From Ailanthus altissimus (Eukaryota > Streptophyta > Magnoliopsida > Sapindales > Simaroubaceae), in assembly GCA_946807835.1 (NCBI GenBank), contig OX327703.1, positions 8,687,501 through 8,751,500 on the forward strand: 64,000 nucleotides of DNA, read 5' to 3'. The position numbers and the translations under genes are program-made. The notes under the pieces are model-generated. The model was given only the letters and a program-made list of their open reading frames with translations. It was not told the DNA's origin and did no database searches. Below, one piece after another: positions 1 to 64,000 of the stretch (its first letter is position 1; the number at the start of each line of letters is the position of its first letter).

Positions 1-1652
1 AAAAATGAGAACCTTTTCTATGAAGAGCTTCCTAAAACATTCTCTGTTGTCCTATGCAAATGGCTCATCTACACCACCTCTACGAGCCTAGGAAAAAGAG
101 ACAAATCATCATAAAAAATATACCATTAGAAATTTTACATAAAAATTATTTATTTTCCCTGAAATTCCACATCTTCAGAGAAGGCATGGAACCTAAACCT
201 GATACCTCGAGATTTGCTTGCAATATGGAGCCATAAAAATAAAACTTGTGCGTGCTTTTCACTACCATATGCAGTTACTTTTCTTGGATTAAATGCTGAG
301 ATAAAAGTATATATATATTTAAAAAAGCTGCATGAATCAAGCACTCATCGAACATATTGGTCTAGTGGAAACAAGAAATTACATTGAAACGACTAAAGTG
401 ATCTCAAATGGAACATAATTAAAGTGATGCAGAATATAAGGGTGTCATCTTCTTTCTTTTGTGCAACAAGACATTTTGCCAAAACTAAATGGAGCATAGG
501 CTAGAAAAAAGAAAGAAAAAGGGGATGAAAAAGGTTTACTACTTAAGCGAGCAAACAATCTGCAATTCAAGTATTTAGAAAAAGATAAGTTGATACAAAA
601 CCTCAACCCTTGAAAAAAGAAAATCAAGATTATATTGGTAAAAAGAACATGAAACAACTATTATGCATACTTGTCAACCAAAAAAGCACATTTTCATATA
701 ACAAGGATATAAGTGTTTAAATTTTTAGCATATATACTACATAGTCTTCATTATCACTGTCATCCAAAAGATTGCAAGATCCCTTTTGAGTTCTAACACT
801 ACCATTTAATGTAGTGTAATCAATCATTAGCCATAGTGAAAGAAAAACTAATTCAAATCAATTTTAAAAAAATACAGCAGCATAATGTCATGTTAAACTT
901 GTGACATTGATCATTGTGAACACATTAACTACTACTTGGATCCCAAATTAAATGCGTGAACAATTAAAACTAAGATCATAATTTGATGATTTTTACACAA
1001 CTATTATAAGACCATCGTATACAAAAACATTAACAAAACCTGAGTGTTTATCTGAAGCATTATGATATAGCCAAGATTGAAACAATTGTTGCGTTCGATG
1101 TCTAATTGCTCCATAGCACTACTAGACTTTGTTTTTTGCAACAAGGCTAATCGCCGTCAACTAAAGTTTCATGCCCCATCGACACTATTGAGATTGAAAT
1201 AGAAAATCTTCTTTTGCTTCTTTGTAACACCGCGAGTACCGAAACAAAGATCTTTTTGAGGTTGAGGATTCATTTCTGAGCTTCTTGGATAAATGAAATA
1301 AAAGTCTATATGCAATTAGGAAGAATCAAATCCATGCTTGTTTGTTATGTGTTAATTTTGGTGAGTAGGAATATTATAGAAATCAGTTACAAAAGAAAAT
1401 GAAATGAAAAATTAATCAAGAGCTTGGGCATCTTTTTCCTCGTAGTCGAGAAACTCATCCTCGTACGCTTATCTCTTGTTTCTCCCATTCCCACACAAAA
1501 ATTTGAAATTTATCTATGTGGTTTTGAGAGAACGAATATTAGGTTTTCGAGAATACTTCCTTTTATATAACAATACAATTGATTAGTATTATTTGCGATG
1601 GCTAAAAGAGCCATCACAGAAGGTGTCGCAAAAGACCTTTTTTCTTGTAGTG
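1..1652 (-). mobile_element. Probable CACTA (En/Spm-type) transposon, one end, body undetermined
   Basis: Read on the minus strand, the sequence starting at 1652 begins CACTACAAG followed by an A-rich run, the usual terminus of plant CACTA elements, so the element body lies toward position 1. The interior is AT-rich. No transposase domain is recognisable. Two short minus-strand stretches look weakly coding (about 1420-1485, an acidic and basic mix, and about 1167-1275, with a Gly-Thr-Arg-Gly-Val-Thr run followed by lysines). They could be exon remnants but are not assignable. The opposite end is not seen and may lie left of the window. The rest of 1-1160 shows nothing recognisable. Confidence 0.45.
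1594..1652 (-). repeat. CACTA-type terminal inverted repeat with subterminal hairpin
   Basis: The terminus is the reverse complement of 1636-1652 (CACTACAAG plus an A-rich tail). Next to it, at about 1597-1616, lies a short palindrome (gatggct...agccatc) of the kind found subterminally in CACTA elements. The three bases after the end are cac; the matching 3 bp duplication cannot be checked because the other end is absent. Confidence 0.55.
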
Positions 1653-2759
1653 CACTAGAAACAAATTGAAAGTTTCAGATATAAAACTACAAACTAAGCT
1701 ATCAGTAAGGTTCGAATTCAAAGTATTCTTGCTCCAAATTTCAATCGAAGCATAAATTGAACTTGCACATTCCCCTCCCTAAGCAAAAGCGAACTAATTC
1801 TCACAAAATTAACTTCTAGTTTCTATTTTTACAAACCACCTGGACCCAATTTGAGTAATTATTTCACTAAAATAACAATAATCATCCCCGTAAAACTCAG
1901 AATAAGCTATCAAAATTGGTAAATTAAAGTTCTTAGAAAGTAAAGAAGAAAAATAAATTAAACATAAGAGTTAAATGAGAGACGTTAAAGAGAGAGAGTT
2001 TGTGAGAAAGCCCTTACTCATTGAGAATGATAGATATTCAGACCTCATTTACGTATAGAAGCAGGTATTGTTCATAGGGTTTTTAAGAGAGAAAGAACAA
2101 CAATTGATTTGATGCATACCTAAATTCATATGCGTAGTTTTTGTTAGAGAGAGATTAGTATATTTTGAGCAAATGGAAGATATTAGCGTGTTTTTATTTT
2201 CAAAGCTAAAGCAAACAATGATAAACCAAATAAAGAAGTTGAGATTTGAGGTGATGACCTTAGACAAATCGGCTAAACGTGAAATCTGCTTAGAGCTGAA
2301 ATCATCGAATACAGACAATGACAACGACGAATATTTTTATTGTTGTTCTCTTGCCTATACGAGTAAATGACAATGTGGCCAAGGCAAGGCCGGCCGTGGC
2401 CATTATGGGATAGTTATTTCGACATTAGAAATAGGGGTAATATGTGACAATTAAAACCCTCTGCCTCCTTCCTCTTCCGCCACTACCTTCAGCGAGAGCA
2501 ATCTACCTTCGACAAGGTCGAACATGAGAAACGCCACCATTTAGCTAAGTCAGTTTGAAGAAGAACAAATGTCTAGGGTTTTTAAGATTGGATCATTTTG
2601 ATGCCAAAAAGGATAATGTTTAGATCTTTGATTTGTTTTTCATTTTTTAACCAAAACGTTGTCGCTTTATTTTTTTTAATTAATAACACCCAAACAACGT
2701 CGTTTTGAGGGTCATATATTTTTAAATTTTAAATTATTTTTATTAATTAATTTTTTATT
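1653..2759. other. Intergenic or transposon interior, no assignable gene
   Basis: This stretch lies between two CACTA-type ends. It holds overlapping short open frames on both strands (about 2049-2370) that match no family I recognise and have no supporting features. A pair of inverted words, aaacgttgtcg and aacaacgtcgtttt, lies near 2650-2710. Confidence 0.4.
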
Positions 2760-2957
2760 AAAAAATAACTTTCCGATACTATGGTATCACTAATTTACTG
2801 ACACTTTATTTTCTAACATCATGGTATTAGTAATTCACTGACACTTTATGTTTCTAATACCTTGGTATTAGTAATTTATTGACACTTCTATTCACTAACG
2901 CTATTTAGAAAAGTATCAATACCATTGTGTCAGTGAAGCTCATTTTTGTAGTAGTAA
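2760..2957 (-). repeat. Second CACTA-like terminus with subterminal repeat array
   Basis: On the minus strand the sequence from 2957 reads tactactacaaaaatg, one base away from the common plant CACTACTACAAAA terminus. Behind it lie about four degenerate copies of a ~50 bp unit containing a 'cactgacacttta' word (about 2795, 2835, 2880 and 2925). Repeated subterminal motifs of this sort are the transposase-binding arrays of CACTA elements. It points the same way as the end at 1652, so the two are not the two ends of one element. It abuts a copia LTR remnant at 2958. Confidence 0.5.
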
Positions 2958-3345
2958 AGAGTTAATCCAGCGGTTTAAGTGTTAAACTAGTACTGAAAAT
3001 ATATAGGTTGCTATTCTAACGACTTAAGCCCACCATGTTGAGTCCTAGAACTGTCAATAGGTCAATTTCATGCAGTATTCCAGCTACAAATCTGTTCCAA
3101 AGGCTTAACAGGTGATATTCTCAATCATTAGTATTAATTTCATTAATATGTTTTATATTTTTTTTATTAGTGTAATGAATAAAATTTATTGTGTTCATTT
3201 TAGAAATTTTGATTTCTAACTTCCGTTGCGTTTATGATTTGTATATATATGTATTAGATGCGTACGTATATGAATTTTAAAATTGACACATATATCATAT
3301 GCATACACCCAATAGGTTTAAGTTGTGAATCGGGATAAATCGACA
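2958..3345 (+). repeat. Copia LTR, 3' part only (remnant)
   Basis: The segment aligns by eye with the end of the copia LTRs at 39133-41315 and 55162-55388. It shares the 'aaaggcttnannggtgatattctcaat' stretch (broken here by differences), the 'cttccgttgcg' word and the gcatacaccca close. The 5' part of the LTR is missing, apparently replaced by the CACTA-like end. The LTR remnant runs directly into integrase, so the leader, gag and protease have been deleted. Confidence 0.6.
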
Positions 3346-5702
3346 CCCCTAATAGGTATTTCATTGTCTTTATCATGATTTGTCATGATACAGACATATA
3401 TTTCTGGGAAACACAGGTAAAAAAAGTTTAAGTATTTAAAGAGTTTTGACTAAATTAAAGAAATAAACCTTTATATATATGCAGTGCCTTTGATCAATTA
3501 GAGGCGGTTTATACATGAAAGTATTTAAAAAGAGAATGGGATTCTCGGTCAATGTAGTCCTCCAGAAACTCCTAAACATAAAAGTATTTTTGATATGAGA
3601 AATCACACTCTATTAGATATGGTCTAATTGATGTTGAGATTCACTGATCTGTTAGAAAATCTATGGGTTGTGCTCTAGAAACTGCTACACTCATATATTG
3701 ATAGGGTTCCACTGAAAGTTGTTCCTTCTATTTTGTATAAGATATAGACTAAAAGGAAACTGAGTCATAAGTATGTTAAGTCTTGGGGTTATCCTCCTTG
3801 TACAAGAGTTATGCAACATGATATATTTGCACTTAAGGGGTACGAGTATCGGTTCACTAGGTATCCCAAACATTCAATGGGATATCAATTCTATGATCCA
3901 GAGGAATAAAATGTATTCATTGCTCATAAAGCTACCTTCCGAGAGAACGAGTTTCTTATGGATCATGGAGATTGTAGAAAGATTGAACATGATGAAGTCA
4001 ATCAAGAAATATATGAATGGATGATGAAAATTTAAGCTCAATCAAGTAAAATAACTTTAATATACTTTCCCCGTAGGTCAAAAAAGATATCGAGGGTCAC
4101 CTATTAGGTGTGCTTGATACTTGAAGATGCCATTAGTATTTGTTTAGTTGAAGGATGACTTATAGAGAAGCGATGTTGGATATCGATTCAGAAAATTTGT
4201 AAGAAGCGATGAAATCTAAAATTAACTTAATGTATGACAATTAAGTTTGGGACTTAATTATACTTTTTATAGGAATTATTCTTATTTGTTACAAATGAGT
4301 TTGCACAGCGGAAGTGTGAGCCTAATATGAAGGTGAAGACCTTCAAAGCCTGATTAGTGATAAAATATTAGACTCAAAGATCTGCGATTGGTTATAAGGA
4401 AACCTCTTTCACTAGTAACTATGATTAAGTCAATTCAAATTTTGTTGGCTACTGTAGCATATTAAGATTTCAAGGTTTGGCAGATGGATGTAAAGAGATA
4501 TGTATGAAAGAGCCTTGAGGTTTTACATTCAGCCTAACTTCTAATCTGATGTGTAAACTGAAGAAGTCCAAGTGATTCGACAGTTTTTCAGAAGTTGGTA
4601 TTTCTTTTTGACAAGTAAATCAAATAGTTTGATTTTATCAAGAACGAAGAGAAGACCTCTGTATTTAAAAAGGGCAATATGCACATAATTATCTTTCTTG
4701 TTCTTTACTTGAAAGATGCACTCAATATCAGAAACAACATTGGTATGTTACAAGTCATTCAGTTAAGAGATATCTTAGTATGAACTTCTCCATGAAAGAT
4801 TTGGGATAGGCTTCCTATATACAGGCTAGAAAGCATTATAAAGATAGAGCTAAAAGGCTAATAGAACTATCCTAATCTTTGTACATAGACTAAGCCCTGA
4901 AAAGATACAACTTTAATAATTGTGAGACAGTTAATGTACCTTTCAAATATGGCATTCATCGTTCTAGGAGGAAGTGTTCTTAGCAAGAAGTTAAAAGAGT
5001 TAGAATGTCTAACAAACTATGCATCAGCTAGAGGTAGCTTGATGTGCAACATGTTATATATGAGACTTGTATATCAATGGCTAAAGTGTTATGAGCCAAT
5101 ATCGATATGATCTAGGTAATGATCATCGAATGACCGTGAAGCATATATGGAATACCTAAGAGGTATAGAGGATAAGTTTCTAAATCATGGAGAAAATTAC
5201 TTACAACTAAGAGGAAACACAGACTTGGATTTCTAGTTTGGTCTGGATAATAGAAAGTCTACATCTGATTATGTATTTTTTTCTCAATGGTAAGATAGTT
5301 AGTTGAGAGTATAATTTAGATATCCATAGTTGATTCTGCCTTAGAGGCAGAATATGTTACAGATTGAGAAGCCTACAAAAGAAGTTATGTAGATATTCAA
5401 GTTAGTTGCAAAGCTTAGAATAGTTCTAAGCTCAGTTTATTCGATCCCACTATAATGCAACAATAACAGGACAATTGCTAAAGTTAAGAAGCCGTAAGGT
5501 ATACCAAAATTTTAATCATGTGGACTCTGAATACTATATAATTAGAAAGATCTTAGCTATTGAAGAAGTAATAGTATCTAGGATACATTTCATGGATAAT
5601 GTAGTGGACTCACTCAGGCCTTAACTCCTAAGGTATTTGAGAAACACATAAAAATGATAGGTATTAGATATCAATGTGAATGACACTAGAGTAAGTAGAA
5701 GT
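3346..5702 (+). pseudogene. Ty1/copia pol pseudogene (integrase, RT, RNase H)
   Basis: Translated pieces in all three frames follow copia pol order. About 3346-4030 is the integrase core and C-terminal part, including a stretch reading S-I-G-S-L-G-I-P-N. About 4260-4900 is reverse transcriptase, with the 'GYKETSFT' counterpart of the GYxQxxGIDYEETFSPV block and a ruined YVDD box (Y-L-K-D). About 5090-5680 is RNase H, with recognisable S-T-S-D-Y-V-F and E-A-E-Y-V-T blocks. Stops and frameshifts are dense throughout, so nothing is translatable. The same order and wording occur in the copia copies at 41794-44295 and 59400-60565, so all belong to one family. It ends at a 3' LTR start at 5703. The element is old, judging by the number of breaks. 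Confidence 0.8.
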
Positions 5703-6800
5703 TGTTGGATATGGTGCTTACGTACTATTCTAATATTGTATAGATATTAATTATTTAATATTTATATAACAAAATTTTTGAATAAAATCGTTAATATCAA
5801 ATAATAAATGGTAAGATGCTTGTAACGTTTCAAACGTTGTATAATTTGAAAGAGTTCAGATCTAATCTAAAGAAGTTTAGATCAGTGCTAAGAGTTAGTA
5901 CTACTAAGAGTTAGCAGGTTATAAGAGTCAGTAAAATCTAAGAAGTTGGAGCCTTGTCTAAAATGGGACAAAGACCTAAGAATATATTAATAATGACATG
6001 GTTGCAAAGAGTTGTAAATAGTGCTAGAAAATGTCATTGTGAAAGTATGTTCTCAAACTTTATGTTCTTGATCTATTTTCATTGATGCGGGTGTGTCGGT
6101 AAAGACCTTTTTATATATAGATCAATGTATGTCTATATCTAAATGGTCCATATTATTAATCTTAGTAGGCCATGAGCTTAGTGAAAACTTGTATACGTAT
6201 ACGGGTAGTCAGTAGGATTGGGTACTGAACAGACTTAATAAGGACCTCTAATAGACATCTCATAAAACTATCAATAAAAAGTCTACTTGAGTTGAGTAGT
6301 ATTTAGGGTCTATTGACATGAGCACCAAGATGGGCTTGTGAGAAATCCACCATACTTAAGTTATATACCTATCAAAGACCTTTTATAATCTAACAGCTGG
6401 GTGTTATCGGTTATGGTCTGATGCTCATAAAGTTCGGTATGTGAGATATGGGATCCATTAGCCCATATAGGTGAGTTGTATATCCCGATGCTCTGAGGTT
6501 GTATTTTAGAAAGTCTTATGGCTACAAGCATAAAACTCGAGAAAGAGTTTGCGGATATTGTTCATGAAAATGTGAATCTAGAGATAAGTTCACAGTTAAG
6601 TATATAGAGATTTAACGGTAATGATCTATATCTCTGCTCTTCTAGGATATAAGTAATGTAGGGATTATACGAATATCTATTAACTTTAGCTTGTATAGTT
6701 CACTGCGCCATTCTATAATTTTTGTAACATCTGTGTAGGGCATTATTTATGAACTTATGAAAGAGTTCCATTAGATAAACGGGTTGAACAGTTTGATCTG
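5703..6800 (+). repeat. Copia 3' LTR, truncated at its 3' side
   Basis: It starts TGTTGG immediately after the RNase H remnant and resembles the first ~1.1 kb of the solo LTR at 39133: the word 'ggtgcttacgtactattctaatattgta', the 'aaagagttcagatct' block and the 'gcgggt...tcggt' block. Similarity fades near 6800, and the LTR 3' end is not present. Confidence 0.65.
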
Positions 6801-8009
6801 GGAAGATTTTGAAAAGTAAAATTGTTTCAGGGTCCTCCGAAAGCTAATAGGACTTAAGTGTTAAACCCAAAGGCTTGACAAATAAAAAATGATGACTGGT
6901 CATCTTTGCTACCTCATTTAATAACATCCTTCCATTTGTCAACCAAAAGCATAATGATACCTTTTAATGATTTTGACAAGTAGCAAGGGAATTACCATCA
7001 ATTAAAGGCAATTTCCACATTTTTATATATCAAGGACACATGTCCTTGAATTAAATATATGTTAAATAACAAAATGTTTATGCAATTAATATAAGAAGCA
7101 TTTGGCCATTAAAATAAGATATAAGAGATTGAAAAGTGTTTGCAATTTAATAAGCAATACGTGTGTGGCAATTTAACAATTTTTGAATTGTCACAAAGTG
7201 AAAGAAAATGCCACCATTTTGTATATAGAGAACATGTGTCTTTTTATTAAGCATGAGATGCCAATCAATTGGAAATAGTTTGTAATTTAAGAGGACATAT
7301 GTGTAAGTAGCATTTGATAAGGGGTGGCTTTTGTCATATGTGGCATTCAAAAATTGAGTAAATAAAATTGTAGAAGTTATAATTTTTCAATTGCTTTTGA
7401 GTTGTCTAAGTGTTAGACAAATACAGAGACATACATGATAATTAAGAATGAATTTATAAGTGTTACAAATTGTTAAAACGAAAGAAAAGGTTTCTTTTGT
7501 AAATTTTTTCTTTTGGTCAAGTGACAACTTATAGTAAAAGGTTGCTTTAACAACAATTTCAATCGGAATTAAAGATGCCATTCTAGCTCCAGTAATCCCA
7601 CTAGCATTTCTAGACTAGAATTATTCATAGTACAACTTTACGGTGAGTTTCTAATTCTACTAGTGTAAAAGATTTAAATTTAGTATATGTATATTACAAT
7701 AGGAAATTAGATTTCCTTTCCGCTATATTAAATTATATGTCAGATATGAAAATAAAATAAATTTAAAAATTGTAATGCACACATATGCACCCTACAAATA
7801 GTTACATACAATGTCACCCTTTAATTTTAAGCACTTTAATAACTAAATCTAAAAAACAAATAGAGTGAAATAAAGCTTGGAAGCAAGAATTTAATACCTT
7901 AAAGCATGAATCTTCAAAGTATTAATCCTCAAAGTAGGTTCCTATGCTTGATTTTTAATTTCCCAAAATTCAAAATTTTTACTCCAATTTGATGTTTCTT
8001 GATGCAAGG
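6801..8009. other. Unassigned AT-rich sequence
   Basis: No coding region is supported. There are weakly repeated words: 'acatgtcc/acatgtgt' near 7030, 7225 and 7295, and 'ttgcaattta' near 7140 and 7280. They may be the remains of a degenerate tandem array or an ancient transposon. Two minus-strand open frames here (7147-7350 and 7387-7581) have low complexity and no domain. Confidence 0.3.
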
Positions 8010-8262
8010 TGACAAGACCCGCCCTGAGACCCTCTACTGTAGGTCTCAGTGGCTCTGCCAGGCATCTCAACGGAAGTTCCTCAAAATTTAACTGGATAAG
8101 TTAAGAAATTCCATAAGGTAAATCCCTTTTTAGTTCTTACTATTACTGAGAAAATCTGGTAATATACATGAAAACAACATTTTAATTTTTAAAAAAAAGG
8201 GGCAGAGTTTTCCCTATTTTTCTAAAAATTCAAATAAAATCTACAAAAAACTTTCACTTCTA
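8010..8262 (-). repeat. Chromovirus 3' LTR fragment (minus-strand element)
   Basis: It begins tgacaagacccgccctgagac, the reverse complement of the LTR end seen at 17777, 18033, 45698 and 56617. Only about 250 bp of the ~2.77 kb LTR remain before the sequence jumps into integrase. That deletion also removed the integrase C-terminus and chromodomain of the minus-strand element. Confidence 0.8.
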
Positions 8263-8458
8263 TTTCGTCAATTTATCAACAATTACCCATATTGCGTCAC
8301 TGCCTCTCTGGCTACGCGAAAGTCCTGCCATGAAGTCCATGGTTATTGTCTTCCATTTTCACTCCGGAATTGGAAGGGGTTGCAAAAGCCCTACAGGTTT
8401 CTGATGTTCAGCTTTTACTTGCTGACAAGTTAGGCATCTTGAGACAAATTTGGCTATA
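8263..8458 (-). pseudogene. Chromovirus integrase fragment
   Basis: The minus strand encodes the zinc-finger tail and start of the catalytic core of a gypsy integrase: [12 protein letters not shown], then E-H-Q-K-P, then the T-M-D-F stretch holding the first catalytic Asp. It matches 13790-13980 of the plus-strand copy. The next block (8459 onward) is RT, so RNase H and most of integrase were deleted. The join is out of frame: the RT frame runs on as a shadow translation of integrase for 17 codons before stopping. Confidence 0.8.
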
Positions 8459-9640
8459 TCTTTCTTCCCGGATCTTCAGTTGATGATAGCCTGACCTCAG
8501 ATCTATCTTGAAAAATATTATGGCTCCCTGTAGCTGATCAAACAAATCATCAATTCTCGAAAGTGGATATTGATTACGCACCGTTACTTTATTCAGTTCC
8601 CTGTAATCAATGCATAATCTCATGCTTTCGTCTTTCTTCTTTACAAACAAAATCGGTGTCCCCCAAGGAGAAGTACTCTGTCTAATGAAACCCTTATTCA
8701 CCAACTCTTCTAACTGAACCTTCAGTTCTTTCAATTCTGAAGGAGCCATTCTGTAGAGTGCTTTAGAAATTGGTTGCGTTCCAGGGGCTACTTCTATTTT
8801 AAACTCTATCTCTCTATCTGGAGGCAAGCCCGGAAGATCGTCTGAGAATACATCCAAAAACTCTCTAACCACCGAAATATCCTCCAATTTCATTCCACCA
8901 TCTTTTACGTCTATAGCATAGACTAAGTACCCCAGACATGACTTCCGAAACATCTTTCTTGCCCTCATTACCGACACCATACTGGCGGAAAGTGATTTTC
9001 GCACCGCACAAAAAATAACTTCCATTCTGCCTGGGCTACATAATCTGACTTCTTTCCGGAAGCAATCCATTGAGGCCCGATACTTAGACAATCAATCCAT
9101 CCCTAAAATTACATCAAACTCACTGATGGCCAACACAATCAAATCCACCATAAACTCTTGGCTTTCAATACTGATTTTACTACTCCTATACACCGTTTCT
9201 GCTATAATGGAGTCTTCGGTTGGAAAAGACACTACTACCGCGCCATCTAATAACTGGGGCGCTATACTAGCATTTGCAGCAAACTCTAAAGAAATAAAAA
9301 AAATGGGTCGCTTCAGGATCTATCAGTACATAAGCATCTCGATCAAAAATTGACATTGTACCTGTCACAACTTCTGGGGCCACATCCACCTCCTGTTGGG
9401 TCACTGCAAATACCCTAGCCTGGGCATACGGTCTCCTTTACGATCCTCTGGATAATCCTCCTCGACCGGCTCCCCGACTAGGCTGGCTCACGCCGCTCGA
9501 TCTTTTGAATTGGGGACCTCCTCGAATCTACCCTTGGGCGCCACTGGTTTGTCCCGGAGCTAGTGGTCTATCTTCTAGCTTACTGCTAGCTCCATCATTC
9601 GGGCAATCTCTCATATAGTGGCCCTCTTAACCGCACTTAT
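8459..9640 (-). pseudogene. Chromovirus protease-RT fragment (minus-strand copy)
   Basis: On the minus strand from about 9640 down to 8459 the order is the end of gag, aspartic protease (D-P-E-A-T-H-F-F around 9320, a damaged D-S-G-A box), the PR-RT linker, and the N-terminal half of RT ([37 protein letters not shown]). A single frame is open from 9091 to the deletion join at 8459. It mirrors 11300-12480 on the plus strand as one arm of a large palindrome. The YxDD box is lost to the deletion. Confidence 0.85.
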
Positions 9641-10518
9641 AACACCGAGTATTCCTCTTCCTACAATCCCCCGGATGGGCCTTGCCACATTTATTACACA
9701 CCGAAAAAATCTTCAAACTCTCCTTAGTGCTTCGGAATCCGGCCAATGGTTGCCGAACGGAAGCTTGGCTAAATTGAGCTCCTTGGCTTGGTTTCTGGCT
9801 ACTATACCATGTAGATCTCTCCTTTGTTTGGGAGAATTTACTCGGTCCTCCTTGAGAACCACCTGACCAACCTCTTTTCTGGCCCTGCTGTTTCAGTTTA
9901 AGGATGGCCGCCATGCTTCTTTCAACCTAAGTTGCAGCTTCTACCAATGCTCTATACTGAGTGTGGGCTGCGGATACCACATACGCCCTGATTCATGGAT
10001 TAAGACCCACTGCAAACCGGTTAGCCTTCTGCTCTTCATTATCGACTATGAAGGGAACAGCATGGAGGAGCTCTGAAAACTTCTTCTCGTACTCTGCCAC
10101 CAAAAGAGAGCCTTGTTCTAACTTGAAGAACTCTTCTATCTTCACATCTTTATAACTTTTGGGGTAGAACTTATTCAGAAATTCCTCTTTGAACAGCGCC
10201 CAAGACACCCCATCAGTATTCCTCTTTTGTAGGGCTTTCCATCAATCTTTCGCTCCTTCCTTTATTAGAATGCAAAGTATACCACCATCTGCTATTCCGT
10301 ACATCCCATAGCCTGAAAAGTTTCTTCATTGTTATCTAACCAAGATAAGGCTCTCTTGGGATCTCCGGTACCGTCATAAGGCTTAGCGCCCAATTTCTTG
10401 GCGCGCTCAATGGACACTCCGGTCTCTTGTGGCTATTGGATTGCCGCTGCTAGTATCTGGGCCATTTGAGCTATATTCACATTTCCATCCTCTGGCTCAG
10501 CGGGTTGAGATGCTTCAA
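9641..10518 (-). pseudogene. Chromovirus gag, main part (minus-strand copy)
   Basis: The minus strand encodes the gag capsid region (L-N-K-F-Y-P-K-S-Y-K-D, V-A-E-Y-E-K-K-F, N-R-F-A-V-G-L-N-P) and a zinc knuckle that stops inside its motif (C-Y-K-C-G then TAA, where the plus copy has Gln). Another stop replaces Arg (CGA to TGA) after G-L-N-P at about 9993. The segment 10421-10518 extends further upstream in gag than the plus-strand copy does and forms the loop of the palindrome. The gag N-terminus continues at 17778-17978, on the far side of the inserted plus-strand element. Confidence 0.85.
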
Positions 10519-11783
10519 GAGTGTCCATTGAACGCGCCAAGAAATTGGGCGCTAAGGCTTATGATGGTACCAGAGATCTCGAGAGAGCTTTATCTTGGTT
10601 AGAGAACAATGAAGAAAATTTTCAGGTTATGGGATGTACGGAAGAGCAGATGGTGGTATACTCCGCATTTCTATTGAAAGAAGGAGCGAAAGATTGGTGG
10701 AAGGCCTTGCAAAGGAGGAACGCCGATGGGGTGTCTTGGGTGCTTTTCAAAGAGGAATTTCTGAATAAGTTCTACCCTAAAAGTTATAAAGATGCGAAGA
10801 TAGAGGAATTCTTCAAGCTCGAACAGGGTTCCCTCTCGGTGGCTGAGTATGAGAAGAAGTTTTTGGAGCTCCTTCGTGCCGTTCCATTTATAGCCGATAA
10901 TGAGGAGCAGAAGGCTAACCGTTTTGCAGTGGGTCTCAATCCACGAATCAGGGCGTACGTAGTATCGGCAGCCCACACTCAGTATGGAGCATTGGTGGAA
11001 GCTACAACACAGGTTGAAAGAAGCATGGTTGCCATCCCTAAACTGAAACAGCAGGGTCAGAAAAGAGGCTGGTCAGGTAGTTCTCGAGGAGGACCGAGTA
11101 AATTCACCCGAACAGAGGAGAGATTTTCATGGTACAGCAATCGAAAACCAAGCCAAGGAGCTCAATCTAGCCAAGCTTTCGTTCAGCAACCATCCGCCGG
11201 ATTCCGAAGCACTAAGGAGAGTTGGAAGAATTTCCTGATGTGTAATAAATGTGGCAAGACCCATCCGGGGGATTGTAGGAAGGGGATTACCGGGTGTTAT
11301 AAGTGCGGTCAAGAGGGCCACTACATAAGAGATTGCCCGAATGATGGAGCTAGCAGCAAGCCAAAAGAGAGACAACCAGCACCGGGACAGACTAATGGCG
11401 GTCGAGGGCAGATTCGAGGAGGTCCCCAATTCAGAAGATCGAGCGGCACGAGCCAGCCTAGTAGGGGAGTTGGTCGAGGAGGATCATCCGGTGGATCACA
11501 AGTGAAACCGCATACCCAGGCTAGGGTATTTGTGGTGACCCAACAGGAGGGGGATGCGGCCCCAGAAGTTGTGACAGGTACAATGTCAGGCTTTGATCGA
11601 GATGCTTATATACTGATAGATCCTGGAGCGACCCATTCTTTTATTTCTATGGAGTTTGCTGCAAATGCTAGTATGGTGCCCCAGTTATTAGATGGTGCGG
11701 TAGTAGTGTCTCTTCCTACCAGAGACTCCATTATAGCAGAAACGGTGTATAGGAGTAGTAAAATCAATATTGAAAGCCAATAG
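10519..11783 (+). pseudogene. gag: Chromovirus gag-protease (partial, single frame)
   Basis: About 421 codons are open from the truncation to a TAG at 11781. Residue numbers count from codon 10521. The capsid domain covers roughly 1-150 (W-W-K-A-L, F-L-N-K-F-Y-P, E-Y-E-K-K-F, A-V-G-L-N-P). A Gln/Ser/Arg-rich linker follows. A C-x2-C-x4-H-x4-C zinc knuckle lies near 258-271 (C-Y-K-C-G-Q-E-G-H-Y), with an upstream C-N-K-C half-finger. A basic Gly/Arg-rich tract comes next, then the aspartic protease start (I-L-I-D-P-G-A-T-H-S-F near 362). The protease Ser of D-S/T-G is Pro here, so the enzyme would probably be dead. The TAG at 11781 replaces Glu, which the minus copy retains (S-Q-E-F). The capsid assembles the virus-like particle and the knuckle binds the element RNA. 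Confidence 0.9.
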
Positions 11784-13517
11784 TTTATTGCGGATTTGAT
11801 TGTATTGGCCATCAGTGAGTTTGATGTGATTTTAAGGATGAATTGGTTATCTAAATATCGAGCCTCAATAGATTGCTTCCGGAAAGAAGTTAGATTATAT
11901 AGCCCTAGCGGAACAGAAGTTATTTTCCGTGGGGTGCGGAAATCACTTTCCGCCAGCATGGTGTCGGTAATGAGGGCAAGAAAGATGCTTCGGAAGTTAG
12001 GTCAGGGTTACTTAGTCTATGCCATAGATAGAAGAGATGGTGGGACAAAATTGGAGGATATTCCGGTGGTGAGAGAGTTTTCGGATGTATTCCCCGAGGA
12101 TCTTCCGGGATTGCCTCCGGATAGAGAGATAGAGTTTAAAATAGAAGTAGCCCCTAGAACATAACCAATTTCTAAAGCACCCTACAGAATGGCTCCTTCA
12201 AAATTGAAAGAACTGAAGGTTCAGTTAGAAGAGTTGGTGAATAAGGGTTTCATTAGACCGAGTACTTCTCCTTGGAGTGCACCGGTTTTGTTTGTGAAGA
12301 AGAAAGACGGAAGCATGAGGTTGTGCATTGATTACCGGGAGCTGAATAAAGTAACGGTGCGTAATCAATATCCACTTCCGAGAATTGATGATTTGTTTGA
12401 TCAGCTGCAAAGAGCCAGAGTATTTTTCAAGATAGATCTGAGGTCAGGCTATCATCAACTGAAGATCTGAGAGGAAGATGTTCCTAAGACGGCCTTTAGG
12501 ACTCGATATGGGCATTATGAATTTTTGATTATGCCTTTTGGGCTTACTAATGCCCCAGCTGCTTTTATGGATCTTATGAATAGAGTTTTTAGATCCTATT
12601 TAGATCGGTTTGTGATAGTATTTATTGATGATATACTGGTTTATTCAAGCAGTGAGAAAGAGCATACATAACATTTGAGGATAGTTTTGCAGACCTTAAG
12701 GGAGCATCGGCTGTATGCCAAACTTAGTAAATGTCAATTTTTGCTAGATAGAGTTGCATTTTTGGGGCATGTAATCTCTGCAGAAGGGGTAGCAGTAGAT
12801 CCCCAGAAGATCGAAGCAATAGTGAATTGGAGACAGCCCATGAACGTGACGGAGATCCGTAGTTTCTTGGGTTTGGCCAGATACTATAGGAAGTTTGTAG
12901 AGGGATTTTCAAGGATAGTCGCTCCTCTAACTAGGTTAACCCGGAAAGAAGAGAAGTTTGTATGGTCGGAAGCGTGCCAGCAGAGCTTCGAAGAGCTAAA
13001 GCGAAGGTTAACTTCGGCCTCTGTGCTTACACTTCTGACGGGGAATATCGATTTTACCATATATTATGATGCTTCCAGGCAAGGTCTAGGTTGTGTGCTA
13101 ATGCAGAAGGAGAAAGTAATAGCCTATGCGTCCAGACAATTAAAGAAGCATGAACAGAATTATCCTACACATGACCTAGAACTAGCTGTAGTAGTTTTTG
13201 CTTTAAGAATTTGGAGGCATTATTTGTATGGGGTTCCTTGCAAGATCTTAACGGATCATAAGAGCCCGCAGTACTTGTTCACTCAGAAAGAATTGAATAT
13301 GAGGCAGAGAAGGTGGCTGGAGCTTATTAAAGATTATGAGTGCACCTTAGAGTACCATCCAGGAAAAGCTAACGTGGTAACAGATGCTCTCAGCAGAAAG
13401 CCTGTCGGTTCAATAGCTCACTTGAAGGTCGCATATCTATCGATGTTGATAGAATTGAGGTCTTTAGGTGTAAAATTAGAATTGTCAGATTCGGGAGCAT
13501 TATTAGCCACATTTTAG
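11784..13517 (+). pseudogene. pol: Chromovirus protease end, reverse transcriptase and RNase H
   Basis: The frame continues from gag-protease with stops at 12162, 12468, 12669 and 13515. The protease-RT linker ([10 protein letters not shown]) leads into [21 protein letters not shown], then D-L-R-S-G-Y-H-Q. The active-site box is F-I-D-D at 12621-12632, followed by the thumb (F-L-G-H-V-I-S). RNase H follows, with Y-Y-D-A-S-R, T-D-H-K-S and D-A-L-S-R-K near 13390. RT copies the RNA and RNase H removes the template. Stops at 12162 (Gln), 12468 (Arg, CGA to TGA) and 13515 (Gln) look like C-to-T changes. The catalytic Asp pair is intact but the protein cannot be made as one chain. Confidence 0.9.
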
Positions 13518-14969
13518 GTCAGTCCAATACTGGTTGATCGGATCAAAGAACTACAGACTCAAGATCCACAAGTAGTTATATTATAGGGTGAAATCGAGTC
13601 CCAGTAGCGGAAAGATCTTTCAGTGACCAAGGATGGTGTAGTAACCTTAGGTCGAAGGTTATGTGTTCCGGATGTAAATGAGTTAAGAAGAGAGATTATG
13701 GAAGAAGCTCATTCTTCTGCATATGCTATGCATCCGGGGAGCATAAAGATGTACCATACCCTAAAAGAGCACTACTGGTGGAAGGGCATGAAGAAATATA
13801 TAGCTGAATTTGTCTCGAGATGCCTAACTTGCCAACAAGTAAAAGTGGAGCATCAGAAACCTGCAGGGCTCTTACAACCCCGTCCGATTTCGGAGTGGAA
13901 ATGGGAAAGAATAACGATGGACTTCGTGGTAGGACTTCCACATAGCCAGAGAGGCAATGACGCAATATGGGTGATTGTTGATAAACTGACGAAATCTGCC
14001 CACTTTCTACCCATTAGAAGCAGTTGTTCTTTAGATAAATTGGCCCAGTTGTACGTAGATGAGGTGGTACGACTCCATGGAGTTCCCGTATCCATTGTGT
14101 CAGATAGGGATCCACGGTTCACTTCTCGATTTTGGCCCACTTTACAGAAAGCTCTAGGTACAAAATTGAGTTTTAGTACGGCCTTTCATCCTCAGATGGA
14201 TGGTCAGTCGGAACGGACAATTCAGACACTTGAAGATATGCTTAGAGCGTGTGTTATGAAGTTTAAGGGAAGTTGGGATACTCATCTGCCGCTAATGGAG
14301 TTCACCTACAATAATAGCTACCAAACTAGCATCGAAATGGCACCATATGAAGCATTGTACGGAAGAAAGTGCAGAACTCCAGTTTGTTGGGATGAGGTAG
14401 GTGAAAGGAAGCTGATCGGCCCAGAAATTGTCCAGATTACTTCGGAAAAGATTCAACTTATCAGGTAGAGATTGAAAATAGCTAATAATAGACAGAAAAG
14501 TTATGCAGATAACAAAAGAAAAGACTTGGAGTTTGAGATCGGTGTTAAGGTCTTTCTGAAGATATCGCCATGGAAATGAGTATTAAGATTCGGGAAGCAA
14601 GGAAAGCTGAGTCCCTGATATATTGGACCGTACGAGATAGTTGAAAGAGTTGGAAAGGTGGCATATCGTCTACGGTTACCCGAAGATCTGGCTAGAATCC
14701 ATGATGTGTTTCATGTTTCCATGCTTTGCAAGTATATAGCAAATCCTTCACACATCCTAAGGGAACAATTAGTAGAATTAAAGGAGAACTTGACCTACAA
14801 AGAGAAGCCTGTGCAAATCCTAGACCGGAAAGAGCAAGTCCTTCGTAACAAAAGCATTCCCTTAGTTAAGGTGTTATGGATGAACCATGGGGTAGAAGAA
14901 GCCACGTGGGAACGTGAAGATCAGATGCGAGTACAACATCCTTACCTCTTTGAGACAGGTATGATTTAA
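13518..14969 (+). pseudogene. int: Chromovirus integrase with C-terminal chromodomain
   Basis: The same frame has stops at 13584, 13605, 14466 and 14577, and the natural TAA is at 14967. The H-H-C-C zinc domain is visible (H-P-G-S-I-K, H-Y-W-W-K-G-M, C-L-T-C-Q-Q). The D-D-E core follows: T-M-D-F at 13914-13925, S-D-R-D-P-R-F near 14100, and G-Q-S-E-R-T near 14200. The GPY/F-like region is weak. A chromodomain closes the protein at about 14805-14940 (V-Q-I-L-D-R-K-E, K-V-L-W-M-N-H, E-E-A-T-W-E). Integrase inserts the cDNA. In chromoviruses the chromodomain is thought to steer insertion to heterochromatin, which fits the family's abundance here. Confidence 0.9.
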
Positions 14970-14990
14970 ATTTTGAGGACGAAATTTTTT

Positions 14991-15005
14991 AAGGAGGGGT
15001 GAAAT
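14991..15005 (+). promoter_or_regulatory. Polypurine tract (plus-strand primer) of chromovirus
   Basis: The purine run aaggaggggtgaaat directly precedes the LTR start TGTAAT at 15006. It is preceded by the tttgaggacgaaat stretch that typifies this clade. It would prime plus-strand DNA synthesis. Confidence 0.85.
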
Positions 15006-17777
15006 TGTAATATCCAATCTCTATTAGTAGTATTGGCGCCTAGATTTTGATATAGAGCAAATAAGACACCGTAGGGTTACTCGATTTTAACCCTATTAGA
15101 AATATTCCCTTTATAGTGTACGTGAGAGATATTAGATCTAATTTGGTAATTTCATACTCGATCGGTGCGCCGGACGACCCTAGAATATTTTTGGAATTTT
15201 TCTCTATTGGCTTAGAAAAGGAAATCCTAATTTACTACATGAATTTCCATTTAAGGGTTATGAATGGAACAAGCCTTTGTTGAGAAACATAATCCATATA
15301 TTAGAGAATGGACCAATTAGAAGAAATCTCATGGATTGCCAAGTTGGAAGTTCTAGTTAGTTCTTTGAACTATTCTAACTAGATAATTACAAATGAACTA
15401 ATTACATAATTAGTTTTTAACTAATGGCAAATTAGTAATTTTGAGTAAGTTGAAGGGAAAAATGGTCAATTGAGGGAGCACTATATATATGTTAGAAGTG
15501 TGTAGAATTTTCAAGTGATCAAAAAGCAAACACTTAGAGCACAAAGAAGAGCAAATTCGGGCAAGGTGAAGAGGTATTGCTACAGTGAAATTTCAGTTTT
15601 TTTTTCATGATTTTTCATGTGTAATCAAGCTAAAATAAGGTTACATATGAATCCTTAAGCTCAATTGAAGTCTCAATTAGTGAAAATTCAAGAAAAAGAG
15701 GTAATAAAAGCATTGTTTTATGAGTTTGATAAGTGAACTTTCAAGAATGCTCCAATTGACATTCTTATGTGTATTTTTGGCTTAGATTGAGTTGAATTCT
15801 AGTTTGGAGCTTGAAGGAGTCATCAATTTGAAGAAATTGGCAAGGTGAGAATTAGTGTTTTTGGTGATTTTGTTGTAGAGATTTCAATTGGTTGTAATTA
15901 GGGCTTTAAAATGAAGTTGGCATGATTTTGTTGTAATTGGAACAAGAAATTGAGGAAAGGAATGTGTTGGAACCTAGGGTGAAATTCTGCCACTTTAGGG
16001 AAGTTAGGAATTGAGTGGTGTTTTGATTGAATTGTTGTGTGTAAATGGTGCATATTGTAAATTGAATGTATATGGTTGATGGAAAAACCAAAAATGAAGA
16101 AAATGGGACATAATTGTCCATGTTGGAAAGGTGAAGGGCAATTATGTCCAACCAAGTTATATGGTGTTCAGTAATTTTCAGGGCGCCGGATGGTGAGTTA
16201 GTTTCGATTATGGCTCCGTAACTAAAATCGGGAAGTAGTATGCATCCAGGCTTTGTATGATGATTAGGGCGTTTAGTACTTAAATGAGATTCTAGCATTC
16301 GAGTTAGTTCTAAATGTCATTTGTGACGCGTAGGTGAAGATAACCGAGAGCGTTAACGGGAGCAGAAATCGGGAGCGAAATTGAGCGCGGAGCGGTTGTG
16401 AGTGAAAATCTGCCATTTCTTTTACCTTGCGTTTATTATGTTTTCGCATAATGAATATGCATGTTTTATGAGCTTTCGATGCATAACCATGATTTATGAT
16501 CTTAATACATATTCATAGACATGCCTTTACATGTTCGAATTGAGAAATAGTTTTAAAATTTTTGCATTCGTTTTTAAGGCCATTGGTACCCTCAGATTAT
16601 AGTGGTGATGATTGTATTAGACCCGGCCAGTATATCCCGTGCACATGGGCAGGTCTTAGTGGTGTGTCACTAACTCCGGAAAGTCGAGATGTCGAGTCAT
16701 GTGAGTCGTTCTATGTGTATGGGGTATTGTCTCGCTATATGCATGCAATGTAGGATTCCGCTGCATAGCCAGTGAGATGTCTTGATATGTCACTGTAGGT
16801 GCTGCTAGTTGAGGTGCCCCGTGACCTACTCACGTGTGCGGTGCTAGTTGAGTCGCTGCATGGGTATAGAGCTTTAGGGTTACCATTGGTACAGTTTAGA
16901 AAGAAAATGGCCGAGCGAAGATTTTACTAGTTTTCGATTTACCGATAGCATTTATGCATTTATATGTACACAGCAGTTATTATATTATACAGATTCTGAA
17001 TATAGTTTTCCAAAGATGTAGATAATACCCGCTCGGTCAGGTTTCAATAGCATATGATGTTAGAAACCATTTTACATCAGTTTTAGAAGCATGATTTCTG
17101 CATGAACTTTAGAATTTACTATCTATACATGATGTTATTTTATTGAAATTTTATTTGCACTCACTGAGCTCCTTCAGCTCACCCGTTTTGTGTTTTAAGT
17201 TTTCTGAACACCTTTCCCAGGTACAGGTCTCGGCACGCAAGCTGCTGATTCTCCTATTGCCGAGTAGTGGGCCAAATCTGAAGACCATTTTTGTACATGT
17301 AAATGTGATACATAGCACCCTTTACTTTATGCATAATAGTTGTAGGAATGTATATTTGGATGTATGATTTGAACCGAGAAGAAGAGATTTCAATTTTATG
17401 ATGATCGTTCTTTTTACTTCTATGATTACGCTTATTTGTGATTCAAATGAATAATTGAGTTGTATTGGATTTGATTTGGAAAGGACCGGAGGTCCGAATT
17501 GGTAGAATTGAGATGTATTGGAAATAGAAGTGAAATTTCTTTGCAGGTTTTATATGGATTTTCTGAAAAACAGGGGAAACTTTGTCCGTTTGTTTTTAAA
17601 ATTAAGATGTCGTTTTCGTGTATGTTACTAGACCTTCTTAGTAGTAACAAGAATTAAAAAGGGGTTCGCCTCGTGGAATTTCTTAACATACCCAGTTAGG
17701 TTCGGAGAAAATTCCGTCGGGGTGCCCGGCAGGGCCGCTGGGATCTATAGTAGAGGGTCTAGGGTCGGGTCCTATCA
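15006..17777 (+). repeat. Chromovirus 3' LTR, complete (2772 bp)
   Basis: The boundaries are TGTAATATCC at 15006 and GGTCCTATCA at 17777. Four other full or nearly full copies lie in the window, all in reverse: 18033-20794, 45698-48479, 56617-59399, and the partial copy at 60566-61431. Short open frames within it (for example minus-strand 15898-16298) recur in every LTR copy with substitutions that show no coding constraint, so I do not call them genes. Confidence 0.9.
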
Positions 17778-18017
17778 GGTCTGAGGTGTAGGAACATTTA
17801 CTGACTCATTTCCCTGCTCCTCTTTAGGCGCAAGAGCCTCCGCATCTGCTCTCCTAGTACGTGGGCCTCCACGATGATGCGTATTTTCTGAAAATTTAAT
17901 GATGCAAATGATTATCAAATGCAAAGAATTCAACTTACTAAACTTAGAAAAATATGCATGCAATTTTAAGAATCTCATTTCAAAAATGAACTTTTTAACT
18001 AAAACTTCAAAAATCGT
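17778..18017 (-). pseudogene. gag: Chromovirus gag N-terminus and leader (minus-strand copy)
   Basis: On the minus strand a short leader follows the primer-binding site, then an open frame from 17978 whose later part reads R-G-G-P-R-T-R-R-A-D, then P-K-E-E-Q-G-N-E-S and P-T-P-Q-T at the edge of the inserted LTR. The natural continuation (E-A-S-Q-P-A-E-P-E-D, then I-A-Q-M-A-Q-I-L-A-A-A-I-Q) is found at 10518 and below. The two halves therefore flank the inserted plus-strand element. This proves the nesting order. Confidence 0.8.
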
Positions 18018-18029
18018 GCTCTGATACCA
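18018..18029 (-). promoter_or_regulatory. Primer-binding site, initiator tRNA-Met type
   Basis: The minus strand reads TGGTATCAGAGC three bases after the LTR end at 18033. It is complementary to the 3' end of initiator tRNA-Met, the usual primer for this clade. It identifies 18033-20794 as the 5' LTR of the minus-strand element. Confidence 0.9.
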
Positions 18030-18032
18030 CTC

Positions 18033-20794
18033 TGATAGGACCCGACCCGAGACCCTTTACTATAGATCCCAGCGGCCCTGCCGGGCACCCCGACGGAAGT
18101 TCCTCCGAACCTAACTGGGTAAGTTGAGAAATGCCGCGAGGCAAACCCCCTTTTAATTCTTGCTACTACTGAGAAAGGCTTGTAATATACATGAAAATGA
18201 CATCTTAATTTTAAGAAAATGGACAGAGTTTCCCCTGTTTTTTAGAAAATCCATATAAATCCAAAAAACAATTTCACTTCTATTTCAAACACATCTCAAT
18301 ACTACCAATTCAGACCTTTGGTCCTTTTCAAATCAAATCCAACACAACTCAATAGTTTCATTTAAATCACAAAATGAGCATACTCATGAAAAGAAAAATG
18401 ATCATCATAATCTCAAAATCTTTTCTTATTGGTTCAAAATATACATACAAATATACATACCTACAACTACTATGCATAAACTAAAGAGTGTTATTTAGCA
18501 CATTTACATGTACAAAAATAATCTTCGAATTCGGCCATTACTCTGCAATAGGAGAATCAGCAGCTTGCGTACCGAGACCTGCACCTGGAAAGGGGGTTAA
18601 GAAAACATAAAATACAAAACCAGTGAGCTAAAGGAGCTCAGTGAGTGCAATTAAGATTTCAATTACAAGAACATAATGCATAGATAACAAATTTTAAAGT
18701 ACATGCAGAAATCATGCTTCTAAAACTGATGTAAAACTATAAAACGGTTTTTAATATCATATGCTAATGAAATCTTGCCGAGCGGGTTTTATCTACATCT
18801 TTGGAAAACAATATCCAAAATCTGTATAATATAATAACTGTTGTTTGCATATAAATGCTATCGGTAAATCGAAAACTAGTAAAATTCTCGCTCAGTCATT
18901 TTCTTTCTAAATTGTACCAATGGTAACCCTAAAGCTCTATACCCATGCAGTGACTCAACTAGCACCGCACACGTGAATAGGTCACGGGGCACCTCAACTA
19001 GCAACACCCACGTGACATCTCAAGACATCTCACTGGCTATGCAGTGGAATCCTACATCGCATACATATAGCGAGACAATACCCCGTACACATAGGGTGAC
19101 TCACTTGACTCGACATCCCGACTTCTCGGAGTTAGTGACACACCCCCAAGTCCTGCCCATGTGCACGGGATATACCGACCGGGTCTAATACAATCATCAC
19201 CACTACAATCTGAGGGTACCGATGGCCTTTAAAACAAATGCAGAAATGTTAAAACTAATTCTCAAATCGAACATGTAAAAGCATGTCTATGAATATATAT
19301 CAAGATCATAAATCATGTTTATGCATCGAAAGCTCATAAAACATACATATTCATTATGCGAAAACATAATAAAAGAAAAGTAAAAGAAATGACAGATTTC
19401 TACTCACAACCACTCCGCGCTCAATTTCGCTCCCGATTTCTGCTCCCGTTACCACTCTCGGTTATCTTCACCTACGCGCCACAAATGACATTTAGAACTA
19501 AATCAAATGCTAAAATCTCATTTAGCTACTAAGCGCCCTACTCGGCATACAAAGCCCGGATGCATACTACTTCCCGATTTTTATTTACGGAGTCATTTAA
19601 TCTAATCTAACTCACCATCCGGCGCCCTGAAAATTATTGCACGTCCTATAACTTGGTTGGACATAAATGCCCTTTACCTTTCCAAAATAGACAATTATGT
19701 CCCATTTTCTTCATTTTTGGTTTTTCCATCAACCATATACATTCAATTTATAATATGCACCATTTACACACAACAACTCAATCAAAACACCACTCAATCC
19801 CTAACTTCTTTAATGTGGCAGAATTTCACCCTAGATTCAAACACATTCCTTTTCTCAATTTCCTGTTCCAATTACAATAAAATCAAGCCAATTTCATTCT
19901 AAAACCCTAATTACACCCAATTGAAATCTCTACATCAAAATCACCTAAAACCCTAATTTTTACCTTGCAAATTTCTTCAAATTGATGACTCCTTCAAGCT
20001 CTACACTAGAATTCAACTCAATCTAAGTCACGAACACACACAAGAATATCAATTGAAGTATTCTTGAAAGCTCACTATCAAACTCATAAAACAATGCTTT
20101 TCTTATCTCTTTTTCTTGAATTTCCACTAATTGAGGCTTCAATTGAGCTTAAGGATTCATATGTAACCTTATTTTGGCTTGATTACACATGAAAAATCAT
20201 GAAAACTAAAATTTAACTATAGCAGCACCTTCAACCTTTGCACGAATTTGCTCTCTTTTTTGCTCTAAGTGTTGTCTTTTGATCTCTTGAAAACTCTACA
20301 AACTTCCAACATATATATAATGATCCCTCAATTGACCATTTTGCCCTTCAACTTACCCAAAACTTCTAATTTGCCATTAGTTCAAATGGAAAGATTTAAT
20401 TGGTTCCTTTGTAACTATCTAGTTAGAATAGTCAAAGGAACTAACTAGAGTTTCCAACTTGGCAATTTATGAGATTACTTCTAATTGGTCCATTCCTTAA
20501 TATATGGATTGTATTTCTCAACAAAGGCTTGTTCCATACATAACCCTTAAATGAAAATTCATGTAGTAAATTAGAATTTCTTTTCTAAGCCATTAGAGAA
20601 ACATTCCAAAAATATTCTAGGGTCATCCGACGCTTCAACTGCATGTGAAATTACCAAATTGGGTCTAATATCTCTCACGCGCACGATAAAGAAAATATTT
20701 CTAATAGGGTAAAAATTGAGTAACCCTACGGTGTCTTTATTGCTCTATACCGAAATCTAGGTGCCAATACTACTAATAGGGATTGGATATTACA
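18033..20794 (-). repeat. Chromovirus 5' LTR of minus-strand element (2762 bp)
   Basis: It starts tgataggacccgaccc (reverse complement of the LTR end) and ends ggatattaca. With the primer-binding site, gag halves and 8010-8262 fragment it defines a minus-strand element spanning 8010-20794. The flanks caagg (8005-8009) and ttttg (20795-20799) do not match, so the original target duplication is not preserved. Confidence 0.9.
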
Positions 20795-22099
20795 TTTTGC
20801 ATAGATAGTAAATCTAAGTACATGCATATATTATACTTCTAAAACTGATGTAAAGTTGTAAAATATTTTCTAACATCATATGCTGATGAAATCTTGCCGA
20901 GCGAGTTTTATCTACATCTTTGGAAAACAATATCCAAAATATATATAATACAATAACTTCCATGTGAATATAAATGCATGAAATGCTATCGGTAGATTGA
21001 AAACTAGTAAAGTCCGCGTTCGGCCATTTTTTTTCTAAATTGTACCAATGGTAACCCTAAAGTTCTATACTCATGCAGCGACTCAACTAGCACCACACAC
21101 GTGAGTAGGTCACGGGGCACCTCAACTAGCAGCACCTATAGTAACATCTTAAGACATCTCACTGGCTATGCAACAGAATCCTACATCGCATACATATAGA
21201 GAGACAATACCCCGTACACATAGAGCGACTCACATGACTCGACATCCCAACTTCCCGGAGTTAGTGACATACCCCATGACCTGTCCATATGCACGGGATA
21301 TACTGGCCGGGTCTAATGCAATCACCACCACTATAATCTGAAGGTACCAATGGCTTTTAAAATGAATGCAGTAATTTTAAAATGATTTCTTAAACCGAAC
21401 ATGTAAAAGCATATCTATGAATATATATCAAAATCATAAATCATGTTTTGCAATGAAAGATTATAAAACTTATATTTTCATTATGTGAAAACATAATAAT
21501 CGAAAGATAAAAGAAATGACAGATTTTCACTCACAACCGCTCCGCGCTCAATTTTGCTCCGGATTTCTGCTCCCATTACCGCTCTCGATTTTCTTCACCT
21601 ACGCGCCATAAATGACATTTAGAACTAAATCAAATGCTAGAATCTCATTTAACTACTAAACGCCCTAATCGGCATACAAAGCCCGGATGGATACTACTTT
21701 TCGATTTTCATTTACGAAATCATTTAATCTAATCTATCTTACCATCTGGCGCCTTAAATATTATTAAATGCCTTATAACTTAGTTGGATATAATTGCCCT
21801 TCAACTTTCCAAAATAGAAAATTATGTCCCATTTTCTTCATTTTGATTTTTCCATTAGCCAAATACATTCAATTTACATAAGGCACCATTTATACACAAT
21901 AATTCAACCAAAACATAACTCAAGTCCTATAATCCCCTAAGTGGCCGAATTCACCTTCTCCACCAACACAATTTTTTTTTCAATTTCTTATTCCAATATT
22001 ATCCAAATTGAGCCAATATAATTTTAATGTCCTAATAACCTTCAATTGAAGTTTTTATATCAAAATCATACCTAATCCGTAATTCTACACATTCACCTA

Positions 22100-22420
22100 C
22101 ATACATATACACAACATAAATATATTCATATACGTATATGGTATATAAATATATATATACCTAAATATATACATATATACATATCATTACACTTGCATGT
22201 TTACATAAATCTATACATATATTCACACATATATATATATATATATACGTATACATGCATAAATACATACAAAGATACACATGTATTTCTACTTATTAAT
22301 ACTATATATGTATATCTACACTTATACATACATAAATACATGTATACACACATAAAGATGTATATACATAAATATCTATATACATATATATACTTCCAAA
22401 AACATGAAATAAATACCAAA
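22100..22420. repeat. TA/TACA-rich microsatellite
   Basis: The tract consists of imperfect (TA)n and (TACA)n repeats with embedded tatatata runs, inside the older LTR. Open frames through it (22193-22561 plus, 22201-22419 minus) are Tyr/Ile/His low-complexity artefacts. Confidence 0.85.
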
Positions 22421-22435
22421 ACAAATATTTTTTCT

Positions 22436-22640
22436 TACCTCTCCCTTTTTCTCTTTACTTTCTTTCTTCTTTATTTTCCTTTTCTTTCTTTCTTTCCTAC
22501 TTTCGGCCACTTCTCTTCCTCTCTCTTTTTGCTTTCTTTTCTTTTCTCCCTTCTTTCCTAACACTTCTCTCCCTCTCTTATTTCTCACGTGAACTCATCT
22601 TGTATTCTAAACACTTCTTTTTCTTTTTTTTTTTGAACCA
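22436..22640. repeat. Polypyrimidine (CTTT)n tract
   Basis: About 200 bp of nearly pure C/T lie on the plus strand directly next to the TA microsatellite. Its mirror-like C/T composition could favour triplex structure, though that is only a sequence-based guess. Confidence 0.8.
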
Positions 22641-23113
22641 ATCAACATAATACAATTACCCCATTTTTACTTTTCCATAACTAATCACCATTAGCCACTT
22701 ATCCAACTTTAATAACACTTATCCCATTTAAAATAATATAATAATAATATAAAATATTCATAATATCTATTATTATTATATTATTAAAATTGGATAAATG
22801 TTAATTAATTTATACTAATCATAATTAACTTTTAACTCTACTTTGATTATTTCTTAACCATGGTTAGGTTAATAAATTTATAAAATAATAAATGCACGAT
22901 TTTACTCTATTGTCATTTAACTTGTTCTACCGATCACCTATACGGGTCCCACATTACTACGCCAATGGGTTAATATAACCATGTTGAAATATTATTCACA
23001 TATATCACACACACAAAATTTACAGTAGGGTCAAAATCAATTATCCCTACAGTTTCTTTATCACAATACTTTAGAATCTAGATATCTACAATGTTCATAG
23101 GAATTGGATCTCA

Positions 23114-24014
23114 CATAAGGAATGGTTAATTTGGTGTGGTTTGCTGTTAAATTGCTTTGGGTTGATTGAATTTGGTGTTTTGAATATTTAGTGATTTTAT
23201 TGATTAAAAGGTGAGAGAATTCAATTGGCTTAGGTTTTATGTAGTTTTTCAAAATGGAGGGAAATTTGTATAGGGCCCACATTTAAAATAAATTTTGACT
23301 CAGTTCTATAGCCATAGGTGCTACATTGACACTTGGGAATTTAGAGTTTCATTTCAACACTGTAGCGCTATCTTGTGACCATTGTGGTGCTGCGATACTA
23401 AGTTGACACTAATTTTGGTTGTCATGTTGGCATTTTAAGGCGAAATGGTGGCATTGTAGTACTAAGATATTACTTTAGGGTGTCACAGCACTAAGATATT
23501 CTGTCTTAGCTTGTCTAGGATTGAGGACTCTCTTTTCCAAGTTGATACTACGGCTATCACTGAGGGTGTCATCGCGCTGAGCTACTGAATAAGGGGTTTA
23601 TCTTGGCTATGAGTGAGCATCATAGCTCTAAGATTTAGTGTCACGATGATGGCTTCCTAAGTTTTTAGAAATAAAAATACTTAACATTGCTTGGGTTGCC
23701 TCCCAAGAAGCGCTTGATTTAATATCATTAGTTTTATGTCTTTTTTGCTTACAACAACCTTGGTAAGTTATTATAGGATTTTTGGGGATCAAGCTCTTAT
23801 ACCTAAAAATGCTTCAGTTATTAACAATTTACCTTAAATGTCCTTAAATATTCTCGTGGATGGTTAACCTTCTACTTTGATGGTGCCATAGGGATGCAAA
23901 TTTGGGACTCAAACTTGATTAGACCATATTGACTTTAACTTTTGTGGGAATAGTTTAAGTCAAGAGTTGAATAACAGTTAGTGCTGTCCTGGTTCAAATG
24001 AGCACTATATAATC
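23114..24014 (-). mobile_element. Probable Athila/Tat-type non-coding 3' region
   Basis: No coding region is seen. On the minus strand near 23718-23694 the segment carries aagcgcttcttgggaggcaa, a stretch I associate with the untranslated region of Athila/Tat elements. Minus-strand Athila pol and gag pieces follow on the other side of the copia LTR (26257-27937). The part at 23300-23640 contains many loosely repeated 'actgtagcgct / gtgctgcgatac' words. Assignment to the same broken element is an inference from orientation and spacing. Confidence 0.4.
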
Positions 24015-26037
24015 TATTAGGGCCGGTGCTTACGCGCCATCCCTGAATGTACGTATACTTGTGTATTTATACAAGTGTACATTTCTATTAAATCGCTAAT
24101 ACCCAATTTATATGGTATTATGCATGTAACATTATAGACATTGTAGATCTGAAGGAGTTCAAATCAGATATAAAGGGTTTAGATAAGGGCTCATAGTTAG
24201 CCACGCTGAGATATATAATTGTTAAATGTTAGCATAGTTAAGTGTTAGCTGGTTAAAATACTCAGTAGATCCAAGAGTTGGAGCCTTGTTTGTAATGGGA
24301 CATAGACCTGGGAATATACTAGTAACTGCATAGTTGCAAGAGTTACAATCGGGTGCTAGGAAATGTAAGTTGCGCAAATATATTCTCAAATGATAGTCCC
24401 TGATCTATTTCTACCAATGCGGGTTTATTGGTGGATACCTTTATATATAGATCAGTATATGTCGTATCTGTCGGGTATAGATGGTCATTCCTTACCAACC
24501 TGAGCTTGGAGCTCGTATTGACATATGGGTATCCAGTTAGGACTAGATATGGGACAGACTCACGAGGGCCTCCGATAGACATCCTATATAAGCTGTCAAA
24601 TAAGTGTCCTCTCGAGTTGAGTAGTATACGTGGTCCTTTGACCTGAGTGCCACGGTTGGCTTGTAAGTGATCCACCATACTTTGGTTCCATACATGTCAC
24701 AAACCTTTCATGGTGTGACCGTTGGGTGTCACTGGGTATGGTCCGATGCTTATGGAGTTCGGTGTGTACAAATACGGGATCTGTTAGCTCTTATAGGGAG
24801 TTCGATATCCAAATGCTTCGAGACTGTATCTCAGAAAATCTTGTTCTGCCAGGGTTGAACAATATGGAAAATGAGTTTGCACATATTATTCAGTGAGATA
24901 CAAGTTTGGAGATAAGATATAGATGAGCAATGGGGATTTGACAGTGATAATCTATATCCCCGCACATCCTGGATATCATGACGAAAGGACTATACATATG
25001 CGTTGTAACCTCAGCTTGTATGGTTCAACGCGCTGATTTGTATATCCGTGACATATGCGTGGGGCATTTCTCACGGACTCATGGAATAGTTCCATTTGAC
25101 GAATCGAGAGTAGAACCTAGGGAGTCCCGCGATATGGAGTGTACTCATTGTGCACTAGGGCAGCGTGCCGAATTAAATTATTTAATCCAGCAATATTCAG
25201 TAATTTTATGGGAATGCGTGCGTATCTGTATTTAAGTGTTAAATATAATAATTAGTTATTAATTATTATTTACTAATTGTATAAGGACACGTAGTGTATT
25301 GTAAACCCTCGGTTAAGTTTACCCAAGTGTAGGATTTGGTGGGACCCATTAGGGGGTGAACTTAGTAACTATTTATGAAGGGAAAAATGGTCATGACACA
25401 CTATGATTATTTAATTGTTAAATAATCATTCTCTCTCTCTCTCCTATTTATATTATATAATATATATTATTATATTATTATTATTATTATATTATATTAT
25501 ATTATATTATATATACATAAAGAAAGAAGAAAAGAGAAGAGAAGCAGTTGAAGGCCATTTTGGCCGAGAGAGGGAGAAGAGAGAAATGAAGAAGAAAGAA
25601 AAGAGAAAGAAGAGAAAAAACTAGGAAAAAAAAAAGGAGAGGAAAAAATGAAATTGTTTCATTTTTCTCTACGCTTCCAATTGGAGTAATTATGAATTGC
25701 TCCAAATTCTCCATTTCTTATCCTTTTGGAGAAAATGATGTAAATTCACTCCTGGCCATTTTGGAGATTAAGAGTTAATCCCAGGCTGAATATGAAGCTG
25801 CTGTTCTAGCTCACCAAGCCCACCGAGTTGGTGACTAGAACTGCACGCGAGTTGATCTCCATACGGACTCCAGAACAAATACGTGTATAACGTTACGCGT
25901 TTGGTGAGTTCTGTAACTGTATAAATATATTAATGTGATTAATATATTTATTTATTGTGTTTATTGCAAAATTTATATTTTCGCTGCATTAGGCAATAGA
26001 CACAAATGCCCATGCATACACCCACGTGCCTTTGTCA
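24015..26037 (+). repeat. Copia solo LTR, ~2.02 kb
   Basis: It begins tattagggccggtgcttacg (canonical start TGTTAGGG with one change) and ends near the gcatacacccacgtg...gtca word. It is closely related to the F element 3' LTR at 44296-49244 and to the reverse solo LTR at 32633-41793. No internal copia sequence adjoins it. The flanks (taatc and ggacc) do not match, so the exact ends or the history are uncertain. Open frames inside it, such as 24343-24678 minus, are not supported as genes. Confidence 0.75.
25434..25650. repeat. (TA/TTA)n microsatellite followed by GA-rich purine tract
   Basis: The run covers ctctctctct, then imperfect TTA/TA repeats (about 25443-25515), then about 120 bp of nearly pure purine (gaagaaaagagaagag style). 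The same pair of tracts occurs at the matching place in the LTRs at 37950-38160 (reverse) and 48537-48830, with different repeat lengths. Confidence 0.8.
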
Positions 26038-26256
26038 GGACCATGTGGGGTCCACCAACCCTTTGGTCCAACCAGCACCGGGATCATCATCCCCCACTGG
26101 TCCCCACTAGTCAGGTGCTAGCACACCCACATATCCAGCTTAGGTTACTTGCGCCTCTAAGGAATCGAACCCGGGATCTCATCCATATAATGCCTTACGA
26201 GTTTGTCCTTGTACCCATCGGTCTGGCCAGCCCAAAAATTACAATGGCTATCAGAG
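26038..26256 (-). mobile_element. Possible tRNA-derived SINE fragment
   Basis: On the minus strand a tggccagaccgatgg word (26215-26229, A-box-like) is followed about 40 bases later by gggttcgattcc (26161-26172), a good RNA polymerase III B box. It lies between the copia LTR and Athila RT, and a minus-strand RT frame (26398 downward) runs into it. No complete tRNA cloverleaf can be drawn. The poly-A or simple tail and the target duplication are not clear. Confidence 0.35.
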
Positions 26257-27937
26257 TAATTGTAATTTGATTGTAACCAAAATACCCATCCAGAAAATAG
26301 TAATACTCGTAGCCAACAAGTCTATCTAACATTTTATCAATGTCTGGCAATCGGAAGTGGTCATTTTGAGTGGCCTTGTTTAACTTTTTATAATTCATAC
26401 ATACTTTCTATCCTATCACTGTATATGTATGGATCAACTCATTATTCTCATTGGCTACTACTGTCACTCCTCTATTCTTTGTCACATATTGGACTAGACT
26501 TACCCACAAATTATCTGAGATTGGATAGATTATTATTATATCTAGCTATTTGATAATTGCATTCTTCACCACTTCCTTCATGATAGGATTTATTCTTTAC
26601 TATTGTTCTATTAAAATTTTATGGTTGCCTATCAACAATATTTTGTGCATGCAGAAGAAAGGGTTAATATTTCTGATATAAGTTATGTGGTTCATTCTAA
26701 TGCTCTCTTATGCCTTCAACACTCTAAGTAGTTTTGTTTCTTATGTATTATTAAGGAAAGCATATATTATTATAGGGAGAGTAGAAGAATTGCCTAAGAA
26801 TGCATACCATAAATAGTTTGCAAAGGTTTGAGCTTTAAGATAATAGTTCTGCTATTAAAGGTTTAGTACAAAACTCTATGTTTGTTGGTCACTCTAATGG
26901 TTTAAACCTTGTTTTGGCTCGATCATGTCAAGGAGAGGCATTCAAGACCCTTAGATATTCCTACACTTTTTGGTTATTTACATTAACTTCATTAATGACA
27001 ACATCATCTAGTGTGTCATCAAAGGAGTTTTTTGTGGAGAGATTTTAGACTTCATTATCTATTACAATAATGCTAAAACATTCTTCTGCTTCATTAGAAA
27101 TTTTATAGCTTTGAACCCATGAAATGTTACTTCCTGGTATTGAGCCATTATTATGAGCTCTACTTTTTGCACATCAATTAATTTCTTTCCTGTGGCTAAG
27201 AATAGTCTCACCAAAATGATTGGAATCTCACAATCTTCTTCTATATCTAGAATAATGAAATGTGTAAGAAATATAAACTTGTCAACTTTTACAAAAACAT
27301 CCTTAATTATACCCCTTTAGATAGGTGAATGATCAATCTGCTAACTGTAACATGACATTTATTAATTTTTCTTCCCCCAAACTTAGTGTTTTATAAATTG
27401 ATAGCAACATCATATTTATACAAGCCCTAAGTGACATGAAGCTTTTACAAAAGAACTAGTTTCTAATAGTGCATGAAATGGTAAAGCTTTCTAGATCCTT
27501 GAGCTTGGAGGAAATTTCATTTTCAAAATAGCGATGCATTCTTCTATCAAAGCTACTATCTCAAAATCCTTAAGTTTTCTTTTCTTTGACAAAACATCTT
27601 TCATAAACTTCACATAGCTTGGTATTTGCTCTAGGGCATTAGCAAAGAGTATGTTGAGATACAGTTTCTTGAAAATTTCTAAAATCTTTGAAGACTGTTT
27701 ATCAAGTTTATGCTTCTGAAGGCGTTGGAGAAATGGTGGTGGTGGATTATATGGACTCAAGTTTCATTTTACACAAAATTTTCTATTACGTTTTCCTCTT
27801 TTTCCATCTCAGTATCTTTAACAAGATTTTTCTTTGGTTGAGATATTTTTGCTGCTTTGGGTAATTCTTTCTCACTTCTTAGAGTGATTTCCTTGCAATT
27901 TTCTTTATCATCATTTGGATTAATCTTTGTGTTGTGT
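26257..27937 (-). pseudogene. Athila/Tat-type gag-protease-RT pseudogene
   Basis: Read on the minus strand from 27937, the gag end comes first (I-T-L-R-S-E-K-E-L, then P-P-P-P-F-L-Q-R-L-Q-K-H-K-L-D-K-Q and I-P-S-Y-V-K-F-M-K-D, about 27880-27490). A damaged aspartic protease follows at about 27490-27040. It has a C-H-L-G-L box where D-x-G-A is expected, then F-V-K-V-D-K-F-I-F and I-P-I-I-L-V-R-L-F-L-A-T-G. RT is at about 26400-26257 (N-Y-K-K-L-N-K-A-T, then Y-F-L-D-G-Y-F-G-Y-N-Q-I), where it is cut by the SINE-like piece. Several stops and frameshifts are present. The wording is that of Athila-lineage polyproteins. It is older than the Athila-like element at 32709-37813. Confidence 0.8.
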
Positions 27938-28394
27938 ATATTGTTAATCGAGATATGAATCTGGAGATAAGTTCATGGATGAGCAAATGGGAATTTGATG
28001 GTGTTAATCTATATCTCTGCACATCCAGGGTATAAATGATGGAAGAATTATACGTATACATTCTGACCTCAAATTGTATGGTCTGCATACTGATTTGTAA
28101 TATTCGTGATGTGTGCATAGGGCATTGTTCACGAACTTATGAAATAGTTTATTTGACGAATCGGGCATGGACCTAGAGAGTCCCAATATAAAATATACTC
28201 GTTGTGCACTTTGACAGTATACCGTATTGAATAGTTCAATACAATATAGAATACACCAAATTACTAAGGTTGAGTTAACTAAAGTATATAGTTATGGTGA
28301 AACCCACTTTGGGTTAACTTGGTAACCTAGTAATGGTATAATGGTAATTTCACTTTATTAATTATTAATAATCAAGATATTTATTTAAACAATA

Positions 28395-28690
28395 ATTAAA
28401 TAAAAATATAACTTAACTATGGTTAATTGTTAACCAAAGGATTAGGTTAAAAGATATTTTATGCTTCACTTAACAATGGTTAATTGTTAACTATGATTAG
28501 GTTAAATAAACATATAGATATTTTAATTTTATTATTAAATAAATGTTAACCTAACTAGGATTAATAGTTAACTCTAGGGTTAGGTTAGTTGGATATTTGT
28601 TAACTTAAGGGTCAAGTTAATTTAACTCAACTAAGGTTAAATGTTAACCTTGGTTAAGTGAATAGTTAAATTAAATACAAATAAAATTTA
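28395..28690. repeat. GGTTAA/TTAACC palindromic word cluster in copia LTR
   Basis: The tract is dense in ggtta, taacc and gttaac words in alternating orientation, giving many small inverted repeats. The homologous stretch at 40500-40710 has the same character but different word counts, so the tract is expanding or being rearranged within the family. Confidence 0.7.
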
Positions 28691-29007
28691 AATTAGTTTG
28701 AAATATATGCATTAGTATATAAAGTGAAATGAAATTCAAAATTCATAAGTTTTAGATTTTGCAATTTTGGTGGCTATTTTAATTTGAGAAATTGAAATTC
28801 TTTGTTTTAAGTTTAAGTGCTAGAACAATAAAACAAATACAATTGGCTACTAAATGTAATAAGTAAAATCGATTTATTTTAATTGTTCAAGAGTTGAACA
28901 AAAGATAAAACAAATTAATTTAATTAGATTAAGAGTTAATCTAATTAGTTTAAGTGTTAAACAATTGTTAAATTATACTGTTATTCTAACTAATCAAACC
29001 CACATAA

Positions 29008-29012
29008 GGTGA
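29008..29012. repeat. Target-site duplication ggtga (left copy) of element R
   Basis: ggtga at 29008-29012 is repeated at 55162-55166, flanking the LTR-bounded element R. The 5 bp length is that expected for copia integrase. Confidence 0.85.
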
Positions 29013-30705
29013 TGTGGGATGGTTATTGTTATGACATTCATAACGCAACGGAATAAAAAATATATTTTCATTAGATAAAAACACTTTTTATCTAAGGATC
29101 TTATGAATATATGAATTTAATGTTAAAATAAATAAAAATTAACAAGAACATACCTTGAATCCACGTCGAATTTTCTTCCACTAAAGGATTCCAAACCAAG
29201 CCTCTTGTTCTACAATGAAAGGAAGAGTGGGCTTCCAATTTTTCCTTCACTCAAGAAAAAAAAAATACGTATCCTGCGATTTTTTCACGTATGTCTTGTG
29301 TTTTATTTAGACTAGTCTTCTTATTTTAAAATAATAATTTAATTAATAATATTTACTAATGAAATTATTATCTCTTAAAAGGAGACCTAATTCATATAAA
29401 CCACATAGAGTCCTACTATTTGTGGTTAACGTATAATACCCAATATTTGAGCATTATTAGTCTTTTAATAAAAGAAAAATACTAAAATTAAAATTAAAAT
29501 CTTTTTAATAATTTCAAAAATTATCCATAAGATTTTATTTATTTAATTTCTTAAATTAAATATTTAATTATATTTAGGTAAGATCTTATCTATATTAATT
29601 AATTATCAATTAATTAATTTTATCCAAATTTAAACTATACGTATTTGAAAACTAGTTTCTAGACACAAACAATTTGTGTAATAACACAATCATTTTTAAA
29701 TGTTCATTGTAATAACGAAAGAGGTAGTATTGGAGACCTATGGGGCTACAATTTCAAGTTCCAATAAATTTTAAACAATTAATTAAACTCTTTAATTAAT
29801 TAATTCAATTTATTAATTCCAGTGTTATTCCACTAAAAACCTGGATTGCACTATTGAAATTGTAAATATAATTTACTCAGAAAACTTAAAACAGTCCATT
29901 GATTTAATCACTAAATATAATTTAATCCTCCATAGATTGTTCATAATTAGAGCTAGGTTAATTATCGTTTTACCCTATAATTATTTCTTTATCCTTAAGT
30001 ACCATTAATTCACCAGTGAACAGCTAATTTGTAACATTATTACAAATTGAGCGCTCAAACCGTTCAGTTCTAAAATTAACCCTTAAGAGAACCTTCTTTC
30101 TAACTTCCATTAGAAATGAATGGATTCCATATCTGTAAATCATATTCCTAACCGTTTATCTCACAATGCCACCAAAATGCAAGTTTTTAGTTTATTCTTT
30201 AAACAAACCGTAACGAGTATTTTAAATATATTAATGACACAAACTGGAGTTTATGATCACTCAGGATGAAGGTTAATCAGTATATGATCATCGGTTGACG
30301 TTATTTGAATTCTTAATTAACAAAGGTATTTTATATAATAATTCAAACTACGTTTGGTCAAGTCCTATATAATCATATTATATATAGTGCCTCGACCATA
30401 ATGTCACTACATTAGTGATCCGGATAAGATCACTACATTTTAAATATTTGTGAACCGCACTATTAAATTTAATTAAAGATCCCAAACTTTAATTAATTTA
30501 TTACAGACTTTTTCTGTTTATTATCCATAACCTTAATCCTCTTGTATATAATAATTATATACTAAAATTATGATTACATAAATAAACAAGAGATTTTCTG
30601 ATATTTATGTCATAAAATTATGAACACTCATTAAGTATAAAATTATAACTTTATTAATTGCATAAAAATAGTACAAGTACATGCTTTTAGGGCATTATCC
30701 CTAAC
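29013..30705 (-). repeat. Element R 3' LTR (1693 bp)
   Basis: On the minus strand it begins TGTTAGGGATAATGCC at 30705 and ends ACCATCCCACA at 29013. It aligns along its full length with 53453-55161 with scattered substitutions and small indels. Confidence 0.9.
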
Positions 30706-30722
30706 AATCTCCTACTTCCCCT
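30706..30722 (-). promoter_or_regulatory. Element R polypurine tract
   Basis: The minus strand reads aggggaagtaggagat immediately before the LTR start. This is the usual copia plus-strand primer position. It follows the RNase H stop codon at 30721-30723 and overlaps it slightly. Confidence 0.8.
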
Positions 30723-31165
30723 AAAGTAGGTGAGACATGTCTCTTAAACCCATGCCCTCCATATGACTCTCAAACGACTTAGTTAATAATGTCTTGCTAA
30801 ATGGGTCTACAAGATTATTTTCAGATGCTATCTTTATGATTACCACATTACCTCTATGCACTATTTCCCTGATTAAGTGATACTTTCTCTCTATATGCTT
30901 TGCTTTCTTATGGCTCCTAGGTTCCTTTGAATTTGCCACTGCCCCACTATTGTCACAGTAAAGGGACAATGGTTTATCCATGTCTAGAAAAACTTTCAGA
31001 TCAGTGAAGAACTTCCTAAGCCATATTGTTTCTTTAGCTGCTATGTATTCAGCCTCTATGGTTGAATCAGCAGTAATGGATTGTTTTACACTTCTTCAGA
31101 CTATGGCTCCCTAACCAAGAGTAAAACACTGACCCAGATGTTGACTTTCGACTATCTTCTATTGT
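30717..31165 (-). pseudogene. Copia RNase H C-terminus (element R)
   Basis: The minus strand from about 31165 encodes S-R-K-S-T-S-G-S-V-F, then the A-E-Y-I-A-A-K-E block with frameshifts. From 30981 an intact frame to the natural stop reads L-Y-C-D-N-S-G-A-V-A-N, then H-I-E-R-K-Y-H and N-N-L-V-D-P-F-S-K. These are the last catalytic and structural blocks of copia RNase H. Sequence upstream of this in R (RT) is gone, replaced by the leader of element F. Confidence 0.85.
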
Positions 31166-32116
31166 TCACTTAAACAGTAAAAGTTTTAACTGTTCACAGT
31201 GTGTGTTACTATTTATAGCTACAGATGTTTGAACAATTTTTCAAACAGTGTTTCAAAATTAACTATGCATGTGTAGATTTATGAGATATAGTGATAAAAG
31301 TTATTAGTCTACATTATAAATCAGGGTTTATAAGATGTAGTGATAAAGATTTATTGGTTTGTATTATAAATCAGGATTAATTTTTTCTATGTTGGTAACC
31401 ACAATGAGAGCTCTACTGGTGGGGGTTAGTTATGCTTGCATAGAAAAATTGATTAATTGAGAAGCACCATTCCTAAGAATATGGAGACCATAGGATATAA
31501 AAATCTCTCTTAATCAGAGTGAAGAATAATACATTATGAGATAATATTTTATTCTGATTCGTTTTGTCAATACGGTGTTAGGCGAGTTATGTCTACCTTT
31601 TTCCAATATTGCTATAGCGTAAGAGACTTGGTCGACTGGGCTTGGACTATACTGGTTAAACGTGAGATAAGGCAAATATATGCAAAAGTATTGTCCAATA
31701 TTGCTACAGCGTGAGGGTATTATCGATAGCATATATTTGATCATTGACAAGTTAATCTGGAATACACTTATCCAATATTGCTACAGCGTGAGGATAAGGT
31801 GTATTTAGGATCAAGTGGTAAGAGTTGCATGAGATGAAATTAACAAGTGTTGTCTACCTGTTGGGTTACAAAGGCCATTATTGCTACAACGTGAGGCCCG
31901 AGTAATTATTAATGGGATCTACTTCCCGTTGTATAATTTAAAAGAGTTTAAACTATTGTCTTCCCATTTAAGAGATTACTGAGATTATATAAAGCAGTGG
32001 GAGGGCATTTTAAATTGAAAATGTATAATTAGTATACCCATAATTTAAAACATTCTATTAGCGATTTAATAACCATTCCGCTCACATCTCCCGTTAATTT
32101 TGGTCTGTCAAGAATA
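31166..32116 (+). other. Element F untranslated leader
   Basis: Non-coding. It is alignable by eye with the C0 leader at 55690-56393: both contain ggtaaccacaatgngagcyctactgg, ctctcttaatcaga and the repeated ttgctacagcgtgagg motif. An internal duplication is seen at 31270-31375 (two copies of a 'tataagatgtagtgataaag' type unit). Confidence 0.75.
31603..31896 (+). repeat. Four copies of a ~22 bp leader motif
   Basis: ccaatattgctacagcgtga (consensus, first 20 bases) occurs at about 31603-31623, 31695-31716, 31772-31793 and 31875-31896, spaced 77-103 bp. The intervening sequence is not repeated. Three diverged copies stand in the same part of the C0 leader (55962-56153). It is therefore a conserved feature of the family's leader, placed ahead of gag. 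Confidence 0.75.
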
Positions 32117-32632
32117 ATGGCCACTACGAACCAGTTGGTGTACATAGTTGATGCAATCCAACTATAGGGTACTAAGAATTACTCTGACCGGTGGATGAAT
32201 CTCAGAAGTGTTCTGGATTCATAAAATTTTGGATTTATTGTTGATCAAAATTTTTCGTAAAGTGATTCTGATAACACCTCTCTAGAGGATTGAATAGAGA
32301 TAATGTGACCCTCTTTGCTTAGGGTGCTTCACTTTTTACTCCAAATATAGCTAGTGAGACCAGATGTGTGAGGAGAAGAAGATGAGGTAGATACACAGCA
32401 TCAATCTTCAAAGGCAACATTTATCCAAAGATTAACAAGAGGGCGTATAGATAGAAAGTGTTTCTACTACAGTAAGGTTGGGTATTGAGAATTGCTCTAC
32501 CTTAGAAGCCTTATCATTGTCAAGAAGATTCTCACAAGTTTGCACTTGACAAACATAGACATTTCTAGGGCATATGATGCCAGCTCAAGCTGGGTATGAG
32601 ATACTGTATGTCCCTCTTATATCTGTAATATG
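32117..32632 (+). pseudogene. gag: Copia gag (element F), first part
   Basis: It starts at ATG 32117 (M-A-T-T-N-Q-L-V-Y-I-V-D-A). An early stop follows (I-Q-L then TAG), then W-M-N-L-R-S-V-L-D-S. A decayed zinc knuckle, K-C-F-Y-Y-S-K-V-G-Y (about 32455-32490), keeps the first Cys and spacing. The middle of the capsid region is shortened. The frame continues, with breaks, into protease at 41794 beyond the inserted solo LTR. Confidence 0.75.
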
Positions 32633-32708
32633 TGTTGGCGGATCTTAATCCACGTGGGTGTATGCATGTGAAATTGTGTCTATTACCTAAATACGTATCA
32701 TATACGAA
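32633..32708 (-). repeat. Reverse copia solo LTR, piece 1
   Basis: tgttggcggatc...ccacgtgggtgtatgcatg is the reverse complement of the copia LTR end (compare 26000-26037 and 49160-49244). The Athila-like element cuts it at 32709. Its outer flank atatg pairs with atacg at 41794. Confidence 0.75.
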
Positions 32709-33145
32709 TTGAGCTAGAACATAAAGCTTATTGGGCTGTCAAAGCCCTTAACTTTGATTTGAATGCTGCAGGTCTCCAAAGAAAGTTACAATTGTCATAA
32801 ATAGAAGAGCTGCAAAATGACGCATATGACAACTCCAGAATTTACAAAGCTAAAATGAAAGTAGCTCATGATAAACAGATCTCAAGGAAATACTTTGCGC
32901 CCAATTAACGGGTCTATCTTTGTGATTCGCGATTGCATTTACACCCTGGAAAGTTGAGATCTCGATGGACTGGTCCATTTATGGTAAGACATGTTTTTCC
33001 TAATGGTGCTACTGAAATTGAAGACCCCACTGATGGACGGACTTTCAAAGTGAATGGACAGTGGCTAAAAAGCTACGTGGAAAAGGTAGACGACTCTATG
33101 TACCTAGGCAAGATCCCTTTTGTTGATCCTGTCTATCGTGATTGA
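32709..33145 (+). pseudogene. Athila-lineage integrase C-terminus
   Basis: The frame encodes E-H-K-A-Y-W-A-V-K-A-L-N-F-D-L, a stop, I-E-E-L-Q-N-D-A-Y, I-Y-K-A-K-M-K, a stop in the A-P-N-x-R-V-Y-L stretch, then an open tail. The tail reads R-L-H-L-H-P-G-K-L-R-S-R-W-T-G-P-F, then F-K-V-N-G-Q-W-L-K-S-Y, and ends at TGA 33143. This is the integrase C-terminal domain of Athila/Tat retrotransposons. There is no chromodomain, as expected. It fixes the lineage of the element carrying the two downstream genes. Confidence 0.88.
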
Positions 33146-33393
33146 TCAGGTTCAATCTATCTGTACTATATTTTATATTTTGTCTATATTTTATCTTTTG
33201 ACTTTTTATTTTTGCTTTTATTTTCTTGCACATTTTATTTTACTTTATTTTCTTCTTTTTATTTTTTCTTCAACGTGATTTTATTTCCCGGTCAAGTGGC
33301 GGATATGGTACTCCGTGACTATTAAAGTTGGTTTCTCAGTTCCCTAAAAACTGTCCCTCAAACTGTGCATTCATCTCTTTTCTTTCTTTCAAA

Positions 33394-33876
33394 ATGGATC
33401 GCATTCTTGCCAACTTTAAAATACGTTTTCCTTCATTGCCTCAAAATACTCTACTTAAGATTTACAAAGCACGGTGTGAAAGACTAAGGTTATTGATGTT
33501 GGATAATATCCCTGAGGACCTTTGTTGGTTAATTGAAGCCAAGGTTCGGTTGTCTGGTGAGTTTGAAAATGATTTTGTTTCTCATATGCCTGGTCTTGGA
33601 AGAAGCTCTTATGCCAAAAGGCGACGAGAAAAAAGGTTACAAGTCTGTCATAAATGTGCTCGATGGAATTGTAATCGGAGTTGTCGTTCTTTAGGATTCG
33701 TATCTAGAAACCGAGAAGAAAAAATTCAGTTCATTAAGGATGGATTGAGTAAGGAGTCTTTGGATGATATCCTATTGACTCCTGAGACACATCCCTGTGG
33801 GCTTGTGCAAGTGAACTTCTCGATTTATGGAACAAATTCAAAAATGAACATCAACGGTATAGTCTCGGGAATCTAA
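33394..33876 (+). CDS. Arg/Cys-rich accessory protein, possibly viral NABP-like
   Basis: An intact 160-residue frame. The ATG at 33394 sits in a good context (ttcaaaatgg). An in-frame upstream start at 33328 would add 22 residues and is less convincing. Residues ~70-95 carry a G-R-S-S-Y-A-K-R-R-R-E-K-R basic run, followed at once by C-H-K-C-x4-C-x3-C, a likely zinc site. N-terminal to this is a helical-looking segment (C-E-R-L-R-L-L-M-L-D), and the C-terminal part is acidic/polar. The order of basic run then Cys cluster resembles small nucleic-acid-binding proteins of carlaviruses and relatives. That is a motif judgement, not a database result. It lies between integrase and LOG, where Athila elements may hold an env-like ORF, but I see no signal peptide or membrane segment. 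It is undamaged although both neighbours carry stops. Confidence 0.6.
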   Translation: MDRILANFKIRFPSLPQNTLLKIYKARCERLRLLMLDNIPEDLCWLIEAKVRLSGEFENDFVSHMPGLGRSSYAKRRREKRLQVCHKCARWNCNRSCRSLGFVSRNREEKIQFIKDGLSKESLDDILLTPETHPCGLVQVNFSIYGTNSKMNINGIVSGI

Positions 33877-34196
33877 CTCTAAAAGACTCTGTTTGCCAAT
33901 TTATAAGAAAATTGGATGGGAAGCCTATCCCCGACCCATAGAGGGCGTTTAAGCCGTTACTGGACGTAAAACCAGAGAAAGATGTGAGCCACAATCACAA
34001 CTACTTGTAAATACATGTGTTTTAATTTCAAACTTTATTTTATGAATAGTAGAGCTACTCATGTAGATGTCTTAAATTCAAATCTTTTTGTTCAATAATG
34101 CATGTGGGTCATTATGTTTAAATTTTTGTGTTTTATTTTTAACTCTCTTTTGACAAACTATCGGATTACCATAATCATTGTTATCATTTGGTACTC
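33877..34196 (+). other. Region between accessory ORF and LOG, possible frameshifted tail
   Basis: In another frame, 33870-34011 stays open except for one TAG at 33939 and reads like protein (S-V-C-Q-F-I-R-K-L-D-G-K-P, then L-L-D-V-K-P-E-K-D-V). The accessory protein may therefore once have been ~45 residues longer. The rest (34012-34196) is AT-rich with no features until the TATA-like box. Confidence 0.4.
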
Positions 34197-34204
34197 TATA
34201 AATA
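34197..34204 (+). promoter_or_regulatory. TATA-like box upstream of LOG copy
   Basis: tataaata lies 53 bases before the LOG ATG, so a start site ~30 bases downstream would leave a short 5' leader. This placement matches plant RNA polymerase II promoters. It could mean the captured gene brought, or evolved, its own promoter inside the element. A chance match in AT-rich DNA is possible. Confidence 0.4.
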
Positions 34205-34256
34205 CAGCACCTCATTTTTTTCATTTTCATATATTGAGATAAAGGTGAGTGTAGAT

Positions 34257-34904
34257 ATGGAGGAAACCCAAGTTCGACAATTTTGAAATATATGTGTATT
34301 TTGTGGATCTAGTCCTGGGGAGAGTAAAGTGTTCGTAGAAGCAGCAAACAATCTAGGAAAAGCATTAGCTGTAAGAAAAATTCATTTGATTTATGGAGGA
34401 GGTAGCCTTGGGCTAATGGGGTGTGTGTCAACAGCTGGACATTTAGGAGGAAGTCAAGTTTTAGGTATTATTCCTACAACTTTGGCTGTAGGAAACCTGA
34501 CCGGGAAAACAATAGGGGAAGAATTACGAGTCTCATCCATGCATGAACGTATAGCTAGAATGTTTTGCAATGCAGAGGCTTTTATTGCTTTACCAGGTGG
34601 TTTTGGTACCTTGGAAGAAATTTTTCAAATTGTCTCTTAGGCCCAACTGAATATCCACCGAAAACCCATAGGTTTGTTGAATGTTAATAACTATTTTGAT
34701 TGCTTTCTTTGTTTTCTTGATCAAGTTGTGGAATAGAATTTTATTTCACATTCGGCGCGACAGATCCTGGTTTCTGGTATTGAGGCGGATGAATTGATTA
34801 ACAAATTACAGGCAGTTACCTACGAACCTGACCCAGCAATAACTCGAATCGATTGGTCAGTAGGCCTTAACAAGCGAAAATTGGATCTGACACTTCATTT
34901 GTAA
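34257..34904 (+). pseudogene. LOG-like: LOG-family cytokinin riboside 5'-monophosphate phosphoribohydrolase, intronless copy
   Basis: One uninterrupted frame of 215 codons, the usual plant LOG length, from ATG 34257 to TAA 34902. Only point stops break it: TGA 34284, TAG 34638 (in the S-W-A-Q-L position, TGG to TAG) and TAG 34734. Family blocks are in order: V-F-C-G-S-S-P-G at ~14-21, Y-G-G-G-S-L-G-L-M-G near 45, G-I-I-P near 70, M-H-E-R-I-A-R-M near 100 and A-L-P-G-G-F-G-T-L-E-E near 117. The Arg and Glu used in catalysis are present; the usual Lys after the Arg is Ile. LOG releases active free-base cytokinin from its ribotide in the cytosol. Plant LOG genes have several introns and this copy has none, so it is retrocopied. 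It lies inside an Athila-like element between pol and the 3' LTR. Confidence 0.88.
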
Positions 34905-36247
34905 ATTTTTCTTTTTATTTATTTATTTATCAGTATCATCATTTTAGTTTATATTTGCTTAAGTGTCTCTTAGGTTTGTTTCTTTCAAATAACTGGCGTT
35001 TCAGGTAATGTCTCCTATACTTTATCTCTTTCTATTTAAACATTGAGGACAATGTTTCATCTGGTTTGGGGGGAGGATAGTAGACATACGTTGCAATTTG
35101 GAAAAAAAAAATAAAAATAAAAATAATTGTGGTCCGACATTTGATTAAAATGGCAGAGTAAAGAGTTCATTCTTGAACTCTTGAGACGCATTCTAAGTCA
35201 AATTAGAATGGCAGAGTAAGGAGTTTTAGTACTAACTTTTGAAATGCATTTTAACTAACTTTTTGTTGTTTTGTTTTATATTTCATGCATTGTCGTTTAC
35301 TGCTTGTAGTCTTGGTAATTCTTGTATAAAGGAATTTGCTTTTCTGCCTAAGTATGATTTCAGAATTGTTTAGGTTGAGTCACTGTTTCTATCTAGGTTA
35401 CTAAAGAATGACTTCCAAAATATTTTTGAGCACAATGCTAAGCCTTGTGGTAAGATGGATGATTCAATTTATATAGCCAAGAGAATTCCCATGTTTAAGT
35501 ATATATTTTTCTAAATCTCACATATATTTTGTGAGTAAGTGGAAAGGTTGAGAAAATAGCTTATGAACCTTCATTGATCCTTTGAATTGGTTTATTTTTG
35601 TTTAGAATGATATTATTTGAATTAAGGGATAAGTTGGTTGCATTTGTGTATAATATAATTTGGTGAGAAACCTTTGTAATGCTTCCTTGTATTCTTCAAA
35701 AATACTAAAAAAAAAGCAAAATACTAAAAAAACATAGAGAGCAAAAATTCAGTTTAATAAAGTCTTCATTCAATTTTAGAAGACAAATATTTTGTAAAAC
35801 AGTTTTCTCACCAAGTTATAATTGTATTATTCTCACAAGCCAATTAAAGTTCTAAAGCTGGCGTATGATATGAATAATTAATTTTTTAACAAATAATTTT
35901 CCTATCTTTTGATCAATGTTAGTTTATATGTCTGTCCTTAAAATTGACTTTTTCTTGAGTGCTTAACCGTTTTCCAACTCTATAAGAGAAGTCCCAACCT
36001 TTTAAACAGTCATACACCTGTGAGGATATGGAGTTGAGGCTTTTACTTGGAGAAATTCTCAAGGCTATATCTATTGTGGTTTGTGGTTAGATGGTTATGG
36101 CTTAGTTCACACACACAAATTATGGAAGTTGTAATTGAAAAAACCATGATAGCAACAGTGATCTCGAACTGACGTTTTGATTGAAATGCTTAGGTAGTTT
36201 TGCATATTCTATTTACGCTTGAATTGCTAGAGACTAGCAATAAGCTA
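34905..36247 (+). other. Non-coding 3' region of Athila-like element
   Basis: No open frame is supported. At about 35040-35080 it has 'cattgaggacaatgtttcat' followed by a purine run ggggggagga, a signature I associate with the region downstream of Athila/Tat coding sequence. A ~75 bp imperfect duplication is seen at 35150-35270 ('tggcagagtaaggagttt' type units). From about 35270 onward it is mirrored in reverse at 62994-64000. Confidence 0.65.
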
Positions 36248-36256
36248 GTTGGGGGC
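36248..36256 (+). promoter_or_regulatory. Polypurine tract of Athila-like element
   Basis: gttgggggc directly precedes the LTR start TGTGATGAAC. The reverse copy has the same gcccccaac at 62994-63002, which supports the boundary. Confidence 0.75.
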
Positions 36257-37813
36257 TGTGATGAACATATAAAAATACATGTTGTTAAGAGATTCAATCA
36301 CCATTTAATGTCACTAATTTTAGTATTTTCTATATTTTTAGCTTGAAATAAAGTGTTCTCCTTAAATTGTGATTAATGAATGTTATTTGGATAGGTTTAG
36401 GTAAAATGGACATAACTCTCAATGTAGAAATTGAAATGAAGAAATTATTGAACCTGGTGCAACATGACTCAATCTTACACAAATTTGAAGAATAGTGGAA
36501 AAGCCAAATCCAACATGTTATAGGCCAAATATTGAGATACAACAGAATCGGACTACAACTCCTGCCCAGCTTGACCCAACTCATGTATTTGGACCGTATC
36601 TCACAAAATACATACTCAATTGGTTTAATTCTTGAAGCTGTGAATTTTTAACTTAACTATCAACAACTCGTATGTTGATGGTAAAGTCCAAATCAGCCGT
36701 TATCATGGACCAAATCGTATTGTAAGTGGGTAAAATGGTTGTTGGCTGAATTCTGATGTATCTTTGGAATTTTGCTCATATCTCATTAGATACGCATCCA
36801 ATTTGCATGAAATAGGTGCCTATAAAAAGAAGAGTCAAAATTATACAACTTTTATGTTGGCTGTAGAAGCTAAATCAGTAATTTACATTATCAAAAATAT
36901 GCTGCAAGTGGATAAACAAATTATTAGCTTAAAATTATTGAAGATTGATGTCATCCATGACATATGTCCATTCATTGCCTATATAAGGAGACACTTAGGA
37001 CATTTTTAAAATTAGATAATTCTCTCTTATTTTCTTCTCATTAACATGTATTGTAATTTAGGCTAGAGTTCTTGGCAAGGCTAAGAGATGAACTTTTATG
37101 TGTAATAAATCTACTTTCATGCTTTGATTCGGTGTCAAGAGCTATAAATGTTGTAAGTTTGGTTTTGATTAAACTCTTATCTATTTTATTTTCTATAATC
37201 CAGAGGTTATAATTCTCATGTCTCATATATGTTCAGTCATGCTTTTCTTATGTGATTCATGTTGATTTATAATTGTTACTGGTTATATTGTTTTATATGT
37301 TAATCTTTTACTGCAGTATTGTCAATTTGATATATTGTCGATCTTGGATAACATGTAAGAGCAATAAATGTTTGATATTCAAGTTAATATTTTACTGCAA
37401 TATTGTCAAAATGATATATTGTCGATCTTAGATAACTTGTATAAATAAACATGATTTGTGTTAATATTTGCAAAAGAGTTTAGTCATATCAAATGCATAT
37501 GCTATCAAATGTGCTATATGTTACATATCTTCTGATTGGTTGTTTAGATGTAAAACTGTCAATTGAGTTATAAACATTGAATCAAAGTATAGAGTAGATT
37601 TATAAAGCATAATTGTAATTCTCAAAGCCTTGCTTAAATCATCATAAGATATTTTTCTCAATTCATAGACAATTCTATCTCATCAATTAATTTTATCCTT
37701 TGCTACCTCTTTAATATTTTACTTCACCAACCTATTTTGCCAAGAGCTTCCTCGTGGGATCGACACCTCAATCTATACTGCGATAGCCGCGTTATATTTT
37801 GAGCGTAAATACA
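36257..37813 (+). repeat. Athila-like 3' LTR (~1557 bp)
   Basis: It runs from TGTGATGAAC to gcgtaaataca. It matches the inverted LTR at 61432-62993 along its whole length, with similar size and only scattered changes. The end carries the 'ggatcgacacctcaatctat' stretch typical of this lineage. The next base onward is the interrupted reverse copia LTR. Confidence 0.88.
37309..37443 (+). repeat. ~80 bp tandem duplication within Athila-like LTR
   Basis: The 'actgcagtattgtcaat...gatatattgtcgatctt' unit at about 37311-37363 recurs at about 37393-37443. The reverse LTR has the same two copies (about 61810-61950), so the duplication predates both insertions. Confidence 0.7.
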
Positions 37814-39132
37814 GCCCGATATTTAGTACGGGATTAACTCTTAATCCCCAAAATGGCCGAGTGTGTGTTTATATCCTTTTCTCCAAAAGGATAAGAAATA
37901 GAAAATTTGAAGCAATTCATAATTGCTCCAATTATAAACATTGAGAAAATGAAATAATTTTTTTTTCCATTTTTTTTCTTCTTCTTTTTTCCTTCTTTTT
38001 CCTCTTCTCTTTCTCCATTTCTCTTGGGCAAATTTGCCCACACACACTCTTACTTCTCTATTTCTTTTTCTTCATATATATATATATATATAATAAAATA
38101 ATAATATATTATATAAATAATAATATAATAATATATTATATAATATAAAAAAGAGAGGTATTTGATTATTTAACAGTTAAATAATTAAAATGAGAAATTA
38201 TAATTTTGCCCTTCATTAATAGTTACCAAGTTCACCCTCTAGTGGGTCTCATTAAATCCCACACTTGGGTAAACTCAACTGAGATTCACAATACGCCACG
38301 TATCTTTATATAATTAGTAAGTAACAATTATTAACTAATTGTTGTATTTAATACTTAAATACAGACACACACGCATTCCCATGGAATTGCTGAATATTGC
38401 TGGATTAAATAATTTAATCAGGCACGCTGCCCCAGTGCATAATGAGTACACTCCATATCGTGGGACTCCCTAGGTTCTACGCCTGATTCGTCAAATGAAA
38501 CTATTCCATGAGTCCATAAGCAATGTCCTATGCTCACGTCACGGATATTACAAATCAGCGTGTTAAACTATACAAGTTGAAGTTCAACGCATACGTATAG
38601 TCCTCTCGTCATGATATCCTAGATGTACAGGGATATAGATTATCATCATCAAATCCCCATGTGCTCATCCATATCCTATCTCCAGACTTGTATCTCACTG
38701 AACAATATGCACAAACTTCTTTGCCATATTGTTCCACCCTGGTGGAACTCTTTCCCTGGATGATTGCTTATGGCCACAAGACTTTTAAGATACAGTCTCA
38801 AAGCATCTGAATATCAAACTTCATATGGGAGCTGACGGATCCCATATCTGTACGCACCGAACTCCATAAGCATCGGACCATACCCAGCGACACCTAGTGG
38901 TCAGACCATGAAAGGTCTGTGACATTCGTGGAATCAAAGTATGGTGGATCACTTACAAGCCCACCATGGCACTCAGGTTAAAAGACCATGTATACTACTC
39001 AACTGGAGAGGACCCTCCATTAGCGGCTTACATTGGGTGTCTATCGGAGGCCCTCATAAGTCTATCCTATATCTAGTCTTAACTGGACACCCATATTCAA
39101 TACGAGCTTTAAGCTCACGATCGGCTAGAAAC
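37814..39132 (-). repeat. Reverse copia solo LTR, piece 2
   Basis: It is the reverse complement of the copia LTR middle (compare 24460-25790). It includes the TA microsatellite and pyrimidine tract at 37950-38160. It is cut at 39132 by the solo LTR insertion and resumes at 41316 with gaaac repeated. Confidence 0.85.
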
Positions 39133-41315
39133 TGTTGGAGCTGGTGCTCACGTGCTATTCCAATATTGTATGAATATTAATTGTTAATATTTATACAATA
39201 AACATTTCGAATAAAGATTGTTAATATCATATTAATATGGTATAATGCTTGTAACATTAGAGACATTGTTTGATCTGAAAGAGTTCAGATCTGGTCTAAA
39301 GGAGTTTAGATCAGAACTAATAGTTAGCAAAGCTGAGAGTTATAAATGCTAAAAGTTAGCACTGTTAAGAGTTAGCAGGTTATAAGAGTCAGCGAGGTCT
39401 AAAGAGTTAGAACCTTGTCTATAATGGGACAAAGACCTGAGAGTATACTTGTAATGATATAGTTGCAAAAAGTTGCAATAGGTGTTAAGAAATATCATTA
39501 TGTAAGTATGTCTCAAAGATAATGTTCCTGATCTATAATCACCAATGCGGGTCTATCGGTGATTTACTTTATATAGATTAGTGTATGTCTATATTTGACT
39601 GGTTCAGATGGTTGTTCTTAGCTGACCATGAGCTTAGAGCTTGTATAGGCATGCGGGTATCCAGTCAGGACTGGATACTGAACAGACTTATGAGGACCCC
39701 AATAGATATCCTATGACACCGTCAAAGGAAGGTCCTCTCGAGTTGAGTAGTATTCGTGGTCCTTTGACCTGAGCGCCACGGTGGTCTTGTGAGTGATCCA
39801 TCATGCTTTGGTTCCACATATGTCAGAGACCTTTCATGGTCTGACCGCTATGTGTCGCTGGGTATGGTCCGATGCTCATAGAGTCCGGTGTGCGTAGATA
39901 CGGGATCCGTCAACTTACGTAGGTAAGTTGTATATCCGATGCTCCGAGATTGTATTTCATAAAGTCTTGTGGCCACAAGCATAAACCCGAGAAAAGAGTT
40001 TCCCATAGGGTTAAACAATATAGCAAAAGTGTTTGCGTATATTGTTTATCGAGATACGAATCTGGAGATAAGTTTATGGATGAGCAAATGGGGATTTGAC
40101 GGTGCTGATCTATATCCCCGCACATCTAGGATATAAATGATGGAAGGATTATACGTATATGCTATGACCTCAACTTGTATGGTCTGACACACTGATTTGT
40201 AATATTCGTAACGTGTGCGTGGGGCATCGATTACGGATTAATGGAACAGTTCCATTTGACAAATCGGGTGTAGACCTAGAGAGTCCCAATATGAAATGTA
40301 CTCTTTGAGCACTTGGGCAGTGTACCGTATTGAATTGTTCAATACAGTATAATTCAGCAATTACTAAGGTTACGTTAACTAAAGTATGTGGTTAAATTGG
40401 TGGGACCCACTTTAGGTTAACTTGGTAACCGAGTAAGGATATAATAGTAATTTCACTTTATGATTATTTAATTGTTAAATAATAAGAATAAATATTTATT
40501 TATTTAATTGTTAAATAAATGATTTAATTAACTATGATTAAAGGTTAATCATATAGTTAATTAAGTTAACCTTACTTAAAGGTTAAGTAAAGGTTAACCA
40601 TGGTTAAGTTAGTTAACTATGGTTAAATTAATTAAATATTTATTAACTTAAAGGTTAAGTTAAAATAATCTAACTAAGGTTAAATGTTAACTAAGGTTAG
40701 GTTAAGCCAAATGAAATGCAAATGAAATTCAAATTAGTTTGGAATTAATGCATTTGTATATAAAGTGAAATGAAATTGAAAATAAAAAAAATGTTTTTTT
40801 TAGATTTTAGGTTTTGCATTTTGGGAGCCAATTCAATTTGAGAAATTGAAATTGTTTGTTTTGTGTTTTAAGTGTTAGAACAACAAAACAAATTAGAAAA
40901 ATGGTTTCTAAATGTAATAACTAAAAACATGATTTGTTTTATTTATTCAAGAGTTGAATAAAAGGAAAAACAAATTTAATTAAGTTAAATAGTTTAACTT
41001 TGAAAAATGTTTAAGAGTTAAACACATATGCTGGATTAAGATGCTGCCATTCTAGACAATCAAACCCACCCTTGTTGATTGCTAGAATTGATCAAAGATT
41101 CATTTCATGGTGGACTTCAAGAAAATTAATCCAAAGGCTTCATTGGTGATATTTTCTCAATCTCGAATTTTTCAGTTTAATCAAATGTTATTTTCTGTGT
41201 TAATTATATTTAATCTTCCGCTGTGCACATGTATGTATGAGATATGTATATTGTTTGTATGATGAACACAACCCACATGCAAGAACCCTAGTAAATTCGC
41301 ACAACACACCCAACA
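39133..41315 (+). repeat. Copia solo LTR with perfect TSD gaaac (2183 bp)
   Basis: TGTTGG...CCAACA ends are intact and flanked by gaaac at 39128-39132 and 41316-41320. No internal sequence is attached, so it is the product of LTR-LTR recombination. It is the best full-length reference for the C0/P1-type LTR. It contains the GGTTAA word cluster at 40500-40710. Confidence 0.92.
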
Positions 41316-41793
41316 GAAACGACCATCTATACCGTATAGGTACGACATATGCTGATCTATATAAAATGGTATCTACTGATAGACCTGCATCAGTAGAAAT
41401 AGATTAGGGATAATTATTCGAGAACATACTTACGCAACTTGTATTTCCTGGCACCCGATTGCAACTCTTGCAACTATGCAGTTACTAGTATATTCCCAGG
41501 TCTATGTCCCATTATAGACAAGGCTCCAACTCTTAGATTTGCTGAGTACTATAACCAGCTAACATTTAACTATGCTAACATTTAGCATTTATATCTCTCA
41601 GCGTGGCTGACTATGAGCCCTTATCTAAACTCCTTTAGATCTGATCCGAACCCCTTCAGTTCTACAATGTCTGTAACGTTACATTGCATGGTACCATATA
41701 TATGGGTATTAGCGATTTAATAGAAAAGTACACTTGTATAAATACAAAAGTATATATACATTCAGGGATGACACATAAGCATCAACCCTAACA
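41316..41793 (-). repeat. Reverse copia solo LTR, piece 3
   Basis: It completes the reverse LTR: gaccatctatac...atcaaccctaaca is the reverse complement of the LTR start TGTTAGGG. The flank atacg (41794-41798) pairs with atatg (32628-32632), a 5 bp duplication with one change. Confidence 0.85.
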
Positions 41794-44295
41794 ATACGTT
41801 ACAAGGATTGAGAGAGACTAGAATGCAACAGCATATAGAAGTTAAGATGAGAGTAAGAAATGGTGATTTCTCGTAGGTTTAAGTTATTGGGCAGCTTAAC
41901 TTACTTATTGTATATAATTCAATAGTTGTATTGCATAATAAGTATGATGTTTTATTAGCTGAATGTTAGTTAATTAATAAACATTATATACCATTAGAAA
42001 TGTCTGTAGATTGGAATCTTTAAAGATGAGTTTAGGTCATATAAGCGTGAGACGCTTATCCATCTGGTTAAGAATTGTTGGATTTCCAATCTGACCATGA
42101 AGACATAACCAGTTTATAAATAGTGTATTCATGAAGATGACCAAACATACCAGAATATATGTCATATCTCTTTGATTAGATCAAGGTAATGAGTATATTA
42201 ACAGCAAGTTTTCCCGTTTGTTTAAGGAAGAATGAAATTCTCATTCACTATAGTCCTTCAGGGATTCCACAACATTATGATGTTTTGGAAATGAGGAATC
42301 AGACTTTATTAGATATGGCTCGATTGATAATGAGTGTTACCGATCTATGAGTAGATGCTCGAAATATAGCTGCTTATTTAGCAGAATTCCATCACAAGCT
42401 ATTTTTCCATTCTATATAAGATACAGATAGGAAGAAAACCGTATCTTAAGTAAGTTAAGACGTGGGGTAGTCCTGCTTACATAAGAGTTATGCTGCAGGG
42501 TATCTTGTTTTGTAAGAGTTACACGGTAAGATAAACAACGCCCAAGAAGTACAACTATAGGTTAATTGAGTATCCAGTGAATTTAATGGGATACTAGTTC
42601 TATGATTTAGAGAAGCGGAGTGTGTTCATTTCTTGGTATACTACTATCTTAGAGAAAGAGTTTCTCATGTGTCATGGGAATCAAAGAAAGATTGAGCTTG
42701 ATGAAGTTAATCTAGAAATCAATGAACCAAGGATGTGAAATCAGGCTCAATTAAACAGTAACCTTATAGCGCATCTTTAAATGGTTTGGAAATGATGTCT
42801 AAGTCACCTTTTAGGTATGGATGATGCCTAAAGATGAACTTAGAGTTTTCTTAGTAGAAGAAAATCATCCTTGACCTATATAGCGAGTCGATGTCAAACA
42901 TCGATTCGGGAAAGCAGCAAGAAGCCATAAAAATAAAAATTGACTATATGCATCAAAATCAAGTCTGAGACTTGGTTAAGTTACCTGTAAAAATTATTCT
43001 CATTGGTTGTACAAGAGGTAGTAAGAGCCAGATGGAAGGTAGAAACCTTTTAGCTCTATATTGATTCTAGAAAGATAATCCTTAATGATCTGGGATTAAA
43101 TAAGAGGAAACCTTTGGACCAATATTGATGCTAAAGTCAATTAGTATATTATTGGCTCTTACAGCATATTGTGACTTGAGGTTTAGCAGATGAATGTAAA
43201 TAAAGGCATTCCAGAATGGATATCTCGAGTAAGAGATATTCATAGAATAGCCTGAAGGTTTTACGTCCAGCCAGACTTCTGGTCCAGTGTGCAAAAAAGG
43301 TCAGTTGGAGTATGATAGACTTCTTGATGCTCTTTGTTGATAACATACTGGTCATTGGAATGATGATAGTATATTATAATAGGTCAGAAGAGACTCGTGA
43401 GAATTTCTCCATAAAGGATTTAAGAGAGGCTTCCTTTATACTAGGTATAAAGCTTTATAGAGATAGAGTTAGGAAGCTGATAGGACTCTCACAAATCATT
43501 TCACATCAATAGTGTCTAAGAAAGGTATAGTTTGTTAACTATGAGATAATTAACATATCTTTTGGACCTGGTGTTCATATTTCGAAGATAGTGTCTCTTC
43601 AGATGAAAGATGAGAAAGTTAGAGTCTCTGACGCGTTGATACATCATTTCTTCAGAGCTTGATGTATGCTGTAATATGTTTGAGACCTGAGATCAGTTTG
43701 GCTGTAAGAGTTATGAGCGAGTTTCAGTTTGACTCAGATGACTTCTATTTAATGGTAGTCAAACATATCTTGAGGTACCTAGAGGGTACAAAAGATAAGT
43801 TTCTCAAATATGGAGAAAGTAACTTACAAATGAGAAGATGCACAAAGTCAGACTTCTAATTTGACTTAGATGATAGAGAGTCTACATTTAAGAATGTGCT
43901 TATTCTTATTAGTACTAGGTGAGTTAGAATTACACCAAACTGGGATTCACTACAGATTTATGGAGCAACAAAAGTGGCAATGAAGAATCATAGGTGTATT
44001 GTTGGCCTTGAAAGAGTTCCAAGACAGATGGATAGTATCCCATAGTTTTGTGATAAAAGTAGGCTGTTGTACAAGCCGAAGTGCCAAGAGGACACCAATA
44101 CTCTAATCGTGTTGAGAGAAGTCTTACATAATTAGAGGGATCTTGACTAAAAGAGATATAATTATTTGTAGAAGTGTTCTATAAATAATTGAGCGAACCC
44201 ACATTCTAATGCATGACTCTAAAAGTGTTTATGAAACATGTAGAGTTGATGTGTATGAGATGCCATTAGGAATGGCACTAGAACAAGTGGGAGAT
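41794..44295 (+). pseudogene. pol: Copia protease-integrase-RT-RNase H (element F)
   Basis: It continues gag after the solo LTR: the T-L-Q-G-L-R-E-T-R-M start and decayed protease, a GAG-pre-integrase block near 42020-42100, integrase (P-Q-H-Y-D-V-L-E-M-R-N-Q-T-L-L-D-M near 42290), and RT from ~43000. The RT box is F-V-D-N-I-L-V-I-G at about 43327, with the second Asp changed to Asn. The S-F-I-L-G-I-K-L-Y-R-D-R block follows. RNase H is at 43660-44250 (L-R-Y-L-E-G-T-K-D-K-F). Many stops and frameshifts remain. Its end gtgggagattg is the polypurine tract before the LTR at 44296. Confidence 0.85.
44286..44295 (+). promoter_or_regulatory. Element F polypurine tract
   Basis: The run aagtgggagat directly precedes the LTR start TGTTAGGG at 44296. 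It is a standard copia motif. Confidence 0.8.
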
Positions 44296-45697
44296 TGTTA
44301 GGGTCGGTGCTTACATGCCATCCCTCAATGTATATATACTTATGTATTTATATAAGTGTACATTCACATTAAATCGCTAATACCCATATATGGTACTATA
44401 CATGTAACGTTACAGTCATTGTATGATCTGAAGGAGTTCAGATCAGATCTAAAAGTGTTTAGATAAGGGCTCATAGTTAGCCATGTTGAGACATATAATT
44501 GCTAAATGTTAGCACAACTAAGTGTTAGCTGGTTATAATACTCAACAAATCTAAGAGTTGGAGCCTTGTCTATAATGGGACATAGACCTGGGAATATACT
44601 AGTAACTGCATAGTTGCAAGAGTTGTAATCGGGTGCCAGAAAATGCAAGTTGCGTAAGTATGTTCTCGAATAATTGTCCTTGATCTATTTCTGCCAACGT
44701 GGGTCTATCAATGGATATCTTTATATAGATCAGCATATGTCGTACTTATAGAGTATAGATAGTTATTCCTAGCTGACCATGAGCTTAGAGCTCGTATTGA
44801 CATATGGGTATCCAGTTAGGATAGGATATGGGACAGACTTACGAGGGCCTCCAATAGACACCTTATTTAAGTCGTCAACAAAGGGTCTTCTCGAGTTGAG
44901 TAGTATATGTGGTCCTTTGACCCGAGTGCTACAGTGGGCTTGTAAGTAATCCACCATACTTTGGTTCCACGTATATTACAGACCTTTCATGGTGTAACCG
45001 CTGGGTATCGCTAGGTATGGTCCGATGCTTATGTAGTTCGGTGTGTACAGATATAGGATCCATCAACTCGCATAAGGAGTTAGATATCCAGATACTTCGA
45101 AACTGTATCTCAGAAAGTCTTGTGGTCACAAGCAATTATCCCGGCAAAGAGTTCCCCAGGGTGTAATAATATGGCAAAAGAGTTTGCTCATATTGTTCAG
45201 TGAGATATGAGTTTGGAGATAAAATAAAGATGAGCACTAGAAGATTTGACGGTGATAATCTATGTCCCCAGCACATTCAGGATATTATGACGGAAGGACT
45301 ATATGTATGTGTTGTAACCTCAGCTTATATGGTTCAACGCGTTGATTTGCATATCCGTGACGTATGCGTGGGACATTGTTCACGGACTCATAAAAATAGT
45401 TCAATTTGACAAAGCAAGCATACGACTCAGGGAGTCTCACGATATAGAGTGTACTCGTTGTGCACTAGGGCAACATGCCGAAATAAAGTGTTTAATCCAG
45501 CAATATTCAGCACTACCACGGGAATGCGTGCGTGTATGTATTTAAGTATTAAATGCAACAATTAGTCAATAATTATTATTTACTAATTATATAATGACAC
45601 GTGGCTCATTGTGGACTATCGATTGAGTTTACCCAAGTGCGGGTTTAGTGGAACCCACTAGGGGGTAAACTTGATAACTATATATGAGGGGCAAAAT
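44296..45697 (+). repeat. Element F 3' LTR, first portion
   Basis: It starts TGTTAGGGTCGGTGCTTAC and aligns with 24015-25390. It is interrupted at 45697 by a chromovirus solo LTR and resumes at 48480. Open frames within it (for example 44769-44957 minus) recur in all LTR copies and are not genes. Confidence 0.88.
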
Positions 45698-48479
45698 TGA
45701 TAGGACCCGACCCGAGACCCTCTACTATAGATCCCAGCGGCCCTGCCGAGCACCCCGATGGAAGTTCCTCCGAACCTAACTGGGTATGTTAAGAAATTGC
45801 GCGAGGCGAACCCCTTTTTAATTCTTGTTACTACTAAGAAGGTCTAGTAATATACATGAAAATGACATCTTAATTTTAAAAACAAACGGACAGAGTTTCC
45901 CCAGTTTTTCAGAAAATCCATATAAAACTTGCAAAGAAATTTCACTTCTATTTTCAATACATCTCAATTCTACCATTTCGGACCTCCAGTCCTTTCCAAA
46001 TCAAATCCAACACAACTTAATTATTCATTTGAATCACAAATAAGCGTAATCATAAAAGTAAAAAGAACGATCATCATAAAATTGAAATCTCTTCTTCTCG
46101 GTTCAAAACATACATCCAAATATACATGCCTACAACTATTATGCATAAAGTAAAGGGTGCTATTTAGTACATTTACATGTACAAAAAAATGATCTTCGGA
46201 TTTGGCCCACTACTCGGCAATAGGAGAATCAGCAGCTTGCGTACCGAGACCTGCACCTGGAAAATGGGTTTAGAAAATATAAAACACAAAATGGGTGAGC
46301 TAAAGGAGCTCAGTGAGTGCAAATAAATTTCAATAAAATAACATCATGTATAGATAGCAAATTCTAAAGTTCATGCAGAAATCATGCTTCTAAAACTGAT
46401 GTAAAACTGTAAAACGGTTTCTAATATCATATGCTATTGAAATCTTGTCGAGCGGGTTTTATCTACATCTTTGAAAAACTATATTCAGAATCTGTATAAC
46501 ATAATAACTGTTGTGTGCATATAAATGCATAAATGCTATCGATAAATCAAAAACTAGTAAAATCCTCGCTCGACCATTTTCTTTCTAAACTGTACCAATG
46601 GTAACCCTAAAGCTCTATATCCACGCAGCGACTAAACTAGCACCGCACATGTGAGTAGGTCACGGGGCACCTCAACTAGCAGTACCCACAGTGACATCTC
46701 AAGACATCAAACTAGCTATGCAGCGGAATCCTACATCGCATGCATATAGCAAGACAATACCCCGTACACATAGAGCGACTCACATGACTCGACATCCCGA
46801 CTTCTCGGAGTTAGTGACACACCCCCAAGACTTGCCCATGTGCATGGGATATACCGCCCGGGTCTAATACAATCATTACCACTATAATCTGAGGGTACCA
46901 ATGGCCTTAAAAATGAATGCAGAAATTTTAAAACTGTTTCTCAATTCGAACATGTAAGGGCATGTCTATGAATATATATCAAGATCTTAAATCATGGTTA
47001 TGCATCGAAAGCTCATAAAACATGCATATTCATTATGCAAAAACATAATAAACGAAAAGTAAAGGAAATGGCAGATTTCCACTCACAACCGCTCCACGCT
47101 CAATTTCGCTTCCGATTTCTGCTCCCGTTATCGCTCTCAGTTATCTTCACCTACACGCCATAAATGACATTTAGAACCAAATCGAATGCTAGAATCTCAT
47201 TTAACTACTAAATGCCCTAATCGGCATACAAAGCCCAGATGTAAACTACTTTCCAATTTTTATTTACGGAGCCATTTAATCTAACCTATCTCACCATCCG
47301 GTGCCCTGAAAATTATTGAACGCCTTATAATCTTGGTTGGACATAATTGCCCTTCACCTTTCCAAAATGGATAATTGTGCCCCATTATCTTCATTTTTTA
47401 TTTTTCCATCAACATATACATTCAATTTACAATATGCACCATTTACACACAACAATTCATTCAAAACACCACTCAATCCCTAACTTCCCTAAAGTGGCAG
47501 AATTCCACCCTAGGTTCCAACACATTCCTTTTCTCAATTTCTTGTTCCAATTACAATAAAATCATGCCAATTTCATTCTAAAGCCCTAATTACAACCAAT
47601 TGAAATCTCTACAACAACATCACCAAAAACCCTAATTCTTACCTTCCCAATTTCTTCAAATTGATGACTCCTTCAAGCTCCAAACTAGAATTCAACTCAA
47701 TCTAAGCCAAGAATACACATAAGAACATCAATTTAAGCATTCTTGAAAGCTCACTTATCAAACTCATAAAATAATGCTTTTCTTACCTCTTTTTCTTGAA
47801 TTTCCACTAATTGAGGCTTTAATTGAGCTTAGGGATTGGTATGTAACCTTATTTTGGCTTGATTAATCATGAAAAATCATGAAAAAAAAACTTGAATAGT
47901 CACTGTAGCAACACCCCCCTTTGAAGCTCGAATTTCTCTCTTTTTTTGTCTAAGTGTTGGTTTCGATCTCTCTTCCAATTTCTACACACTTCTAACATAT
48001 ATAGTGCTCCCTCAATTGACCATTTTTCCCTTCAACTTACTTAAAACTTCTAATTTGCCATTAGTTCAAATGAAAAGATTTAATTGATTTCTTTATAACT
48101 ATCTAGTTAGAATAGTTAAAAGAACTAACTAGAGTTTCCAACTTGGCAATCCATGAGATTGTTTCTAATTGGTCATTTTCTTAATATATGGATTGTATTT
48201 CTCAATAAAGGCTTGTTCCATTCATAACCCTTAAATGGAAATTCATGTAGTAAATTAGGATTTCCTTTTCTAAGCCAATAGAGTAAAATTCCAAAAATAT
48301 TCTAGGGTCATCCGGCGCACCGATCGAGTGTGAAATTACCAAATTAGGTCTAATTTCTCTCACGTACACTATAAAGGGAATATTTCTAATAGGGTTAAAA
48401 TCGAGTAACCCTACGGAGTCTTATTTGCTCTATACTGAAATCTAGGCGCCAATACTACTAATAGGGATTGGATATTACA
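45698..48479 (-). repeat. Chromovirus solo LTR with perfect TSD aaaat (2782 bp)
   Basis: tgataggaccc...ggatattaca is flanked by aaaat at 45693-45697 and 48480-48484. No internal sequence remains. It is closely similar to the LTRs at 15006 and 18033. Confidence 0.95.
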
Positions 48480-49244
48480 AAAATGGTTATTTCACACTTT
48501 GATTATTTAATAGTTAAATAATTAAAATATCTCTCTTATTATATTTTATTATATAAATAATAATATTTTATTTTTGGGTGCCAAATAGTTGGCACTATTA
48601 TGTGATTACTTTATTATTATTATTATATATATTATATAATATATTTTATTAATATTATATTAATATTTTATTTTTTATATATAAATATATAAAGAGAAAG
48701 AGTGAATTGTTGTGTCGGTCATTTTGGCCTAGAAAGAAGAAGAAAGAAATGGAGAATAAGAAGAAATGAAAGAAAATGAGAAGAATAAGAAGAAGAAGAA
48801 AAGAAAAAAAGGGGAAAAAATGAAATTATTTCTTTTTTTCTATGCTTCCAATTGAAGCAATGGTAGATTACTTTAAATTCTCCATTTCTTATCCTTTTGG
48901 AGAAAATGATAAAAACACATGCCGCCCATTTTGGGGTTTAAGAGTTAAATCCAGTGCTGCGTATGGGGCTGCTGTTCTAGCTTACTAAGCCTACCGTGTT
49001 AGTGATTAGAACTACCCGCGAGTTGGTCTTCATGCAAACTCTAGAAAACAAATACATGTATAACGTTACACGTTGAGGTAAGTTCTCTACCCTATAAATA
49101 TATTAATGAGATTAATATATATTTATTTATTGTGTTTATTGCAAGTTTCACACTTCTGTCAGACTTAAATATGTATTTAATATGTATTTAGGCAATAGAC
49201 ACAATTGTACATGCATACACCTATATGTACTAGATCCTCCGTCA
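48480..49244 (+). repeat. Element F 3' LTR, second portion
   Basis: It resumes the copia LTR (atggttatttcacac...) and includes a TA/TTA microsatellite (48537-48690) and a GAA-rich purine tract (48725-48830). It ends at the gcatacacctatatg...gtca word near 49244, where element R integrase begins on the minus strand. Confidence 0.85.
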
Positions 49245-50640
49245 ATAGTTTAATATATAATCATTCTCAAGAAAAATGGCATTTGTTGATACAATCACTT
49301 TCTTTTCTTAAGGACTATAAAACAAACCTCCTTTTGTGCCTTAAGAGTAGCCTACAAATAGACAAATTTCTGTTCGCAGTTCTAACTTTCCAATCTTTCT
49401 TTTCAGCACATGTACCAGACACCTCCATCTGCAAAAATAGAGTAAACTAGGTTTACTACCATTCCACATCTCTAAGGGTGTACTTTGGATAGATTTGAAA
49501 GGTACTACATTCAAAATGTAGACCACAGTCTGTAGTGCATAACACCAAAATGAGGGCGACAATGAAGAGTAGCTCATCATAAACCTAACTATATCTAGCA
49601 AGGTTCTGTTTCTTCTTTCTACAACACCATTTTGCTGTGGTATTCCAGGTGCTGTGAGTTAGGATAAAATTCCATGCTTTAATAGGTAATCCTTGAACTC
49701 TGTATCAAGGTATTCACTACCTAGATCAGAACGAAGAGTCTTAAGTGTTTTACCTAATTGCTTTTCAGCTTCTGTTAAGAATTCTTTGAACTTTCAAAAA
49801 GTCTTAGATTTTCTTTACATTAGGTAAACATAACCATATCTTCAATACTCGTCAATAAGTGAGACAAAATAACCATATCTTGAATAGTCATCAATAAATG
49901 AGACAAAGTATTCATAATCGCCTCTTGCTTGTACATTTAATAGACCGCAAACGTCAATATGTACAAGTAGAAGTATTTCCTTGGCTCTTTCACCCTTAGC
50001 TGAAAAGGGTCTTTTAATAATTTTACCCTCTAGACAGGACTCACATATAGGAAGAGTACCGATGTTTTCCTCTCTTAAAGGACCATTCTTTACTAACCTG
50101 TTAATCCTATCCAAATTAATATGACTTAACCTAAGATGTCAAAGATACGTGTCATCATTAAGAGAAACCTTTTGCCTTTTAGTAGATTTAGGATATTCTA
50201 CTCTAAATAGTTCAGAATTGTTCAATGAGGGCTCATCGGGCCTTAAAACATAAATCCTATTTTTTAATTTTACATGACAAATATCTAAATCATTTCTACT
50301 AATAATAATCTCATTGTTATAAAAAAAACTATTAAACAATTGTTCATGAAACTTAAAAACAGAAATCAAATTCCTTCTAAATCTAGGAATAAAATAAACA
50401 TTATTTAAAATTAAAAAATTATTCTTAAAATTCAATCGAGCCACTCCCACTACTAAAGCTGAAACGACTACCCCATTGCCAACCCCATGCTAAAGTCCTC
50501 ATCAACGAGCTCCTTAGAAGAGCTTAGCATCTATAAGGAAGAATAAACATGATTAGTGGCTCCTGAATCAATTATCCAAAGAGAAGTTCATCCTCCACTA
50601 AATAGGCTTCTAAAACCAGTAAATCATATTTACCTTTGTT
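49245..50640 (-). pseudogene. Copia GAG-pre-integrase and integrase (element R)
   Basis: The minus strand from about 50450 encodes the protease-integrase linker (L-I-S-V-F-K-F-H-E-Q-L), the zinc region (S-H-I-N-L-D-R-I-N-R-L and C-E-S-C-L-E-G-K), and the first catalytic region (H-I-D-V-C-G-L and F-I-D-D-Y-S-R-Y-G-Y). After frameshifts comes the C-terminal part (M-L-D-I-V-R-F-M-M-S-Y, F-W-C-Y-A-L-Q-T-V-V-Y, E-I-C-L-F-V-G-Y). It stops at 49245 where element F is inserted. Its usual length is reduced by loss of the segment around 49600-49840. Confidence 0.85.
49833..49910 (-). repeat. 39 bp in-frame tandem duplication in integrase core
   Basis: Two adjacent 39 bp units (49833-49871 and 49872-49910) differ by a few bases and each encodes a 13-residue F-V-S-x-I-D-(D/E)-Y stretch next to the catalytic Asp. 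It keeps frame, but it duplicates an active-site strand and would be expected to inactivate the enzyme. Confidence 0.75.
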
Positions 50641-51476
50641 CTTTTCCTTCAACTCAGAAAGATGCTTTTTATAGTTCCTCTTCTAATACCCCTCGACTCT
50701 GCAATGTAAACACTTTCCTTTCTTTACTTTAAAGTCCTTCTTTTTGCTCTTACTACAGTTAAAGGCTTTCTTAGCCTTTCCTCCATAACCTGAACCACCA
50801 CTAGTGTTCTTCTTCTTTTTATTTTGCTTAAAGGAAAAGTGCTTAACTTCAGCACATTTTCCTCAGACTCTTTAGGCTTATCTAATATAGTCTTAAAAGT
50901 TTATAGTTTATTAAGTAGTTGAGTCATACTATATGAGAGGTTGTTCATAATATAATTTGTTTTGAACTGTGAAAATACTGGCGTAAGAGACTCCAGAATG
51001 ATGCTGACTTGAGTTTTATCACCTATAGTGGATCCATGGATCTCTGCTTGATGCACTAAATTGATCATGTTCAAAGTATGCTCACGCACCAGAACTCTTT
51101 TCTTCATTTTAGCATTCATGTAGCTACGAGTAGCTTCATTGCGGCTTTGTTCTGACTGCTAGCCAAACATCGCTTGGAGAGATTCCCATATCTCATGTGC
51201 AGTCTCCAAGTGCTCGTGCTTCATTCTAAGCATATCGCTAATGTTGGAAAGTATATAGCAGCGGACCTTATTATTGGCCTGTATCCATTTCTCATACTGC
51301 TTCCGTACATTACGATGAGCATTGGCTATAGGTTCTGGAGGACACTCCTCCATAAGTACGAACTTTTGGTCCTCACAGATCAATACAATATTCATATTGC
51401 TTTTTCATTTTACAAAGTTATCACTAGTCAATTTTTCATTTGCTAAGAGGGTTATGATAGGGTTTGTTCCAGACAT
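50641..51476 (-). pseudogene. gag: Copia gag (element R)
   Basis: The ATG is at 51476 on the minus strand (M-S-G-T-N-P-I-T-T-L-L-A-N-E-K-L). The same frame runs to 50901 with stops at the K-W-K position and before Q-S-E-Q-S. Capsid blocks seen are E-E-C-P-P-E-P, C-Y-I-L-S-N-I-S-D-M-L, I-W-E-S-L-Q-A-M-F and L-N-M-I-N-L-V-H-Q-A-E-I-H-G. A frameshifted Lys-rich tail follows with a damaged zinc knuckle near 50700. It forms the nucleocapsid of this copia family. Confidence 0.85.
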
Positions 51477-53441
51477 GATGCTGAAATAAAAAAAAAGCAA
51501 TTTTAAGAATACTTGAATAAATATTATAGTGATTTTCAGAATATCAAATATGATGCATGAGTGCATTTATTTAAACACATAAATTTATACTAATCCACGA
51601 TAGTTCAATTTAACAATTAATGTGCCACCGTAGGGTAGGTCACATTAAATTTAATTAAATTTGAGACTATCTCAAATTAATATAAAAATTTCAAAATATC
51701 TTATATTTTTATTTACCTATTAACTACCGTTTATTTCGATTAAGACATGATTAACCTCTTAATTATATTTTTGTGAGTGTAACCCATTATTTCAGATTAA
51801 GATGACTTAACTCAAAAATGCCACTTTAGGGTCGGTCAATTATGAAATACATCATTTAATCCTATCTCCAGAAAGTCAACTTTGTTATTGAAATAAGCGG
51901 ACACCCTCCATAGGGAGGACGAAATCAAGGCATCGCGAGGCGCCACCTATATCTCATTGTACTAATAATAGAGACCAGTGGGTTCATTGTTATGTACCAT
52001 TTGCCACTCACTATTTTTAACATGTGTTATTTATAATTTATAAAACATCTTATGTTTTATAACATCAATAAATTATTATATCTCATATAATAAATTACTA
52101 AGTATAGTTAATTAATCCTAATAAAGTCCAATCTTATTGGGCCTATGTTCATTAGTCTAACTATTTCTATTAAATAGGTCTAACAATTTAGGTGAACTTA
52201 GTTTTTCAATTACTGGATTAATTAATTATTTTTATAAATAATAAAATCAATAATTTTATTAATCATTTTTAAGTAATCCTAAATCAAACTATTTAATTTA
52301 GGTTACTTAGAATAATGTGAAATTACCAATTTAACTATTAAATCTAATTTTACATTATTTGATTAATTATACAAATTTTAAACATGCTAATCAATCCATT
52401 AATTTAATCTTATTAATTATAATATGCCATAATAAAAAAATATTTAAATTTTAATTATGGCATGTATGCATGTCATATTACAATAATATGAATGGGTACA
52501 AATGCATGATATATAATTATGCATTATTATGTTATAATTCATCACATAAATCAATAACATAAATTAATATTTAATAGAACTTTGGCCAAGTCCTTTAAGA
52601 TTTTAAATTACAACCCATAAAATAAGAGTAAATAGATTACATAAAAAATACAAGCACTTAGGCCTAGTTGCATGTGATCTTCTTAAGTCCATAAAAAATA
52701 CAGTCTTTTTTTTTTGTGTAATTTTATATGTATGGACTTAAAAACTTTTCTTAGACCCGTTGTATATTTTACAAGGTAATCTAACTCCTAAACATTTTTT
52801 TTATATAAAAATAATATGCATTTAAAGTCCAAACAATTTAAACTTTTAAAAAAAAATCTTTTTTATTTTTCGTCTGCAAAGGACGCCAACATTTGGCTCC
52901 CATGTCATGAACTTTGAACGGTGACAGTAAGCCACCAAATTATCTTGCCTTTCCTTTTTTTTTTTTAATGCTTCATTCGGTAAATAAAATAGAAAATTGC
53001 TCATGGCAACTTTTGCCTTTGACTTTTCTTTCTTTTCCTTTTTTTTATTACCGTCTTTCATTTTTTCTCCGTCTTTCATTTTTTTTCATCTTCTTCTACT
53101 TTTTTCTTCTCAAAACATATGTTTCAATTTCTTCTTCTTCCAGCGTCCAAATAGAAACATTAATAAAAAAAATTAAAAATATATATTTATATATTACAAA
53201 AAAAATTCTATATCCCTTTATGGGATTACATAATTTTGATCTAATCTAAAAAAAATACAAATAATTAAAATTAATCTTAGAGGACCATATATTTAATGAC
53301 CAAAGAATCCATACATAAAACAATCATTCATCACATAAATATTATAAAAATACAAATACCTACTCTTACATACATACCTATAAATCATGATTTAAATAAA
53401 ATAAATCATAACACAAAATTATATATTCAAGAAACCATTAT
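51477..53441 (-). other. Element R long untranslated leader
   Basis: About 1.96 kb lie between the primer-binding site and gag. The sequence is AT-rich with no supported frame. T-rich and A-rich runs at 52950-53110 give spurious low-complexity frames on both strands. An 11 bp inverted repeat (ttaagtccata at 52683, tatggacttaa at 52731) could form a stem. No other structure was recognised. Confidence 0.6.
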
Positions 53442-53451
53442 TCTGATACCA
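53442..53451 (-). promoter_or_regulatory. Element R primer-binding site (tRNA-Met type)
   Basis: The minus strand reads TGGTATCAGA next to the LTR end. It marks 53453-55161 as the 5' LTR of the minus-strand element. Confidence 0.85.
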
Positions 53452-53452
53452 G

Positions 53453-55161
53453 TTATGGGATGGTTATTATTATGACATTCATAACGCAGCGGAATAGGAA
53501 ACAAAATTTTTTAATCTTTGTTTTTATTAGATAAAAACAATTTTTATGTAAGGATCTTATGAATATATGAATTTAATATTAAAATAAATAAAAATTAACA
53601 AGAACATATCTTGAATTCACACCGAGTTTTCTTCCACCAAAGAATTTCAAACCAAGCCTCTTATTCTACAATAAAAGGAAAAGTGGGCTTCCAATTTTTC
53701 CTTCTCTCAAGAAAACAAAATATGTATCCTGCATTTTTTTCACGCATATGTCTTGTGTTTTATTTAGACTAGTCCTTTTATTTTAAAATAATAATTTAAT
53801 TAATAATATTTACTAATTAAATTATTATCTCTTAAAAGGAGACCTAATTCATGTAAACCACATAGAGTCCTATTCTTTGTAGTTAACGTATAATACTCAA
53901 TATTTGAGCATTATTAATCTTTTAATAAAAGAAAAACACTAAAATTAAAATTAAATCTTCTTGATAATTTCAAAACTTATCCTTAAGATTTTATTTATTT
54001 AATTTCTTAAATTAAATATTTAATTATATTTGGATAAGACCTTATCTATATTAATTAATTCTTAATTAATTTTATCCAAATATAAACTATATGTATTTGA
54101 AAACTATTTTCTGGACACAAACAATTTGTGTAATAATAAAATCATTTTTAAATATTCACTGTAATAACGAAAGAGGTGGTACTGGGAACCTATAGACCTA
54201 CAATTTCAAGCTCCAATAAATTTTGAATAATTAATTAAACTCTTTAATTAATTAATTCAATTTATTAATTCTGTATTATTCCACTAAAAACTTGGAATTG
54301 CACTATTAAAATTGTAAATGTAATTTACTCAGAAAACTTAGAACAGTCTATTGATTTAATCACTATATGCAATTTAACCCTCTATAGATGGTTCATAATT
54401 AGAGCTAAGTTAATTACCATTTTACCCCTCTAATTATTTCTTTATCCTTAAGTACTATTAATTCACCAATGAACAGTTAATTTGTAACATTATTACAAAT
54501 TAAGCGCTCTAACCATTCAATTTTAGAATTAACCCTTAAGAAAACATTCTTTCTAACTTTCATCTAGGAATGAATGGATTCCATATCTATAAATCATATT
54601 CCCAACTGTTTATCTCACAATGCCACCAAAATACAAATTTTTAGCCAATTCTTTAAACAAACCGTAGCAAGTATTTCAAATGATATAATGACACAAATAT
54701 GAGTTTATGATCATTCAAGATTAAGGTTAATCAGCATATAATCATCGGTTGAGGTTATTTGAATTCTTAATTAACAATGGTATTTTATATAAGAATTTAA
54801 ACTACGTCTAATCTAGTCCTATATAATCATATTATATATAGTGCCTCCACCATAATGTCAATACATTAGTAATCCGGATAAGATCACTACATTTTAAATG
54901 TTTTTGGACAGCACTAGTAATATTTAATTAAAGATTCCAAGCTTTGATTAATTTATTACGGAATTTTTCTGTTTATTATATATAACTTTAATCCTCTTGT
55001 GTATAACAATTATTTACTAAAGTTATGATTACATAAATAAACGAGAGATTTTTTTATATTTATATTAGAAAATTATGAACACTCATCAAGTATAAAATTG
55101 TAACTTTATTAATTTCATAAAAATAGTACAAGTACATGCTTTTAAGGCATTATCCCTAACT
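53453..55161 (-). repeat. Element R 5' LTR (~1.7 kb)
   Basis: The minus-strand start lies at 55161 (a-gttagggataatgcc, one base off the TGTTAGGG of its partner). The end lies near 53453. It aligns with 29013-30705 throughout. It is followed on the plus strand by the ggtga duplication at 55162. Confidence 0.9.
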
Positions 55162-55388
55162 GGTGATTACTAGAATTGTCAACAAGTTCATTTCATGTGG
55201 GCTCCAAAAATTTAATCCAAAAGCTTCAAAGGTGATATTTCTCAATTTTGTAATTAATTGTATATAAATATGTATTCATTGTATGATTTTTAATCTTCCA
55301 CAGCGCAAATATATGTATGAGATATGTATAATTTTGTATGATGAACATATCTCACATGCAATCATCGTAAAATAATCAACACCCGACA
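55162..55388 (+). repeat. C0 copia LTR, right portion
   Basis: It resumes the LTR interrupted at 29012 (ggtgattactagaattgtc, then cttccacagcgcaaatatat) and ends caacacccgaca at 55388. The two portions together cover the last ~1.3 kb of a copia LTR. Confidence 0.85.
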
Positions 55389-55390
55389 AT

Positions 55391-55402
55391 TGGTATCAAA
55401 GC
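55391..55402 (+). promoter_or_regulatory. C0 primer-binding site (tRNA-Met type)
   Basis: TGGTATCAAAGC lies two bases after the LTR end. It differs by one base from the usual TGGTATCAGAGC. It shows that the interrupted LTR is a 5' LTR. Confidence 0.88.
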
Positions 55403-56393
55403 ATTTTTGTGTTATTTTGGGTGTTTTTTAGTGTTGGCTATGTTGTAGGATAAGTTCCAAGGCTGTTGGGATGGATTTCAAGTGTTGAAAATGTAAATCG
55501 ATAAAAAACAGTATGTAGAATGCCACAGCACTCATGTCCAGTGCTGTAGTGTTCATATGAATACTAAGGCACTGGGTATATGGCACGCTAACGCTGGATG
55601 ATAGCTAGGGTGCTGGAAGTCTAGCGCCTCAGCACTGTAACGTTGTGGCATTGGCACTATAAAAAAAGAGTAATTTTTTTTATTTTGCAAGTGAGGGTTT
55701 TATGAGATGTATTAATAAGAGTTATTAGTTTGCATGATAAACCAAAGATTTGTTTTTTATTGGTAACCACAATGGGAGCCCTACTGGTGGAGGTTAGTTG
55801 TGCTTGCATAAAATGAATAATTGATTGAGAATAACCTTCTCATGTGATGAGAGCCTATATTTTAAATCTCTCTTAATCAGATTAAAATGTATTATATTAT
55901 ATGATAATATTTTAAATGGTTCATCTTTCAATATGATGTAAGACGGGTCACTATGATTTTTCTCAATATTACTTTAGCGTAAGGGATTTGATCGGTATGA
56001 CTTGGTCTAATGCCAGTAAAATATGAGATGAGTCAAATATAGGCGAACATATTATCGAATATTACTTTAGCGTAAGGTAGTATCAGTAACATATATTTGA
56101 ATATTGACAAGTTAATCTAAAATACACTTACAAAATATTGCTTTAGTGTGAGGCTGAAGTAAAATATCAATAGGGTCCACTTTCCGTTGTATAGTTTAAA
56201 ATTTTTTAAACTATCGTTATCTCGTTTGAGAGATTAAGTAAAGTAGTAGGAGGATATTTTTAGATTTAAAAATGTATAATAGTTATACCTATGATTTAAA
56301 GCGTTACTAATTAATGATTAGAAATGTTCAGCTATACTTCTACTAATTTGTCTTATAGAGATAAGATACTTGTCTTATAGAGATAAGATAAGT
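55403..56393 (+). other. C0 untranslated leader
   Basis: Non-coding. The first part (55510-55660) is full of loosely repeated gcactgtag / agcactg words. The second part matches the element F leader and holds three copies of the ttgctttagcgtgagg-type motif (about 55962-55984, 56056-56076 and 56131-56153). A 21 bp tandem duplication (tgtcttatagagataagata type) lies at 56350-56391, just before the gag ATG. Confidence 0.75.
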
Positions 56394-56616
56394 ATGAGCA
56401 ATTCGTTAGTACTCTTAATCAATACACACTAACTATAGGGTACCGAATAAAATATTTAAAACTTGCTTATGAATTTGAGAATATTTCTAGATTCAATAAT
56501 ATTCGATATTTCTAAACCACAAATAGAAAAAAGTCACAATGAAAAGTGTTTCCACCGTGATAAGGTTTGAAATAGTAAATATTACTATTTATAGCACCTT
56601 GACTTAAGAAAGATTG
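56394..56616 (+). pseudogene. gag: Copia gag remnant (C0)
   Basis: From ATG 56394 (M-S-N-S-L-V-L-L-I-N-T) the sequence parallels element F gag: an early stop, then L-M-N-L-R-I-F-L-D-S, then a decayed knuckle K-C-F-H-R-D-K-V. Most of the capsid is deleted. A chromovirus solo LTR cuts it at 56617. Confidence 0.65.
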
Positions 56617-59399
56617 TGACAGGACCCGCCCTGAGACTCTCTACTGTAGGTCCAAGCGGCCCTTCCGGGCACTTCGACGGAAGTTCCTCAGAATATAACT
56701 AGGCAAGTTGAGAAATTTTCACGAGGCGAATCTCTTTTTAGTTCTTGCTACTAATGAGAAAATCTTATAATATACATGAAAATAACATCATAATTTTAAA
56801 AAAAATGGGCAGAGTTTCCTCTGTTTTCAGAAAATCCATATAAAACATGCAAAGAAATTTCACTTCTATTTCAAACACTTCTCAATACTACTAATTCGGA
56901 TCTCCGGTCCTTTCCAAACCAAATCCAACACAACTCATAGTTTCATTTGAATCACAAAATGAGCATACTCATAAAAAGAAAAAACGATCATCGTAATATC
57001 GAAATCTCTTCTTGTTGGTTCAAAACATACATACAAATATACATGCCTACAACTACTTTGCATAAAATAAAGGGTGCTATTTAGCACATTTACATATACA
57101 AAAAAGATCTTCAGATTTGGCCCACTACTCGACAATAGGAGAATCAGTAATTTGCGTACCGAGACCTACACCTGGGAAGGGTTTAGAAAACATAAAACAC
57201 AAAACACAAAACGAGTGAGCTAAAGGAGCTCAGTGAGAGCAATTAAGATTTTAAATAAAATAACATTATGCATAGATAGCAAATTCTAAAGTACATGCAT
57301 AAATCATGCTTCTGAAACTGATGTAAAGCTGTAAAATAGTTTCTAATATCATATGATGATGAAATCTTGCCGAGCGGGTTTTATCTACATCTTTGGAAAG
57401 CAATATCTAAAATCTGTATAACATAATAACTACCGTATGTATATAAACGCATAAATGCTATCGATAAATCGAAAACTAGTAAAGTCCTCACTCGGCCATT
57501 TTCTTTCTAAACTGTACCAATGGTAACCCTAAAGCTCTATACTCACGTAGAGACTCAACTAGCACTGCATGCGTGAGTAGGTCATGGGGCACCTCAACTA
57601 GCAGCACCAAAGTGACATCTCAAGACATCTCACTGGCTATACAGTGGAATCCTACATCGCATACATATAGTGAGACAATACCCCATAAACATAGAGCAAC
57701 TCACATGACTCGACATTTCAACTTTCGAAGTTAGTGACACACCCCTAAGACTTGCCTATATGCACGGGATATACCCGCCAGGTCTAATACAATCACCATC
57801 ACTATAATCTGAGGGTACCAATGGCCTTTAAAATAAATGCAAAAATTTTAAAATGGTTTCTTAAACCGAACATGTAAATGCATACCTATGGATATATATC
57901 AAGATCATAAATCATGTTTATGCATTGAAAACTCATAAAACATATACTTTCATTATGAGAAAACATAATAAACGAAAATTAACAGAAAAAGCATATCTTT
58001 ACTCACAATCGGTCTGAGCTCAATTTCGCTCTGGATTTCTGCTCCCGTTACCGCTCTCGGTTTGCTTCACCTACGCGCCATAAAAGACATTTAGAACCAA
58101 ATCAAATGCTAGAATCTCATTTAACTACTAAACGCTCTAATCGGCATACAAAGCCCGGATGCATACTACTTCCCGATTTTTATTTACGGAGTCATTTAAT
58201 CTAATCTAACTCATTACCCTGCGCCCTGAAAATTATTAAATGCCTTATAACATGGTTGGACATAATTGCCCTTTACCTTTTCAAAATGGATAATTATGTC
58301 CTATTTTCTTCATTTTTGGTTTTTCCATCAACCATATACATTCAACATACATAATGCATTATTTACACACAACAACTCAATCAAAACACCACTCAATCCA
58401 TAACTTCCCTAAAGTGGCAGAATTTCACCCTATGTTCTAACACATTTCTTTTCTCAATTTCTTGTTCCAATTACATCAAAATCAAGCTAATTTCATTCTA
58501 ATTGCCTAATTACAACCAATTGAAGTCTCAACATTCAAATCACCCAAAACCCTAATTCTTACCTTGCCAATTTCTTCAAATTGATGACTCCTTCAAGCTC
58601 CACACTAGAATTCAACTCAATCTAAACCAATAATATACACAAGAACATCAATTGAAGCATTATTGAAAGCTCACTTATCAAAGTCATAAAACAATGCTTT
58701 TCTTACCTCTTTTTATTGAATTTCCACTAATGGAAACTTTAATTGAGCTTAGGGATTGGTATGTAACCTTATTTTGGCTTGATTAAGCATGAAAAATCAT
58801 GAAAAAAAAACTTGAAAGGTCACTGTAGCAGCACCACCCTTCAAGCTCGAATTTGCTCTCTTTTGCTCTAAGTGTTTGCTTTTTGATCACTTGAAAATTC
58901 TACACACTTCCAACATATATATAGTGCTCCCTCAATTGACCATGTTGCCCTTCAACTTAATTAAAATTACTAATTTTCCATTAGTTGAAAACTAATTATG
59001 TGATTAGTTCATTTGTAACTATCTAGTTAGAATAGTCCAAAGAACTAACTAGAATTTCCAACTTGGCAATCCAAGAGATTTCTTCTAATTGATCCATTCT
59101 CTAATATATGGATTATGTTTCTCAACAAAGGCTTGTTCCATACATTACCCTTAAATGGAAATTGATGTAGTAAATTAGAATTTCCTTTTCCAAGCCAATA
59201 GAGAAAATTTTCAAAAATATTCTAGGGTCGTCCGGCGCTTCGATCATGTGTGAAATTACCAAATTAGGTCTAATATCTCTCACGTGCACTATATAGAAAA
59301 TATTTCTAATAGGGTTAAAATTGAGTAACCTTACGGTGTTGTTTTTGCTCTATACCGAAATCTAGGCACCAATACTACTAATAGGGATTGGATATTACA
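56617..59399 (-). repeat. Chromovirus solo LTR with perfect TSD gattg (2783 bp)
   Basis: tgacaggacccgccc...ggatattaca is flanked by gattg at 56612-56616 and 59400-59404. The sequence is full length with no internal region. Confidence 0.95.
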
Positions 59400-60565
59400 G
59401 ATTGACTCATTAGATATCTGTTTTACCAAACATTAACATTTCATTAGCATTTGATGCTAACTATGCAAAGGTATAAGATACCGCTTGTCATTCTCATATC
59501 TGCAAGATGTTGCATGATTTGACAAATGCTTGATAGCTATAAAATGAGAAGTTCAGCTTCACATAGGAAATATATATTTCTTATATGTGGCAGCCATTAA
59601 GACTTTTAAGTCACTTCCCATTTTAGACAAAACCATTAATGTTGTATAATTATTATTTCATGCCAAACATTATTAGGTGAATCATATCAATCCCTATAGT
59701 TGATAGAGAGGGTTATCATAAAAACATTAAGAATAGTTTCTTATGTTTATGTGATAATGATGATAGTTTACTAACTGAATGTCAATTAATGAATGGCCTT
59801 TATATCTTATATACATCATGAAATATCATTAGTGTATAGATGAAAAGAATAAATAGTAGTTCAGTAACTTTAATAAATAATGAATAGTGGCATATAAGAT
59901 TAGGTCATGTAGTCGTGAGACGACTATTCCGTCTGGTTAACAATCGTCATATATTTGATTTGACTATAGAACATTGACTAGTTTATGAATTTTGAATTCA
60001 AGAAAATACCACCAAATCTTTATATAAGTGTTAGACGCAGGGCTACTGATTTATTGGAACTTGTACATAGTGATGTATTTAATACAATGAATCTTACTGC
60101 TATAGGTGATTTCGATACTTCATTATCTTTATAGTGATTTGTCACCTTATGGACTTGTGTTGCTAGAAAACGCAAGTCAGAAAATTTTGAAGTGTTCAAA
60201 ATGTTTCAAAATGTTTTGACTATTAAAGTAAAGAAACAAACCCTTATGTATATTGAGTGCTTTCAATTAGATAGAAGTAGATTATACATAATCAGTAAAT
60301 TAACAAATTATTTAAATGAGAATATGATTCTCACTCAACATAGTCCTCCAGATACTTTTAAACATAAATGTGTTTAAGAAAAAAGGAATCAGACTTTATT
60401 AGATACAGTCTGATTGATATTGAATATCGCTGATCTTCTATAACATCTATGGGATTATGCTTTAGAATCTGCTACTCACTTATTGAATATAATTCCCTCA
60501 AAAATCATTCCTTTTACTATGTATGAAATATAGACTAAAAAGGAAACGAGTTTTAAGTATGTTAA
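59400..60565 (+). pseudogene. pol: Copia protease-integrase remnant (C0)
   Basis: It picks up C0 after the solo LTR. The decayed gag-protease junction is at 59400-59700. A GAG-pre-integrase block, W-H-I-R-L-G-H-V-V-V-R-R-L, lies near 59890, and integrase pieces are at 60050-60565 (N-I-I-P-S-K-I-I-P-F-T-M-Y-E-I near 60490). Stops and frameshifts are abundant. A chromovirus LTR cuts it at 60566. The rest of pol is not in the window. Confidence 0.8.
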
Positions 60566-61431
60566 TGACAGGACCTAGCCCGACACCCTCTACAGTAGAT
60601 CCCAGCGGCCCTGTCGGGTACCCTGACAAAAGTTCCTCAGAATATAACTGGGTAAGTTGAGAAATTCCGTGAAGCGAACCCCTTTTTGGTTCTTCCTATT
60701 ATTAAGAAAATCTTGGCACATACATGAAAATGACATCTTTATTTAAAAAAAAATGGTCAGAGTTTCTCCTATTTTTCAGAGAATCCAATATAAAACCTGC
60801 AAAAAAATTGCACTTCTAATTCAAACACTTCTCAATACTACCAAATGGGACCTCCGGTCTTTTCCAAACCAAATCCAACTCAACTTAACAATTTCATTAT
60901 GATTATAAAACTAGAATACTAATAGAAAAGTGAAATGATCATCAAAATATCAAAATATCTTCTTGGTTATCCAGAAGATATACAGTGCACAAATCTAGAA
61001 CTACTATGCTGAAAGAAAAAGAGTACTACAAGCACATTTACATATACAAAATGATCTCCAGATTTGGCCCACTAATCAACAATAAGAGAATCAGCAGCTT
61101 ACGTATCGAGACCTGCACTTGGGAAGGGGGTTTATAAAATATAAAATACAAAACGAGTGAGTTAAAGGAGCTCAGTAAGTGCATTTAAGATTTTAAATAA
61201 AATAACATTATGCATAGATAGTAAATTCTAAAAGACATACATAAATCATGCTTCTAAAACTGATGTAAAGCTATAAAATGATTTCGAACATCATATGCTG
61301 ATGAAATCTTGCCGAGTGGGTTTTATCTACATATTTGGAAAACAATATCCAAAATCTGTATAACACAATAACTGCCATGTGTATATAAATGCATAAAATG
61401 CTATCAGTAGATCGAAAACTAGTAAAGTCCT
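60566..61431 (-). repeat. Chromovirus LTR, cut by Athila-like element
   Basis: It begins tgacaggacctagccc and follows the reverse LTR for 866 bp. It is then broken at 61432 by the Athila-like LTR inside the 'gaaaactagtaaagtcc' stretch. The remainder should lie beyond the right edge, past the inserted element. Confidence 0.88.
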
Positions 61432-62993
61432 TGTTTACGCTCAAAATATAACGCGACTATCGCAGTATAGATTGAGGTGTCGATCCCACGAGGAAGCTCT
61501 TGGAAAAATAGGTTGATGAAGTAAAATATTAAAGCAGTAGCAAAGGATAAAATTTAATTGATTTAAGTGGATGAGATAGGATTGTCTATGATTTGAAGGA
61601 AATGTCTTATGATAATTCAAACAAGGCTTCGAGAATCATAATTATGCTTTATAAATCTACTCTACACTTTGATTCAATGCTTATAACTCAATTGAAAGTT
61701 TCACATCCCAAACAATCAATCGGAAGATAGGAAAATATAGCACATTTGATAACACATGTATTTGATTTAGTTAAACTCTTTGCAAGCATTAACACACATC
61801 ATGTTATTTATACAATTTATCTAAGATCGATAATATATCATTTTGACAATATTGCAGTAAACAATTAACTTGAATATCAAACATTTATTGCCCTTACATG
61901 TTATCCAAGATCGACAATATATCAAATTGATAATACTGCAGTAAAAGATTAACATATAAAACAATGTAACCAGTAATAATTATAAATCAACATGAATCAC
62001 ATAAGAAAAGCATGACTGAACATATATGAGACATGAGAATGATAATCTCTAGATTATAGAAAATAAAATAGATAAGAGTTTAATCAAAACCAAACTTACA
62101 ACATTTATAGCTCTTGATACCGAATCAAAGCATGAAAGTAGATTTATTACACATAAAAGTTCATCTCTTAGCCTTGTCAAGAACTCTAGCCTAAATTGCA
62201 ATACATATTAATGAGAAGAAAATAAAAGAGAATTATCTTTTAAAAATTTCCTAAGGGTCTCCTTATATAGGCAATGAATGGACATATGTCATGGATGATA
62301 TTAATCTTCAATAATTTTAAGCTAATAACTCGTGTATTCACTTGCAGCACGTTTTTAATAATGTAAATGATCAATTCAGCTTCTGCAGCCGACATGAAAG
62401 TTGTAGAATTTTGAATCTTCTTTCCATAGGCACTAATTTCATGCAAATTGGATGCGTATCCAATGGGATATGAGCAAAATTCCAAAGATACATCAGAATT
62501 CGGCCAACAACCATTTTACCCACTTGCAATGCGATTTGGTCCATGATAACGGCTGATTTGGACTTTACCATAAACATATGAGTTGTTGATAGTTAAGTCA
62601 GAAATTCACAGCTTCAAGAATTATACCAATTGAGTATGTATTTTGTGAGATACGGTCTAAATACATGAGTTGGGTCAAGCTGGGTAGAAGTTATAGTCCG
62701 ATTCTATTGTATCTCAATTTTTGGCCCATAACATGTTGGATTTGGCTTTTTCACTATTCTTCAAATTTGTGTAAGATTGAGTCATGTTACACCAGGTTCA
62801 AGAATTTCTTCATTTCGATTTCTACATTGAGAGTTATGTCCATTTTACCTAAACCTATCCAAATAACATTCATTAATCACAATTTAAGGAGAACACTTTA
62901 TTTCAAGCTAAAAATACAGAAAATACTAAAATTAGTGACATTAAATGGTGACTAAATCCCTTAACAAATATGCATTTTCATGTATTCATCACA
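61432..62993 (-). repeat. Athila-like 3' LTR, inverted copy (1562 bp)
   Basis: tgtttacgctc...gtattcatcaca is the reverse complement of the LTR at 36257-37813. The polypurine tract gcccccaac follows at 62994. It marks the 3' end of a minus-strand element that extends out of the window. Confidence 0.92.
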
Positions 62994-64000
62994 GCCCCCA
63001 ACCAGCTTATTGCTAGTCTCTAGCAATTCAAGCATAAATAGAATATGCAAAACTACCTAAGCATTTCAAACAAAACGTCAGTTCGAAATCACTGTTGCTA
63101 TCATGGTTTTTTCAATTACAACTTCCAAAATTTGTGTGTGTGTGAACTAAGCCATAACCATCTGACCACAAACCTCAATAGATATAGCCTTGAGAATTTC
63201 TCCAAGTAAAAGCCTTAACTCCATATCCTCACAGGTGTATGACTGTTTAAAAGGTTAGGACTTCTCTTATGGAGTTGGAAAACAGTTAAGCACTCAAGAA
63301 AAAGTTAATTTTAAGGACAGATATATAAACTAACATTGATCCAAAGATAGAAAAATTATTTGTTTAAAAATCAATTATTCATATCATATGCCAGCTTTAG
63401 AACTTTAATTGGCTTGTGAGAATAATACAATTATAACTTGGTGAGAAAACTGTTTTACAAAATATATGTCTTCTAAAATTGAATGAAGACTTTATTAAAC
63501 TGAATTGCTTCCTCTTTCTTTTTCTTTTTTTCCTTTTTTTTTTGATTTTTTTTTCTTTTTTTTTTCATATTTTTGAATAATACAAGGAAGCATTACAAAG
63601 GTTTCTCACCAAATTATATTATACGCAAATGCAACCAACTTATTCTGTAATTTAAATAATATCATTCTAAATAAAAATTAACCAATTCAAAGGATCAATG
63701 AAGGTTCATAAGCTGTTTTCTCAACCTTTCCACTTACTCACAAAAGATATGTGAGATTAGAAAAAACAATATATACTTAAACATGGGAATTCTCTTGGCT
63801 ATATAAATTGAATCATCCGTCTTACCACAAGGCTTAGCATTATGCTCAAAAAAAAATATTTTAGATGTCATTCTTTAGTAACCTAAATAGAAACAGTGAC
63901 TCAACCTAAACAATTTTGAAATCATACCGAGGCACAAAAGCAAATTTCTTTGTACAAGAATTACCAAAACTACAAGCAATAAACGACAATGCATAAAATA
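62994..64000 (-). mobile_element. Athila-like element, 3' non-coding region (runs off the window)
   Basis: It is the inverted counterpart of 35270-36256, including the words around 'tgtgtgtgtgaactaagccataacc' in degenerate form and the T/A-rich run at 63500-63570. No gene is present in this part. In the left copy the LOG pseudogene ends 1353 bases before the LTR, so its counterpart would begin at about 64346. Confidence 0.88.

Follow-up and report, generated by a model that had tools for sequence, protein, structure and literature searches.

A dead Athila-type retrotransposon copy in Ailanthus altissimus whose relatives carry a LOG-family gene and a gene matching plant-virus cysteine-rich proteins

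A 64,000-nt stretch of the Ailanthus altissimus genome (hereafter the window) contains a dead copy, 5'-truncated and decayed, of an Athila-type (Ty3/gypsy) LTR retrotransposon belonging to a multi-copy family. Its relatives keep two extra genes, one of the LOG family and one rich in Cys and Arg (NABP), and we lean toward the explanation that both act on the host cell for the benefit of the element. A more detailed version, which we put forward tentatively, is that a widespread lineage carries a two-gene host-reprogramming module, comprising a virus-type suppressor or regulator and a neofunctionalized LOG nucleotidase with its own TATA promoter, and that the LOG gene is a mobile cassette which crossed in antisense orientation into an unrelated retroelement and was kept there.

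The initial annotation of the window copy stood in part. As it had described, the integrase end, the Cys/Arg ORF, the LOG-length frame, the purine tracts, and the LTR follow one another in one orientation, and the block is beyond chance; its Pfam matches have E-values of 3.3e-29 (Lysine_decarbox) and 1.7e-6 (Viral_NABP), and copies at 94.9–95.8% identity occur both next to the window and on further contigs. What did not hold was the intactness of the frames. The supposedly full-length, intronless LOG frame is indeed intronless and of LOG length but carries premature stops at 34284, 34638, and 34734 (codons 10, 128, and 160), and the ORF called intact at 160 residues does have 160 codons and a Cys/Arg-rich composition but loses its frame after about codon 139, compared with 182 aa in its relatives. 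The purine tract at about 35063–35077 lies away from the LTR; the tract that adjoins the LTR is at about 36250–36258, in agreement with the second family. The 5' LTR is absent and pol is almost absent from the window copy.

Features of the window copy and of its sister copy (positions within the window)
Feature	Position	Strand	Basis or remark
Truncated Athila-type element copy	32697..37813 (match from about 32696)	+	94.9–95.8% identity to L033, L034, and L035 over the shared part
Integrase-region end of pol, remnant	32709..33145	+	initial annotation; 67% DNA identity to the pol end of L011
Cys/Arg-rich gene, Viral_NABP / Carla_C4 family	33394..33876	+	frame lost after about codon 139
TATA box CTATAAATAC	34196..34205	+	61 nt upstream of LOG start
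LOG pseudogene (cytokinin riboside 5'-monophosphate phosphoribohydrolase family), 215 codons	34257..34904	+	profile match, sequence
Purine-rich tract adjoining 3' LTR	36250..36258 (about)	+	sequence; second family laid out alike
3' LTR (TGATGAAC ... CA)	36259..37813 (about)	+	sequence; matches inverted copy from 61434
Sister copy of window family, 3' part; runs on in L033 with LOG and NABP	61434..64000	-	

We found both genes in all seven window-family copies that were read, with their starts 863–864 nt apart, and the LOG frame was uninterrupted in L033, L034, L035, and L039. In a second family, ten copies selected for LOG contained NABP in every case; two of this family's copies were checked and have LTRs 99.86% identical, and both copies with fetched flanks are bounded by 5-bp target duplications. 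At least 150 places were scored in the genome for each gene, and among the matches listed, which are the best-scoring places and thus biased toward intact copies, no inner stop was present in 150/150 for LOG and 144/150 for NABP. According to the initial annotation, the two ORFs were to be regarded as a chance insertion if they occurred only at this locus or lay outside LTR boundaries elsewhere; the genome search found both recurring in many copies, in the same place and at the same spacing, and in the two second-family copies they lie within an element that has LTRs and target duplications. Its interpretation was therefore borne out where it treated both ORFs as element genes. The order AP-RT-RNase H-integrase in the intact pol of L011, from the second family only, is that of Ty3/gypsy elements, and the probable Athila lineage was assigned from extra ORFs in the 3' region together with TGGCGCCGTTGCCGGGG, found in these elements, which we take to be an Athila-type primer-binding site.

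The dN/dS comparison that had been proposed indicated purifying selection on both genes between families, with ω of 0.16–0.31 for LOG and 0.22 for NABP and bootstrap upper bounds of at most 0.48. The ω of pol was saturated in three of four pieces, and within-family values were set aside because the copies had been chosen for high scores.

The Cys/Arg-rich gene appears, by its profile matches, to belong to a plant-RNA-virus family of the carlavirus Cys-rich (NABP/CRP) type, and this match is newly recognized here. The two viral profiles, Viral_NABP and Carla_C4, match 31 and 29 of the 31 relatives scanned; the window ORF lies above the curated Pfam cut-offs of both, while those of L001 and L002 are above the Viral_NABP cut-off and below that of Carla_C4. 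The architecture is a basic stretch (found in 103 of 120 database relatives) followed by a zinc-finger-like C-x2-C-x4-C-x3-C motif (Cys motif in 100 of 120). The CRP/NABP proteins of carlaviruses, allexiviruses, and mandariviruses likewise combine Viral_NABP and Carla_C4 with a basic stretch beside a zinc-finger-like motif; the element protein differs from them in being encoded by an LTR retrotransposon, in its greater length (182 aa), and in its Cys spacing, which in potato virus H is C-x2-C-x9-C-x4-C. Some carlavirus Cys-rich proteins suppress RNA silencing. Two sources describe the chrysanthemum virus B protein as a weak silencing suppressor and a transcription factor inducing hyperplasia (PMC12172455) and as leaving local silencing unsuppressed (PMC3689765). 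Among IMG/VR viral contigs, a search reaching close relatives returned none for NABP, a 453-aa ORF, or LOG, and a plasmid search gave distant bacterial matches only.

The element LOG matches PF03641 and TIGR00730, and it scores 131 bits against the NCBIfam equivalog CtkRMPhLog, below the cut-off of 300. Its PGGxGTxxE motif is present in 26/26 of our own rows and 106/120 database rows, catalytic Arg99 in 25/26 and 115/120, and catalytic Glu122 in 26/26 and 118/120. The prenyl-group site of LOG comprises Met96, His97, Lys100, Glu125, and Trp129 (PMC4979012). Lys100 and Glu125 are both replaced in all 26 of our rows and in 112 of the 120 closest database LOGs, whereas this Lys/Glu pair of the base pocket is retained in 120/120 host LOGs; His97 is lost in 63/120 database LOGs, which we counted against our main explanation. 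Because of these replacements, we refer to a LOG-family protein rather than a demonstrated cytokinin-activating LOG, and the altered pocket argues for caution in attributing cytokinin production to it. The RNA fold of the LOG leader gave a z of -2.4.

In a tree with 20 LOG1/LOG3-like host proteins and AtLOG8, the 44 element-type LOGs formed one clade separate from the sampled host LOGs; its named members come from Populus, Reevesia, Diplodiscus, and Paulownia, and its database rows were judged by sequence. Host LOG1/LOG3-type proteins share with the element LOG the fold family, the PGGxGTxxE motif, and the catalytic Arg and Glu, at about 50% identity between the element LOG and AtLOG3; they differ in clade and in keeping Lys100/Glu125, and the element gene is intronless while host LOG genes contain introns. 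For the rows sampled, the element LOGs form one old clade. The three basal rows (P0184, P0236, and P0237) have a host-type pocket and could represent either host genes or early elements. The initial annotation had proposed that the element captured a host LOG mRNA; as a recent event, this is at odds with the separate clade, within the host sampling given above. NABP and LOG matches from shared sources fall on contigs of equal size (8723 and 4511), a hint that the two genes are linked in other plants as well; chance could also produce such agreement, and we gave it no weight.

The box CTATAAATAC is the sole match in the window, where 0.39 were expected, and it occupies the same position in 24 of the 26 LOG starts that were scored, which represent 25 distinct places. 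A young non-autonomous LTR element, unrelated to the Athila-type ones, contains LOG with its TATA box as well: the block that runs from the box to a point about 180 nt beyond the LOG stop is present there in antisense orientation. The shared block begins at the TATA box, as judged from the BLAST block edge, which we used since identities upstream were inflated by gapped alignment of AT-rich DNA. NABP was absent from 10/10 antisense-family copies, so LOG and NABP do not always travel together. We infer the direction of the LOG transfer between the two retroelements.

That a host LOG retrocopy inserted by chance at this single locus has a negligible probability; the window copy is broken, but copies with identical order and spacing across the genome, beside the window and far from it, rule out such an insertion, and the LOG clade is separate from the sampled host LOGs. 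Quite improbable, in our estimate, is that LOG and NABP are harmless passengers of no benefit to the element. Broken copies are numerous, and in the antisense element 74 of 93 scored copies of its other ORF have an inner stop, which means that dead genes can be copied along; this reading is nevertheless strained by the between-family ω values and their upper bounds, and by LOG being open in 10/10 antisense elements, though these were chosen among the best-scoring LOG matches.

We likewise consider it unlikely that the Cys-rich ORF lacks homology to viral NABP and arose within the element, as a nucleocapsid-like or env-slot protein whose zinc finger happens to be similar. The profile match spans about 80 residues, its Cys residues are spaced differently, and the predicted structure is poor (pLDDT 54), all of which would fit such an origin; it is opposed by the agreement of two separate viral Pfam models across the relatives and by the window ORF exceeding both curated cut-offs. 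Somewhat doubtful is an extension of the idea in the initial annotation, namely that LOG is an ordinary cytokinin-activating enzyme which, with a growth-promoting CRP, drives host division, so that replication of the element takes place in cells that divide or are destined for the germline. Family membership and the retained catalytic residues speak for this, as does the hyperplasia-inducing chrysanthemum virus B factor; the replacement of two prenyl-site residues in nearly all rows speaks against it.

Under the explanation we favor, the intact-looking genes of related copies suggest that the element uses both on the host cell. NABP, by kinship, would most likely bind nucleic acid and may weaken RNA silencing or regulate transcription. 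The conserved box could serve LOG as its own promoter, making its expression independent of the LTR transcript and of the orientation in which it is carried. Having kept the proposed catalytic Arg and Glu within a remodeled base/prenyl pocket, LOG would probably hydrolyze a nucleotide monophosphate, its specificity having been altered or broadened. Both proteins would then act in trans, favoring expression or replication of the element. Counting against this explanation, besides the loss of His97, are the short span of the viral match, the poor predicted structure, the differing Cys spacing, the conflicting accounts of the chrysanthemum virus B protein, and the lack of NABP in the antisense family.

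Steinbauerova et al. reportedly described a LOG-like extra ORF in Athila-like/Gypsy elements in 2011. The initial annotation knew of no LOG in Athila/Tat elements, a view that is outdated, since Athila-like elements with LOG have been published before. One source, which cites Steinbauerova 2011, reports that Gypsy consensuses from Citrus sinensis, C. clementina, and Populus trichocarpa include a YgdH domain of the LONELY GUY type (PMC9289625). Those elements resemble ours in the LOG-family domain; the section that treats them includes no virus-type companion, TATA box, antisense carrier, pocket change, or selection figures. The source also describes Phalaenopsis Gypsy elements with an AlkB-type m6A RNA demethylase, similarly a captured enzyme plausibly directed against host control, but a different one, with activity shown in vitro, whereas the element LOG is known from sequence (PMC9289625). 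The Tekay extra ORF of sunflower and grasses is also conserved and a suggested RNA-silencing modulator, but belongs to another lineage and encodes another protein, for which the available part of the source reports no viral profile match (PMC11728184).

Most extra ORFs of plant LTR retrotransposons lack conserved domains, according to that source (PMC11728184), and their role is an open question on which this element bears; with two ORFs of recognizable chemistry, under purifying selection between families and with young relatives, extra-ORF function can be put to the test, both as to whether a retrotransposon carries a silencing suppressor of the plant-virus type and as to whether it alters host nucleotides or hormones. 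Element-type LOGs may also pass as host genes in annotation, as Populus proteins named LOGL10 fall in the element-type clade. If our explanation is true, one system would join gene sharing among RNA viruses, host, and retroelements with gene sharing between two retroelement lineages.

The LTR retrotransposon copy in the window, probably of Athila type, carries a Cys/Arg-rich ORF of the Viral_NABP/Carla_C4 family (NABP) and a LOG frame; noncoding DNA, a purine tract, and the 3′ LTR come next. The initial annotation described the ORF as intact and LOG as full-length, which holds for their lengths and fails for coding capacity: the LOG frame contains stops at codons 10, 128, and 160, and the Cys-rich ORF departs from the frame of its relatives past about codon 139, so neither extra gene is intact in this copy. 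We compared it with six other copies of its family, namely its neighbor L033, two from the LOG list (L034 and L035), and three from the NABP list (L037–L039). Both genes were present in all seven copies including the window's, with starts 863–864 nt apart. Both were uninterrupted in L034 and L035, while LOG was uninterrupted in L033, whose NABP has one stop, and in L039, whose NABP is broken. L037, L038, and the window copy have three LOG stops each (codon 10 in two, codon 128 in two, the others differing), which fits decay after insertion. The window also contains a 2.8-kb repeat in several copies, 84–92% alike and partly inverted, and a second repeat pair, 90% alike, one member of which includes an ORF that looks to us like a copia-type RNase H end.

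Coordinates of features in the window and in L021, an antisense-LOG element
Feature	Locus	Position	Strand	Remark
Decayed LTR retrotransposon copy	window	32697-37813	+	5′ side cut off inside integrase
Cys/Arg-rich ORF	window	33394-33876		after integrase end
GGTGAG place	window	34232-34256		same place in other copies
LOG-length frame	window	34257-34904		after Cys/Arg-rich ORF
Sister copy, 3′ part	window	61434-64000	minus	at right edge; continues in L033
2.8-kb repeat	window	15002-17778, 18032-22086, 45698-48480, 56616-59399
Second repeat pair	window	29015-30981, 53456-55160
ORF	window	30721-30981	minus	inside 29015-30981 repeat
Non-autonomous LTR element	L021	376-9669		LOG and another ORF in antisense
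ORF before LOG	L021	3886-5244	+	no Pfam match

We searched the genome (939 Mb in 37 contigs, ∼32 of them apparently chromosome-sized) for both genes. First-look candidates for the LOG domain (PF03641) numbered 4943; the best 150 were scored, and every one exceeded the cut-off and was free of inner stops, most having a frame of 250 or 238 codons. With the window's Cys-rich ORF as query there were 5653 candidates, of which the best 150 were scored and all matched, at 83–93% identity apart from the window itself, with no stop in the matched part in 144 by our own count. Both lists hold best scorers only, making them lower bounds biased to intact copies, and copy counts would be doubled if, as is possible, the assembly contains both haplotypes. 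Three sites of the LOG list have a pair of LOG copies spaced by ∼6.6 kb, an arrangement like that of tandem elements. The proposal that LOG and the Arg/Cys ORF are element genes is borne out by their recurrence in fixed order across copies.

A second, young family, represented by 10 copies selected from the LOG list (L009–L018), contained NABP in every copy by tblastn, with a frame longer than 140 codons in eight. Long frames occupied the expected pol place upstream in 9/10, stop-split in several, and domains of aspartic protease, RT, RNase H, and integrase were present in pieces of the L011 frame. In the two copies fetched with flanks, the LTRs are 1.44 kb and 99.86% identical, the target duplications are AACTT and TCTAG, and the primer-binding site reads TGGCGCCGTTGCCGGGG, which we take to be of Athila type; at typical clock rates, LTRs this alike suggest an insertion age between tens of thousands and a few hundred thousand years.

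The window ORF matched Viral_NABP (PF05515; E 1.7e-6) and Carla_C4 (PF01623; E 4.8e-5), both above curated cut-offs, and the second-family proteins scored above the cut-off for Viral_NABP and below it for Carla_C4. Among the best 120 of 463 protein-database relatives, which include Xanthoceras, Acer, Populus, and Rhamnella proteins, C-x2-C-x4-C-x2-4-C is present in 100 (the x3 form in 94) and a basic stretch in 103; of 31 scanned from these 120, all matched Carla_C4 and 29 matched Viral_NABP at E 0.01. Judged by these matches, the Cys-rich gene probably belongs to a plant-virus family; with a structure model of low quality (pLDDT 54), this kinship rests on profiles. In the accessible parts of two papers, several viral proteins of this kind are RNA silencing suppressors (PMC3689765, PMC12172455); the chrysanthemum virus B protein showed no suppression of locally induced silencing in one (PMC3689765) and is a weak suppressor and hyperplasia-inducing transcription factor in the other (PMC12172455). 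The element NABP may similarly suppress silencing. For a different extra ORF, studied in sunflower, a role in modulating silencing has been suggested (PMC11728184). Within the accessible literature on the two profiles, we found no report of either in a retrotransposon, and a search for carlavirus with LTR retrotransposon returned none.

Reevesia contributes many of the closest database LOGs (best 120 of 7800, taken as protein sequences), and others come from Xanthoceras, Populus, Diplodiscus, and Paulownia. We built a tree of 69 LOGs: five from A. altissimus, 42 of these best 120, 20 of the 120 host LOG1/LOG3-like proteins listed, AtLOG8, and a bacterial sequence. All 47 element-type sequences grouped together (support 99/92), and within this group 44, including all five A. 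altissimus sequences, were united at 100/98, and 21 host sequences formed a separate group (99/98). Residues are named after PMC4979012, whose accessible text proposes Arg99 and Glu122 as catalytic and assigns Lys100, Glu125, and His97 to the prenyl-group site, Lys100 also to the adenine site. Arg99 was kept in 115 and Glu122 in 118 of the best 120 database proteins. Lys100 and Glu125 were both replaced in 112 of these and in all 26 A. altissimus sequences (25 distinct places), Lys100 by Met, Leu, or Ile and Glu125 mostly by Gln or His, and both were kept in all 120 host proteins listed; His97 was kept in 57 of the best 120 database proteins and in 26/26 A. altissimus sequences. The eight database proteins keeping Lys/Glu include three long gene models and three that are basal in the tree, a distribution that fits one early double change. 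We read the residue pattern as evidence of retained chemistry with a presumably changed specificity; the protein may still hydrolyze nucleotides.

Of 26 LOG starts located by a motif (25 distinct places; altered starts are outside this count), 24 are preceded at 61–74 nt by a TATA-box 10-mer, CTATAAATAC. A variant occurs in L001, and L014, from the second family, retains TATAAATA. The 10-mer occurs once in the window (0.39 expected), and its conservation suggests that it may act as a promoter. Of the 26 LOG starts scored, 24 also have GGTGAG, which resembles a 5′ splice site, no more than 25 nt upstream.

LOG is also carried by a second kind of element, represented by 10 short copies likewise selected from the LOG list (L019–L028), in which NABP (0/10) and any pol-length frame were absent. 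Their end repeats are 98.2–100% identical, with an LTR of ∼2.7 kb where the full repeat was resolved, and L027 has a 5-bp duplication, CTAAT. Judged by where the purine tract and a sequence resembling a primer-binding site, TGGTATCAGAGC, are placed, LOG is antisense to the element; it was uninterrupted in all 10 copies, which came from the top of the LOG list. The ORF preceding LOG had an inner stop in 74 of 93 scored copies (our own count), and of three loci fetched by this ORF, one was the query's own copy and the other two also contained LOG. In L021, the first 31 residues of this ORF look to us like the end of RNase H in a pararetrovirus polyprotein, with a nonsignificant E of 0.1 against PDB 8r0s. 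L021 and the second-family copy L011 share a single block of DNA at 77% identity, which starts 2 nt ahead of the TATA box and ends ∼180 nt beyond the LOG stop. Because the block begins just before the TATA box, the moved unit would have taken the core promoter along, which argues that transfer occurred through recombination between nucleic acids of elements and against capture of a LOG mRNA.

The finding is real in kind, with an example copy that is dead and a LOG gene whose presence in Athila-like elements, of which the initial annotation knew no case, was already on record. Steinbauerova et al. reportedly described two Athila-like elements with LOGL4 similarity in 2011. A LONELY GUY-type YgdH domain is reported in Gypsy consensuses from two Citrus species and Populus trichocarpa in a paper whose accessible text cites Steinbauerova et al. 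2011 (PMC9289625). We found neither LOG nor cytokinin in the available portions of an extra-ORF review (PMC7264820) and a classification paper (PMC6317226), and a term search of the accessible text of a 2026 gene-capture review (PMC13317346) found neither cytokinin nor LONELY GUY. In the literature searched, as far as its text was available, we came across no earlier account of a virus-type gene accompanying LOG, conservation of the TATA box, a second carrier with LOG in antisense, replacement of the pocket residues, or the selection figures.

These figures are dN/dS (omega) values. Between the window copy and its sister L033, omega was 2.0 over 103 codons of LOG and 0.57 over 115 codons of NABP, as expected of decay. 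Between families, with one pair of copies per comparison and Nei-Gojobori estimates from 500 codon bootstraps, omega for LOG was 0.16 (0.08–0.25; 482/500 bootstraps usable, dS 1.5) for the second against the window family, 0.31 (0.20–0.48) for the second against the antisense family, and 0.27 (0.16–0.41; 499/500 usable) for the antisense against the window family; omega for NABP was 0.22 (0.13–0.40) for the second against the window family. In the pol yardstick, dS was saturated in three of four pieces. LOG and NABP are under purifying selection between families, and both genes may benefit the element that carries them.
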